A program made the position numbers and the translations under genes. A stretch of DNA of 64,000 bases, from NCBI GenBank assembly GCA_947462335.1, contig OX381710.1:3906001-3970000 (forward strand), given 5' to 3'. Under the pieces are notes generated by a model. That model was not told where the DNA came from. It searched no databases and saw only the letters and a list, made by a program, of their open reading frames with translations. The stretch is from Harmothoe impar. Lineage: Eukaryota > Annelida > Polychaeta > Phyllodocida > Polynoidae. Each line of letters starts with the position of its first letter. The stretch's first letter is position 1. Of the stretch, positions 1 to 64,000 are shown piece after piece.

Positions 1-1300
1 AGCCCTGATGAGTAACTAACCAGAGATGCATTCATGCCTCATGCCGAACCTTTGGAAGTGTGAGGATCTCATATAATAGGGTTGGTATATATGCTACTTG
101 AATGCAAGGTAGGGCATGATGCAAAAGTTACGAGTTACTCACCATGGCTGCATTAGTGCATCACAATGACAAATGTAATATTGTAAACGTAAGTGCTATT
201 TCACGTGTATTTAAATTCACCGATCTTGGAGTACATTGTAGTAGCATGACTATACCGGATAAATATTCGCTCCATACATATTTGACCACTGATTCTCTCA
301 AATCGCGCAAATATGTCCAGCGTAAAGTAAAATATATTTACAGTATTTTAGCAACCTACTGTCTCCAAATGGTTATAGGGTAAGACTTAGAGCACCCCGG
401 AGGTTCATAAATAACAGCTGCAGGCGGTACACGGAGGCAGGTCTATAGGTGTGGTATTCTACAACTCTGTTAGGGATGAGTAGACGTGGGGGGGGGGGGA
501 AGGGGGGAGGTGGTAGGTAGGGAGGTGGGTAAGTGGGGTGGGTGGCAGGTAGCTTGGGAGTGGGGGTGGGGGAAGTGGTAGGGAGGTGGGTAAGTGGGGT
601 GGGTAAGTGAGGGGAGGGGTAAGGGGTTGGGTGAGGTGTGGATGGGGGATAAGTAGAGCGGTCAACTCTTTAACCCTTTAATGGCTGCGCAATGCATTAA
701 TACACCATGCCCATAGTTTTCATGATGCATGAATGCAGCCCTTGTGAGTAACTCACCAGTGCTGCATTCAAGTATCCTGCCGACCCTACAGGGTTGAGAC
801 ACTCGGGTAGGGTCGGTATGATGCAGTAATGTTACTTACGGGGCCTGCATTGTTGCATCATGATGACAAATGTCATCTTTAAGCGACATGCATCCTTGAA
901 GGGTTAACCCTTGAAAGGCTGCACAATGCATTAATACATTGTGCCCATGGTCATCATTATACAAGCATGCAGCCCTTGTGAGTAACTCGCCAGGGCTGCA
1001 TTTACATCATGGCAACATCACAGATTGGAATTCTGAACAGACATGGGGGGTAGGTGAAGGCAGGCAGGTAGGTAGGTAGGCTAGAGGGAGGATGTGTGGG
1101 AAGATGATGGATAAGCAGAGCTGTAAACCATCTACCCTTTAAGGGTCGCACAATCCGTTAATGCACCTTGCGCAATGACGGATCCAGCATTTGGAAAATG
1201 CAGGGTCGGGCCTCCTTATGTTGGAAAAATGAAGGGACGCATCCGCAACCCTAACCTTTCCAAATAAACTACAGGATTAATCTGCCACTTATAATGCTCT
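1..1300. repeat. TGCAT-rich degenerate dispersed repeat
   Basis: No gene is visible. The stretch is built from loosely repeated phrases such as GGCTGCATT, GCATCATGATGACAAATG and GAGTAACTCACCA. They recur at about 673-905 and 903-1010, and again inside the A blocks near 2290-2480 and 20407-20560, and near 25230 and 57300. Copies are too diverged to define a unit. It could be an old satellite-like or MITE-derived family. Confidence 0.5.
485..645 (+). repeat. G-rich minisatellite, G4-prone
   Basis: A long run of G3-G9 blocks separated by GTA, GGTA or AAGT spacers lies on the plus strand, with motifs such as GGGTGGGTGGCAGG and GGTGGGTAAGTGGGG. Four or more G-runs in a short span can form a G-quadruplex. 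The proline-rich minus-strand reading frame across it is an artefact of this composition. Confidence 0.7.
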
Positions 1301-1383
1301 CACTGTCATGTTATTATCAACAATGAATCATCTCCAAAGCTGACTCAATATTTATCACAAAACCAGCCCAAAACAATAACTTA

Positions 1384-1702
1384 GGGAGTGATCATTTTTT
1401 AACAACAGGGGGGGGGGTGGTGGGTTTACACGCGGAGCGCGCGAAATTTTTTACACCCCCCCCGGTCAAGGGGTCAAAATTTTTTACCCCCCCCCCTTAG
1501 GGTCGAAAATCGGCTCGCGCGCGGGCCCTTTGAAGCATAGTAACGCGCGGGCTTTTTGGCTCAAAACAGGTCAAATTTTTTTGCCCCCCCCCCCAAGAGG
1601 GGTCCAAATTTTTTTGCCCCCCCCCGGTCAAGGGGTCCAAATTTTTTTGCCCCCCCCCCCAAACCCACCACCCCCCCCTGTTGATAATAAATGATCACTC
1701 CC
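1384..1702. mobile_element. Harbinger-like MITE, TTA target site
   Basis: The ends are an inverted repeat, GGGAGTGATCAT on the left and ATGATCACTCCC on the right. Homology continues inward through AACAGGGGGG and GTGGTGGGTTT. TTA stands on both sides (1381-1383 and 1703-1705) and is read as a 3-bp TSD, which is typical of PIF/Harbinger elements. The interior is filled with C/G homopolymer runs and repeats of GGTCAAGGGGTC. It is non-coding and non-autonomous. The assignment rests on TSD length and the GGG start only. Confidence 0.6.
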
Positions 1703-1845
1703 TTAGTATTTCTTATGATGGCCCTTGTATCAGTATTCTCCCAATGTTTACTCCCAGCAGTTGAGAGAGGGGGGGGGCAGAGGGTAGGATGGGGGTTGGA
1801 ATGGGCGGACTCAAAAGTGACTCAAAAGCGACTTTCGATATTATT

Positions 1846-4800
1846 TCCGAATGTTATTTATGACAGAAGTGCTGCCATATATAGGATTCAAATCCTTTGA
1901 ACAGAAAGCTTTGGAGAGACTTTACAAAACAAGTGAAACTGATTGAAACTAGATATGTGTTTTGATGTTTTGTGTGATTGATTTTTGTCGACATCTTAGG
2001 GCTGTGTTTTCTACAGCCGCGTCTGATCGTAGCTTCTAGTATTTCATTTTTATCTGAGCTCAAAAGGCTGGCACTTGAGTTGGCTTCCACAATTCACCAC
2101 AACAAAATGGAATCTATAAGAACATACTGAGCGCGTCTTTCAGAGACTGCAGCGGAGAAGGGACCCTTAGGTACTGGCACTGAGTGCAAGTGTAGTTTAA
2201 AAGAGACAGCTCTACAGAGAGAGAAAGTACAGATGCATTGAATATACTAGTCACAGTGCTTAAACATTTAAGGATGGTATGGTGCTAAAAGATGACATTT
2301 GTTATCATGATGAACAAATGTAACCCCTAGGGCTAACACACCATGGCTGCATTGTTTCATCACACCAACTTTTTAGGAGGGTCTTAACCTTTGAGGGTTG
2401 ACATGACGCTTGAATGCAGTGCTGGTGAGTTTCTCACCAGTGCTGCAGTCATGTATCATGAATACCAAGGACATGTTGCATTATTGCATTATACGATCCT
2501 TAAAGGGTAAACAGGATGCTTATTTGCTGTAAGGCAGCATATATATATGTATTATCATGAACTGAGAATCGTTGCATCACACTCCTTGTTTGGGAGTGTA
2601 TCAGGGTTGGCATGATACATGAATGCAGTCCCTGACAAAATGCAAGGATGCATTATTGCATTCATACTGTGAAAGTATTTATTTTCACAAGTTTTAAGTT
2701 TTTGCGGATGAGTGAAATTTGGGTAAATTTGTGGGCATTTATACGTGAGCATACACAAATTTTGCAGAATTTCATTTATGAGAAAATGACGAAAAAATAT
2801 ACACAGCAAAATAAAGTACTTTCACAGTACAATAAATGACGTAGCATGGACCTTTAAAAGCCATGCTCCCTGTAACCATTTCTAACACTCCCTTAAGCCA
2901 TTTCTACCTGTGTTTTCGTTCAAGATGGATTCCACACTATGGTATTTCACAGTAATAGTAGAGTTAAAAGTGTACACAATTTTCCCTACAATACATGGCT
3001 TTAATTGTGATCATAAGGAATGTAGGAGATCATAGAGGCAGTGGTGTAATAGAAATACAACAAACAGTAACCACCATTCCCGTCATGTTTACACTGACTT
3101 ATCACTGAGAAATCTTTTTGGCGATCTAGTGGGTAATGTTTTTTAACAATAATAGACAGCTACTGTAAAACCTTGAGTATAAGCCTAACTCGCATAGTAG
3201 CGGAACCCCGACTTTAGGCAGGTTATACAAGCCGCACTGGTTATCTGATTATGGTGACTTTAGCTCTGTACCATAGTAGCAAAAACTTTGGTATAACCCG
3301 CACCTTGACTGAGGGCCGATCCTATAAGATCCTATACGTAAAGTTTAACGGTAGATGAAATACTGCCTAAATGCCTAGTCAGTACTATAGAATTCTACAT
3401 AGGACATCGCCATAATGCAGACACAAAGCAAGTTAAGAAAGGCATATACTGTTGCGGAAGCTACATTTGAAATGTTTACTAAAGCTTCACTCTGTTTATA
3501 CCTAAAAGTAAGTTCTTATGGGATTTACTTTAAGATGTTGTGTTCATAGAACTATGTATCCAATTAGTATCAGGAACAGAAAGATACTGTTACTCAGAAG
3601 TATCCAAGATTCCCTTTATAATTCAGATCCAGGGCACATGATAGGAAATACTGCATTAGGAGTCTCCCATCAGAAATAAGATGATCTCTTTATCTGCCGA
3701 GACCTTTTCATGAACTTGCTTAGATGCAGAGTATACATCCTTTCTACTAAGATCACTCCAAATAATATCCTCGTTTCTCATCACCAAGCCATGGGAAATA
3801 TAATTTTTCTTTGTTCAGGGCTAAATAGGTAGGGAAATCTCTCACCAAACTAAATTCACATTTAATTGATAAAAGGATAAATGATCTATGCAATTTGTGA
3901 GTATGTATGTTTTCTCTATCCCATCGTATTTGCATCACTTTATGCTTCAATTTGATACAGAATATGTCCATATTTGTCAATCAACTTGTGTTTTTCGATT
4001 GAAATTTGCAAAAGGAAATTAAAACACAATTCTGGACATGCATGCGGTTATGAGTAACAAGGATATATTTTGGACTGGCCTAAGTAAGACATGTCATGCT
4101 CTGCTTATCTGGCAGCAACAGTGCTAACAGACCGGTGCCGCCACAGACTGCCTGTATGCTACATAAGATAAACAACATCTTCACAAATATAATGCTGCAA
4201 TCTAATATGCACTATTTTAAGAATAATTGCTGCCACAGACTGTCTGTATGAGACATAAGTTCTACTGCAATAGCTCAGACATTCTCTTCAAAAACACTCA
4301 TATGGTTTTGAAAGTTTTTCAAAGATTTTGCATTATCTGAAAACACTCACAAAATAACAGCTCTATCTAACAAAACCATCAAAGATGGCCCACAAATCAG
4401 GTTCTACCCTCCAGAGCTTTTTACAATGGAGTTTTGATAATCATATTGTGAACCATAGCCCGTCTAAAATAAAAAATATTATGAATCTTACCACTAAAGT
4501 CACATTTTGTCCACAGTTATAAGAAGGTAAACTAGGGGGGGGGGCAGGGGCTATGGTATATGGAATTGAATGGAAGCCATGTTTGCAGTAGATCATGAAA
4601 AAAAAAAATAATTGTAGGACACAGACGGATCATGGCACAACACCGCTCCTGATTCACCTGGTGGCGGGTATTTGTCCCAATTTCCTGTTCATTAGGTGCA
4701 GGCTGCACAGGAAGAGGCCTGAGAACACAGCCGAACATTAGTGTCACCAACACTAGGTGTGGCCATCTAGCGCTCACTGTAGGACACAGCTTACCCCTGA

Positions 4801-7560
4801 GCTAAGCCTTGGGGAGGAGGTCAGGTGCTTCTGTTTACAGAAACAGGGTAGTCACTCCAACTTCCCCTTCTGCTTTGAGTACTGTATGTAAAGGGATGGA
4901 ATGAATGGTCACATTAGAATCATTCTGTGAAATAAGGAATATATAGGGGATCCAGAACCCATTAATACAAGTCAAACTAGTGTTATAGCAATTTTTGCAT
5001 AGTCCCCCCTCTAATTTGTGTCAACAATGCTGCGAGCCTGATATACATACCCCACCCTGATGGGGAGCAGGGCAGGACAGGACTCAGCGCACAGGTAGCC
5101 AGTGTAGTGACCAGAGTGACCGACGCTGTCATACCCACACGGCAGGTTGTGCTTAGAGACTTAGATTAGTTCACCGAAATTTCTTAAACTGACCTTAATT
5201 CAACCTAGCGAGGAAAGTTCTCTTTTCATTTTTTGTCATGTGAGACTCATCCTTTTATCAGATGGACAACCCTCATATGTAACTGGCATCCCCTTTTTGG
5301 TTGAAATGGTGTCCTTTTTGCCATTTTTAACTAAAAGGATGGTTATGATGAGTATGGGCTTGTTCTACATTGGTATAGAAGGTATAGATATACAGATTCT
5401 AGCTGTGTCCTAGATCATGGAATGAATCAAGGCACTACTTGAGGAATAATGCCATACTTAAAGTGTTAACCTCTTCTAGGCATGACACCTGCTGCCCATA
5501 ATATCTTCCACCATAAATTCAGTGTGAACATATCAATGGAGGCATTCTTGTTCCTTAGAATGCTGCCAGATACATTCCCAAGGGAGAGGCGATTACTGTA
5601 ATGGGAGACTATGTAAATGTAATTATCAGCTCTCTCTACCCTAATGCTAATCTCTTCTTCCTAATTCATGAAGTTCAATCCATGAAAATGTATCACAATG
5701 ATTCTCTCATACCATCTGCCTTGTCTTGATTTTGCTTGCCAAAGTACTGCCTATTCTCCAGGCCCCAGGGGTATGAGCCAAAGTCACACAGGTTCCAGAA
5801 AAAAAAAATCAAAAGTGAACGTGCATCAGAATGGTAACACCCATCATGGGGCAAAGCGAAGAACCACTTATTAACAATCAGCAGTTTCTATCACAATTCA
5901 CACTCCTCTTGTAGATATCTCTAACAGAGCCATTTAAATTGATGAGCATGGCAGACAATTACAACTGGGGATGGTGGAATCGAACACCAAGCGATTCAAA
6001 ATGGTTAATCAAGCTCTCCATCATCCACACTACTGGCAATGTTTTAGTACTGCACCCTCTGGGGGGCATTCCACAATGTGTATGAACCAGTTTATGAATA
6101 TTGATTATTTCTAGTTGTTCTTAATGCACCTCAGTCAAACTTCTTTCTGGTTCAAATCATATTTCCCCTATCCAGTCCTGTCTCTTAAATACAAGATCAA
6201 TAAGAGTATTGAAATGAAAATCTGGCAATTTTTATATGTTGAATAAAGACAGGTTTTGTATTTAAGCACAGGGTCAATGGTAATATCAACATCTATAAGC
6301 ACAGGTCACTTATCTATGTCATTACAATATATGATTTTAATTCAATTCAATTTAAAAGACAGCTTCTGCAACATAACCCAGTTCACCGATCCCTCTGGTG
6401 TCCTCAAATTGGCACCTTTGTCTTTAGCCACTTCAATGAGGCGCGACAAATGCCTCCATCTTTGATGGGGAATCAAATAATCCCATTATCTCTTCTGTCT
6501 AATATTCGAGCCATGGTGTCATGTTCCATCCACACCATGGCTCACCCACACACTCTTCTGTAGACAAGTGTGTATCTTAGTACTTGGCCTACACACTTGT
6601 GTAGAGATGCTTACATATACTATAACTGGTTTAGTAGTAGTATACTTTCGATCATTCATCTTGTGATGTGTTTTAGCCAGACAACTGCTGTTGGTTGGCA
6701 AACAGGTCATTAACCCTTAGGGGCAACATATTGCTTAAATGCTTTTTCCTCTTATGGTCATGAAACATTAGTGAGACTCACAAGTCCCGCTTTGAGGGAT
6801 GAAAAGCACACCGAATTACTTCATTACGCAGCTCTTCTAGGGTAAACATTGACATTGCATCTATACGGCTGTGTCTGACCAAATCGATACAAGTTGGAGC
6901 TTTATGACCGGCACACCTTTATGAAAGGCATGACTGAAAATGGCTTATTCGAAGCATGATAAACCTTATCTTCTTAACTATTTCTTTTCTTAATTCAACT
7001 GATCAGGGCTACTGGCTCATAGATGTGTTAGCGTCATTGAGGTGTGCTAGTCATAGAAGTGTACTGGTCTTATAAGTGTGAAGGTTAAAGAGTTACAAAT
7101 ATACGTATTTAAATGGTGAGACACAGCAATTACAGCATTACCTGAAAGATGTGCTCTAAGCTCTCCTGGGTTTATTCAGCCTTTGTAACACTTGGTGCAC
7201 CCAGACACTCAAAGGCCAACACTCTTCTGTGTCTGCTGTCGTTATTCATGGGAAATTGGTTCAACAGCTAGACCACATTTACCTCAAACCGCCATCACAT
7301 GTATTAATCATTCACATCTACAGTTGCACTAATGAATTATGACAGACCAATATGGTAATGGAATGAATGGAATGTAAAATTCTACTTGACTGTTTTTACA
7401 CTCAAGATGTGATTACTAGTTCCGCTTCAAGTGTTTACCATGTGGATGGGGCTATGGCGAGGAGTTTTCTGTAGGGGAGAGCAGGGGGATGGTCAAAGAC
7501 CAAGGCTGGCACATGTTATCTCAGTTGGATACCTAGGGTGGGAACTATGAGGCAAATAAT
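1846..7560 (+). repeat. Large duplicated block A1 (plus start of C1)
   Basis: This stretch aligns in order with 19988-25720. Landmarks: ATCCTTTGAACAGAA at 1897 and 20030, CATAGAGGCAGTGGTG at 3027 and 20965, the GGGGGGCAG stretch at 4537 and 21965, and CACCGATCCCTCTGGTGTCC at 6384 and 24049. Copies differ by many substitutions and indels, so the duplication is old. No intact gene is seen. Element E1 interrupts this copy just after the start of its C part at about 7440-7560. Confidence 0.7.
2667..2827. mobile_element. TA-flanked MITE in block A1
   Basis: The inverted ends CTGTGAAAGTA and TACTTTCACAG are each flanked by TA (2665-2666 and 2828-2829). The paralogous place in block A2 (about 20745) lacks this 161-bp segment, so an empty site supports the insertion. 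A TA duplication and short TIRs suit a Tc1/mariner-derived non-autonomous element. A related family member may lie at 33670-33775. Confidence 0.65.
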
Positions 7561-7669
7561 TAAGGGCACAAACAAACTACTAAAGTTTGACGACTTCATC
7601 AATGTATCTGTATTTGTATACATATTAGTAGTATAGTATGTATCGGAACGGGACTATAGTTAAGTACTG

Positions 7670-7675
7670 TTTATT
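7670..7675 (-). promoter_or_regulatory. Outward poly(A) signal in E1 left TIR
   Basis: The minus strand reads AATAAA within GAGTAATAAACAGT, about 45 bp from the element end and directed outward. The same hexamer occurs at the same place in all four TIRs of E1 and E2. It would end transcripts that leave the element. Confidence 0.5.
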
Positions 7676-7684
7676 ACTCAATCG

Positions 7685-7975
7685 ACCTGCAGCCAATCAG
7701 AGGCCTCCCTTTTGGCGGGAAATTCAAAAGCAGCCAATGAGAGGCCTCCCTTTTGGCGGGAAATTCAAATAGGTCACGTGACCGGAAGTGACCTACTTCC
7801 GGTCACGTGACCTTTGGGCGGGAAATTCAAATAGGTCACGTGACCGGAAGTGACCTACTTAAGAGGGTCACGTGACCACCATGTTGGCGGGAAATTCAAA
7901 TAGGTCACGTGACTGGAAGTGACCTACTTAAGGGGGTCACGTGACTACTAGGTTGGCGCGAATTTCAAAATAAGT
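7685..7975. promoter_or_regulatory. Transcription-factor motif array in E1 TIR
   Basis: The stretch contains CCAATCAG and CCAATGAG (CCAAT boxes, NF-Y type). TTTTGGCGGGAAA, the E2F consensus, occurs twice, with three further GGCGGGAAA or GGCGCGAA variants. Most are followed by TTCAAA, a CHR-like motif. Six GGTCACGTGAC palindromes (E-box/USF/CLEAR type) and ACCGGAAGT (ETS/GABP type) on both strands are also present. Spacing is regular because the stretch is a tandem of about 65-bp modules. The motifs are seen directly; binding is inferred. The same array is inverted at 16860-17145. Confidence 0.6.
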
Positions 7976-8162
7976 CACTTGAGATTTTTATGGATAAATA
8001 AATTTTAAAAAAGAAAAAAAGCAAGCTGAAAGCTTGCTAAAAAATAATTTAAAAATGTGGCTCTTTTTTTTAGGGGGGGGAGGGGCACTCTGGGGGGCAC
8101 TCTTTAAGATGCATGGGGGGGGAGGGGGGGGAGGGGGGGAGGGGAAGGGTTTTTTAAGAGTG

Positions 8163-8209
8163 AGACTCGCTTCTCTGCCCTCTCTTTTAGAGGGCAGAGA
8201 GGCGAGTCT
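8163..8209. other. 21-bp hairpin in E1 left TIR
   Basis: Arms 8163-8183 and 8189-8209 pair over 21 bp with a single G·T-type mismatch around a 5-base loop. The core is CTCTGCCCTCT/AGAGGGCAGAG. The twin in the right TIR is at 16625-16671. It could act in replication, in transcript processing or as an integrase-proximal landmark; I cannot tell which. Confidence 0.7.
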
Positions 8210-8332
8210 ACTTACAATGAAAGGTAACATGATTGCGTTTATGATGATGTGCATCATGATGTGACTATCTTACAACTTTATAAGAAATAAGCAAGACATG
8301 GGCGTACTTACACGGGCTATTTGTAAACTAAT

Positions 8333-9980
8333 GAATGTGACTTCCTCGTTAAAGTCGGTATCTACAACTCTTTTAAGCCTAAGGCTTTTTCTTGAGTTTA
8401 TTCTTTTGTTCAATTTTGGGCCCACCTCAAAAGAGGAATAGGCCCTCTGTAACAATTGTCGCTTGCTCATCAATCAGAGCCGGGGTGTAGAAGGCCCCTG
8501 CCCTGTCGGGTACGAGATAGATCGACCTCTGGTACGTTTTTGGTTAGTTTGGAGCTCTCAGTCGACTGTCTTATCCACCTTAAAAAAAACAGACTTTCGG
8601 TGTCTCATGATAAAACTGGTGCCTTATACTAAGTGCTGGATTACTTTCTCATTTTTTTAGTGTTCTATCCGATGCTTATTTAATTTTTGCACTGATAAAA
8701 ACAGTTAGCTTGTACAAACACGCGGTCTATTTAAGTGTTAAGTGTAGAAAATGAACAGAACAGTGCACAGAAAATAGAGCTACCGACTACATTTCGCCCA
8801 GTCACTCAGCGGAGAACAAAAGAACTACTGACGTAGTGTACCCGCTATTCCGACAGTTGGCGCCACCGTTATACTTTTCCCGCGTGCGACATGAAGCCCT
8901 GGGGTGGGTACTGGCTGTTTTGGTTGTAGGTACCGAAACATAAAAAACTACAGCCAGCCCAATGTCATGGTGAGACAGCTCTCTTATTTTTACCTTGAGT
9001 AGCGTCCGTAGGGCCTATGACAAAACCTAGTCCCGTACACTGAGCAGCTTGAGGTCTGAAGGCTCATACAGAAAAATGTGTGGGTGTGTGGGTGTGTGGG
9101 TGTGTGGGTTGCTTTACGCCTTAGTTAACAGCTATGGTCATTTCAAGAGCGGTGATGGTGATCGAATCTATTGGCCCTTTTACCGAGACAAGGGTTCTTT
9201 TACATCCCACACTACATAGCAGAGAGACGTCTAGCAGCCCCTAGAGGCCCCGCAGGGGGCTCGAGAGGTGCCGTGGAGAAGAGTAGATATCCACGAGAGG
9301 ACACGCCAACAACCAAATTCTATCTTTATCCCGCGAGAAAAGGAGATAAGGGTCAAGGTTATGAACCATCAAAAGATTTTAGAGTAAATTAAGTTATGAG
9401 ATATTAATATAATGTACATATCTAGGGCCCGATATAGGGTCTCTGCAGATCTCCCTTCAGGGCCCCGATCTATGGGGCCTTAGAAACGGAACTGGGTCAT
9501 GTAACCAAGGGAGATCAGCAGTTGTTGATGTCGGCGCTGCCGATAACGCTGGTAAATGACCGTTTTACTCATGTTTAGAGTCAGAATAGCTTGAGTATTA
9601 CTTGAATATCGAAGAGTAGAGGTTAAATTACCCCAGACAAGGTGTTTCCATCTAGAAATTCTCGACAGTATTTCCGAAAATTGCAAATATTGGTCCCAGT
9701 CCCACGGGGCCCCATACCGAGTATTAAAAGTTTGAGATGCAACTTTCATTCATGCTGTTGACCAATCAGGGCGCCCTGTTTTTACGACCTTGACTACATA
9801 GTAAAAGTGATTGACAACGTCAGATATCACTTGACGACGTCAAATATCGATCTGATATTTGATCCCTTGATATTTGATTCAAAACCCACATCGAGTGGGA
9901 TAAAGCCTTTTATCATCTTTTGATTGTGAGGCATACACTTTTCTTACACACAACAGCTGTCATCTATCAAGGGGTTCTGG
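8333..9980. other. E1 interior left, no gene recognised
   Basis: No frame longer than 90 codons is present and none is recognisable. Seen here: a TGTGTGGG microsatellite at about 9078-9110, and a segment 9109-9181 (TTAACAGCTATGGTCATTTC and GTGATCGAATCTAT) repeated at 12763-12830. A minus-strand 89-codon frame at 9480-9749 has ordinary composition but no family I know. Confidence 0.5.
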
Positions 9981-9984
9981 ATAG

Positions 9985-10205
9985 GGGGTCCCCATGTCGA
10001 ATGTCGATCTTAGAAAATGACCATGTCACATGGCAATGTCACTTAATAATGTTCATATCCCATGTCGATTTTAAGAAATGTTCATGTCACCTGTCACTAT
10101 GATTTTTTGGGCCTCATGTCACTTGTCATTAGACCTCATGTCGTTTGTCGATTATAAGAAATGGTCATGTCACCATATCGAATTTAGCGGTCCACATCCA
10201 TTATC
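9985..10205 (+). repeat. CATGTC-type array, left copy
   Basis: Degenerate units of about 25-35 bp contain CATGTCGAT, TTAAGAAATG, CATGTCACCTGTCACT and CATGTCG. An inverted, partly colinear copy lies at 15730-15895, and a short third copy at 11396-11460. It looks like a protein-binding array or a decayed minisatellite inside E1. Confidence 0.6.
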
Positions 10206-10414
10206 AAGTGTCAGGGCATGTTGGCTGCTTGAACACGTAGTCTGTCATCACCCTTGTTTCTGTGCCTTATCTAAACAGGCAATTAGTGGCCGCTAGCCGA
10301 GAGTACCTCCCTGGTCGCCTCTCCCGAATCTGCTAGACGTCTCACTGATAGGAGTGTGTGGGTGTGTGGGTCTGTGTGTGTCTGTTCGGTCTGTGTGTGC
10401 ACGCGTCTTGCACT

Positions 10415-10503
10415 CTAGTCTTGCGGACCACTGTTAAGCCTGTGGTTGGAGAGCGCGACATAGCCGCCCGCTACACTCTCCAAACAGAGGTCCGCAAGAC
10501 TAG
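10415..10503. other. Bipartite hairpin in E1
   Basis: The arms CTAGTCTTGCGGACC (10415-10429) and GGTCCGCAAGACTAG (10489-10503) are perfectly complementary over 15 bp. Inside, TTGGAGAG (10446-10453) pairs with CTCTCCAA (10476-10483). The result is a two-stem structure with a GC-rich apical loop. A structured RNA or a cruciform is possible. No known family is recognised. Confidence 0.65.
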
Positions 10504-10957
10504 GCCGGATCGCGCTCTTGCTTAAAGGTGCACCTCAACTCAGTGCGCCTTTAACAGCCGCCCCAAATAGGTGAAGTTCTTGACGCGGCACAGCGCCTCC
10601 CACCAGTAGCCAATCAGCGCGCCGAACGCCGGACACACCTCCACCGTGTGAGCCTCTAAGTAGGTCACACGAATCATACTAAGATGCCGATCTCTTCTGT
10701 CGGTTCGTCGCGGTGGCCGTGAGTGATCGCACGGTCGCCAAGATTCACTGCCTTGATTGGCAGAGGGGGGGGCTGATTACCCCCCGTCGGATGAATTGCG
10801 GCGAAACCATAATCAATTTTTCGCTGTTTTAGATAAAAGAGATCCAGAGCTATCCGCTCGTCCAAGAATTATTTTTCTATCAGCCCGGGATCACCCTCAA
10901 ATTAAGGCCTAAAGTCCAAAAACCCAAAATTTTTTCCCTATGGGATTTCAGTGTCTA

Positions 10958-11011
10958 AGCGTTTTTTGCAGCCCCAAGGAGCAGCTCACGGGTTCGAACC
11001 CTGTAAACGCT
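10958..11011 (+). other. tRNA-like acceptor/T-arm minihelix
   Basis: AGCGTTT pairs perfectly with AAACGCT at the other end, and a 5-bp T-stem encloses TTCGAAC. Only 23 bases separate these, too few for both D and anticodon arms. A second GGTTCGAACC with weaker flanking pairing lies at 11075-11085. This may be a decayed tRNA or tRNA-derived sequence. GGTTCGAACC is palindromic, so chance cannot be excluded. Confidence 0.3.
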
Positions 11012-11556
11012 TTGACGCGCTTTCGTCGCCTTAGGCGACGTGGCTAGACGTCTTGACTAAAACTTAGTGAGGGTTCGAACCCGGAACGTCCGTATTAGAC
11101 GCCTAATTTCTACTAGCCCCGAAAACGAGAGTATCACATCTATATAGGTCAACCATGTTAGCCTTGGTTTAAGTGCGTGCAGAACCGTGTATTGTGCATT
11201 TATGCAGCATACAGATATGGAGACAGGCTGCTACAGTGTCAAATTGATCGGCATTGTATGTAACTGGACATGAAGAAGGATATTTTTACTTAGTTTTCTA
11301 AAAAAAAAAAAAGAGGGTAGTTCTCGGTACTACTATAATACTAATAGTGTCACTAAGGGAGAAAATGTAGGGGCACCGTAATTGAGAATTTCTTATTCAT
11401 GTCGCATGTCGATTTTTAAGAATGCTAGTGTCACATGTCACTTAAATGGTCTAATGACACAGATAGCACTAAACCTATAGACCTACCCCCCGTCCCCTTA
11501 GTCTTTCTATACTGAATCCGGGACTTGCCGGCGAGGTCGACAAAGGACTTACCTAA

Positions 11557-11960
11557 GGCCAAACAAAAAAAAAGTTGTGTTCAGGTAACCCGACCCACCC
11601 TATCATTTTGCCCCGACCCTAATCTTTTTAGATTTTTTTATTTTTTTTAGACTTTTCCTGATCTAGGTTATCACCAAAGGGGAAAGGAGTACCTAATGAC
11701 CTTCAACTATCCTATTTGTCATCATTTGAAAGATAAGAAGGGAGGAAATCCTTTCTATGACAAAAACAGTGCTGATAATGGCTTAATTAGACAGATATTG
11801 GTCCTACATTATCAAATAACAACTCTATACAATGTGATTCTCCCATACAACTCATCTCAAAACCCTAAAAAAAAAATCCTAAAAAAAAAAAATCGACCGA
11901 CCTACCCTATTTTTTTTTTGGGCCATGTTACCTGAACACGGATTATTTTTTTGTTTGGCC
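11557..11960. mobile_element. GGCCAAACA MITE copy 1 in E1
   Basis: The ends are inverted: GGCCAAACAAAAAAAA then GTTCAGGTAAC on the left, GTTACCTGAAC then TTTTTTTGTTTGGCC on the right. The inner ends also pair (GGTAACCCGACC with the CGACCGACCTACC region). Length is 404 bp. No clear TSD is visible. A relative with the same end motifs lies at 14569-14837. Its frames are A/T-rich and not credible genes. Confidence 0.6.
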
Positions 11961-12226
11961 CAATGAGCTCACAGCTAGACTAGATACCCCATGTTTTGGA
12001 TTGGAGAAATCAGCAGAGCAATAAAAAGCGCGGTGAGGCTAGTGTGGCCCCTGTGAGTTGTAAAATTGGTGCTAAATGTGGTAACCAGGCGGATGCTGAG
12101 TTCATTGATATTGTCCGTTAATGATACTTAAGGTGGGTGTTGTCTAAAGTTTTAATTGATATTACCAATGTGGCCAATAATGACTTCACAGTTGGGGCCC
12201 TCGCCCGCAGGTCCCAGATTCAGGGT

Positions 12227-13060
12227 ATTCTTTGTTTATTGTGTGGCCCCTAAAGAGGGGCCGACTAACTCTTTAGAGTTAGTTAGATGCTGCCACTGTG
12301 CTATGCAACAGCAGCTATTAATAACGCTTCATGTGGGGCGGCATGGATCACTTGATGGGTGATACCTCAAAGCTCAAACACGGCAGAGCCGTGTGTGGCA
12401 TGCGAGGACCAGTGGGTCAGGGGTGATCCGTTGCAAACAGAATGCTGATCCGTGTGAGGTTCTGACTTTCTATAGTTTTTATAAAGCCTTAGATATGGTC
12501 TGGTATTTTTCATCTCGCTATAGTTTAGTTGGTATTTAAGGAAACCGCCTCATTTCTATCAGAAATACACAATATTGAATTGTTTTTTATATTTTAATAT
12601 ATTAGAAGCGCGCTTTGTTGCCTATGTAGCTCATTATGCGTTGAAATGTTCGCGAGCATCGTAGGAATGTACAAAACCCCTATTGTGGCACCATCTGACG
12701 AAAGAGCGGAGAACTATACTAGCGCGTTTCGTTATTCACATCTTTTTGACAGGGACTTGGTTGGTGGCTTTTACGCCCTAATTAACAGCTGAAGTCATTT
12801 CAAGGGGGGTGATAGTGATCGAATCTATGGATACCTGAAGGTGGAAAGCACACACCCTACACTTTTACCGAGGCAATGGTGGTGCTGCTCAAAGGGTGTG
12901 GCGAGCTAGACTGGAGGATGTAATAACTAAGCAGCAGAAGGACCAAAAAGACAATCTCGTAGTAGTAGGTCTACTTAGATCTTGAGTAGCCGCCCTTGTG
13001 GTTATAATTACCTAGACTAGTTGGCTCTGCCAGCCTGGTCAAGTGAAAATTGGTAAGGAG
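12227..13060 (+). repeat. E1 internal module, copy 1
   Basis: The segment starts with TTCTTTGTTTATTGTGTGGC and includes TCAGAAATACACA, AAAACCCCTATTGTGG and GACAATCTCGTAGTAGTAGG. It recurs in the same order at 13379-13987. Copies differ by substitutions and indels. No coding frame is conserved between copies, so this looks like a duplicated non-coding module. Confidence 0.7.
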
Positions 13061-13378
13061 ACTATGAACTAAGCTAACATCTCATAAGTATTAGTTACCA
13101 CCCCCTCACACCCGTTTAACAACGGATTCAGGGTCTAATTATGGAGACCCTAGAGTAAGATTAACAATATATCCCAATGTCTGTAGTAGACATTTACGAC
13201 ATGCAACCTGCCCCCTAGAAGAGATAGATCTGACCACAAGTCCGCAATATGGGACTCCCCCTCTGAGAGTATCAAGGTTTGCGTATAGTCTCTTGCAGTT
13301 TAATCTGTTATCTACCCCTTTGTCGACTTCGCCAAAATCCTGGGAGATTCACTTTAAACCTAAGGTCTACCCTTTTTT

Positions 13379-13987
13379 ATTCTTTGTTTATTGTGTGGCC
13401 CCTAAAGAGGGGCCGCGGTGTTGATTAATTACACCACATGTTAAGCAGCATGAGATCAAACCTTCCTCAAAAGCGTCAAGGCTCAGAGTCCTGTTGGACG
13501 GGAACCCTGTGTGGCATTTCAAGACGAATGGTTGAGTGATCTGTTGCAGATGCCGTTCCGTGAGAAGTTCTGACTTTATATAGCTTTTATATCGCTTTAG
13601 ATATGGTGTAGTATTTTCAATCTCACTATAGTTTAGTTGATATTTCAAAGAATCTGCCTCATTCTATCAGAAATACACAGCGTTGACATGTTTCTTATAT
13701 TCAATATATTAGAAGTGTGCTTTGTTGCTTATTATAGGTCATTATGCGTTTAAAATGTTCGCGAGTATCGTGGAAATGTACAAAACCCCTATTGTGGCGT
13801 CATCTGACGAAAAGAGCGGAGAACTATACTAGAGCATGTTATGGCCAGACCAGAAGGCGGCAGCAGAGTGGTCAAAAGACAATCTCGTAGTAGTAGGTCT
13901 ACTTGCATGTTGAGTAGCCACCCTTGTGGTTGTAATTACCTAGCCTAGTTGACCCTGCTGGCCTGGTCAAGTGAAATTAGTAAGGAG
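13379..13987 (+). repeat. E1 internal module, copy 2
   Basis: Direct repeat of 12227-13060, shorter because about 200 bp around 12730-12930 has no counterpart. The minus-strand 86-codon frame at 13388-13648 crosses the repeat but is broken in copy 1, which argues against a gene. Confidence 0.7.
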
Positions 13988-15330
13988 GCCCCCCATTAAC
14001 GCGCTCCACAGTCTTTAGACAGTTAAGACTATAGTCAAGACTGGAGAATTTAGCGAGACGTCCCTCTGGGAGGTCATAATCCTCAATGTTAGGTGTTAGC
14101 TCATTAACATCAGATACCATATTAACAAACCATTTAAAATGTTCATTTTAATAGCAACTCACCCTATTCTGACAAAATCCTATTAGCAGGTAACCTCTGT
14201 GTAAACCATACTGCAAACATCTGCTACTTCCAGCGTCTGCCTCGTGACTGATAGTGTACAACAAGACGAAGTGGGCAGAGATTAGAAAAAATGAGGCTCT
14301 TTATATAGCCGAGAGAGCAGCTAATCTGGATGTTCTAAGCTTGTTTTCACCTAGAGCTCCAACCCTCTTCCAGAGAGAATCAAATCGCTTTTCACCTGAA
14401 CCCTTCCACCCCTAATCCATCAGCATGAAAAGAGAATTAACGAGTGTAACGTGCGCTACATGTATCTGGGATTATAGCTGGTGAAGAGATAAAGCCGAGT
14501 CACCTGTGTATACAAAGACTACAGGGGGTGATTAACGACAGGTGTGACGCGCCAGCCCGTGAACGGATTAAGCCAAAAAAAAAGAAAAAAAAAGGTATGT
14601 TTCAGGTAACATGGGCAGAAAGACTGGGGTCGGTAGGTCGGATTTTTATTTTTATTTTTATTTTTTTTTTAACATGAAAGTACTAGCCATCCTCCGTGGA
14701 AATTCTAAAAATGACCCAAAAAGTATAAAAATATGAAATTTTCTTCAAACTTGCTTAAAAAAAAACGTAGGGTCGACCCTGTTTTGCTAGGGTCGGTCAG
14801 GTGACCTGAAACAAACCTTTTTTTTTATTTGGCCTTATCTTTCAAGCTGACGCTTAAATTCAACTAGCCAGCCGCCGTCCACACCACTCACTGCGACAAG
14901 AGGAGGTGCTGTTGTTTTACACTTGAGTCGCTTACCACATGGACTCTACCTCACAGACAGACACGCGCCCCCTGTAGCTTTTTTTTTGTTTTTTTTTGTA
15001 TACACACGCTAATCTCATAACCCCCTTATCCGTTATACAGGTAACCAGTATTCTCTTTTAAAATAGCTGCCAGTCAGCTTAGCTCTAGAAGCAAGAAGGC
15101 GTGTATAGGTGCCTTATAAGTCGGCAGGGGGTAAATACTAGTGAAAAAAGGAAGGCAGGTGTGCAGGTAGCTTTTCTAACAGACACGTGTGTGCACTAAG
15201 CTGCTTAAGTCTAAACCCTCCCCGCAGTAGTCAGGTGGCATGTGAAAACTTACTTAACTGATCTCTTACATTGAGTAGAGTCTCTGTGCTGAGAGAGCTT
15301 TTTCAGCCGTTTAAGAGGATTAACTAGGAC
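13988..15330. other. E1 interior right, no gene recognised
   Basis: No credible gene is seen. The stretch holds a MITE (14569-14837), A/T homopolymers and a region upstream of the TATA box at 15335. CCTTCCACCCC at 14401 recalls GATCCTTCCACCCCG at 53048 in E2, which suggests the upstream regions of the two elements are distantly related. Confidence 0.4.
14569..14837. mobile_element. GGCCAAACA MITE copy 2 in E1
   Basis: The left end TAAGCCAAAAAAAAAG with GTTTCAGGTAAC mirrors the right end GTGACCTGAAAC with TTTTATTTGGCCTTA. It shares the CAGGTAAC and GGGTCGGT motifs with 11557-11960. No coding capacity. Confidence 0.55.
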
Positions 15331-15334
15331 AGGG

Positions 15335-15342
15335 TACATAAG
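15335..15342 (+). promoter_or_regulatory. TATA box of E1 rightward transcript
   Basis: GGGTACATAAGGAGTGAAAC resembles GGGTATATAAGG with GGAGTGAAAC in E2 at 53471-53491. In both elements it lies upstream of a trinucleotide-repeat tract and points to the right TIR. The shared flanks beyond the TATA box suggest a conserved core promoter. Confidence 0.55.
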
Positions 15343-15369
15343 GAGTGAAACGCCGAATAGCGGCTACTC

Positions 15370-15730
15370 AGTCTCGTGCAGCACAAGCAGCAGCATCTAG
15401 CAGCGGCTTCAGCAGCAGCTGCACGTGCAGCACAAGCAGCTGGCAGCGACTTCAGCAGCACAAGCAGCACGAGCAGCACAAGCCGTAGCATTTGTCAGCA
15501 GCATCCGTGACATCGTCAGCAGCAGCCCCATGACCTTGTCAGCAGCACAAGCAGCCAGCAGCTGCTGGCAGCTGCTTCAGCAGCTGCTGGCAGCTGCTGC
15601 ACGAGCAGTAGCACAAGCAGTAGCATCTGTCAGCAGCAGCAGCAGCAGCACAAGCAGCCAGCAGCTGCTGCATGAGCAGCACAAGCAGCACAAGCAGCAG
15701 CACCGACAGCAGCAGCAGCAGCAGCGGTGG
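15370..15730 (+). repeat. CAG/GCA repeat tract, possible expressed ORF
   Basis: Imperfect CAGCA/GCAGCAC/AGC repeats fill this stretch. An open plus-strand frame spans 15425-15754 (109 codons; Ala, Gln and Ser rich, ending Gln-rich). It lies 30-80 bp downstream of the TATA box. The E2 counterpart is the Ala-rich gene at 54620-55255. Because the repeat keeps all frames open, coding is unproven; a repeat RNA is equally possible. Confidence 0.55.
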
Positions 15731-15895
15731 TGTGGACCACTAAAGTCGAGATGAAGCCTAGTGACATTTGACATGAAGCTTGAAAAACACAGTGACAGGT
15801 GACATGAGCAATTCTTAAAATCGACATGAGATATGAGCATAATTAAGCGACACCGACATGTGCCATGGCTATTTTTTAAGACAAACATCATATGT
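15730..15895 (-). repeat. CATGTC-type array, right inverted copy
   Basis: Read on the minus strand it gives TTAATTATGCTCATAT, CATGTCGATTTTAAGAA and CATGTCACCTGTCACT, matching 10030-10200 in the same order. The two copies face each other inside E1. Confidence 0.6.
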
Positions 15896-15968
15896 CATAG
15901 CCGCCTCATCCAAACCTCCACTAGTAGTGCTCTATAAGCGCAAGCTGTAAACCCTCTCCCCCCCATGT

Positions 15969-16346
15969 GCACACAGGCGAATTATCAGAGTCAGCCAATG
16001 GTGTCAATACCCCTCTCATACAGGGGTCGGGCGCTGCTGGACTATAATAGATGAGTCAAGGACCGTTCTACTGAGGGTCAGGCAGGCTAAGTCGGACATT
16101 CAATGACAGGTAGGTCTTTGACAACCTTGCTTGAAAGTCTGGACAGCATTGACAGACTGGGGCATAAGGATCTCGCATGGTCAGACTTTCAAGCAAGTTT
16201 TGCTAAAGTCGCGTTATTGAATGTCCGACCTAGCCTGACCCACAGTAAAACGGTCCTTGACCCGTCTATTATAGTCCAGCAGTGCCCGACCCTTGGCTGA
16301 GAGCAGTTTAAGCGCCATTGGGTGTCTCTGATATTTGCCTCTGTGT
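15969..16346. other. Long imperfect hairpin (~375 bp) in E1
   Basis: The left arm 15969-16140 and right arm 16178-16346 are complementary over most of their length. Matching phrases include GTCGGGC, CTGCTGGACTATAATAGA, GTCAAGGACCGTT, GGTCAGGC, GTCGGACATTCAAT and CTTGCTTGAAAGTCTG, each with its complement in the other arm. The loop is about 35 bases. It sits between the CAG tract and the right TIR, downstream of the rightward TATA box, so a transcript would form long dsRNA. A nested foldback insertion is an alternative. Confidence 0.75.
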
Positions 16347-16501
16347 AAGATGAGAAAAAAAGTCTGTTGAAAGACTATATTTCAAGCCAGAAAACTGTAA
16401 TTAGCTTTCCAAGTTGTTTATTTAACAATATCTTAGCCTAGCAAGCAGCTGTCAGATGTCATCTAAGAAAAAAATGTGAGCTGTTAATAGATTCAAGAGA
16501 A

Positions 16502-17206
16502 ATTAGTTTACAAATAGCCCGTGTAAGTACGCCCATGTCTTGCTTATTTCTTATAAAGTTGTAAGATAGTCACATCATGATGCACATCATCATAAACGCA
16601 ATCATGTTACCTTTCATTGTAAGTAGACTCGCCTCTCTGCCCTCTAAAAGAGAGGGCAGAGAAGCGAGTCTCACTCTTAAAAAACCCTTCCCCTCCCCCC
16701 CTCCCCCCCTCCCCCCCCATGCATCTTAAAGAGTGCCCCCCAGAGTGCCCCTCCCCCCCCTAAAAAAAAGAGCCACATTTTTAAATTATTTTTTAGCAAG
16801 CTTTCAGCTTGCTTTTTTTCTTTTTTAAAATTTATTTATCCATAAAAATCTCAAGTGACTTATTTTGAAATTCGCGCCAACCTAGTAGTCACGTGACCCC
16901 CTTAAGTAGGTCACTTCCAGTCACGTGACCTATTTGAATTTCCCGCCAACATGGTGGTCACGTGACCCTCTTAAGTAGGTCACTTCCGGTCACGTGACCT
17001 ATTTGAATTTCCCGCCCAAAGGTCACGTGACCGGAAGTAGGTCACTTCCGGTCACGTGACCTATTTGAATTTCCCGCCAAAAGGGAGGCCTCTCATTGGC
17101 TGCTTTTGAATTTCCCGCCAAAAGGGAGGCCTCTGATTGGCTGCAGGTCGATTGAGTAATAAACAGTACTTAACTATAGTCCCGTTCCGATACATACTAT
17201 ACTACT
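16502..17206 (-). repeat. E1 right terminal inverted repeat
   Basis: Reverse complement of 7627-8332. It carries the same hairpin (16625-16671), C/G tract, E2F/CACGTG/ETS/CCAAT array (16860-17145) and an outward AATAAA at 17158-17163. Confidence 0.9.
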
Positions 17207-17212
17207 CATATT

Positions 17213-19750
17213 GAATGGGTTAAACCATAGCCAGATCGCTGTATGTAGAATATTGGCGACAGTCTAGGCTGATCACGAGTTGGTAGACGAGTGTGCTCAG
17301 TCATGACTAAGCCAAAATTCTGAGCACAGGGGTTTTGAGTGGTTTAACTAACTTATGCCTCACCACTCTGTCACCAGCATTGATTAATTTGTACAGAAAG
17401 TACAGAAAGCACGTTTTCCTTGGTCTTTCCAACCAGGTGTGGTATAATGAGTTTGATAATATATCATATTCATCCTTTAGCCCCAATCTTTCCATACTTG
17501 TCATTGATAAGACTACATTGAGAACACTGATGCCTAAGGTCATTTTTTTCAATATCAGGATTTTCTGAAATAACTGTCTCTGCATCCTTCATCATCTAGG
17601 GCAGTTGAAGATACCACCCGCCCTTTCTATAGACCTGACTGCAAAGCTTTGAGTGGCCCTGAATGCAGTTCTGTTAAGGCTGTCCTTAGAGCTGTCTGTA
17701 GTGTGGGTTGTATGTAGTGTATACCCCTGAAATACCCCTAACAGGGAAGGTGACATTAGATGAATAGCCACCAGATAACAGCGATTAGATTATGTGTTGG
17801 CCTGACCAATAGGGCAGTAGAGAGTGATTTAAGGGGCAGGTACCAAGTCGCCAGCCATCTGTATGGGATGCTGTTACCCTTTCTCCTATCTCCCTATTCT
17901 CTAAGCCTTTTTGTTATTTCCACAATCCAGACCTCCTGTCTTCCAAACTTTCTTAATGGTCTTGGTCATGGTAATGAGAACATGTTTAAATACTGCTAAA
18001 AGAGGTCTTGATTAAGTGCTGATTTTTAAACGCTTGATGCAAAGACTACTCAACACTATTTATCATCCATCAAAACATTATGGAGACCAGCATGACAATT
18101 GAAGAAGGTCTAGGAGCAATTATTCAAACTGCTCCTATTGAAAACGAATTATAGAAAGCAAAAGACAAAGCTACTTCACTGAACTACCGGGTATTTTCAT
18201 TCCTATCTTAAATGTATGCGAGAGTCAAGCCTTGTCTACGGGCAATTTTTCCATCTGGTTTCATTGTAAAGGCTACTTTATATGGTGCTTTGACTAAATG
18301 CCTTATTGTTAGGCTATTGCAGACTGACAACAATGGATATGCTTATGCCTTACAACTGTGTATTGAAGAAGTACAGAATGAACAGATTATCAAAGGTCTA
18401 GACGCTACATACCAGCAGCATTGCCACGGGAATGAGTGACCACACTAGATCCTCCATGAGCCCTTGTATCTGGAATGCGGGACTGGGCTAGAGTGTTGAT
18501 AGCGGAAGGTTAATGAGTCAGTGTTTGCGAAAACATGCAGGACAATGGTAATGTCCTTCTAAAATGCCACCGGTCCAGTAGATTGACAAGTGTAGCAGGA
18601 CCGAATATTAAGTCCCATGTTTGGCTTCTCTGAACTAAAAAAAGTTTTTAGGTTTCTTAACCTTAAATATGTTTGTCAATATAGCGTGTATTTATCCTCA
18701 TTCTGATAACAATTTTTTTTTAAAGTTGTAAATGTATAAATTGTCAGATATGTCGCTATCCAGTCTTTCAGAAATGTAGCCAGCCCTGCAACACTAAGGA
18801 TTTGCAGGTCCGAATGCCATTTGGGATGAAAATGTTTTCATTAAAGACTGATGAGTAATTGGGCCTCATACAAATAGACATTGGCTCAGTCACCACCAAA
18901 AGGAGGCTGGAGTTGATTTCAGGTTCTCTGGAGATGAAGGCTCTGTAGATGGTACTAGGGTCATTATTACTCCCTGCCCTTCCCTAGGGGTGAGGTTGTA
19001 AGGAGGGAGATCGGAGGGCACTAGTTCAGAGCTGACAGGAAGGAAATGAGGAATCTCTGGGATCTGTTTGGGAAGGAAATAGGATGAGACTAAAAAGCTA
19101 AAATGGATAAATCACAACATGTTAAAAGATGGTCAGTAATATATTTGGTATTGTCTGTAAGGGCAGAATGTATTACAGACTTGATACAGGGGATATATTT
19201 AGCTGAAATAGGTATGTGTGGCTAGGTAGAGTGTGGACTAAGGGTGGTTGTAATCTATGCAAGCTGTTTATGAGAAACAATAGAGGAACAATGAAAAAAA
19301 GACAAAACGAATTTGATGTATAACAGGCGCAGGGGAAAAAAAGGAGCAGACATGAACAGAAGAGAAATGCAGTGTATGACAAGGGAGCCTGCCCTTGGGT
19401 TCCTAGAGCATGAGAGGTGTCAGCGTGGTACTAGGGTAGGGTTGTTCATAAGAAACAATAGCCGTGGTGTTGCTCAGGTGTTGGTGCTGCTGACATCAGG
19501 TGTACACTCAGCCTCCCACGCGGCTGGTTTCTCAATAGCATGAAGCCAAATACTTGTTTTTCTGTTACTAACTGCACTGTACAAAAAACAGCTACCATCC
19601 AGCATGTGACACTCCTCTGTTTGTCACTGAAAGTGCCTCTCCACATTCCCTGTAGGGGTTTCGCAAGCACTTAATCTTACCACTGCAGTCTTTTATATAT
19701 ATGATGCAGTATATATGTAACAACCAAATTTAGATGTCATAGTGGCAAGA
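17213..19750 (+). repeat. Duplicated block B1
   Basis: It aligns in order with 26280-28850: ACCACCC with CTTTCTATAGACCTG at about 17610, CCACCGGTCCAGTAGATTGA at about 18570 and 27600, GATTTGCAGGTCCGAATGCC at about 18800 and 27830, and the TGACATCAGGTG segment at 19490 and 28550. No intact gene is seen. Confidence 0.7.
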
Positions 19751-20970
19751 AACACTTGCCATAATATATGTCTTATGTATGCCTGCCTCTGTCGCTGTTT
19801 ACCAGGAGTAACAGTAACTCTTTGTAAAACAAAATGATAATGAATGAAAAATATGGCTATGAATCAACTGAAGCTAATACAAAACCAAAACATTAATGTT
19901 TCTGGTGACTACTGTGTTGGTAGTGGCCCAGTGCAGACAGGATAGGTGGCAGTGGTGAGGTAAAGAGTGAGCTTTTATCTTATTACAAAATGTTATTCAC
20001 ACTTCCTTATATAGGATTCAATCCTTTGAACAGAAGACTTTAGAGATATGGAAAATAGGTGAAACTGATTGAAGCTAGATATGTGTTTTTGATGTTTTTT
20101 ATGATTGATTTTTGTCAACACCTAAGGGCTGTGTTTTTTTCAGACCCGTCTGATTGTAGCTGCAAGTATTTCATTTCTATCTGAGCTGGCAATTGAGTTG
20201 GCTTTCACAATTCACCACCACAAAATGAAATCTATTAGGACCTACGGTGTGCATCTTTCAGGGATTGCAGCAGAGAAAGGACCCAGAGGTAATGGTAGTA
20301 GGTGCAAGTGTAGCTTCAAAGAGACAGCTCCACAGAGAGGAAGTACAGATGCATTGAATATAGTAGTCCCAGTGCTAAAACATTTAAGGATAGTATGGTG
20401 CATAAAGATGATGTTTGTTGTCATGATGCACAAATGTAGCCCCTGCGACTAACTCGCCATGGCTGCATTGGTGCATCATACCAAACCTTTAGGAGTGTCT
20501 GAATCCCTTAAGGTTGACATGACACTTGAATGCAGCATGGGCAAGTGCACTATTGCATGATTCCTTAGAGAGTTAAACATTTAGGGATGGTTATTTGCTT
20601 TAATATATATTTTATCTATACTATCATGAACCAAGAATCGCTGCATAACAATTCTCCTTTAGGAGTGTATCAACAGGTAGGATTGGTATGATACATGAAT
20701 GCAGTACTTATGAGTTTTTGACAAAATGCAAGGCTGCACTTATGCATTAATAAAACAAAAGCCCTAGGATATAAAAGATCCATGCTCTCTGTCACTATCA
20801 TTTCTAATGCTCCCTGTAGTCATTTCTACCTGTGTTTTAGTTCAAGATGGATTCCACACAATGACATTTCACATATGACACAATAATAGCAGAATTAAAA
20901 GTGTACACAATTACCCCTACAATACATTGCTTTATTTGTAATTATAAGGAATGTAGGAGATCATAGAGGC

Positions 20971-21174
20971 AGTGGTGAAACATAACAATCGCCAACTACC
21001 ATTCCCATCGTGTTCACCGGTAGTGGTGAAACATAACAATCGCCAACTACCATTCCCGTCGTGTTCACCCGTAGTGGTGAAACACAACAATCACCAACTA
21101 CCATTCACGTCGTGTTCACCCATAGTGGTGAAACACAACAATCCCCAACTACCATTCTTGTCGTGTTCACCCTC
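20971..21174 (+). repeat. 51-bp minisatellite, four copies
   Basis: Units start AGTGGTGAAACA at 20971, 21022, 21073 and 21124, an exact 51-bp period. Block A1 has a single diverged unit near 3030-3085, so the array arose in this copy. The period is a multiple of three, so one frame stays open as 17-residue repeats, but there is no other sign of coding. Confidence 0.85.
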
Positions 21175-23742
21175 ACTTTTTACTGAAATCTATAGTGGTG
21201 ATCTTGTAGGTAACGCTTTTTTAACAACAAATACAGCCACTGTAAAACCTCGAGTATATGGCTAAGTCGTGTATTAGCGGAACCCCGACTTTAGGCAGGT
21301 TATACAAGCAGCACTGGTATTCTGATTATGGTGACTTAAGCTCTGTACCGCAAAAACTCTTGTATAAGCCACACCTTCACTGAGGGCCAATGTTATAAGC
21401 CGCACTGGCGATCTGACTCGCGTATTTGCTGCAGCCTATACAGAAGTTTAACGGTAGATGAAATATTGCATAAATGTCTACAGAATCAGTGCTATAGAAT
21501 TCTTCACAGATCCTCGCCATAATGCAGACACAAAGCAGGTTTAATAAGGCATATTCTGTTGCAGAAGCTACATTTGTTTACTAAAGCCTTGCTCTGTTTA
21601 TACCTACAAAGAAGTTCTGTGGAACTTACGTTAGAATATTGTGTTCATAGAACTATGTATCCAATTAGTATCAGGAACAGAAAGATACCATTACTTAGAA
21701 GGATCTAAAGTTCCCTTTATAGTTGAGATCCAGGGCACATGATAGAAAACACTGCATCAGGAATCTCCCGTCAGAAATAAGATGATCTCTATATCTGCTG
21801 AGACCTTTTCATGAACATGTTAAGATGTCGCATATACATCCTTCCTTCTAAGTATAACATAAGGCTGCCACAGACTGTCTGTATTCAACAAATCTTACTA
21901 CTAAAGTCACATTTTGTCCACAGTTATAATACAGACAAGTAAAGCGAGGCACAATAGAGTATTGGGGGGGGGGGCAGAAAGGTCTATGGTACATATGGAA
22001 TTGAATGGAATAGCCATGTGTGCTGCAGATTGGGAAAACAATAATTAAAATATACACTTTGTAGGATGCTGACGGATCATGACACAAGGCCCCTCCTGAA
22101 ACACCTGGTGGGGGGTATTTGTCCTAATTTCCTGTTCATTAGGGGCAGGCTGCACAGGAAGAGACCTGAGAACACAGCCGTATATTAGTGTCACTATTAC
22201 AAGGTGAGGCCATCTAGCCTTTAGTCTGAGCAGCTGAGCATTGGGAAAGCAGCCTATACTTGTCACTAGCAATAAACACTGCCATCTGACCCTCACTCTG
22301 AGCAATATAAAAATACCCCTTTACAGAGAGTGACACAACACCCTCAGAGTGTCCCATACTGGGAAGTGGAATTTCAAACAAAGAATGTCTGTCATGACCA
22401 GGACACTGAGAAAAGGAGAGGTACAGGGCCCCAGTGTAGGTTATATAAAAGGCTGATGTATGAGATTTGTCTGCTCTTTCTTTCACCATAAATTCATTGT
22501 GCACAATAGAGGATCACGATATGGCCAGGAACATTCCCAATGGGAGGGGATTGCTGTAATTAGAGACTATCTACAGGTTATTATCAACTCTCTCTTCCCT
22601 AATGCTAAGCCCTTCTTCCTAGTAGGCTTAATACAATAAACTGTACTACAGTGATCATTCTCATACCACCTTGCTTGTTCTGATATTGTTTGCCCAAACA
22701 CTGCCTATTCTTGAGGCCCCATGGGTATGAGATAAAGTCGACACAATGCCTTCAGAGGTTCCCAAACTGGGAAGTGGAACCTTAAACCCAGAATGTCTGT
22801 AGTGACCAGGACACTAAGAAAAGGAGAGGTACAGGGCCCCAGTGTAAGTTATATAACAGGCTGATATAACAGAGATGGAAAAAGATAGGCTGGGGTGGTA
22901 CTCTGGATGTACATAACGTTTAAAGGCATTATCAATATAACATCTCAAGTAATCTGATTTTTTAGACATGAGATTATAGTCCGCATTTTAATAAGTTATA
23001 GCATTATGATCAATCTGGTTGAGGAATCATGCCAAAAAATTAAGGGTTATCCTCATTTAGGCATGTTGCCTGCTCTCTTTCCCACCATAAATTCAACAAT
23101 AGAGGCATTCTTATTCATCAGGACTATTGACCAGAAACATTCCCAATGGGAGGGGTTTCCTGTAATTGGAGACTATATAAAGGTTATTATCAGCTCTCTC
23201 TACCCTAATGCTAAGCCCTTATTCCTTATAGGATTAATCCGAGAAACTGTGCTACAATGATCATTCTCATACCACCTGCCTTGTCTTGAAATCACCTGCC
23301 CAAATACATTCTGGTCTTGAGGCCCAAGGGGTCTTAGATAAAGTCACACAGTTTCCAGACAACAAAAATCAGTAGAATCAATAATGGATGTGCTTCAGAA
23401 TGGTAACTACCATTATAGGGCAAAGTGAAGAGCCATTTTTTCGCAATCAGCAGTGTCTATCACAATTCACACTCCTCTTGTAGATATCTCTAACAGAGCC
23501 ATTTAAATTGATGAGCATGGCAGACAATTACAGTGGGGATGGTGAAATCCAACACCAAGCGTTTCAAAATCGAGCCCTCCATCATTCACACCACTAGCCC
23601 AGTGTTGAAGTACTGCAGTCTCTGGGGGGTGTTTCACATTATGTATAAACCAGTTTGTGAATATTGATTATTTCTAGTTGTTCTTACTGGCCTTAGCCCA
23701 GTGTCATTCTTCTCTATGATTCAAATTGTTTTTCCCCTATCC

Positions 23743-23744
<2 letters not shown>

Positions 23745-23795
<51 letters not shown>

Positions 23796-23812
23796 CCTCC
23801 CTCTCTCTCTCT
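23745..23812 (+). repeat. (CT)n microsatellite
   Basis: A nearly uninterrupted CT dinucleotide run, with one ATCTCCCTCC interruption near its right end. Confidence 0.95.
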
Positions 23813-25269
23813 AGCCAATAAGCATTGACCTGTGTGGGCTACAAGCTATATGATTATAGGGGCTAGAATGAGCTCAGGAGTCTCGAACAAGTGTAGGTCT
23901 TAAATAAACGTGAGATAAATAACGGTATTGCAATATATATCTTGTTATTTGTTTATATCTTGTATTAACATTTTAAACATTATATTCCAACATGTATATA
24001 TATGGTTGACTTGCTATTTGAAAGATAGCTTGTGCAACAAAACCCATTTCACCGATCCCTCTGGTGTCCTCAAATTGGCGCCTTTGTCTTTAGCCACTTT
24101 AACCAAGCATGACAAATGCCTCCATCTTTGATGGGGAATCAAATAATCCCATTATCTCTTCTGTCTGATGTTCATACTGTGGTGTCATATTCCATCCATA
24201 CCATGTCTCACCTACTCAAGCTGCTGTAGACAAGTGTGTATCTTAGTACTTGGCCTACACACTTGTGTAGAGATGCTTACATATACGATAACTGGTTAAG
24301 TAGTAGTATACTTTCGATCATTCATCTTGTGTTTTAGCGAGACAACTGCCACTGATTGGCAAACAGTTCATTAACCATTAAGGACAACATATTGATTCAA
24401 TGCATTTTGCTCTTTATTGTCATGACATATTAATGAGGCTCTCAAGTGCTGCTTTGAGGGATGAAGAGCCAAATTAGTTCCCTCATTATGCTGCTCTTGT
24501 AGGGTAAACATTAACAGAGCTGCATTTATTAGGATGTGTCTGACTAAATCAATACAAGTTGAAACATTATGACAGGCACACCTTTATGACCAGCATAACT
24601 GAAAATGGCTTATTTAGAGCATGATGAAGAGAGGTGTGCTAGTTTTAGAAGTGTACTGGTTTCATAAGTGTGCCGGTTATAGAGTTTCAATTCGTATTGA
24701 AATGGTTTGACACAGCCATTACAGCAGTACCTGAAGGATGTGTACTAAGCTCACCTGGGTTTATTCATGCCTTTGTAACCCTTGGTGCCCCAGACACCTC
24801 AAGGCAAAAACTCTTCTCGGTCTGCTTTCGTTGTTCATGGGAGATTGGTCCAACACATTTACCTCAAACCGCCATCACATATATTAATTATTTATCTAGT
24901 TACACTAATGAATTATGACAGACCAATATGGTAATGGAATGAATGGGATGTGTAAATCCATTTAACAGAGTCTGACAAAAAACTGTTTTTACAATCAAGA
25001 TGTTATTACTAGTTCCGCTCTTAGTATTTACTCTATGGATAGTTCATTGAGGAAACCTCCCATCTTTCCGGTAAAGGGCCCAGAATATCAGCCTTCTTTC
25101 TACCTCAACTATTGCTGTAGGGGAGGCAATTGTTGCGTCTTTAAGGTTATGTTATTTGATAGGACCGATGAGGCATCTTATTTATAGTACCCTCCAAGGG
25201 CTGCATAGTACTTAACATTGATGGCCTTTATTGCTATGATGCGCAAATGCATCATTGGCATGTAACTTG

Positions 25270-25720
25270 CCATGGCTATAAGATTTATGCTAAGAACTGC
25301 GACCACTCTGCCGGCAGAGTACATACAACTGTCTCCCTTCTCCAAATCTCAGCCCTTCACCCCGCCAGGACCTCAATTACAGAATCTCCAGAGTAACCCC
25401 CTGACAGGAGCATTGTCAAGAGGAGCTAAGAGGCAGCGATTAGGGCTCATAGCAACTCCAACATGCACTTCAAGTCTTAGCACTTGGAAAGAAAAGTGAC
25501 GCCACATCAGTGTTATGGGAGAAAGGACTTGTAGAAGAAGATGGCTTCTTAGCCAAGGGAATGATTCAAATTGGCTACACACATGCGATAACCTTTAGCT
25601 AAGCTGTGAGCTGTGGTGAGTAGTTTCGTGTAGGGGAGAGGAGATGTGAATGGGATGGTCCAAGACCAAGGCTTCTCCAGGCGTTTTGTTTCAGAGGACA
25701 GGTAAGGTGGGACTTATGGG
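25270..25720 (+). repeat. Duplicated block C2
   Basis: Shares GCAGAGTACATACAACTGTC, GCAGCGATTAGGG, TCTTAGCACTT, GTGACGCCACATCAG and CTTCTTAGCCAAGGGAATGA with 61685-62060, and in part with 38800-38960. No credible frame is shared between copies. Confidence 0.7.
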
Positions 25721-26279
25721 GAAAATTTTGTAAGGACAACAATATATCAATCCAGTTTAATCCTGCCATCAGTTGATGATCAATCAATGCCGTTTCAGTT
25801 GTACATTCTGAAATATGTAACTTTGAGAGTAGAAGATTGGGATTGAGATTCCTCAGCTCAATGTTATATCCAGTGCCTCTTTTTTTTGTCTATATACGTG
25901 TATCTTATATGCAAGATTATAAACATGAGAGCAGCGAGAAATGAAACACTGATAAAGTGTATGCGATTATATTTCCTCAAAGGAAGTAGATACTTTTTTT
26001 TGAGGCATAAATTATGTATACATATATACTGTACCAACGCAATAAAGCTCCTGTTTAGAGAGAATGCAGTCTGGTATAAGCAGTGTACAGGGCTCTTGAA
26101 ATATTCTGTAAGCACTAAAATAGGATCTTGTATAAAACCCTGTCTTTGAACTAAAGGCCAAGCCAAATTACCGAGCGTTTGGGAGCTAAATGTACAATAC
26201 TTGGTTAAGATTTCTTTCATTTATTAGGGCTCCCTAACCATACCCGTATTTAACCGTAACCATATTCCATTTTCTCATT

Positions 26280-28850
26280 GGTAGTTCCTGAAACGCAGAT
26301 GTATCTGCATCCTTTACTTTCCAAGAGACCTGAGAATACCAGCCGCCTTGAACCTGGCAGCTAAGCCTTGAGTAGCTCTGAATGTGATTCATTTCAGGCC
26401 ATCCTCACCTGTGTATAGTAACTGTTGTAAAGGGCAGAAGGGTGTATATCCCTGATACGCCCCGCACAGGAGAGGTGTCAGTGGATGAATAGCCAAAAGA
26501 TAACAAATCTTTGTGTAGTATTTTCCCATGTGCTCTTTTCTAAGGAGTATTTACATGGCCTTTACCCTTTCTACCTATTTTCCATGCATTTTGTTCATTT
26601 CAATCATTCCGACAATCTGTCTTCTAACTTTCTAACTGGTTTTGATTGAACACTGCAGGTAGAATGGAATGGTTAGTTAATTAAACTTATAAGGAACCAG
26701 AGAGCTTATACAGAACATCGCAATATGTATTACCCCTCAGTGCCATAGAGGGGCCGGTGAAGAGAACCCTAAAAGGCAGACAAACAACATCTTTATGGAG
26801 ACCAGCATGACAATTACTATGACTAGAAGCAATGATTCAAACTCCCCTTATTAAATAAGAAATATAGAAAGCAAAAGACAAAGCTTCTTTACTGCTCTAC
26901 AGAGTATTTTCATTCTTAAGAGATGATTAACATTTTTTTCCTACTTCCCTGTCCCCAGTCGACGCATCCTTTCCATAGTCTTGTACCAAAGTCTACAGGC
27001 TAGTTCAAAAATTATTCATAGCACAAATGAAAAAAAAAAGTAAAAGAGAAATCTCCTTTATGGTGCACCCTCAGTTATTTCTGTTCCTGTCCTGATGTAC
27101 ACTTTTTGTTTGATTTTCCGAGGTCCTGCAAGTCAACCTTTCTACAGCCTTATGAAGCTCTCTGGTATTCTGACCAGCCTTTTCTGGTATATTGGGACTA
27201 ATTGATGAAGGCAGTTATGTCCGAGGGAGTCCAGCCTTGTTCTTGGAGAATTCTTCTTTCTGGTTTTAGTGCAAAGGTTACCTTGTACAGTCCTTTGACT
27301 TAATGCCTTATTCCTAGGCTACTGTAGGCTGACAGCAATGGATATGCTCTAAGGTGAGTACAACATGCTAATGCCTTACAGCTGTGTATGGAAGAATAGA
27401 ATCACCTACAAAATATTAGTGGTGAGGTCTAGATGCTACATACCAGCAGCAGAGCTGGAGAAATGAGTGACCACATTAATTCCTACATGAGCCCTTGTAT
27501 CTGGAAGGCGGGATTGGGCTGGAGTGTTGATAGGGGAAGGTGAATGAGTCAGTGTTTGCGAAAACATGCAGGGCAATTCTAATGTCCTTTTAAAAGCCAC
27601 CGGTCCAGTAGATTGACAAGTGTAGCAGGACCTAATATCAAGTCACATGTTTGGCTTCTCTGAACTGAAAGAATTATTTAGGTTTCTAAACGTGAAATAT
27701 GTTTGTCAATATAGCGTGTATTCATCCTCATTCTGATAACAAATTCTTTTAAAAGTTGTAAATGTAAAAATTGTCAGATATGTCGCTATCCAGTCCTTCA
27801 GAAATGTAGCCAGTCCTGCAACACTAAGGATTTGCAGGTCCGAATGCCATTTGGGATGAAAATGTTTTTATCAAAGACTGATGAGTAGTTGGGCCTCATC
27901 GAAATAGACATTGGCTCAGTCACCACCAAAAGGAGGCTGGAGTTGATTTCGGGTTCTCTGGAGATGAAGGCTCTGTAGATGGTGCTAGGGTCATTATTAC
28001 TCCCTGCCCTTCCCTAGGGGTGAGGTTATAAGGAGGGAGATCTGAGGGCACTGGATCACAGGAAGGAAATGACAGGAAGGATATGAGGAATCCGTGGGAT
28101 CTGTGTGCTGAGGTTGGGAGGTGAATGGGGAGAAAATGGGATGAGACTAAAAAGCAAAAATGGATAGATCATAAAATGTCAAGAAGATGGTCAATAAAAT
28201 ATGTGGTATTCTTGGTAGGGGGAACGTTAATGAGGGACTTGATATAGGGGGTATACACAGCCAATATTGCCAGGTGTCCGTGGCAAGGCAGGATGTGGAC
28301 AGGGGTGCTTGTTAGCTATGTGAGAAACAAAAGTAGAAGAGGGATTGAAAAAAAAAGACAAAACCAGTTTGATGTGTAACAGGTGCAATGAAAAATAATG
28401 AGCAGACAACAAAAGATGAGAAATATGGTGTGTGACAAGGGAGCCTGCCCTTGGGTTCCTAGAGAGTGAGAGGTGTCAGGGTGGTAGGGTAGGAGGGGGT
28501 CTGTTAGTGAGAAACAATAGCCCTGGTGGTGCTCAGATGTTGGTGCTGCTGACATCAGGTGGACACTCAGCCTCCCACGTGACTGGTTTTTCAATAGCAT
28601 ACAGACAAATACTTGTTCTGTTACCAACCGAACTGTACAAGAGACATCTACCATCCAGACTATGACACTCCTCTGTTTCACACTGTTTGCCTGAAGGTGC
28701 CTCTCTACATTCCCTATATGGAATTTCCCAAGACTAAAGCTTACCACAACAATCTCTTTACAAGTGATTCAGTACACAGGAAACAACCAAATTTAGGTTT
28801 CATAAATCATAGTGTCAAGAAACACTGGCAATGATATATTTACTGTATGC
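26280..28850 (+). repeat. Duplicated block B2
   Basis: Copy of B1. A 143-codon minus frame (28316-28747) and its paralogue at 19173-19670 fall in the same place but are broken by frame changes between copies, so they are treated as non-coding. Confidence 0.7.
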
Positions 28851-30585
28851 CTGTTAATGTATAATAATAGTAATAGGAAAATGGGTGTTTTTCAAACACT
28901 GGAAACAGGAGACAGCATTGTGTTAATATAAATAATGCAGTGAATCAACTGATATTAAAACCAAGACAAAACAACTTGGCACGCTCAAAACAGATATTTC
29001 CTGAAATTATCATTTCTAATGATAGTTACAAAAACTTTACAGAGACATCAAACAAGTGAAACTGAGTGATGTGTGTTTGACGCTTTGTATGATTGATTTT
29101 TCTTCAACATCTAAGGCTTGTGTTTTTTATGGCCATGTCTGATCTTAGCCTCTAGTATTTCATTTTTAACTCAACTCAAAAGACTCACACTTAAGTTGGC
29201 TTCTATGATTCACCTCAACAATATGGAATATATAAGAACCTAAGGAGTACATCTTCCAGATGCTGTAGAGCAAGAAAGGGACCCCAAAGTACTGGTTGTT
29301 CAGCTTTGAAGAGGTAAAGCGACAGCACAGTCCCGTAGGATATATCTGCCACTACGACAGTTTGTAAAACATCTACAGCGAGTATTTCAATGTCAGCTGT
29401 CAATGTTGTATGGAACCTGTGTACAGGTTCAAAATAAATAGTTTATTTCAGACCCTAAGCATTTCAGACTCTGAACCTGATTGCAAGTATGTTGGCTTCA
29501 TAGCCTAACGGGTGACTCTTCAGGTATTTAGCCAAACATTGACTAACAGGTCCTCCCTGACGTCATCATTTATAGGTATCAGCCTGCGCGCCCACATGCA
29601 GAACGGAAGCCTATAGCGACTTCTGTCCATACCCCAAGACTGAGACAGGTGCTACCCCTGCCGCCGGACTGAAGGGTTCAGCCAGAGTTCACAGCACAAT
29701 GTCCAACAGAACCAGCGATAATATAATAACCATGACACTGGCCACTACAATAATAATCTTAAAAATAGACCAGGATATTCTCTAAGACCATACCCGAGTT
29801 GCTGCCTACTTGAGTTGATATCATTTCTTATTGCTCATATGCAGTCTAAATGACATAATATTATGTGTGTAATTTTTGGAGTACGTATTTAAAATACACC
29901 ATTAAGAACCATTGCTGTCCCTATCAGAGCCCATGTCTGTGCTGCACTTTATCATATGATGTTGAGAATAAGCACAAATCAGATAAAGCATAGTTGAGGA
30001 TGTTTTGATTCTTTTAAGATAATGTAGATTCCCTTCTACAATTGACATCCACGGTACAAGATAGAAACTGTCATTAACACATGAAATGATATTTTCTTCA
30101 TCATCAGGGACGTTTCAATGTTTAAAAGTAGTGTATACATCCTTTCCATATGGAATAAAAGGTGAGCCTAGCAATATGAGGTACACTGCTAACGTAGCTG
30201 CTACAACAGAAGGAAATGGAAGCCTGATGATAGTTAAAAGAAGGCAGACCAGGGGATGAATGTAGGTATCAGGGCCTAACATTATTAGTACAATCCTGTA
30301 CAACAAAGAAGCAAAATGGTAACACCCGTGGTGTGGGATGTTTTTGCGCACCACCCGAGTTTGTAGTGTGCGTTTTGCTGTCATATACCAATCAGAAGGC
30401 AGTATTCAATCATGTGACAGCTAGGGAAATGGCGCGGATGTAAACAAACTGCTCGCCGATTAAACATCAAAAGGCACCAATTTAACATCGGAACTCGTTG
30501 ATTTAACAAAATAACATGGTAGGGAGGCTAGACAAATGTCTTCTGGTCGTGTAATAAAGCTTGTATTGTATATCAGGATCACATA

Positions 30586-30654
30586 TGCCCTGTGCCAGAC
30601 CTCGGGGCATATGATTTATAAAGTCAGATGCCCCTGACGGTCTGGTACAGGACA
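30586..30654. other. Imperfect hairpin, palindromic MITE core
   Basis: TGCCCTGTGCCAGACC, CTCGGGGCAT and a right arm ATGCCCCTGACGGTCTGG fold back over about 25 bp with few mismatches around a 16-base loop. It is probably the remnant of a palindromic short element. No TSD was found. Confidence 0.45.
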
Positions 30655-31685
30655 GGCGTGACTCCATTATATGATACTAGCTATATATCAGTCCCTAGCA
30701 TTGGGGGAACTCATAAAGCGGGGAGCAGACCCGGGGGAGTAGAGAAGTGAGTACCAGGAAGCAGAGCATTCAGAGACAGATCTGTGTGAGGGAGCTGCCA
30801 ACGAAAATATATCACTTTATCTACATTTTGTAGTAAACGGCCAAAACATGGCACAACACCGCTCCTCATTCACCTGGTGGTGGGTATTTGTCCCAATTTC
30901 CTGTTCATTAGGTGCAGGCTACACAGGAAGAGGCCTGAGAAAACAGCTCTACATTAGTGTCACCAACACTAGGTGAGGCCATCTAGCCTTCACTCTGAGC
31001 ACCGCGCAAACAGTGCCCTGTTAGAGTAACTAGTTTTAAGCACAACCTCTGGTCCTCACTCTGGGATCTCTGAGCAAACATCATAAATTTTTTGTGAGCA
31101 TAATACATTTCACAATAGATCTATGCATGTTTTGATATAAAAATGTGATTTCATGAATATATCATACCCCTGATATTGTCACTTTTCGATCGTAAGGCCA
31201 ATCATAAGCAAATCGATGAAACTATGCAAGTTAAAACTATGTCAACAAAAGGTGTAATGCTACAGCGGCGGTGCATGCACTGCCTTTCCTCCACATTAAG
31301 TCTTGGCAGGGGATCTTGGTAGGCTCTTGATGAAGCTTAGCAAGATTATCTCAAACTCTTTCCATCTGGATGTTTGTTGTGGAGGAACGGGCATACAGTG
31401 TATCTCGGTTGTTGTCTATGTCCCCACTGTGACCCTGGAGCCAGTTCATGAGACGTTCCAGGGTATTTAAAGTCAAAGGGGGTTGCACTGATATATGTAA
31501 GTCACATGCAGTTTGAGAGCTATTGGTTTTCAGAGAACACTGCCAACCTGTCACATTCTTGAGCAAGCGTTTATTCATTATATATTATCATTCATATACG
31601 TATTTACATCAATTTTCCAGAGGAACTCTACCCTAAAGGAAGACATTACTTGTTCCCAATTCCTAAGGGGCAGAGAAGAGCTCTA

Positions 31686-32019
31686 CAGAGGCGTAGGAAG
31701 CAAATCTTGATTGGGGGGGCCAAGGGGGTCCCAACCCAACCGGCCTTGAATATCAGATTTCAATCATGAAAGTGCATATACACGCTCATAGGAATTGTAT
31801 AAAAAAGTAGTATTTGAGCCACCTTTAGTTATGATTGGGTGCCAGGCCCCAATGTCCCCGCTTTTCCCTATGTGGGAAAGGTACATTTTGAAAAGTTTGT
31901 GTATTTCATTATAGGGTCTTGGTAAATTTTGGGGGGGCCCAAACATATTCAGGCCCCCCCCCTGCTCTGTGATTTGGGGGGCCAGGGTCCTCCTTGCCCC
32001 CCTATCTTTTACGCCACTG
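31686..32019. mobile_element. CAGNGGCGTA-end MITE with CTCTA repeat
   Basis: The left end CAGAGGCGTAGGAAG and the right end ACGCCACTG are partial inverted repeats. G/C-run segments (GGGGGGGCCAAGGGGG and its counterpart near 31975-32010) lie just inside. CTCTA occurs immediately outside both ends (31681-31685 and 32020-32024). The ends resemble hAT-type CAGTGGCG termini, but a 5-bp flank is atypical for hAT. Confidence 0.45.
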
Positions 32020-32649
32020 CTCTATCTTCAAAGATCAGGCCAAAAAGCATAACCCCCATCAGGGCCCCAACCACAAGATTTAGCTGGGATCATGGCAGAC
32101 GGGGTGAAATATATGAGCTATGTGTTCTTTTTTCTTTTCTTCCCTCTTTTACAAACTATTTCCCCTTTTCTATGTCAGGATTTTCTGAAAACCAGCTGTC
32201 TCTTTACCCTTTACATTCCAGGAGACCTGAGAATACCAGCCACCCATTCTATAGACCTGGCGGCAAAGCTTTGAATGGCTCTGAATGCAGTTCTGTTAAG
32301 GCCATCCTAAGAGCTGTGCATGGTAGGGGCTGTATGAGGCAGGATAGGAGGCTGTAGTGTATACCCCAGGTACACCCCTTACAGGGGAGGTGTCAGTGGA
32401 TGAATAGCCACCAGATAACAGCGATTAGATTGTGTGTTGGTCAGACCAGTACTGCAGTCATGGGAGATATTAGGGGCAGACAACTGGCATTCAGCCTTCT
32501 GTAAAGGACCCTGTAGGGTGTTTCCACTATGCACCCCTATTCATGGGATGTAAAGATAGCCTTTACACTTTCCCCTATCTTCCGATTTCCTACTATTTTT
32601 TTATCTCGTTTGATTTGACCTCTTGTCTAACAGATCCTCATACTGCTTT

Positions 32650-33900
32650 TAACATTTCGCTGCAAATTGTAAATTCTCATATTTCAAGAACATGATGTTT
32701 AAAGATCTTAGATCAAGAGGCAAGTCATCTTCAAGTGGTTATGTACTTTTTATTGGTCATAGACATCCACCTACTAACAAGGAATCATAAGGGATGGGTC
32801 TTACAAATATATAAAATGGGAAAGGGAATTGGGAAACCTGGTTGATCATTCTCATTTCAAACATTATGATTTCATTACGGTATCAAGCTTGAACTTACAA
32901 AGGAGACTGAACCTTGTAATTAGATCGTTAAAGAAGTAAGCCAGATTTTATTCTGTAGATAACCAGTCATAACTCATCGGTGAAACTCTCCATTAACTTG
33001 AGCTGCCTTTCCTATGATAACTTCAAAGTGGTATATCTGATTTTTTTTCAAATTCTAAAGATTAATTTAATGTATTCCAAGCACTATAAAAATGTATAAT
33101 ATTGAATGTAATCAATGGGTTTTGATAGATCATGAAGGGATCCAATGTCCCCAACTATGGTCTTTTTGTAGTGTATTTTCAATAGGGGCGATCTGTGTGC
33201 ACACTTATATTACGAAATTTTATTGGCCAATAATATCTAATAAGTGCAAGATGGGAGAGAATTTGGCGGAATGGAACAGATAGGAAGTCATTTATATTAT
33301 TTGTGAATATTGTGACTCATTTATAGGAAGACCTAGTCTTCTATCCGCCACATCGGACGTACTAACTTTAACAAGACTCTGGAGATATCTCAAGGTCGCT
33401 GGGTGTCTCTGGGGTGTTGATGAGACTCACAAAGGTTGTCAAAATGGCCAACCAACCTTGGTGCAACAGACATTCAAACTTTGTACTCAGTATTACTGAA
33501 AAAGTAGTTATCTTTGTGCTGTACATATTTTTACAGATTTCATGGATTTTAAAGTGGCATAATCACCTAGCATATCCCCCTCACAATTCTAGTACTGTTC
33601 TAGTCTACTATGTGGTAGCCGCGCAAGTGGTGGAACTGCCGCTTTAATACTCCAGACTTATCCAGTAAAGCCATACTTATTTTTGCCCAAAGTTCGAAAA
33701 TCTAATTACACATGAAAATGTACTATTTGCTTAGCAAATTCGCAAAAATATGTACACACAAAATTTACTACATTTACAGTATGTGGCCTGTGGGTTACAT
33801 TAGGGACAAGGCCAACATGGGCAGCCTACATATAACTACAGCATGTGGTATCATGGAGGGGTAGCCTTTCTAAACAGGGATCATTTTTTCAAATTAGTTG
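32650..33900. other. Host sequence with no gene seen
   Basis: A/T-rich sequence with no long frame. A stretch at 33670-33775 (ACTTATTTTTGC ... TTACTACATTTACAGTA) resembles the TA-flanked MITE at 2667 but lacks a clean left end. Confidence 0.4.
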
Positions 33901-35700
33901 TCTGTGTGTATGAGCCACATCCCCCTCCTCCCCCTCCCCCACCCCCTGCCCCTACCCCTACTGCAATCTGTAATGGGAGAGTGTGATTAAGGAGTCCACA
34001 TGGGGAGGAGGGTAATCAGGAGGCAGGGTTCTTGTCCATACCGTTTGGAATCATCATCATGTTCAAACTAGACAGGGAATCTCATATTTGATAAAGGCAT
34101 AGAGCAAAGGAAACAGGAAAATGGTACTACAGGTCTGTTTATCCCTTAAGCAAGATGTAGTTACCATATATACAACTATCAACTGTGCTGAGGGGGATAC
34201 TAATTCAAGTGGTATATGCTCAGCATGTAATAGACTCCAGTGTCACCAGTTTTAGTGCCATGCTGCAATATGTGGAAATTGGGAAAAGGCTTTTAAGTCA
34301 TTGTCAACAGCAGGACCAGTTTACTGAGAGACCCATTCTTTGTCATCATGGGTTAATCTTGTTTGGGAGTATAGATAGCGTCTGTTCTGCTCACAAAGGG
34401 ATATGGCTTTTTAGTGCTGCTGTGAATTGTTTGTTTAGAATCCTCCTCCCTTTCTTATTACAGTCTGGTTATATTGTCATTTAATAGACTCAATTGTCCT
34501 ACTATGAACAATAGATGGTAACCAGTGTAAAAAAACATTTCCTCTAGATAGTGCTTATACATATAAGAGAATAATGAGACTGAAATTGACCACCATCATC
34601 TTTGATTCAATACATCAAAAACTAAAAGTAATATGTTTAACATCATTGTATCATAAAAAAACACTAAAAGCATTTTTTTCCAATTTTGCTATAATAGTCA
34701 CTGGTCTCTAGGTTTTAGGAGCACATCTTGATGGTGATGCCAATTCATAAGAGCAGGACCTGGGATCTGTGTCCTTTGGGACTGATTGGGGGAAAGGCCC
34801 TGTGATGATAAAGGCCTCTAGATGGTTGACCTTTGCCACTGTTATTATACCTTATTTAGACATTGAAATAAGCTCAAATCTGACTCAAATAACCCCATTT
34901 TCAGAATCTGCTCATCGGTGCAGAATGAGGTTTAGATCATACTGCCCTACTGTAATAGTTACTTACTATTTTGAATCAGCTCCCTGTCAAACTGAAGGAC
35001 TGTCTGTTAGTATACTTCGGAAGGAGGTCTTCATATCAAGGCCCCCTGTGGTCCATCAGGCTTTTAGCTGATCATAGACAAAAGTGGCAAAGGTCATGGG
35101 ACTGAGTAGTGCCAGAGAGGGACTGGAAGTGATCAAATGAGATGGTCTGAGGAATAGAGGGATGCACAGACACCATTAGAATAACCTAAATAGACAAGCA
35201 GGGTACAGAAAAGGGCATTGCATCACCAGAACATTGATAATAGTGGGAGGATAGAGAAATGAAATGAATAGCAGATGATGTGTGATTATCACTGTAAAAG
35301 TAATGGACGTGGAAACAGATGAAGGGGGAGAGGGATGGTGACCCAACAACGAAATAAGAGCTGCTGGTAGGGAGGGGACAGAGAGATGGGGAACCTAGTG
35401 CTTCTAGTAGCCAAAAGGGGGGGGGGCGGGGGGGCTGTGCTATTAAAGCTGGGAAGCTGAGGGCCATATGGTTGAGGGTAGATGGGGGCAGACTCATCAG
35501 CCCGAGGTGCCCTCTGGTGATGCTTTTAGCAATAAGCAGCATGTGAAGCCGTCATCAGCTAGGTATTGGTTCCCCGGGAATGAGTGTGTGGGTGCGAGTT
35601 TTGTGTGTCAGTGGGGGAAGGGGGTGGGGGTTAGACTCATCAGGTGGATACAGTAGCATGTGTCATGCTTTATCTGTTTAAAACATCTCCTCCCCTTTCT
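33900..35700 (+). repeat. Duplicated block D1
   Basis: Partial matches in order to 56880-59560: GAGACCCATTCTTTGTCATCATGG at 34327 and 57768, TTTGTTTGGGAGTATA, and AGCAATAAGCAGCATGTGA with GCCGTCATCAGCTAGGT at about 35530 against 59450. No gene is seen. A G/C-rich poly-G patch lies at 35420. Confidence 0.55.
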
Positions 35701-36019
35701 ATACTAATTACCTAAGTGAAAAACCTCCCCTACAGGTCCATACAGCAGACAGGGTCATTATCAGACTTGTCAAAGATAATTAACAACATGCTTTAAGCAC
35801 TACTTAAGGCTCCTTCCAAGTGTTGATATAAAGCTATATATACTGTGTTGTAGGAGGAGTGTGACAAAGAGAACATGTACATGTATCTTTTCTAGACGCT
35901 GATTAAATTGGACAGTCTGGATACAGAAAACCTTGCAGACGTAATGAAGTTGATTAAATAAGCTTTTGTTGCATCTTGATGCATAGAAAGATTGGTGTAG
36001 AATTAGATGTTCCCATTAA

Positions 36020-36147
36020 AGGGCGGCTAGCACGTGACCTCGATAGCGGCGCCCTGATTGGTCAATTGGTGCTGCTGGTTGCTTTGTATTTTGTAAGAAC
36101 TCAGTGGGCAGGCACCTGTCTTTGCTACGGACGGAGCTAGCCGCCCT
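36020..36147. mobile_element. 128-bp TTAA-flanked MITE
   Basis: AGGGCGGCTAGC and GCTAGCCGCCCT are perfect 12-bp inverted ends. TTAA flanks both sides (36016-36019 and 36148-36151), the target site used by piggyBac-type elements. The interior holds CACGTG and GATTGGTCAATTGG. Similarity extends outward as TGTTCCCA and GGAACA, so the inverted repeat may be longer than the TTAA boundary suggests. Confidence 0.55.
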
Positions 36148-37739
36148 TTAAGGAACACTAAGATTTAGAGGTGGCCACATTCATATCAACTAGATTTTTC
36201 TGTTTTTGTAATAATTGTTACCTATTTTTGTCTCCCCCGAAACCTGTTGTGCACACTCCTTCTCCAAGCAGGTGCTTTATTGACTGGCATGGATGTAGGT
36301 GTACAGGTATATGATTGGGGAGTGACTGCATGGTTCACTGCCCCCTGAACTGCCCCTAAGTAACTGTTTATAAATAACAACCATTTACTCACTCTTCGAT
36401 CATACAATTCTTTACTACATCCAATGTACCCAACTGAAGAATCTGCTGAAGATTGATTTCGAACAGAGTGGGAGTCAGGGGTTGGGACACAGGAGAGTAG
36501 GGCATATTGCTTAAATTCACGCCAAAACATCCTCCAGATGGTTTGTTTCTCATCATATTTGTGTGAAATACACAGGAAATATGTTTCTTTCTATTATCAA
36601 ACAGGAGGTAACTTTGACAGGTAGTGAAGAAGGCATATGAAGATTTCACTCCACTTTCTACCATTGAAACTGCCGTGCTGGGACTGCTACTCAGTCAAGA
36701 TCCGGTATTGTTAAGAAATGCAATAATTATGCATTTGAATTTACCAAAGAAAGATACACTGAGCAGGTAACTTTATATGCAGTACATAATAACCCTACTG
36801 TGCTTGGGTCTAGGTTCAAACTCCTCCCACTGGAGGAGTCACAAGCTGAACTGTAGACAACCTCCTTCCTGTTTTCTTTTATTACACTATTCATACCTCT
36901 CCTATTCTCCGCCTCCTCCCCTTCCCCTGATGAATGTGTTCCTGGCTGGTTCCCAAGTGCAGCTTCCTATTACTTGCAGAGCCATTTGTAAAGTTTCCAC
37001 TTCAGGTCATTATAGCTCCTAAGTAACCACCGTCCCCTCCCCACTCCATGCCCTCTCCCCAGGACACCAGGGCACCAGATGCTGAGCTCTTTCTTTTTTA
37101 TTTTTAAACAATTGTGTTTTCTTTTCACCTGTGCTATTGTGTAACTGTGGCAACTACCATGTGTGAGTCATGAATAGATGAGCATGCACTGTGGGACAAC
37201 AATAAGAGAGAAAGTTGGATGAGGGTAGTTAAAATTCCCTACTGTGTAAGAATAGCCTTTGTTTTACCGTTGCTAGTTAGAGAATGGTATTACAGTGTAA
37301 CAGTATTGCAATGACTCCTCTCCATTGACACAAGAGACAGAGGGACATGCTTGGGTCAGGGTACCAAGTCACTCCTATTGATTTCATGACATACTTCTTA
37401 TAGACACCTTAGGAACGCCAATCAGAGTGCAGCTTGGTTCCTGTGCAGAAAGATGGGTTGTAATTGTTGTTTTCAAGCAATTTCTGTCATGTTTCTACTT
37501 TTCGGTCTAGTTTTCTTGATTTGTATTTTGCCAGAACCTCATTTTTAGCCACGTCGTACCTTTGACTAAGTCACCTGGGTGGGGTGGACATTGTGGCTTG
37601 GTCAGAGGTTCCTTTGGCTATGCTGTAGTTAAAAGTGTAGGTTACATGAAGTGCATCCTTTACATAAATGGCCTAAATAAAACTATAGGATGGGTCCGTT
37701 AATGCAGCCCTCACAGGGTTAAGTGACAAGTGGGAGCCT

Positions 37740-38460
37740 GAGTGTACACCTGAGGTCCACAATACCACAAGGGCTATTGTTTCTCACTAACAGCTCTCCC
37801 CCTCCCCCTGCTACCACTCTGAGACCTCCCCCACATTCAACCTAAGGGTAGGCTTCCTTGTTACACACCATATCCCCCCTCTTTGTATCGTCTCATTATT
37901 TTCCCCTGCACCTTTTATAAATCACACTGGTTTTGTCTCTTATCAGTCACTCTCCATCACAACTTCAGTCTTAGAGGGATATATATATTCAACCTAAATG
38001 TTTTGCAATAATCAACGAAGCCTTTGTGAAATATGCCATTCATTGCTTGATCCTTAGCTTGTAAATTCATATTCCCTGTAAATACCCCTCAGACCGATTC
38101 CATCTTTCACTTTCATTTTACCCATTATCACCAAACCTCATGGTCTTTATTCATAATCTATTCTTTTTTGTATTTTTGTCTCATCCCAATCTTCTCCCAA
38201 TTCACCTCTCAACCTTAGCCAACAGATCCCAGAAATTCCTCATTTCCTGATCCAGTGCCCTCTGATTCACATCCTTATTATATTACCTCACCCCTACATG
38301 AAGGGCAGGTAATAATGATGTAGTCTTTTTTCATCTACAGTACCTTGGTCTCAGGACATCCTGAAATTGACCCAAACCTTATTTTGTAGCCCACTCAAGC
38401 AGATGTCGGAGATGTGTTTGTAATTATGCGTTGCTCTCATTCAGTATTATCAACACTAGG
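37740..38460 (-). repeat. Inverted copy of part of block B
   Basis: On the minus strand this matches about 27950-28600: the TGTTAGTGAGAAACAATAGC phrase, CCTAGGGGTGAGGT-like and CCAGTGCCCTC-like segments appear in reversed order. It shows an inversion within the duplicated landscape. Confidence 0.6.
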
Positions 38461-38769
38461 ACACCCCAACTTCAACTTACCTCCCCAAACCAATAAGTAG
38501 ATGATAGGTTTTCCGGATAATCTAGAATTAACCAAGGCTCTGCTGCTGATGTAATTCCCAAATCCATTTGGTTTGATTCATGAGGGATTGAAAATAGTTC
38601 TTAGATCTGAATTTTGTCACATAAAAATGTCACATATGTGATAGCTTTAAGGCATTATTCTCTTTTTCTTTTTGGTTTGAATAGTGTTCAATGGTAGTTT
38701 GTATACAAATGTTCATTTGAATCTCAGTTCTTAGCCTCAATAGTTCACCTACTACAGGACCAAGCTTGA

Positions 38770-40000
38770 AAGATAACAGACGAGGGCATTGTGGAGACGA
38801 CCTAAGTGGCAGCGATTAGGGCCCATAGCCACTCCAACACGCACCCCAAGTCTTAGCACTTAGAAAGAAACAGACGCCACAACTGTCTCCTGGGAGAAGT
38901 AGATGGCTTCTTAGCCAAGGGAATGATTCAAATTGGCCACACACATGCAAGGAGCTTTTGACCAGAGGTTGTGACCATGAGTACCAAAACTGCCTCTCTG
39001 CATTTTCACCTTTTCTACAACAGGAGTTTCTGAAAGGCAGCTGTCTCTTTTTTTTCTTCCTTTTCAGGGAATCTGAGTATACCAGCCACCCTTTCAATGA
39101 TCCTGACTGCAAAGCCTTGCTTAGCTCTGAATGCAGTTCTATTTTGGAGTAGTGTATAGGGCAGGACTATGATTGCAGGGTGTATACCCCTGATACACCC
39201 TTTACAGTGGAGGTGTCAGTGGATGAATAGCCACCAGATAACAGCCATTAGATTGTGTGTTGGTCTGACCACACTGCAAAGAAAAATTGCCTTGAATTCT
39301 CGGAGAATCTTATTTGAATTTGACAGTGCATCACCGTTTTTTGGTTTACAGTGAATCACTGTAAATCTCATCTACTTTACAGTGAACTTCCATAAACCAT
39401 TGCAGTGGAACTCCGTTTTTTCTTTTACAGTGAAACTCTGTTTTATAGGTCGTTTCGTTTTTTTCTGCCAGGTGGCAGCCTAGCTCCTCAGCAGAGTCCG
39501 GGCACAAGATGTCTTCAAGGAACTCAAATGGATATGGTTGATCATTATAATGAGCTGCATAAGGATACAAATAATAATAAGTGCTAAATTACAAAAGGAG
39601 GGGGGGGGATTAATCACAAAGAGTCAATAATGCAGCCTTAAACTCATTAAAATAGCTTATCAATTATTCTTGGCTAACGCATAATAAAACAGTGAGTTTC
39701 CATAGAAATGATGGTGACTTCCGAATAAGAAATTCCCTAAAAGAATGTGGGTTTCCCGGCTCCCATTGATGCCAGTGATTCTGCATGTTTTCTACAAAAT
39801 ATTTTTTCACAGTGCAATAGGGCAGCAGTCAGCCTTCTGAATAGAAGTACCCCAACATTCTACTGTTACAGTTTAGTTCTCTAATACACTTCTTTATCAT
39901 AATGATAGGGATTTATTTCGGATGCTGTTTGCTCAACTTGTTCTCAACCCGTCACACTCTCTGTAAATCTAACTACATGACATTTAAATAAGTCTTATTC
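38770..40000 (+). repeat. Partial C-B unit with nested insertion
   Basis: 38810-38960 matches C2 and 39000-39270 matches the start of B. The B match resumes at 39815 (AATAGGGCAG, compare 17810). Between them lies the insertion described separately. Confidence 0.65.
39272..39814. mobile_element. CACTG...CAGTG insertion, 543 bp, CA repeat
   Basis: It begins CACTGCAAAGAAAAAT and ends ATATTTTTTCACAGTG. Paralogous copies read CTGACCAATAGGGCAG without a break at this point (17810), so the empty site is known. Only CA is duplicated. CACTG termini with a very short TSD suit EnSpm/CACTA-like elements. The inside carries spaced TTTACAGTGAA phrases (39350-39435), perhaps transposase-binding sites. No gene. 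Confidence 0.6.
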
Positions 40001-42980
40001 CCTTGTAATACAATAGTTAACTTCTCTGATTTCCTGCCTGCTTGTCAGCCAAAAAACATTCTCTGTGTTTTGAATTCCTTTAAGGATGGCATTTGTGATA
40101 ATAAACAGTAGTGTTAATGAGTATGCTGCAGGCAGCAGTGTAATGAGATGTATCAGGCTCACTGTCTGGCACGCCAAGTGTATCAACACTTCAGGTCAGC
40201 AGGATGTATCAAAGGATAAAGGCCAGCTACTTAAACTTCCTCCATTGCTGGCAAAATATTGCAGTGCATTACAGCACTATGTTGTTGTGAAATGGTTCAC
40301 ATATATATATGTCCTTTTTCTACCTCAATCTTGTTCTTTTTATATGTCAGGAGTTCAGTTGTGGCTATACAAGACAGTGTGAGGAAAAAAAGGTAGACAT
40401 ATGACAGACAGTAGGCTGTTTTTGGTGATGGTGTGACTGTCAGTTCTCCGCTGATAATTAAGGACCCTCACCCTACGTAGGATACAGATGGGTCCTTCTT
40501 TGTGCCATTATGACATGTTTGTTATATATCACAGTGTAATTAAACTAAGTAATGATGATGTTGTTCTTTAGAGACAATTATTTTTATCTCAAAGCAGGCC
40601 GTAGTAGTGTTATAGCACTGTAAAATAAATTTTCAAAATTGAGGCAAAACCGGGACCAGACACAAATATTCTTATGTTTTTTGAGATACGGAATTCAAAA
40701 AAAGCACTTAAGATATTGTGGTAAGTCTCAGTTCTCAAATTTTCACATGGTCTTATTTTGTATAAGCGGTTAGATTTTATGAAATCCTACATATCCACTA
40801 TTTGATCAAAAAGTAGGAAAATGGTTCTCTTTATGTAAAACTCATTTTTAGCTAGTTACATTATTAATATATTACTGATCTGTTACAGAAATAAGTACTC
40901 TTGGTGAATATGTCTGAAATATCAACAAACACAAAACTAAGTCTGTTGACTAGAATTCATTGTTGTTTATTTGAGCGCTAAAATACGACTCCAAGAAGGG
41001 GACCATAACTGGAATATACAATATATACCGTATAACTGTCGTAAACCGATGTAGTTGATTATCGCTCCTATATTACTTAATTGATACTTATTCTTGAGGG
41101 TTCATGTCGGCCCAATATTGCACTTTAATAACATGTAAATGAAAAGTTGGCAATAAAATGTTACAAAACTCAAACTCAAACTCAACATTTTGAAACATAT
41201 AACTAGTGCTTAAAAAGGTTGTTTTGTCTTCCTGTTGTATTCCCCATCAGGATCACCTCTGACCATACTCCAGCAATGTACCTGGCTAATGTTTAGTGTA
41301 AAATTAGGTTTTATGGTCAAATATCCTCATACAAGGATACCTTTTAGTTAAAAAATTGGTTCTGAAAGGAATTTGCAAGGCCTGTTTTGAGGTTTGCAAT
41401 ATGGATGGCATTTCCAATATACTAGAGCCATTATCCAATATATTTACTGTGCGAATGGCGGCCATGGTAACCAGAAACTGGCCTTGGTACCATTTTTGTC
41501 TAAAAAACCTATTATAGTTATGGAATTTTGATACTAAAGATATAACACCAATGATCTATCATTGTATTCTGCATAGAGGGTTATCTGAGCAATTTTTTGT
41601 CTATTTATTACTCATTTTAGGATTCTGGTGCCGATGGGGGCTAAAAACAGTTATAAAAGCTTCCCTGAAGGTACCTCTTGTCAGAACGGGTCACAATCCT
41701 GATATTAGTAGCTTAAAAAATGTCAGTAAAATATCACCCATAACAGTGTAGAATCCTGTTTTTTATGATATCTTATGGACTTATGGGGCATTTTTCACCA
41801 TCATTTTTGGATTCAGTGGCTTAGTCAGGTAGATGTGCCCCCGTGTAATTTTTCGTCGTGCCCAGAATAGCACTTATCATTAGAAAAAAAAGGCACCCAT
41901 CATTGTCAAGGAACATTTGTAGTTGGTATTTATCTGTCATTCCGATAGAAAATGGGATAAGATTTTAACATGTGTAGCCCTCACAGGGTTAAAGCAAAGA
42001 CTACTGGTTGAAAACCTCTCCACTACCAGTACATTAGGCCTACTGAGGTTATTCACCTGACTGCACTTAGAGCAGCCCCCCAGAGGTATGGCTGCCCCGA
42101 CCCCTCTGTCTGCCCTCCTCTTCTACGACTGCATATTTGAGTTGTTTAGGGAAGGCTTTCAATTCTGTGCACTTAATGTGTAGTGGTCAGTTCCTGCCCC
42201 TGGGCTGGGAGTGGTGAGGGAGGCCATGATTTGAGGATTTGTTTATAACCTAGGAGAGATAGGGGAGGTCATGATTGTGTATATGTGTGTTAAATAGTTT
42301 TTTATGCTAAAGCTTTTACTAAACACCTAAGTGCTATATCTGTGTCATTTCACTGGCTGCCATTCTATTTCCTGTTGTACAAATGGGCGAATTTCACTCA
42401 AATCCAGTACCTTTACCAGTGAAGGCTGTATACCCTTTTTAGGCTTATTAGTCTTGCTATGATCCTGCTTTAACCACAATATTTCCCCTTCTCATGTTTC
42501 TTCCTCACCCTCATTACCTAAATGATATTCTGGGATGGCCGTAGCCACTTTGTGCGGCAGAGATGGCTGTCAGTGACGTATACTCCTCACATGATGTGGC
42601 AGTGTTCGTGACTTTGTTTCTGGGGTGTGGGATTATGGCAGTGTTTATCCACCACTGTACCTCAGCCGTGCGTCCTCCAGGGTGGAAATATGACGTACAG
42701 GCGTGGTAAGCAGGTCCATTTGTTGATTATCTGGTAGGATTATAGCACAGTGCCCTGCTAAGGATCTAACCCTTAAGGCACAGCATGGTGCCATATCCTG
42801 TTTTCAGCTTGATGCATAAATGATAGTTACTTGCAAATGCTGTATTTTATAGGGTTGATCCTCTCCCAAATGCACAGCATGATGCTCCAATAAACCACCA
42901 GCTAGCTACTCCCTAGACATTTAAGTATTATGCATTAACCGTATATTGATAATAGTAGTATATTCTTATCTGTCATAAAT
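40000..42980. other. Host sequence with no gene seen
   Basis: No frame over 100 codons is convincing. A LINE-type 3' tail may end at about 41160-41188, where AAACTC repeats follow an A/T-rich end. Otherwise it is A/T-rich unique-looking sequence. Confidence 0.4.
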
Positions 42981-42986
42981 TTTTCT

Positions 42987-43445
42987 GATCAGAAAAAATT
43001 GCAAATATTGCAAAATGTGGGTATAAGAACGTGTCTCAAAATTGAAGACCCTATGTCAGTATCTGTCAAAGATATTCATAAGAAAGTGAAAGTTTTGCCA
43101 ACTGATCTAATTGCAAGGTATTCTATGTTATAGGTTAATTAAATTGAATTCGCTTAAATTGGTTGTTAATAGAGTCACACGTGCTGCTGATGGTCCTTTG
43201 ATAAAAATGTACATCTCTCATACTACACGGGTACAAAAAAACCCTCCGGTAGATGCTTATAACTCATGGAATATGATAAAGCCAGAAATAAGAAATGTTG
43301 AGTCAAGCATATCGTTCAAAAGTAAATTGAAGGCAAGTGTTGTAAAATACTTTTTGAACGAGTGGAGATACGATCTCCAATATACAAATCTCTAAGTCAT
43401 GTAAAGGATACATAAGATTGGTATTGATTTGAATTGAATTGATGT
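42987..43445 (+). pseudogene. Non-LTR retrotransposon 3' remnant (RT C-terminus)
   Basis: From 42987 one frame reads as the end of a LINE reverse transcriptase (KKLQILQNVGIRTCLK and onward to LIARYSML), then a stop. The frame at 43141-43395 continues with the usual C-terminal pattern, including DAYNSWNMIKPEIRN and FKSKLKASVVKYFLNEW. The break near 43130 is a frameshift. It is followed by GATTTGAATTGAATTGATG, a short-repeat 3' tail. The pattern fits L2/CR1/Jockey-like elements. Only the last ~130 residues survive, as in 5'-truncated copies. Confidence 0.7.
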
Positions 43446-44299
43446 TACAACTCCGCTATGAGGATTTTATTTATTTATCACCATGAAAGCCCTGCATTGA
43501 AAATGCAACAGATGAACTTTTCGTTGGATTTATCCAGCTTGGAGGGCAATTAACTAGCAATTTATTAAGTCTCTGTATTGTAAAGGCATTGCTGGCTTTT
43601 GTGTCATGTTATCTCATAAACATTGATTTATAACTCATTTCATGTATGATAGTAACCTATCCACGCCATGGCGTATGAACTATGCTCACCCCGTGTCTAG
43701 AGAATTAACAGTATATTTGATAAAAAACTACAAAAACTATATGTGTATCATAATTTATGAAATACCGGTATGTAAAGTGTGTACAGATATATCAAGTGTA
43801 GTATATTTTTGATCTGTGATGTATTTATAGTATAATTACTAGGTATCATCTCATCTTTCCATCCACCCCCCCTTTTCCCCTTCCCCAAGTAAAATCACCA
43901 TGCTTGTCCTTTTTATAAGGCAACATATACTGTATAATTGAAATGGAGGTGCTGTAGAAAAAATGCAAATTTAGTATTGTGATTTCATTATAAGTATCAA
44001 CCTCTTCCGTGATTCGATGGAAACAAATATAATTGTATGTACTTTTATATTTTTTGAAATTACAGAATAAACTCATGTCAAATTGAAATTAATTGAATTG
44101 ATTAATGCATTTTTCTGTGAGGGTTAGGAAGGCATGCCCTATAGAGGCTTATAGGGGGCCCTGTATGCTTGTGTGTGTGATGGGTCTAAGTACCATAGAG
44201 TAGGAAGTAATAGGTGCTATATGGAGATGGAAATACAACTGGTGGCACTCTGCAAGTGATAAAAAGCCAGACTCTCCAGACAATAGTGCTCTCAATGTT
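43446..44299. other. Host sequence left of E2, no gene seen
   Basis: A/T-rich. Short TTGAAATTAATTGAATTG repeats at about 44082-44100 resemble the LINE tail at 43425. AATGTT at 44294-44299 is the left TSD of E2. Confidence 0.4.
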
Positions 44300-44342
44300 A
44301 GTAGTATAGTATGTATCGGAACGGGACTATGGTTAACTACTG

Positions 44343-44348
44343 TTTATT
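44343..44348 (-). promoter_or_regulatory. Outward poly(A) signal in E2 left TIR
   Basis: Minus-strand AATAAA inside GAGTAATAAACAGT, pointing out of the element. It could end read-through from the leftward capsid gene set. Confidence 0.45.
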
Positions 44349-44374
44349 ACTCAATCGACATGCAGCCAATCAGA

Positions 44375-44690
44375 GGCCGCCATTTGGTCACGTGACCCTT
44401 TGCCATGGTAACGTGACCTACTTAGGACTCTCAGCCAATCAGAAGCCAGCATTCTGGGTGACCTACTGACCTACTTAGAAGCTCTCAGCCAATCAGAGGC
44501 CGGCATTCTGGTAACCATGGTAACGTGACCTACTTACGTCACGTGACCTACTTAGGCTCAGCCAATCAGAAGCCGGCATTCTGGTAACTAGGGTAATGTG
44601 ACCTACTTAGGGTTTGTTTGTAAACAACACCACGTGGCTCTCTTGTTTGTAAACAACACCACGTGACACGTGACTGTTTGTAAACAAACA
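44375..44690. promoter_or_regulatory. CCAAT/CACGTG/forkhead motif array in E2 TIR
   Basis: Repeated GCCAATCAGA (CCAAT box), TAAGTAGGTCA on the minus strand next to CACGTG or CACGTTACC, and TTGTTTGTAAACAAC forkhead-type motifs beside CACGTG. Motifs are seen directly; binding is inferred. The module differs from E1 in lacking the E2F and ETS motifs but keeps CCAAT plus AAGTAGGTCACGTGAC. Confidence 0.55.
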
Positions 44691-44764
44691 AACAAAAAAG
44701 TTATGTAACTTATATATAGAAATAAAAACACAACAAGATAATTTCTTTTTTTTTCATTTTATTC

Positions 44765-44770
44765 TTTATT
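44765..44770 (-). terminator. Poly(A) signal of leftward gene set
   Basis: TTTATT on the plus strand gives AATAAA on the minus strand, about 50 bp past the last leftward frame (44815) and just inside the TIR. It is a plausible 3' end for the capsid/protease transcript. Confidence 0.55.
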
Positions 44771-44814
44771 TTCATTTCAATAAAAAAAAACACACAAGTT
44801 TATGCTTTTTTAGC

Positions 44815-45105
44815 TTACTTCTTCGATTTGCAACAACCCAACAGGCCGCAAAGTCTCACACCGCCGTCACTCGCACCACACCCCGGACGACTTCTCTCCA
44901 ATAGACATTGCATGACTTTGGATAAATCCAACACCATTTCGGCAAGGCAGAGAATCTTTGCCTCCATGAAACGTCCGCCATCGCAACAACCCGTTATTTC
45001 TGTCACAACAGCATCATCGATAGCTTCTGACTCACTGTCCGGTCGCTCAGCTTTGGGATTTTGCTCATGCGCATGACGCACTTCTTGGGGTTTCTTGTTC
45101 GACAT
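44815..45105 (-). CDS. Small hypothetical protein overlapping capsid-protease 3' end
   Basis: A 96-codon ATG frame starts inside the 3' end of the capsid-protease gene in another frame and runs 190 bp beyond it to the poly(A) signal. The N-terminus is charged, with an acidic stretch (ERPDSESEAIDD). The middle is a likely amphipathic helix and the end is Cys/Gly/Lys-rich, with two CC pairs. No family is recognised. It may be the last gene of the leftward set or a chance frame. No TATA box is seen directly upstream, so expression would need read-through or reinitiation. Confidence 0.35.
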   Translation of the reverse strand: MSNKKPQEVRHAHEQNPKAERPDSESEAIDDAVVTEITGCCDGGRFMEAKILCLAEMVLDLSKVMQCLLERSRPGCGASDGGVRLCGLLGCCKSKK

Positions 45106-46697
45106 GCTTCAAATAGGAAATGAACGCAATGAGGTCCACAGGTGTCAGCAGAAGTGTCTTGTAGTTGAACGCGGTTTCTTTGCCACTTGAACGGAGCAGA
45201 GCGTTCCACGAAAGACAAGAACTCCGCACTCAGCGGCGGTAAGCCGAAGGAATCAAAGTAGTACACTTCACCCGTGCTCGACACGTAAAACGCCACCCAA
45301 TGCTGACCTGGTAAATGTTGCGGATCTGTGTTGCTCATGAAACAAGTGTCTTTGATAGGGTGCTTCGGAATAGTGTCACAAGAGAAAACACCTAGGAAAC
45401 GATGTTTTGTGTGAACGTTTTCCTTCAACACTCTACTTATTTCAAGCGTGTACACCAAGTAGAGTAGCACCGTTGTTGTTACTTGTAGCGCCGAGCGGGA
45501 ACTGACTTCCACCCTCAGCTGACCCGCTCTTATAAGGTTCACGCGACACCCGTCGTGCGATCTGTCTGGGGTTAAATCGAGGGGGAACACTGTGTTACCG
45601 TTCAGGAATTTATCGTATGAAATACCACAGGAGCGCGCGCCCTCGTACATCCCCGTTTCCGTGTGTAGCGCCAAGTACTCTCTCACGGCCGCTTTGGTGT
45701 TAAAGTCGGGCACGTAAGCGTCGTTCGGCACTTTCTGGTCGTTCACTATCACTTGAAGCGAGCCGATGTCGTAATGCTTCATCTCGAACGGGTTCTTGGT
45801 ATAGCTACCGTTGAAGGCGTCGTGGTCCAGGAAGCAAATCATCATCGACTTGGGAAGCTGGCCTGTGTTGGAGTGCGTGTAGCTGTGATCTCTGTTACCT
45901 TGAGGGATGGCGTACGTCGTCACCTCCACTCTGTTCACCGGGTAGTAGAAGGGGCCGTGTTCTATCACCGCTCTCTCGTGCGTTTCTGCTACAGCGTCCG
46001 CCACCAACACGCGTCGCACGTAGAGCTTCGCTTTGTAGATCTTCAAGCTGTAGCCTGCGTCAGCGGCGCACATCAGATAGAAAGAGGGCGCTGCCTGTTT
46101 CAGAGTGAGATTGATTTCTGTCTCTCCAACGATGAGCTTCGGTTTATGAGCCAGGTCAAAGTGCAGTCGCGCCATCAGCGAAAAGCGCTTGTTGGAGATT
46201 AGCTTCCTGCGCGCTTTGTACCCCGCATTCGCGTCAGTCAACGCGTCAAAGTGACCAGGCGTATCTTCATGCCACCCCTGGGCGCTCATGACACCGTCCT
46301 TCACGTCTTTGTTGTAGTTGAGTAACCCTTCCAAGTAAGCTCGGTAAGGGTAGGTCTTGGTGTTGCCAGACACTTTGAAACCGCCGATGGAGACTTGGAC
46401 GTCTTTGAAGAGCGAGTGAGCCAAGTTGTTCACCGGAGCTACCGCGTCGGTGTTCTCGAGCGCCGCTCCGTTCGCTTTCAGCACTTGACATTCCAGATGA
46501 AGGTAATTCTCGTTCAGGTCTGTGTACTCTTGCGACTTGTTGATGGTGAAATTTATGTTACCTCCATCCTCTAAAGAGTTTTTTGTTTCTATCCCGAGGA
46601 AAGACGACTTTAAGATAGTAGTCTGAGTCGGCGCTACGGTGTGCAGGTCGAGCTCAGAGAGCGCGCACTCGTTACTGCTCTCATGTACGTAAGCCAT
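45003..46697 (-). CDS. Major capsid protein fused to adenain-like protease
   Basis: 564 codons. Residues 1 to about 420 match the F54H12.2-like double-jelly-roll capsid family of Polintons and adintoviruses. Visible family phrases are APVNNLAHSLF (87-97), TYPYRAYLEGLL (115-126), HDAFNGSYTKNPF (292-304) and FPLDLTPD (371-378). Residues 425 to about 535 match the adenovirus-type cysteine protease, normally a separate protein. RFLGVFSCD begins it, His466 lies in HWVAF, Asp482 in FDSFG, Gln513 and Cys520 in TCGPHC. The Gln-to-Cys spacing of 7 matches adenain. The protease would cut capsid precursors. The two domains share one uninterrupted frame with almost no linker. A TATA box lies 55 bp upstream. 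The fusion may be natural or may come from loss of a stop codon. Confidence 0.9.
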   Translation of the reverse strand: MAYVHESSNECALSELDLHTVAPTQTTILKSSFLGIETKNSLEDGGNINFTINKSQEYTDLNENYLHLECQVLKANGAALENTDAVAPVNNLAHSLFKDVQVSIGGFKVSGNTKTYPYRAYLEGLLNYNKDVKDGVMSAQGWHEDTPGHFDALTDANAGYKARRKLISNKRFSLMARLHFDLAHKPKLIVGETEINLTLKQAAPSFYLMCAADAGYSLKIYKAKLYVRRVLVADAVAETHERAVIEHGPFYYPVNRVEVTTYAIPQGNRDHSYTHSNTGQLPKSMMICFLDHDAFNGSYTKNPFEMKHYDIGSLQVIVNDQKVPNDAYVPDFNTKAAVREYLALHTETGMYEGARSCGISYDKFLNGNTVFPLDLTPDRSHDGCRVNLIRAGQLRVEVSSRSALQVTTTVLLYLVYTLEISRVLKENVHTKHRFLGVFSCDTIPKHPIKDTCFMSNTDPQHLPGQHWVAFYVSSTGEVYYFDSFGLPPLSAEFLSFVERSAPFKWQRNRVQLQDTSADTCGPHCVHFLFEACRTRNPKKCVMRMSKIPKLSDRTVSQKLSMMLL

Positions 46698-46751
46698 TGT
46701 GTTCTCTCTTCACTCGGACGACAGACTGACGCCGGCCGCCTCCAGTCTTTT

Positions 46752-46759
46752 TATTTATA
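46752..46759 (-). promoter_or_regulatory. TATA box of capsid gene
   Basis: The minus strand reads TATAAATAAAAAG. The ATG at 46697 lies about 55 bp downstream, which allows a short leader. It falls in the 79-bp gap between the PX-like gene and the capsid gene. Confidence 0.65.
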
Positions 46760-46776
46760 CCTGAGCGCCTAGGCGC

Positions 46777-47175
46777 TTACCTGTCGAACACATCCCCTCT
46801 ACGGCTCTTGCAAGAGCCACCGCCCGTCTGAGGAGAATGCCGGAGAAGTTTCGACCCTTTCTTAGACGCGACAGTCGTCTTTCCTCCCGAGAACGCCGTA
46901 CTCGCCAGTCTCTTCAGAGCGCCTGCGCCTCGGTCTTTCACGCTGCTCTTTAAAGTCCGACCCGCCAGCACATCTTTAGCTACGCCCACACCGGTGCGGA
47001 GCAGCGTTTTTCCCACTGACTTCAATAGCGGGGTAGCCGAGCGCATCAGACCTAACAGAGCGCCGCCCAAACCGTGCCCGCTCTGGAAAGAGCGCCCGCT
47101 GTACACGTTGATGCCGTTGCCCAGTAATCGCTGTACCCTCTGCCTGGGTGGAAAGTACGGAACGCGTTGACGCAT
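46777..47175 (-). CDS. PX-like core / minor virion protein
   Basis: 132 residues, strongly basic. After a proline/arginine-rich start (MRQRVPYFPPRQRVQRLL), residues 30-60 are Gly-rich and amphipathic (GHGLGGALLGLMRSATPLLK), followed by KSVGKTLLRTGVGVAKDVLAG and KDRGAGALKRL. This layout is typical of the adenovirus pX/mu-like and pVI-like late proteins found next to the capsid genes of adintoviruses and Polintons. They condense DNA or act on membranes. The C-terminus is Lys/Gly/Ser-rich. The gene lies 15 bp after the penton-like gene and 80 bp before the capsid gene. Confidence 0.7.
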   Translation of the reverse strand: MRQRVPYFPPRQRVQRLLGNGINVYSGRSFQSGHGLGGALLGLMRSATPLLKSVGKTLLRTGVGVAKDVLAGRTLKSSVKDRGAGALKRLASTAFSGGKTTVASKKGSKLLRHSPQTGGGSCKSRRGDVFDR

Positions 47176-47189
47176 CAGTTTTTTCTCTT

Positions 47190-48308
47190 TCAGCGCTCAA
47201 TAGGTCTCAGATGAAGTGTCACGGTCACCTCGCCTCTACCTAATGGGATGGAATGACCGGATCGGTCTCTTAAATAGATGCCGACCTCGGTAAACCTCTT
47301 TGATTTCAAGGGGAAATAATCCAAATGGGGAAAACTGATAGCTTGCACGCCACCTCGACGCTTTCCGCCTCTGTCCACCGCGACGCAGCGTAACAGCGGC
47401 ACTTGCATGTCGCCCACACGTCTCTCCTGGATCATGTCGGTGTATATGTACACAGAGTGCACGTCCCCGTAAACATCCATCGAGTAGGCGCCGGTAGTCG
47501 GCGACGCGAAACACGTCTTCTCTCCGAAGCCTAGAACGCCTGCGAGATGCTGAGTCAGCAGGACAGCGCAGTGTCTCGGCGGTTTGATGGTGACGCGTTT
47601 CGTCTTGGCGTCGTACGATAAGATCCGCATCGGTTTGAGCAAGAAGCTGGAGCCCTCTAGTCTGTCATCTCGCAACGTCTCACTCAAGCGCTCGACTAGG
47701 GTGTGGTTGCTTCCGGTGAAAATAGGAGGTATCTGGAATATGTTTGGCATGAAACTGCGCACTCCCATGTCTTTCTCCATCTTTTCGATAATCTGTCTTG
47801 CTTGATCGCTGATCGCCTTCTTCTTCACCGCCGGGGACAAGAACTGCTTGTATATGGCGTTCGACTGTCTCAAGTCGACCTCTCTCTTGAACCTTTTTGT
47901 TTCCGGTTTCAATCGCTGCTCTTCCGACGTGTCTGATATCTCTTCCACCGTTGCATAGCTCGCTTCCTTCCAGCTCAGCGGGTATTTTGAGCTGAACGTT
48001 AGCTTGCTTAGACCTTTCGTGTTTTCCATTCTCTTCCAGTCTACCTGCGGTTTTCTTCCTTCGGCGAATATAGTGTCTTTTAAAACGTTGATCGCCTCCT
48101 CTAGCGAACCCTTGGTGCGCAGAGGAACAACGATGATCAAGTCGTCGTCGTGCACGTTAGTCCATTCTGTAGGGAGGATGATCTCAGTCAGAGCCGCTTC
48201 GTACGCTTCGGGCAGAAGGAGCGGCGAGTCGAAGTGAGTTCGGAAAGACGTCAAGCTGTTGTCAGGATAATACTCCATAGAGCTGTTGCTAGGTAGGGTG
48301 ATGTTCAT
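47190..48308 (-). CDS. Penton-like minor capsid protein
   Basis: 372 residues. The N-terminus (MNITLPSNSSMEYYPDNSL, FRTHFDSPLLLPEAYEAALTE) matches the conserved start of the minor capsid/penton homologues that accompany F54H12.2-like capsid genes. In the family the pattern is LPSNSS, then YxPxNxLxxFxT, then a WEVALxEI-like strand. A single-jelly-roll vertex protein is the family assignment. Lys-rich helix-forming sequence occupies about 130-190, and beta-rich sequence the C-terminal half (RVTIKPPRHCAVLL, GVLGFGE). The start is a good ATG. The integrase stop is 18 bp upstream, suggesting a shared transcript. Confidence 0.75.
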   Translation of the reverse strand: MNITLPSNSSMEYYPDNSLTSFRTHFDSPLLLPEAYEAALTEIILPTEWTNVHDDDLIIVVPLRTKGSLEEAINVLKDTIFAEGRKPQVDWKRMENTKGLSKLTFSSKYPLSWKEASYATVEEISDTSEEQRLKPETKRFKREVDLRQSNAIYKQFLSPAVKKKAISDQARQIIEKMEKDMGVRSFMPNIFQIPPIFTGSNHTLVERLSETLRDDRLEGSSFLLKPMRILSYDAKTKRVTIKPPRHCAVLLTQHLAGVLGFGEKTCFASPTTGAYSMDVYGDVHSVYIYTDMIQERRVGDMQVPLLRCVAVDRGGKRRGGVQAISFPHLDYFPLKSKRFTEVGIYLRDRSGHSIPLGRGEVTVTLHLRPIER

Positions 48309-48326
48309 TTTTTTAAATTTTTTTTT

Positions 48327-49463
48327 CTACGTTATTTTTTTGACGGGGATCCACTCATTGAACTTGTCGTCGTAACCTAACCAACGTACGAAAGCTAACT
48401 CTTTACCGTCGACGGTCTTGAGGCGCAACACCTCGTCTATCAGGTAGTTGTTGTCGTAACGCCTCTTGTACACCTTCTGAACCTCTTCCGGGTAGAAGAC
48501 GCCTTTTATCTCCTCGCCCTTGTCGTCTTTCAGCTCGAACCCTCTGCTTCCCAACGTCTTAGCAACGTCGACCACTTCCTCGTGCCAGTTTCCCTCGTAC
48601 CCTTTGTCGAAGGCGCCTTTAGTTCTCAACATCCTCACTCTGTCACCCGGAGCGATGACGTCGACGGCGGACGTCTTTGTTTTTTTCTTCTTTTTCCATA
48701 TTTCGTCGATTTGTTTGTTAGTTGGGAGATCTTGTCGGTAGAAAACTGTTTCGCTGTTTTCCGAGCTGACTTGAGCCGGCGCCATTTTCAACGTCTTGTG
48801 GTGAGTGCGATTGTAAGAAGACACTACATGGTGCAGTACGTCTACGTAGCGATACGTGCGCTTGTGTGTGAAATAACGCCATAGCTTCTCCTTCAGACTG
48901 CGGTTCAAGCGCTCCACTAGACTAGCTTTGATGTTGTCGTTCTCGCCAGTGAAAAACTCTATGCCCTCGCTCTTCAAGTGATCTTGAAAGATCTTGTTCA
49001 AAAACTCTTTCCCCTTGTCTGTCTGAACAGTGCGCGGTCGTCTCTCGCCAGTGTCTGTCATCTTTCGGAAGGCCTCGGTAACATCAGCGCCACTCTTGGA
49101 TTTAATGGGAACGGCCCACGCGTACCTAGAGAAAACGTCGATCGCCGTCACCACGTACCGGAAGCGGTCGTTGTGAGACGCCAAAGCCTGCAGGTCCATC
49201 AGATCTATCTGCCACTGCTGATCGATTGCGCCGGTTATAGTCTTGTTCCTTGCGAATTTTCTCCAAATGGGTTTATGTTTAGTGTAGGCGTCCAGCGACA
49301 CTAAAGCATCTCGGATGATGGCCGGGTTTAGGTGGCGAAAATGATGTTTCTGGAGTTTAGTCACGCTAGTGAAACTGGAGGGCGCTTTGACGTCGGTATA
49401 TCTAGCTACTACGCGATTCTTTTCTTTTTCCTTCTTGGTCAGTCTCTTCACTGGTTTTCCCAT
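48327..49463 (-). CDS. Polinton retrovirus-like integrase with chromodomain
   Basis: 378 residues from the ATG at 49463 (the frame is open further upstream). The rve/DDE core shows Asp87 in WQIDLMDL, Asp149 in QTDKGKEF and Glu184 in LVERLNRSLKEK, an exact D,D35E spacing. WRYFT and AYNRTHH-like phrases (SSYNRTHHKTLKMAP) match the F54H12.3-like integrases. About residues 340-378 form a chromodomain (YLIDEVLRLK, AFVRWLGYD, NEWIPVKKI), which would steer insertion to marked chromatin. It inserts the element and makes the 6-bp TSD. It overlaps the upstream gene by 16 bp. All catalytic residues are present, so it could act in trans on E1. Confidence 0.92.
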   Translation of the reverse strand: MGKPVKRLTKKEKEKNRVVARYTDVKAPSSFTSVTKLQKHHFRHLNPAIIRDALVSLDAYTKHKPIWRKFARNKTITGAIDQQWQIDLMDLQALASHNDRFRYVVTAIDVFSRYAWAVPIKSKSGADVTEAFRKMTDTGERRPRTVQTDKGKEFLNKIFQDHLKSEGIEFFTGENDNIKASLVERLNRSLKEKLWRYFTHKRTYRYVDVLHHVVSSYNRTHHKTLKMAPAQVSSENSETVFYRQDLPTNKQIDEIWKKKKKTKTSAVDVIAPGDRVRMLRTKGAFDKGYEGNWHEEVVDVAKTLGSRGFELKDDKGEEIKGVFYPEEVQKVYKRRYDNNYLIDEVLRLKTVDGKELAFVRWLGYDDKFNEWIPVKKIT

Positions 49464-49647
49464 CGTCGGCCTGTTGGAGGAGTAGCGCCAGGAGCGGGCG
49501 TGAACCACGCCACCGCCGCTAGGCGGTTGCGCCCTTTCCTTTTCTTACTCGCCGCGCTCCTATAGGAAGTCGGAGTTTGGAAAAGTTCACTGCCCTCCTC
49601 GTCGTCAGAGGATTGATCGTCCACCTGGAGAGAAGAGTCTGCTGCTG

Positions 49648-49701
<54 letters not shown>

Positions 49702-50563
49702 CTCCTTCTTCCGAGTCGAAGCTCGGTCGTTTCCGACCTCTGTCAGCAAGCCGTGTGTCCAAGCTTTGGCCAGGTCCGCTCGCTTTATACAGATGGTTTC
49801 CGATCAAGGAGTCTGTGGGAACTGCTTCGCTCAGCGCTTTTGTGAACGGAGAGTAGCCCGCCGGTCTGGGCGCCGTCTTCCTGAACCTGGCGGCGTCGTT
49901 CAGTAAGTCCACTATGTTGATGCGATGCTCAGGTGGTATTCTCCGACCCGACATCTCGCGCACCGCACCGTCCTCGTTCCACTTGACCACACCGGATTTC
50001 TCCAATTGTTTGTACAGCGTCACTGTCCGGATGCGATTCCTCTTAGGAACTTGGTTCACCAACCGCTCAAGTAGGGACGCGCTGGCTTCTTCAGCAGACT
50101 GATGGAGGTGAGCCGGGGGCGAAGAAGTGTAGGATGAAGAGACGTTGCTGTTGTTGGGATTCGCGAGAAAAAATTGCAATCTATTCAACAACCTTCGGTA
50201 TTTCAACATTTTCTCGCGCGATTCCAAAGTGGGATCGTTCAACACTAAGTCCAAGTCCCTGTAGATAAACTGTAGCACCTGGTGCAAGGCCGCGTCGGGA
50301 TGAAGGGACTGTTCTGCCTGCTTGTGGTAATAGGCCATATCGGCAGGTAGGCGGGCGGCGGTGGCAGGGGCGGAACTCTCGTTCTTTTCAGTACGCTCAT
50401 CAGGAAGAGGAGGAAGGTTTGGAGCAGTAGAAGTACTAGCAGCAGCGACTGCAGTAGTAGCAGCGCTAGTAGTAGCAGCAGCGGGCATATGATGAAGTAG
50501 ACCTGCTCGTGATGATTTGTAGAGCGTCTCAGGATCCACGAGCGCTAAGCGTTTGTAGTGTTG
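49448..50563 (-). CDS. Conserved Polinton protein of unknown role, N-terminal stop
   Basis: The frame contains VTLYKQLEKSGVVKWNEDG and IPPEHRINIVDLLNDAAR (about 170-220), a motif set I associate with an uncharacterised gene next to the integrase in F54H12-type elements. A poly-Ala run of about 20 (GCA/GCT repeats, 49640-49700) and an acidic Asp/Ser/Glu stretch precede a basic segment, KKRKGRNR. An ATG at 50582-50584 is in frame but separated by a TAA at 50564-50566, six codons in. The next ATG is at 50488, giving about 346 residues. Either the N-terminus was lost through a nonsense change or the short form is used. No enzymatic motif is visible; a structural or regulatory protein is possible. 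Confidence 0.65.
49640..49700 (+). repeat. CTG/CAG microsatellite encoding poly-Ala
   Basis: A nearly pure CTG run on the plus strand, one ACTGCTG interruption near its left end. On the minus strand it encodes the Ala run of the neighbouring protein. Confidence 0.9.
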
Positions 50564-50661
50564 TTACTGCTCTGAGTCCGTCATGGGGACGACAGTGGCG
50601 TTGACGCTGGCGGTGGCGGTAGTGGTGGTACTGTCGGCGAGTAGGTGTCGAATGAGGTGTC

Positions 50662-51030
50662 TCATATACGGAGAATGCTCTTTATAAGCGGTAAGGCCAT
50701 CCCTATGAGAGCCAGAATGAGGAAACCGCCCTCTTGTACCAAGACGCGTCTCTTTTTTTTGATGGGCGTAGATTTTTTGCCGACCTCCCTCAACACGTCA
50801 GCCGATTCTCGAAGCTTGTCCAGTTGTTTGTCGCTGAGCGGGATGTTCCCTACCAGTAAAATGTGACAGATCTCACTCAACGCTGCGATCAGATCGTCGC
50901 TTCCAGAGTCTATTAGATGCGAGCAGTCCTTTGGCGAGCACTTAGCTAAGTGCTTGAGAGTACCAAAGTGTCTTTCGAGTAGATGAGAAGAAATTTTTTT
51001 GCTACTGCTTTCTCTTGTTCTTTTTTTTGT
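50662..51030 (-). pseudogene. Small membrane-anchored Polinton protein, no ATG
   Basis: The frame is open from the stop at 51031-51033 to the end at 50662, but no ATG occurs before the conserved part; only a TTG at 50880 or other non-ATG codons are available. Recognisable parts are LLERHFGTLKHLAK, the SDDLIAALSEICHILL segment and the basic KKKRRVLVQEGGF, followed by a hydrophobic C-terminal segment (ILALIGMALPLIKSIL). This is the layout of a small protein seen repeatedly in F54H12-type elements between the ATPase and the poly-Ala-type gene. It probably acts at a membrane. The missing start suggests decay in this copy, although a non-ATG start is possible. Confidence 0.55.
50680..50686 (-). 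promoter_or_regulatory. Possible TATA box for poly-Ala-type gene
   Basis: TATAAAG lies on the minus strand inside the 3' end of the membrane-protein frame, about 100 bp upstream of the ATG at 50584. Position fits, but the motif overlaps coding sequence (LIKS). Confidence 0.35.
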
Positions 51031-51721
51031 CTAGCGGTACGAATACTAGCTGAGAGTGTATGGACGTCAAAGAGGAGCGTATTCTCAGATCGTCAGGTGT
51101 TGACTGCTTGAAGTTCAGAAGGAGGTATGAGTGAGGTCGCTTGAGTTCATGGGTAAATATACTAGAGAGGGCCGCCGCGTTGGAGGGAAACACCTGGCGA
51201 GACAGACTAGCTATTTGCCCCATGTCGCGCGGGTTCTTGAAAATGATCATGTAGTGAGCGTTCAGACTCATAGTTCGAAAGTCGGGTGATTTCCGGAATA
51301 GGTTCTGAGTGATGTTTATGACGCTCACGTTCCAGTGATGGGAGTATTTAATAAAGATGTCGGCTACCACTTGCTGATTGGAACTGCTCATCAGATAGTC
51401 CAATATCAGTAGAGTGTGTGGTCGTAAAGCGTCTTCTGCTACTTCCACGTCTCCCGCTATAGTCTCGTTGCTAGGAAGACCTTCTCTGAATTCCACACCG
51501 TACTGATTTTGCATTTTTTCAAACAGAGGTTGCCACTCGCCGTAATGGTAAAAATGCTTTTCCACCGGCGGCGTGACCAAATTGTTCACGTCGCTCAGAA
51601 ATTGATCCACCAAGCGCGATTTTCCACAACCCGACGGACCGCTAATGATACAACTAAAGGGTCCTTGTAGTCGAGCGTCGAAATGAATTTCTGTGAAGAG
51701 TTTGCTTCTACTACTCGACAT
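51002..51721 (-). CDS. A32/FtsK-like genome-packaging ATPase
   Basis: 239 residues from the ATG at 51721. This start is preferred because the frame upstream to 51787 is low-complexity and contains no earlier strong ATG. Walker A is GPSGCGKS (28-35). Walker B is TLLILD (103-108), followed by a QN-type sensor in NITQNLFRK (136-144). The late phrase KNPRDMGQIASLSRQVFP matches the poxvirus A32/Polinton packaging ATPases, which pump DNA into the capsid. The C-terminus is Lys-rich. Length is usual for Polinton ATPases (about 220-260). An A/T-rich TATA-like element lies about 110 bp upstream. Confidence 0.88.
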   Translation of the reverse strand: MSSSRSKLFTEIHFDARLQGPFSCIISGPSGCGKSRLVDQFLSDVNNLVTPPVEKHFYHYGEWQPLFEKMQNQYGVEFREGLPSNETIAGDVEVAEDALRPHTLLILDYLMSSSNQQVVADIFIKYSHHWNVSVINITQNLFRKSPDFRTMSLNAHYMIIFKNPRDMGQIASLSRQVFPSNAAALSSIFTHELKRPHSYLLLNFKQSTPDDLRIRSSLTSIHSQLVFVPLDKKKNKRKQ

Positions 51722-51828
51722 TTTTGGTTTTTTTTCAGCACGCGTGAGAGAGCAGTTGTGTGTCTGACTGTCTGCTGTGTTTCTCACTCGAACGGTAGTG
51801 AATGGTTGTGGAGAAAAGTCAGCCGACC

Positions 51829-51838
51829 TTTTTATTGA
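51829..51838 (-). promoter_or_regulatory. TATA-like element of ATPase gene
   Basis: The minus strand reads AATCAATAAAAAGG, sharing ATAAAAAG with the capsid TATA box. It is about 110 bp from the ATG. Confidence 0.35.
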
Positions 51839-51934
51839 TTCCGGCCGGTGTCACAGTAGCGGCGGCAGAAGTGTCTTTTTTTTCTTTTTATTTTTTGCGA
51901 TAAAATTCTATTTTCACTCAATAGTCATAAATGT

Positions 51935-51967
51935 TTTGTATCAGACTCCAGAGGAGTCTGATACAAA
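51935..51967. other. Perfect 15-bp hairpin between two leftward genes
   Basis: TTTGTATCAGACTCC and GGAGTCTGATACAAA pair perfectly around AGA. It lies between the end of the 219-aa gene (52074) and the ATPase promoter. A role in 3'-end formation or as a protein-binding palindrome is possible. Confidence 0.7.
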
Positions 51968-51989
51968 TATTTTATTTTTTTTTAAAAGA

Positions 51990-52036
51990 AGAGGGAGAGG
52001 AGGAGGAGGAGGAGGAGGAGGAGGAGGAGGAGGAGG
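51990..52036 (+). repeat. (GGA)n microsatellite
   Basis: A GAGGAGGAGG run on the plus strand in the gap between two leftward genes. The plus-strand frame across it is an artefact. Confidence 0.9.
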
Positions 52037-52073
52037 GGAGAAAAGCGCGGATTAATTTTTAATTTTATTTTTC

Positions 52074-52733
52074 TTAGGCAAAGCTCGTTGCCTTGCCGCT
52101 TTCTTTTCTATTTTTGTGTTGTGACACGATCGTCTCGAAAAAGCAATAAGGCGTGTGAGCGCGGCGGTGACAAATACATATTGTGGCGTATGGTTTAAAA
52201 TAGTGCGTCCCTATCTTCTTCGTTTCGGCTGCGTTGCAATATGCGGGATAACAAGTGACAACGTCTAAACGTTTAGATACCGTGTTCACGTCGGCCACAA
52301 CGCGCGCCCACCGAGTGGGAGCTGCAGTCACTCCCAAGAAACCGATCGGCTTGTCGAATCGTTTCATAGCGCTTATTCTCACTTTATAAGAGGAGGTGGG
52401 GTGAGGAGAGTGGCAGCGCTCTTTCTTTTCATGAAACACCCAACGAGTGGGGGCGCTGAGAGCGGCTATTATGCAATGGTAGAGTAAATACTGTTCTGAG
52501 AAGACGGCTCTCGGCCATGCCGCTACGTTTTCCTTTTCCGCTCTTGTATAACGACGATTTCTTTGGCACTCGGCTTTGCTTTTCTCGAGAATTCGGTACG
52601 CTTCAAGAGAAGCGTGAACCTCAACTACGTGACGCTCTCTCTTTTGAGATAAAAAAATAGCCGGGCAGTTGAGGAGGAGGGCACTTTGTTCGCGTGACCG
52701 TCTTTTAGAAACTCGCGCCCTCTGCAGTGCCAT
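52074..52733 (-). CDS. Orphan 219-residue protein, Cys/His-rich C-terminus
   Basis: ATG-started frame at the right end of the leftward gene set. I do not recognise it. The N-terminus is Arg/Ser-rich (RARVSKRRSREQS), the middle has two TRWVF/TRWARVV-like repeats in similar context (SAPTRWVFHEKK, AAPTRWARVVAD), and residues 155-205 hold spaced Cys and His (CYPAYCN, ICICHRRAHTPYC) that could bind metal. A TATA box lies about 220 bp upstream at 52951-52959. It occupies the place where other Polintons keep early or polymerase-side genes, so an early or regulatory function is an inference only. Confidence 0.6.
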   Translation of the reverse strand: MALQRARVSKRRSREQSALLLNCPAIFLSQKRERHVVEVHASLEAYRILEKSKAECQRNRRYTRAEKENVAAWPRAVFSEQYLLYHCIIAALSAPTRWVFHEKKERCHSPHPTSSYKVRISAMKRFDKPIGFLGVTAAPTRWARVVADVNTVSKRLDVVTCYPAYCNAAETKKIGTHYFKPYATICICHRRAHTPYCFFETIVSQHKNRKESGKATSFA

Positions 52734-52950
52734 ATTTCTTTCCTCCGAAACAAAAAAGACTGAGTGAAAATAAAAAAATTTAAAACAAAAAGCTCAAAGA
52801 AAAAAAAAATAAGCAATAAGCAGACTCAGCTCGAAATTCCCTGCCGGCGTGATGGCCGTGACTGCAGGCGGTGGCGGCGGTCGGCTGGCCGGCGGTGGCG
52901 GTGTCGGCGGCGATGGTAGAAGGGCCTGTGGAAAGAGAGATGCATCTCAG

Positions 52951-52959
52951 TCTTTTATA
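52951..52959 (-). promoter_or_regulatory. TATA box for leftward orphan gene
   Basis: The minus strand reads CTATAAAAGACTG. A leader of about 190 bp would follow, with TTTCCACAG at about 52932 that could serve as a splice acceptor. It forms a divergent pair with the plus-strand TATA box at 53473. Confidence 0.6.
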
Positions 52960-53472
52960 GGAGCGGTGAGTCTGACATTTTCAGCTGTCGCATGCTGACC
53001 TGCTGCTATCATAAGAGAAACAAAAGCCCTAATCACGCTTTTCAGCTGGATCCTTCCACCCCGCCAGACATGGATCCAGATGGGAAGGTGGTTTAAAATT
53101 AAATCCGTGTACCGACTGTCATACAATAGTGTAATTAGTTGAACGCGTGTTACCTGTATAGAGGATTAGCGGGTCATGGGCTCAGAGTGTGTATAGAAAA
53201 ACAACTACAGGTAGCGTGAACAAAGCGACCCCCTCCCTTTCTGTCACTCTGTCTGTGACTAGAGGGTGCGCGTGTGGTAAGCGGCTTAAATCTAAAGAAA
53301 AACAAATCACCCTCTCCTGTCGTCAGCAGTCAGCCGGCCGGCGGCTGGAAAATGCGATTAGAGGGATGATGAGCCACGTAGTAAGCGACTTAAGGCTGAT
53401 CTAAAGACCTGCCGTGAGTGGGCAGCTGGCCGGTGGCTTGAAAAAAAAAAAAGGGAGAGGGGTGAGTAAGGG
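52960..53472. promoter_or_regulatory. Divergent intergenic control region of E2
   Basis: About 510 bp between oppositely facing TATA boxes, with no credible gene. It holds A/G-rich and GGCCGG-rich segments and CCTTCCACCCC, which recurs in E1 upstream of its rightward TATA box. It is probably the enhancer/promoter core of the element. The 71-codon frame 53189-53404 is dismissed. Confidence 0.5.
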
Positions 53473-53480
53473 TATATAAG
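53473..53480 (+). promoter_or_regulatory. TATA box of rightward Ala-rich gene
   Basis: TATATAAG in GGGTATATAAGGGGGAG, followed about 30 bp later by TCATCATCATTCAC, an initiator-like start, and a CTA-repeat leader. The E1 relative is at 15335. The coding ATG is now 1.1 kb away because of the foldback insertion. Confidence 0.65.
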
Positions 53481-53580
53481 GGGGAGTGAAACCTTATTCG
53501 GCATCGTCATCATCATTCACTCTACTACTACTACTACCACTACTACTACTACTACCACCACCAGCACCACGCCTCAATTT

Positions 53581-54604
53581 CACAGTGCGTACTCCATGAC
53601 CGTAATTCCGAATTACGGTCATACAAGATGGCGGCTGCAGTTGAGTTCAGTCTATTTCTTCTCCAGTCCATTGTATGAAATATATAACATATTGAAGGCT
53701 GCTTTTGGCCAGGCTGTAGTACATATGACTATGCTACTGACCCAACACTCGGATCTTGTTCATGTGTACTGGTTTATGCATAAATCAGCCATTTAGAGCT
53801 GGATTGTATGACCGTAATTCAGGCAATGGTATGACCATAATTCTCTCATGAGAATGTCAGGTATGACCGTAATTCTATCAAAAAGTATGACCGTATTTCA
53901 GGTTTTCAATGTAAATATGCCTATTAATGATGCATATGTCTGCATTTAGGCTTGGGGATGAGTGACTCAATGAGTACCACAATTACATACCTAGCAGCAC
54001 ACAATGATACAGGCAAGTGCCAGAAGGAAAATGATGGGAATGTTGTGACTGACAATTGGTACTGAATTACGGTCATACTCTATTTGTAAGTGAGAATTAC
54101 GGTCATACTGTGTGAATTACGGTTTTACTGCGTGAATTACGGTCATACCTGACCACATGGTTGGCATTTTGTTCTCTTAGGATGTTTGGTTAAAACTTAT
54201 AGGGAGAGGAGATGTCCTATTACTCCTGGGCACATGTCTCATATATGGGAACACTGAACAAGGCATTATAAAGCCAGAAATATGACTTCAACTGACCATG
54301 AACTGACAGAATTACGGTCATACCTGAGGTGAATTACGGTCATACCATGTTTTGATGCAAACTGAATTACAGTCATACCATCCAGCTCTAAATGGCTGAT
54401 TTATGCATAAACCAGTACACATGAACAAGATCCGAGTGTTGGGTCAGTAGCATTGTCATATGTACTACAGCCTGGCCAAAAAGCAGCCTTCAATATGTTA
54501 TATATTTCATACAATGGACTGGAGAAGAAATAGACTGAACTCAACTGCAGCCGCCATCTTGTATGACCGTAATTCGGAATTACGGTCATGGAGTATGCAC
54601 TGTG
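53581..54604. mobile_element. Foldback transposon with CACAGTG ends, 1,024 bp
   Basis: Arms of about 240 bp (53581-53820 and 54364-54604) are inverted repeats with only a few mismatches. Ends are CACAGTGC and GCACTGTG. AATTT flanks both sides (53576-53580 and 54605-54609) as a 5-bp TSD. At least 14 copies of the 14-mer TATGACCGTAATTC occur, forward in the left half and reversed as GAATTACGGTCATA in the right half. Each arm starts with a back-to-back pair of them. The arms contain CAAGATGGCGGC, a YY1-type motif. No gene inside. CACAGTG ends with a 5-bp TSD match the Transib/RAG superfamily; hairpin-like foldback families are the alternative. Confidence 0.8.
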
Positions 54605-54619
54605 AATTTGCAGATCCCC

Positions 54620-55255
54620 ATGATGGAAAGTTCTTACCGTGACATGAAGCGGAATGACGAAGCGGCGCGCGAATGTGAAGCTGATGCTGTAGCCTCTGCT
54701 ACTGCTGCTGCTAGTGCCGCTCATCGTGCTACTGCTGCATTTACTGCGGCTGTTAGTGACGCTGGTTGTGATGACGTTGTTGTTGTTGCCGCTGCGGCTG
54801 TGACTGCTGCTGTTGCTGCCGCCGATGCATCTACTCATGCCGCCGATGCCGACGCTGCTGCTGCTGATGCTGTTGCGGCTGCCGATGTCGCCGCTGATAA
54901 TGCTGCTAGTGCACGCTCTGCTGCCCTTGCTACTCTCGCTGCTGCTGTTGTTGCTAATGCTCACGCTACTGCTGCTGCCGCTGCTGCTGCTGCTGCTACC
55001 GCTGCTGCCGAGGCTGCTGCCGCTGCTGCTGATGCTGCTGCTGATGCTGCTGATGCTGCTGAAGTTAGCAGTCGCGTCGACAAAGAATCGTCATTTGTCA
55101 CTCTTAAATCTCCAGTTGAACGCACGACGGGTAGTAGGGCTACCAACGCGACGGCCGGATGGTGCAAATGGTGTCGTCGCTTCTGCTCGTGTGCTTGCTT
55201 TTCTTCCGGTCCTACCTGCTGCCTACGGTATAATAGTGTTATAGTGTTTGAATGA
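54620..55255 (+). CDS. Ala-rich protein with Cys-rich tail
   Basis: 211 residues from the ATG at 54620 (MMESSYRDMKRNDEAARECE). The middle is almost entirely Ala with spaced Asp, Thr, Val and Glu, encoded by varied GCT/GCC/GCG/GCA codons, so it is not a simple microsatellite. A long helix is likely. After about residue 155 the composition changes to ordinary (SSRVDKESSFVTLKSP) and ends Cys-rich (WCKWCRRFCSCACF). It is the only convincing rightward gene of E2. The frame is open into the foldback element upstream, but that part is not the original gene. E1 has a CAG/GCA repeat at the same place. Function unknown. Confidence 0.5.
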   Translation: MMESSYRDMKRNDEAARECEADAVASATAAASAAHRATAAFTAAVSDAGCDDVVVVAAAAVTAAVAAADASTHAADADAAAADAVAAADVAADNAASARSAALATLAAAVVANAHATAAAAAAAAATAAAEAAAAAADAAADAADAAEVSSRVDKESSFVTLKSPVERTTGSRATNATAGWCKWCRRFCSCACFSSGPTCCLRYNSVIVFE

Positions 55256-55331
55256 GAACGTGCGTAGTTACACATAGACGCTGTAACAGATGTGCTTTTT
55301 TTTGAAAATATAATTTTAGCATAACATGGAA

Positions 55332-55751
55332 CTTGTTGTGTTTATTTTCTATATATAAGTTGTTTGTTTACAAACAGTCACGTGTCACGTGGTGTTGTTT
55401 ACAAACAAGAGAGCCACGTGGTGTTGTTTACAAACAAACCCTAAGTAGGTCACGTTACCCTAGTTACCAGAATGCCGACTTCTGATTGGCTGAGCCAAAG
55501 TAGGTCACGTGACGTAAGTAGGTCACGTTACCATGGTTACCAGAATGCCGGCCTCTGATTGGCTGAGAGCTTCTAAGTAGGTCAGTAGGTCACCCAGAAT
55601 GCTGGCTTCTGATTGGCTGAGAGTCCTAAGTAGGTCACGTTACCATGGCAACGGGTCACGTGACCAAATGGCGGCCTCTGATTGGCTGCATATCGATTGA
55701 GTAATAAACAGTAGTTAACCATAGTCCCGTTCCGATACATACTATACTACT
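55332..55751 (-). repeat. E2 right terminal inverted repeat
   Basis: Inverted counterpart of 44300-44737. It starts near CTTGTTGTG and runs to the end ACTATACTACT. Outer 100 bp differ from the left copy at one or two positions. Confidence 0.85.
55703..55708 (+). terminator. Outward poly(A) signal in E2 right TIR
   Basis: AATAAA in GAGTAATAAACAGT. No other good AATAAA follows the rightward Ala-rich gene, so this TIR signal may serve it. Confidence 0.5.
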
Positions 55752-56880
55752 AATGTTATTAAAGAAAAAGATCTGAAGGAATCTAATGCTACATTTTAAC
55801 CCTGTTTTATTTCTTTTGTGTAGTATAAAAAAAAATCATTTTAAGGCCTGATGACATGTTATATTCATGTTTAGCCAAATAGAGCATGTTGACATTTTCT
55901 CCATACACGTTTAGTATGGTGCATGGCATGTTTGGGCCAGTTCCAGGACAGAAGACCAGTTCAGACAGAAGACCTTGATGTTCACCTTGTGGGGTATGAC
56001 AGATGGTGCAGAGACAATGAGTCCTGACTTAATTATTGCCTCCAATGCAATTATGGAGCATGCCAATTGGCAAACCATGGGGTACCAAGGACAAGCAGGG
56101 CTGGGGCAGGAGCAGGGTCATCCCACTCACACCCACAATTGGACATTGGTTTTTAGAGTATAGCCAGCCTTAAAATTTGTGTAAGGTTGCAGCCTTTGAC
56201 TCCTGAATTACTAAATGACAGTTTGACCCGGAAACCTATCTGATATCATTGTCCTCTATCTTCATTCTTGTCAAATGCCCCTAAATTAGGTGATTTAGAA
56301 AACCAAACTGCTTTTATCATTGATAATCAGAGCCTGTTTCAAACTGCAGAAATGCCTCTTATTCAGACTCCCAAACCCTCAGCACTGGTTTCAGATCTGC
56401 TTATTTCCCCTACCCGATCCATTATCTTTCCCTTCCTATTCCAGTAGTACATCTAGTAGTGTCATCTTATTTGCTCACAATCATGAAACATGCACTTATT
56501 ACGTATTACATGATTGCAAACTGGAATCTGAGCAGAGTTCCCTGCAGGCATGATCTTGGAGGAATGATTGCCACCAAGGATTGGGAGCATGTTACTACAC
56601 CCTTTGCCTTGCAGACATGATAATGGCTACCAGACAGTGACTCTAGCTAGTCAGGACAGCTGACATACAGATCCAGGTAGGACTGAGATCAGACCCTGAC
56701 CTCAGACTCAGGTCTGGGCAGCAGCGTGTCAGTGTACCCTTAATGATGTGACTAACAGGACCATCGTTATGTCAGCTTGTAGCTACAGCATGTTGTGTCA
56801 ACACGGGCAGCCCAATCTAGGAGGCACGTGTAGAGTCACCTGCAAAATTACACAAGGATCTTTTTTTCCCATCATCCGTT
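55752..56880. other. Host sequence right of E2, no gene seen
   Basis: Begins with the AATGTT TSD. No long frame, RNA gene or clear repeat is visible. It resembles the rest of the gene-poor background. Confidence 0.4.
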
Positions 56881-57996
56881 CATGTCTGGTAACCCAGATA
56901 CCCCCCCCCCCCCATCGCCTCCTGCACTCCTGCAAGATACTGCAAGAGAGTAAGATTAAGAAGTCTGCATGAATATGGACCGAACCTCATGCACAGCAGT
57001 ATTACACAAAGATCTTTTTCTACATGGTGGATAAAAACCTATGCCCCAACTCACCACTGCAACAGGCGAGGAATAGTCAGGGAAGGGTCATATAGTTAAA
57101 GCAGGGTAGTCTGTCATGGGGCACAATAAGTCATTTCCAATTCTACACTAGGATACTTTACCTCCATTAATTGGTCTGAGCCCCACACCCACCCATCCCC
57201 TCCCTCCTCCAACTAGAAGCTGCAACAGGAGGATTAGAACCTGTTAAAGCATTCTTTGACTATGCAATTTTTTGGTTTGATACCCGATTGCACTGTGTTG
57301 TTGCATCATATTGACAAGCGTTTTTAACACAACATGCCATCCTTTAAGAGTTTTGACCGGGATGAAGCAGGGAGGCAGAGGGCTAATCAGGAAGAAGTCC
57401 TGCCATGGAGTTTGGAATCATAACTGTACAACTCAGGCATGAGAATAGATACAGTACCTACAAAAAGTATAAGGCAGAATATGATCCTATCCCCATTAGA
57501 GTTGCATCTTGCCATACCCTTTGAAAACATGATGCACAAATGCAACCCTGGTGAATTTAAATGAAGTGCTGCATCCTTGCATAACCCTACCTGCTGGGAG
57601 TTTGTCAATCGTAAAAAACTCTCCAGGGCTGCATTCATGCTTCCAGATGACAAAGGGCATAGCTAGTTAATTATAAAAAAGTGTATTTGGGATATCCTAG
57701 TTTTACTTCCATCCTGCAGTAGGGGGTGGAACAAGGCCTCAGTGTCAACAGCAGTACCAGTTGAGAAAGAGACCCATTCTTTGTCATCATGGTTTAATCT
57801 TGTTTGGGAGTATAAATAGCTTCTGTTCCGGGCTCATGAAGGGATATCGCTTTTTACTACCACTACAGACTGTTTATTTAGACTCCCCCTCTCTGTCTGG
57901 ATTCAGAGTCTGGGAACATCATGCAACTAGAATCTATTTCAATTCAATAGTTATAAACCTTTGTGAGGGACACGGTTTCTCCGAAAATGACGTATT

Positions 57997-58068
57997 CGGA
58001 GACACCGGGACTCGAACCCGGGGCCTTCCGCTTGCCAAGCGACTGCTCTACCACTGAGCTACATCCCC
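57997..58068 (-). tRNA. tRNA-Ala-like (GGC anticodon) or SINE head
   Basis: 72 bases fold as a complete cloverleaf: 7-bp acceptor with G3·U70, D-arm GCTC/GAGC, anticodon loop TTGGCAA, and T-arm CCGGG-TTCGAGT-CCCGG. Box A TAGCTCAGTGG and box B GGTTCGAGTCC are perfect, and TTTT follows within about 15 bases. G3·U70 is the alanine identity pair. Anticodon GGC is rarely or never used for Ala in eukaryotic nuclear genomes, the 27-43 pair is mismatched, and the discriminator is G rather than A. It may therefore be a tRNA-derived SINE or a pseudogene. The unit lies in a segment of about 250 bp absent from block D1. Confidence 0.7.
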
Positions 58069-58508
58069 TTGTCCTATCAGATAGACCGTGTCTTACGTTA
58101 CTGGATCGGTATGGTACAGAAGGGCGCAGGATTACCCGAGTGATACCACCTTGCGGGTTTACCACCGAGGCACGGGGAATCCGGCCCCTACACCTTTAAG
58201 AATTAATACTTTCTATCACACAAAGGGGCATTTTCCATAGTGCTGATACTTCAAGTATAAACAATAAAGGAATATCTTTTGTTAGCATTCGCAATTGTAA
58301 ATGAGATTTTTGGTCAGGAGATGGAAAATGACACCTTTTAGTTCTTTACTTAATAATGACAATTGTTTAGTTTATGTTTTGTTATACTCCTGTATTATAG
58401 GAGTACCAATATATAGTTAGATCACTAGAGTAGGATGGGTGATCTAGACTGTCAATTTTCAATTGTTAAAAGCAGACTGGTGAGTAAAGAGGGAAGCTTA
58501 ATGATCAC

Positions 58509-58536
58509 CTGATGAAGGCAACCACCCTGCCAAAAC
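58509..58536 (+). other. Hammerhead-ribozyme-like core, degenerate
   Basis: CTGATGA is followed by a short stem (GGCA ... TGCC) and AAAAC, where a hammerhead core needs GAAAC. CTGATGAAGGC ... GCC ... AAACGTTG is a phrase often seen at the ends of Penelope-like retroelements. With the G replaced, the copy is probably inactive. No reverse transcriptase is seen nearby. Confidence 0.35.
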
Positions 58537-59939
58537 GTTGTTAACTCAACATGGTAAAATAAAAGCCATATAAAAACAAAGTTTTGTCTATCTAGTTGTG
58601 TCTATTATATGATTATCATTAATGATTAAAAATCTTCATACAACATCATGGTCTAATAATTCAGCACAGGAAATATTTGCTCATTTTAGAGACAGACAGC
58701 AACATTGGCTTGACTATGAGGAACATCAACAATTTTTCAAAGTAATCATGCAGCTTGAAAAGTGTTTTAAGTAGAATCATCAGATGTATGTAGTAGAGCT
58801 GATACCCCACTGCCACACTGGACGTGCCCATTGTATATAAACAGTACCTTTCCATATTTGCTTTGCATCACCTCAGTGTCAACAATTAAGACGAGCACCT
58901 CAGAAGGCTTTAGAAGGCTACCTATCAAGGTTGTTTGTGGTTGATTAGACTCGTGACTGATCATACACAAAGGTCTTGCTGCTGGGTGGACAGAGCAAGG
59001 GAGGCAGGGAAAGCAATGGGGGTGAGGGGGAACTTGGGTACATGTATCTGGAAGATGCAGTCAAAGCATTGGTGTGGCTGAGGAAGTTATGTGAGACAGA
59101 AGATGCTGAAATGAGTCATGTGAACTCAGCAGACTCATCCAGGCTAAAAGGACATTGCCACATGAGAATACAACCAGCAGGAAAGAGAGGCCTGGGAGAG
59201 ATGAAGAGAATAATTCTGCTATAGTGAAGAGGTGCCATCAAACTAGATAGTGTGTGTGTGTGTATGTAGAAGGATTCATCAGGAGATGTGATAGTGCCAT
59301 TAGGACATTGCCCACAAGAATAACACCTGCAGAGGGGATCGGACCTGGATATGAAACTGCTGGTGGTGAGGGCTCTGTCATCAGAAACAAGTCTGGGTAG
59401 GGCGAGGACTCCGCGTTTCAGGGTAAAGTGCCTCTAGTTGTATTGTTAGCAATCACCAGCATTTGATGCCGTCACCATCTAGGTGTGTGTGGGTGTGTAG
59501 GTGTACAGGTTTTGTGTGCAGGGTGTTTAGTTGAATTAGGATTTAGACAAATCAAGACTCATCAGTTCAATGCATTACATTGGGACCTGCCTCATCTGAT
59601 GAAATCCCTTCCTACTCTCCTTAACTATTCAGTGAATTACAAATAAGCTTTAAATAGACACAAGAATACTATCATTATAATGCATCACAGAATGAACATA
59701 ACCATTTAAACTTTAATTGTTTAATTGCATTTTGTGTGTGTGAAAACTAGAAGGGGTTGTGCATGCCAAGTGGTAATAGACTACAATGAGAAAAGGTAAA
59801 ATGGATGGTTCTGATGGTTAGATACATGGTGCACAATGTAACATATCAACACTCCCCTTTACCTCCTAATAATGTATAAAGGCATTGTTTAGCATGCAGT
59901 AAATTATTCACATTTAGTTATGTCCATCATTATCCACAC

Positions 59940-62900
59940 TCCTCTGGTAGCAATTTCCCACAAGGCTATTCAAAATGGTGAGCAGGGAAGACAATTACAG
60001 CTGGGTCTTGTGGAATCCAACACCGAGCAATTCAAAATGCACAATTGAACCCCTCAGTCATACACATGTTGACACAGTGTTTTAGATATAGCTTATCCGG
60101 AGACCATTCTGTAATACCACTTTGAAAATGATGGTCATGCCTTTTCTGGTTGTCCTTATAATACCTCAGCCTAGTGCCTTTCTTGAATCTAGTTTGAATC
60201 ATAATTTTCTAGTTACTATTTACTATTTTCTACCATACAGACAACTTTAACCAGGATCCAGATTCAAACCTGGAACCACTTGGTTCCTTCTCCAGAGTCA
60301 CAGGATAGATGTAACATGTGTGTCTGAATCTAAGCCTGGTATGCCCTCAGCTGAACACAAATTATATAGTCCCTGTACCCTATTTATTAGCAATCTAAAA
60401 GACAATGTATGCTTGCGGAACATGCCCCAGTTCTCTCATCCCTCTGTTGTCCTCAAATTTGAGCCTTTGTCTTTAGTCACTTTAATGAGGCATGACAAAT
60501 GCCTCCATCTTTGGTTGGAAATGAAATAATCAGATTGTCTCCAATGTCTGATTTTCATACTGTCTGGTTTTTGATGCAGAATTTGGCCATTATCATCATT
60601 GTTTTGCATGGATGATGCCCTAGCCAGTAACTCACAAGTGCTATATTCAAACATTATTCTGACCTCGAGAGATAAAAGCTGGAAGGATTGCCTAATGCAT
60701 TAATGCATTTGAGACTCATGGAACTAAACATTGAATGGGTCAAAGATGTGTCTGGTACTACCTTGGAGAAATCAACAGCCTTTGTGAGCCTTGCCAACAG
60801 CACAGAGACAAGATATGTTTTATAAGGTTTGAAATGTTTTCATTGCCAAGATCACAGCATATACATGTGGATGATATATGTGTGTAGGTTTCTGTTCTTT
60901 ATGGGAAATGGTTGGATAGTTAGACCATATTAACCTAAAGGTGCCAATATGTACATTGATGATTTATATTGTGTCGGCTACTGTTATTAAGGAGAAATTG
61001 CTTCAACACTTAGTCACCAAATTTTCCTTTGAGCGTCATCACATAAAGTAATAATTAATGTATAATTACGACAGACCATTATGGTAACGGGATAAAAAGG
61101 ATAAAGAACTTCACTCTGTGGATTGTGCATTGATCAAGAGAGTAAGGTTGTGTTATTCAATTGGATTGATGAGGTGTTTCGTAGATACGAACATGCATGT
61201 TTAACTGTAATTGAATAGTCATCTAATAGTCATAACAAACCAAAATAAGTTTCAGACCACCTGCACTTCAGCCTATTAACTCCAGAGAAAATAGGGAAAC
61301 AATGTAACTAGCTTTAGATAACCTGCACCTTATCCTGCCCTCAGTATCTTTAACACCATGCATATAAAGATGCTAGAACCCTTTAATGAAGGATTTATAC
61401 ATCAAATGGGGTATATTGATTATGCGAACTCATCTGCATGGACATGGATTTTCAGAGAATATTGCCTATTACATTCTTGGGCAGGTGCTTATCTATAAAC
61501 CAATGTACATCAATGGCCAGGACAATCTCTGAAACTCTACTCTATGCTAGAGCATGATATTACTTGTTTCCAATTCGTGAGGTGCTACATTCAAACATCA
61601 GGCAATTCCATCACACTTTGGCACAAGATCCATCAGTGGGAATTGTTAGGGTGTGAGGGTGACCCTAAGGGCAGTCTCTAATCTCCAAGCAGAGTACATA
61701 CAACTGTCTCTGGACTTTCCCAAATCTAAGTCCTAAAGCCCATCAGCACTGCTACGGTAGGAGCTAGACACACCTGACAGGGGCATAGTAGAGAAGATGC
61801 AGCGATTAGGGCCCATAGCCACCGCAACACGCACCTCAAGTCTTAGCACTTATACAGAAAGTGACGCCACATCAGTCTTTAGGGATAAAGGGCTGGGAGC
61901 GGAAGATAGCTTCTTAGCCAAGGGAATGATTCCAATTGGCTAGACACATGCGATAACCTTTTGGTGAGCTGTGGGCTGCAGTGAATGGTTTTGTTCAGGG
62001 AAAGGGATGTATGTAAAGGAGGGTCCAAGACCATAGCTTTATTGATGGAGTGGGTTAGAACTTTCATGGAATCAGTGGACTGACATGCTCTTAATTATAA
62101 AGCATATACGATCCACAGAACAAAGGCTAAGGGATGAACTATTTACGTAACAGCTATTTGCAATACAATTACTTCTTTTATAACCCAACTGGTAGTCATT
62201 ATTCCCTTTTCTACACTTGGTGTCCCTGGAAAGCAGATGTCTCTTTCTTTGTATCACTCAAGGACATTTCAACATTTCCGCCATCCGTGTTATGGACTTT
62301 CAATGCCTTGACTGACTCTTTATGCAGCTTTTCCCCAGAGCTGTGTTGGGTAGGGAAGGATGGTGTATACACCCCTTACAGGGAGGTGTCAGTGGATGAA
62401 TAGCCATCAGAAAACAGCGATTAGATTGTGTGTTGGTCTGCCCAATCACAAGGAATATAAACTGATAATCTAAAAGCTCAAGGCATCAGTCTGTAGTTGC
62501 TCTCCCAGGTTAGTCATATTAGCCAGAATGACAAACTGATTTTCAAAAGGCAAAACAGATATGACTTAGACCCAATACCAATAGGTATGTTACTACTGAC
62601 TATACCTAGCTATTGTCGGCCATGACAGGAGTAAAAAAATGAATACCCAGGTCTGTCACTATCAACTAAGTTCTGGACTTCAAAGATAATCAGTGCCGTT
62701 GCACCTAAGAGAGCGAAAAACCTAGCACACCTGGTCAACCTCTGAGTTGCCATAATGTAGAACTTTGTTGAGAGCCTTGAGAGTTGTTAGTGAGAAACAA
62801 TAGCCTGGTGGTGCTCAGGTGTTGGTGCTGCTGACATCAGGTGGACACTCAGCCTCCCATGTGACTGGTTTCTCAATTGTCTACACAACAGAAGTTCCAA

Positions 62901-62970
62901 ACTGGTTCATTTACCAACTAGAAGAATAACAGAGCCCATCCTGCATTTGCCACTTCTCTGTCTCCCACTG
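59940..62970 (+). repeat. Fourth unit (A4-C4-B4)
   Basis: 59940-61145 matches block A (AATCCAACACCGAGC at 60016, CATCCCTCTG near 60437), 61685-62060 matches C2, 62200-62460 matches B (TCAGTGGATGAATAGCC), and 62780-62960 matches the end of B (GTTAGTGAGAAACAATAGCC). The order is the same as in the other units; copies are shortened and diverged. No gene is seen. Confidence 0.65.
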
Positions 62971-63237
62971 TTTGCTTAAATTTGTCTCTCTGCTGTATAA
63001 ACATGTGATGCTGCAGGTAAGAGAAGGAGGCAGGAACTGATTAAAGTAGATATGAATTTCTCGGGGAGCATGGTCCCTCGTATTCCAAGTACCAGATCTT
63101 ATCGGTGTAGGGGGGAAAAAGAGGTATGGAGGTGTCAGGAGCTATATAACTCCATCTAGGAGCTGGATGGTCTTCACAGGGGAGATCCTCACAGGACAGG
63201 CTACACTTGGTAGAATTTGTAATGTTACAGACCACAG

Positions 63238-64000
63238 CTAATTGCTAATTTTTCCACACAACAACTCCTGTCTGACTAGTTTGTCCATCTTCACCTTAGC
63301 CTTGCCCTTGGTAATGGAATCATAATTTTTTCTCAAGTATGATTGATCAAAATCAGCATCTACAATTCTGAAACCATCCCGAACACCTTCAAAAATATAT
63401 ACCGCTTCAGGATCCACTCCACCATCGTGGTTGAAGCATTCGTCAAAGAAAACACATGGATTTAATTGTACCTGCATGTCCTCCAATCTATGCCTGCCAC
63501 TGCACTTATCTCCACATGGACGACTAAACAACCTGCCATCGTGCAATAAGGAACTCTTTACCTTAGGTAACTGCACTGTCACTGGTGGGCGATAATGGGG
63601 AAACACGTCTCTACTGCCGCTACTTGACCACAACTGCACGTAATCCTCCATTATCACATTCTCTGAGTTGACCTCCATCTCTTCACAATAAATACAATTG
63701 TCCAGACCATGCGAGGAACACGATGTAAACGATAAATCGATGCCCGAATCACAACTCTCGGAATCCATTCCTTGTCCGCCGCCATTTTGAATGATGACGT
63801 CACCAGTCTCGTCTGACCTCTCGTTTGAACTCTCGCGCCCTTCTCGCTCCGCGGGATTCAAGATGGCGGCGCCCACAAAAGGGGCGTGACCGTCAACAAA
63901 CACCGAAACTTCGCTAGTTTTTTCTGAATTACTCACTTTACCGACCAAATTCCTGCCGACAGAACCCAGGTCAAGTTCCTCGGTCAAGATGCCACCAGAA
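63238..64000 (-). CDS. Partial retroelement protein, DIRS/YR-like pre-RT region
   Basis: The frame is open to the right edge of the window, so the start lies outside; TTG at 63987 is not a convincing start. The last ~60 residues (VYIFEGVRDGFRIVD, LRKNYDSI, LVRQELLCGKIS) match the segment just before the reverse transcriptase core in a DIRS-like family common in marine invertebrates. Upstream there is a Cys/His-containing part (CSSHGLDNCIYCEE, RPCGDKCSGRHR). The frame stops at 63238 where the RT domain should begin, and no RT motif follows on either frame to 63040. It is either a truncated copy or a host-domesticated fragment. A CRE-like TGACGTCA and an AAGATGGCGGC motif lie inside at 63794 and 63862. 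Confidence 0.55.
   Translation of the reverse strand, partial: SGGILTEELDLGSVGRNLVGKVSNSEKTSEVSVFVDGHAPFVGAAILNPAEREGRESSNERSDETGDVIIQNGGGQGMDSESCDSGIDLSFTSCSSHGLDNCIYCEEMEVNSENVIMEDYVQLWSSSGSRDVFPHYRPPVTVQLPKVKSSLLHDGRLFSRPCGDKCSGRHRLEDMQVQLNPCVFFDECFNHDGGVDPEAVYIFEGVRDGFRIVDADFDQSYLRKNYDSITKGKAKVKMDKLVRQELLCGKISN

Follow-up and report, generated by a model that had tools for sequence, protein, structure and literature searches.

A gene-free, multi-copy element of Harmothoe impar that probably moves with the help of a Polinton-like family

E1, a 9,580-bp element at 7627-17206 of the 64,000-nucleotide stretch of Harmothoe impar DNA analysed here (the window), appears to belong to a young, multi-copy, gene-free and non-autonomous family that is mobilised in trans by a coding family, of which E2, a second element in the window, is a member. 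E1 would derive in part from an E2-type element, with its interior replaced almost totally, and we give this reading as a whole a probability of roughly 0.87. Judged from sequence, the shared ends and the near-identical copies with 6-bp duplications are best read as traces of a non-autonomous element, active in the recent past and mobilised in trans.

Ends, gene content and copies of E1

CATATT flanks E1 on either side as a 6-bp target duplication. The terminal inverted repeats (TIRs) had been described as nearly identical, and they are indeed the same at 705 of 706 positions; the sole difference is the length of a poly-G run, and there are no substitutions between the pair. A 27-base tip occurs four times in the window, compared with no occurrence in 100 shuffles. 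The features of E1 are:

7621..7626, no strand, left target duplication (CATATT)
7627..8332, plus, left TIR, its first 60 bp the same as in four of 14 helper ends compared
7689..7982, plus, repeat-rich part of the TIR, with GTCACGTGAC (six per TIR), CCAAT-type and GTGACCTACTTA motifs
9993..10149, plus, array of six iteron-like repeats (near CATGTCACATGTC) at about 30 bp spacing
12226..13060, minus, unit A of a diverged direct duplication, with a TATA-like stretch, then a stem-loop end (low coordinate)
13378..13987, minus, unit B of the duplication, with the same 38-bp stem-loop end as unit A
14378..14539, plus, diverged copy of the E2 upstream region (E2 53031-53229)
14868..15045, minus, second, inverted copy of the E2 upstream region (E2 53149-53348)
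15378..15725, plus, CAG-rich array, low complexity
16502..17206, minus, right TIR
17207..17212, no strand, right target duplication (CATATT)

The sequence-only reading took E1 to be free of genes, and this was confirmed: no recognisable protein gene was found, and a 3-base period was detected in none of 22 windows over 8334-15375, compared with 10 of 24 windows over E2 genes and none of the 112 taken from host DNA. E2-type proteins hidden in E1 were rejected, as among the tblastn matches listed, with queries as far as relative P0022, the best to E1 had E = 0.18 and the best with a protein of E2 itself E = 0.40. A protein search with an 89-aa ORF of E1 returned no homologue.

That reading also allowed for further copies with a conserved interior and differing target duplications, or else for a single-copy element with a random interior, and it is the former that was found. 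In the 1.51-Gb host genome, the best 40 of 1,898 candidate matches to the left 774 bp of E1 are 97-100% identical, and the best 40 of 1,807 candidates for interior positions 12220-14000 are 99-100% identical over 1,781 bp (E1 included in both cases). The gene-free interior is common to many copies at about 97-99.7%. Perfect 6-bp duplications, comprising 15 distinct 6-mers, flank each of the 16 E1-family elements for which the two ends were read; a seventeenth (L035), whose right end was unread, is outside this count. Substitutions relative to E1 amount to 0.28-0.46% in subfamily A (n = 6) and 0.87-1.47% in subfamily B (n = 10), over aligning parts that make up 59-100% of E1; being drawn from the best-matching candidates, these 16 copies are biased towards close ones. 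The exact 20-base tip is absent from four of 30 E1-family loci. Segmental duplication or assembly doubling was rejected as the origin of the copies because the target duplications are distinct and the flanks of the 30 loci are for the most part not related to one another (12 match rows, an 810-bp repeat among them). With no TIR substitutions and low divergence between copies, E1 was most likely already gene-free, as it is now, when it moved.

The coding family that shares the ends of E1

E2 carries the following features:

44300..55751, no strand, E2, member of the coding (helper-type) family with E1-like ends, 11,452 bp, flanked by AATGTT
45003..46697, minus, major capsid protein frame that continues into a protease-like domain at its C terminus
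47190..48308, minus, 372-aa protein, minor-capsid candidate by position only, with no family match of note
48327..49508, minus, rve integrase, with a sub-threshold chromodomain match too
51002..51721, minus, packaging-type ATPase, Adeno_IVa2 (PF02456) at 22.2 bits, cut-off 21
53575..54610, no strand, inserted foldback element of about 1.0 kb (inverted repeats I4 and I5)

The integrase matches PF00665 at 51.9 bits (cut-off 32.6). The protease-like domain, a separate ORF in another copy of the family, reaches 17.7 bits to PF00770, under the cut-off of 21.3. The capsid of the E2 family is predicted to be a double-jelly-roll major capsid protein from a relative, P0001, which aligns to 75% of the E2 frame at 91% identity; its structure model has this fold (pLDDT 85.4), and its best Foldseek matches are capsid proteins of PBCV-1, iridovirus, mavirus and Sputnik (E about 1e-15). 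The best 97 of 2,816 candidate capsid genes of the family are all full length with an open frame (97/97). Seven helpers other than E2 measure 10,119-10,537 bp, and the 11.45 kb of E2 include the foldback insert. AGT-type TIRs with a 6-bp target duplication were present in E2 and in six of the seven further members whose two ends were located, the remaining one having no matching flanks. Searches of phage records and of viral contigs (by integrase, tip pattern, capsid and capsid alignment) gave no useful match, and PDB sequence searches led nowhere. The label "Polinton" suits the integrase, ATPase, capsid and TIRs of E2, but sits less well with its ORFs, among which no protein-primed polymerase B was found.

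E1 and E2 were said to have common ends and 6-bp target duplications, and both points hold: the common terminal stretch is 86 bp long at 93-94% identity, and the duplications are CATATT and AATGTT, respectively. The outermost 60 bp of E1 recur letter-for-letter in four of the 14 helper ends compared; among ten helper right ends four are identical and six are one base off, while the ends of E2 and of the C1 helper have 2, 3, 5 and 7 mismatches. The GTCACGTGAC, CCAAT-type and GTGACCTACTTA motifs of the E1 TIR are also present in the E2 TIRs. Multiple copies, differing duplications and an outer 60 bp equal to four helper ends lend good support to the earlier suggestion that E1 would be moved by E2-type proteins.

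We propose that the ancestor of E1 was in part an E2-type Polinton-like element, the interior of which was then almost wholly replaced. The helper integrase would recognise the outer ~60 bp of E1 and insert it, one replication machinery would copy both E1 and the helper, and a limit on the length that can be replicated or packaged might perhaps keep E1 near helper length.

Length, interior and alternative explanations

The length of E1 was thought to stay near that of its helper. This is so, and more strongly than supposed, for 11 satellites without large rearrangements, which measure 9.5-10.1 kb against 10.1-10.5 kb in helpers: subfamily A elements (n = 5, E1 included) are 9,543-9,583 bp, or 92% of the helper mean, and subfamily B elements (n = 6) are 9,921-10,100 bp, or 97%. 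It is not so for four rearranged copies of 10.5-11.7 kb, which have perfect duplications. The near-helper length of the family fits, without proving, a packaging or replication size limit. An extension of trans-mobilisation, which we entertain tentatively, would have E1 DNA encapsidated in E2-family particles, the capsid holding its length. Gene-free elements usually shrink, yet none of 16 measured E1-family elements is shrunken; the 92-97% range of the 11 satellites and the double jelly-roll modelled for a relative of the E2 capsid protein also point this way. In vertebrate Mavericks, a size variation of about 10% was read as constraint by the authors (PMC8097293), which is in line with packaging. 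However, constant length may mean only that one or two parents were amplified recently, the rearranged copies depart from it, and a sample selected on similarity to the left 774 bp of E1 would not capture every short derivative. In its fullest form, in which E1 would be a replicated and packaged, capsid-sized satellite of an endogenous animal polintovirus-like element lacking polymerase B, with only about 60 bp at each end and a promoter-region relic derived from the helper, the proposal seems doubtful.

The true helper of E1 could instead be some other element that has the same tips, such as one encoding a polymerase. Polymerase B would be needed by a self-synthesizing element, and besides its absence from E2's ORFs the measured helpers, at only 10.1-10.5 kb, probably leave little room for it. 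A third same-tip element with polymerase B might then be the real master of both the E2 type and E1, which we consider unlikely, as the many capsid genes with open frames in the E2 family suggest that it replicates well.

The interiors of E1 and E2 are almost unrelated, apart from a diverged, partly inverted E2 upstream region, for which E1 14378-14539 scores 59 (best of 82 host tiles, 38) and E1 14868-15045 scores 86 (best of 82 host tiles, 36). Save for these some hundreds of bp near 14.4-15.0 kb, no source of the E1 interior was detected. An unmasked E1/E2 reverse score of 110 was set aside because poly-A/T runs were read as driving it, and masked comparisons were used instead. A reverse match at E1 12926-12974 (score 43) is at the edge of 12 shuffles (highest 42), and the collinear pair E1 15186-15239 and E2 53269-53338 (score 36) is within the null; neither is claimed. 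Iteron-like repeats also occur near 11398-11440 (two) and, inverted, near 15763-15867 (four). The pattern used for them is loose and also fits four further sites in E1 and 11 elsewhere in the window. A tRNA gene at the two GTTCGAACCC boxes of E1 was rejected, with ARAGORN silent there and a fold z of about -1. The right-hand ORF of E2 has a CTG-rich array, a possible counterpart of the low-complexity CAG-rich array of E1.

Units A and B are 84.6% identical over 615 aligned columns, and their identical 38-bp end is suggestive only (shuffle P = 0.024). Each resembles a short transcription unit whose 3' end forms a stem-loop, and unit B alone has an Rfam Histone3 match, below the gathering score. 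Such units, and an interior that for the most part does not align to E2, would suit an E1 made mainly of host DNA captured between element ends. We find this improbable, however, as one interior block is helper-derived, the best 40 matches of 12220-14000 run the full length with near identity, which is what copies of an element should show, and the roughly 43 kb of host DNA in the window, a small sample, contain no match to E1. Decay of an ordinary coding element where it stands, to which the retained relic of the E2 upstream region might be attributed, is dismissed since it cannot yield a gene-free interior shared by many copies, nor does it fit TIRs devoid of substitutions.

Comparison with known systems

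Polintons look virus-like, and a non-coding passenger of near-helper length offers a handle on them: whatever sets the size and ends of E1 points to the copying, and perhaps the packaging, of element DNA. The system looks young, with many near-identical copies of both partners in one animal genome, and its Polinton-like family is abundant, with polymerase B not found in the one member fully read.

MITEs and other non-autonomous DNA transposons have the ends and duplication of a coding family, no transposase and many near-identical copies. E1 is alike in all of these, but is nearly as long as its helper and has hardly any interior in common with it. Satellite or defective DNAs of DNA viruses would have the ends and length of the helper virus, a likeness that E1 may share, its packaging being hypothetical. 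LARDs are long non-coding units between functional ends that are mobilised in trans (PMC6431247), which E1 would resemble; unlike them it is a DNA element with TIRs and integrase-type duplications and has no LTRs.

From Polintons/Mavericks the present elements differ in that E1 has no recognisable coding content, a polymerase B gene is missing from E2, and E2 relatives measured 10.1-10.5 kb, compared with 15-20 kb (PMC4028283). Maverick particles had not been observed, according to a 2021 paper. The likeness to Polintons/Mavericks lies in the 6-bp target duplications of E1 and E2 elements, in the rve integrase, packaging-type ATPase, protease-like domain and capsid (a relative modelled as double jelly-roll) of E2, and in the 5'-AGTAGT...ACTACT-3' ends, which compare with the (AGT)2//(ACT)2 type described for vertebrate Mavericks (PMC8097293).

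Copies of E1 and their insertion sites

A search of the host genome (1.51 Gb, 736 contigs) settles that E1, the gene-free element of the window with terminal inverted repeats (TIRs), is a multi-copy family. Its left 774 bp matched in full or nearly so at 40 or more places, one of them E1 itself, with 97–100% identity (40 scored of 1,898 candidates), and all 40 scored matches to interior 12220–14000, E1 again included, were 99–100% identical over all 1,781 bp (1,807 candidates); both totals are lower bounds and not copy counts.

E1 and the coding Polinton-like element E2 in the window
7627–17206, E1, 9,580 bp, flanked on both sides by CATATT
44300–55751, E2, AATGTT on each side

Sixteen of the 39 other left-end loci, drawn from the highest-ranked matches, were retrieved as ~10-kb stretches. 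These fell into two groups, A (six copies, E1-like) and B (ten copies), with nine B copies carrying ~500 bp extra near E1 position 1611 and the tenth (L038) differently built there. Substitutions relative to E1 amounted to 0.28–0.46% in A and 0.87–1.47% in B, over aligned parts covering 59–100% of E1. Perfect 6-bp duplications flanked all 16 elements with both ends read (E1 and 15 of the sixteen; copy L035, whose right end lies outside the stretch read, was excluded), and 15 of these duplications were distinct, the two elements sharing TATGCC having unrelated flanks. The exact 20-base tip was present in 26 of 30 left-end loci and absent from the other four. The sequence-only reading had called for further copies with a conserved interior and different duplications, and both were found; the single copy with random interior that it set against this is not what the genome holds. 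A 4.2-kb insertion with perfect inverted ends TAGTGGGGCTCCTTAGCC within one E1 copy (L035:4534-8704) is apparently another transposon family.

The Polinton-like E2 and its helper relatives

E2 is a Polinton-like element. It codes for an rve integrase and also has an adenovirus IVa2-type ATPase, scoring just over its cut-off, and an adenovirus-type protease-like domain that scores under its own; no polymerase B gene was found among its ORFs. Relatives of its capsid protein (32 matches) are mostly near 435 aa, and the predicted structure of the closest, P0001 (pLDDT 85.4), resembles the double-jelly-roll capsid proteins of PBCV-1, an iridovirus, mavirus and Sputnik.

Features in and near E2
45003–46697, E2 capsid frame running straight into the protease-like domain (fused)
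53575–54610, foldback element (long inverted repeat) within E2, ~1.0 kb, with a repeated TATGACCGTAATTC-like motif
57997–58068, minus strand, host tRNA-Ala gene

In the C1 copy (L054), one of the E2-type relatives elsewhere in the genome ("helpers"), the protease has an ORF of its own apart from the capsid, so the E2 copy with its fusion looks like a deletion variant. The stretch from the C1 capsid gene to the nearer element end contains the protease and a small ORF; judged by its full length of 10,119 bp, this copy would have the E2 gene set and no polymerase. The foldback element probably represents a non-autonomous transposon in its own right. The host DNA surrounding the elements (17700–62450) forms a mosaic of diverged long repeats; one 64-bp block, for instance, occurs five times with 64–95% similarity to its reference.

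The helper family is large: P0001 scored 97 loci, all full-length with an open 439-aa frame (best 97 of 2,816 candidates). Eleven were examined for both ends in small windows, and seven had both, at lengths of 10,119, 10,348, 10,434, 10,471, 10,493, 10,515 and 10,537 bp; the 6-bp flanks matched in six of the seven, the 10,515-bp helper lacking a match. Three of the other four windows end 19–98 bp before the left end, as placed by E2 match, and the fourth (C14) contained no such match. One helper copy is tandem or rearranged, with two open capsid frames of like orientation lying only ~3.6 kb apart (G000:C11:71264036-71265340 and 71267652-71268956).

Shared ends and a gene-free interior

The common termini and 6-bp duplications proposed for E1 and E2 are borne out, with 93–94% identity over the outermost 86 bp and a 27-base tip occurring four times in the window against none in 100 shuffles. 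Every one of the 16 copies retrieved has the first 86 bp of E1 unchanged. The comparison with E1 covered 14 helper ends (ten right ends, both E2 ends and both C1 ends); over the first 60 bp four of the right ends were identical and six differed by one base, with 2 and 3 differences in the E2 ends and 5 and 7 in those of C1. Identity in most helper ends was ~0.7 at 87–110 and ~0.4 further in. The E1 and E2 TIRs contain common short motifs, differently arranged, including GTCACGTGAC (12 times in E1 TIRs, four in E2 TIRs, none elsewhere in the window), GTGACCTACTTA (four and seven times, plus one in the E1 interior) and AGCCAATCAGAGGCC (two and four times).

Internally, E1 14378–14539 and, inverted, 14868–15045 align to the same E2 upstream region (near 53031–53348) with scores of 59 and 86, against best host tiles of 38 and 36 (82 tiles) and a highest shuffle score of 42 among 12; no E1–E2 interior homology was found beyond these two segments. 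E1 therefore descends partly from an E2-type element, though from long ago; apart from these segments the interiors are nearly unrelated. Its outer ends nevertheless remain identical to those of some present-day helpers. Common recognition machinery would select for unchanged outer ends in both, and such selection is the simplest reading.

The near-identity of the E1 TIRs (706 and 705 bp) was also confirmed, their sole difference being the length of a G run, compared with five substitutions over ~390 bp in the E2 TIRs, counted by eye on the alignment. Because its TIRs differ less (Fisher P = 0.0056), E1 looks younger than E2. An imperfect palindrome of ~390 columns (75%) lies beside the right TIR at 15970–16345, and a further hairpin at 10420–10498.

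E1 was described as lacking a recognisable protein gene, and this holds: no stop-to-stop frame exceeds 117 aa, the next longest being 109 aa, tblastn with E2 proteins and capsid relatives reached E = 0.18 at best among the matches listed (reaching P0022), a homologue search with one 89-aa ORF found none, and 3-base periodicity was detected in 0/22 windows over 8334–15375, compared with 10/24 over E2 genes and 0/112 in host DNA. The interior is not random filler: it contains two direct units, stem-loop ends and iteron-like repeats.

Features of the E1 interior
12226–13060, minus strand, direct unit A, with TATA-like stretch and stem-loop end
13378–13987, minus strand, direct unit B, with TATA-like stretch and stem-loop end
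12226–12263 and 13378–13415, minus strand, identical 38-bp unit ends, stem-loop similar to that of histone 3' ends, each downstream of the TATA-like stretch
9993–10149, six candidate iteron-like repeats ~30 bp apart
near 15763–15867, four candidate iteron-like repeats, inverted, ~30 bp apart

The units share 84.6% identity over 615 aligned columns, and stretches with the 38-bp end fold stably (z -6.2, with a second hairpin included in the stretch, and -3.2). The unit B end matched the Rfam histone 3' stem-loop at 21.1 bits, under the gathering score of 34, and the unit A end was absent from the Rfam matches listed. The iteron pattern is loose, with six further occurrences in E1 and 11 elsewhere in the window. 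Two GGTTCGAACCC boxes (10957–11100) with short flanking inverted repeats appeared tRNA-like at first sight; neither ARAGORN nor Rfam called a tRNA there.

Element length and comparison with known Polintons

Lengths run from 9,543 to 9,583 bp (mean 9,564) in five A elements free of added sequence, among them E1, and from 9,921 to 10,100 bp (mean 10,062) in six B elements. These means equal 92% and 97% of the helper average, 10,417 bp; L034 reaches 10,269 bp with its 688-bp insertion. A lower bound holding a gene-free element near helper length fits these values, such a size being unusual for an element of this kind; recent spread from few parents explains the near-constant length too. Sampling was through E1's own left end, which derivatives without that end escape. 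A strict size limit has four larger copies counting against it (L036, 10,530; L046, 10,891; L044, 11,091; L043, 11,716 bp), all with perfect duplications and with internal rearrangements that may have occurred before or after transposition.

Repeat libraries contain some non-autonomous Polintons. Among the titles and abstract openings listed in a literature search, none described a gene-free Polinton family. The claim made here is of a non-autonomous family without genes that is long and nearly matches its helpers in length, linked to a Polinton-like family whose single fully read member showed no polymerase B.
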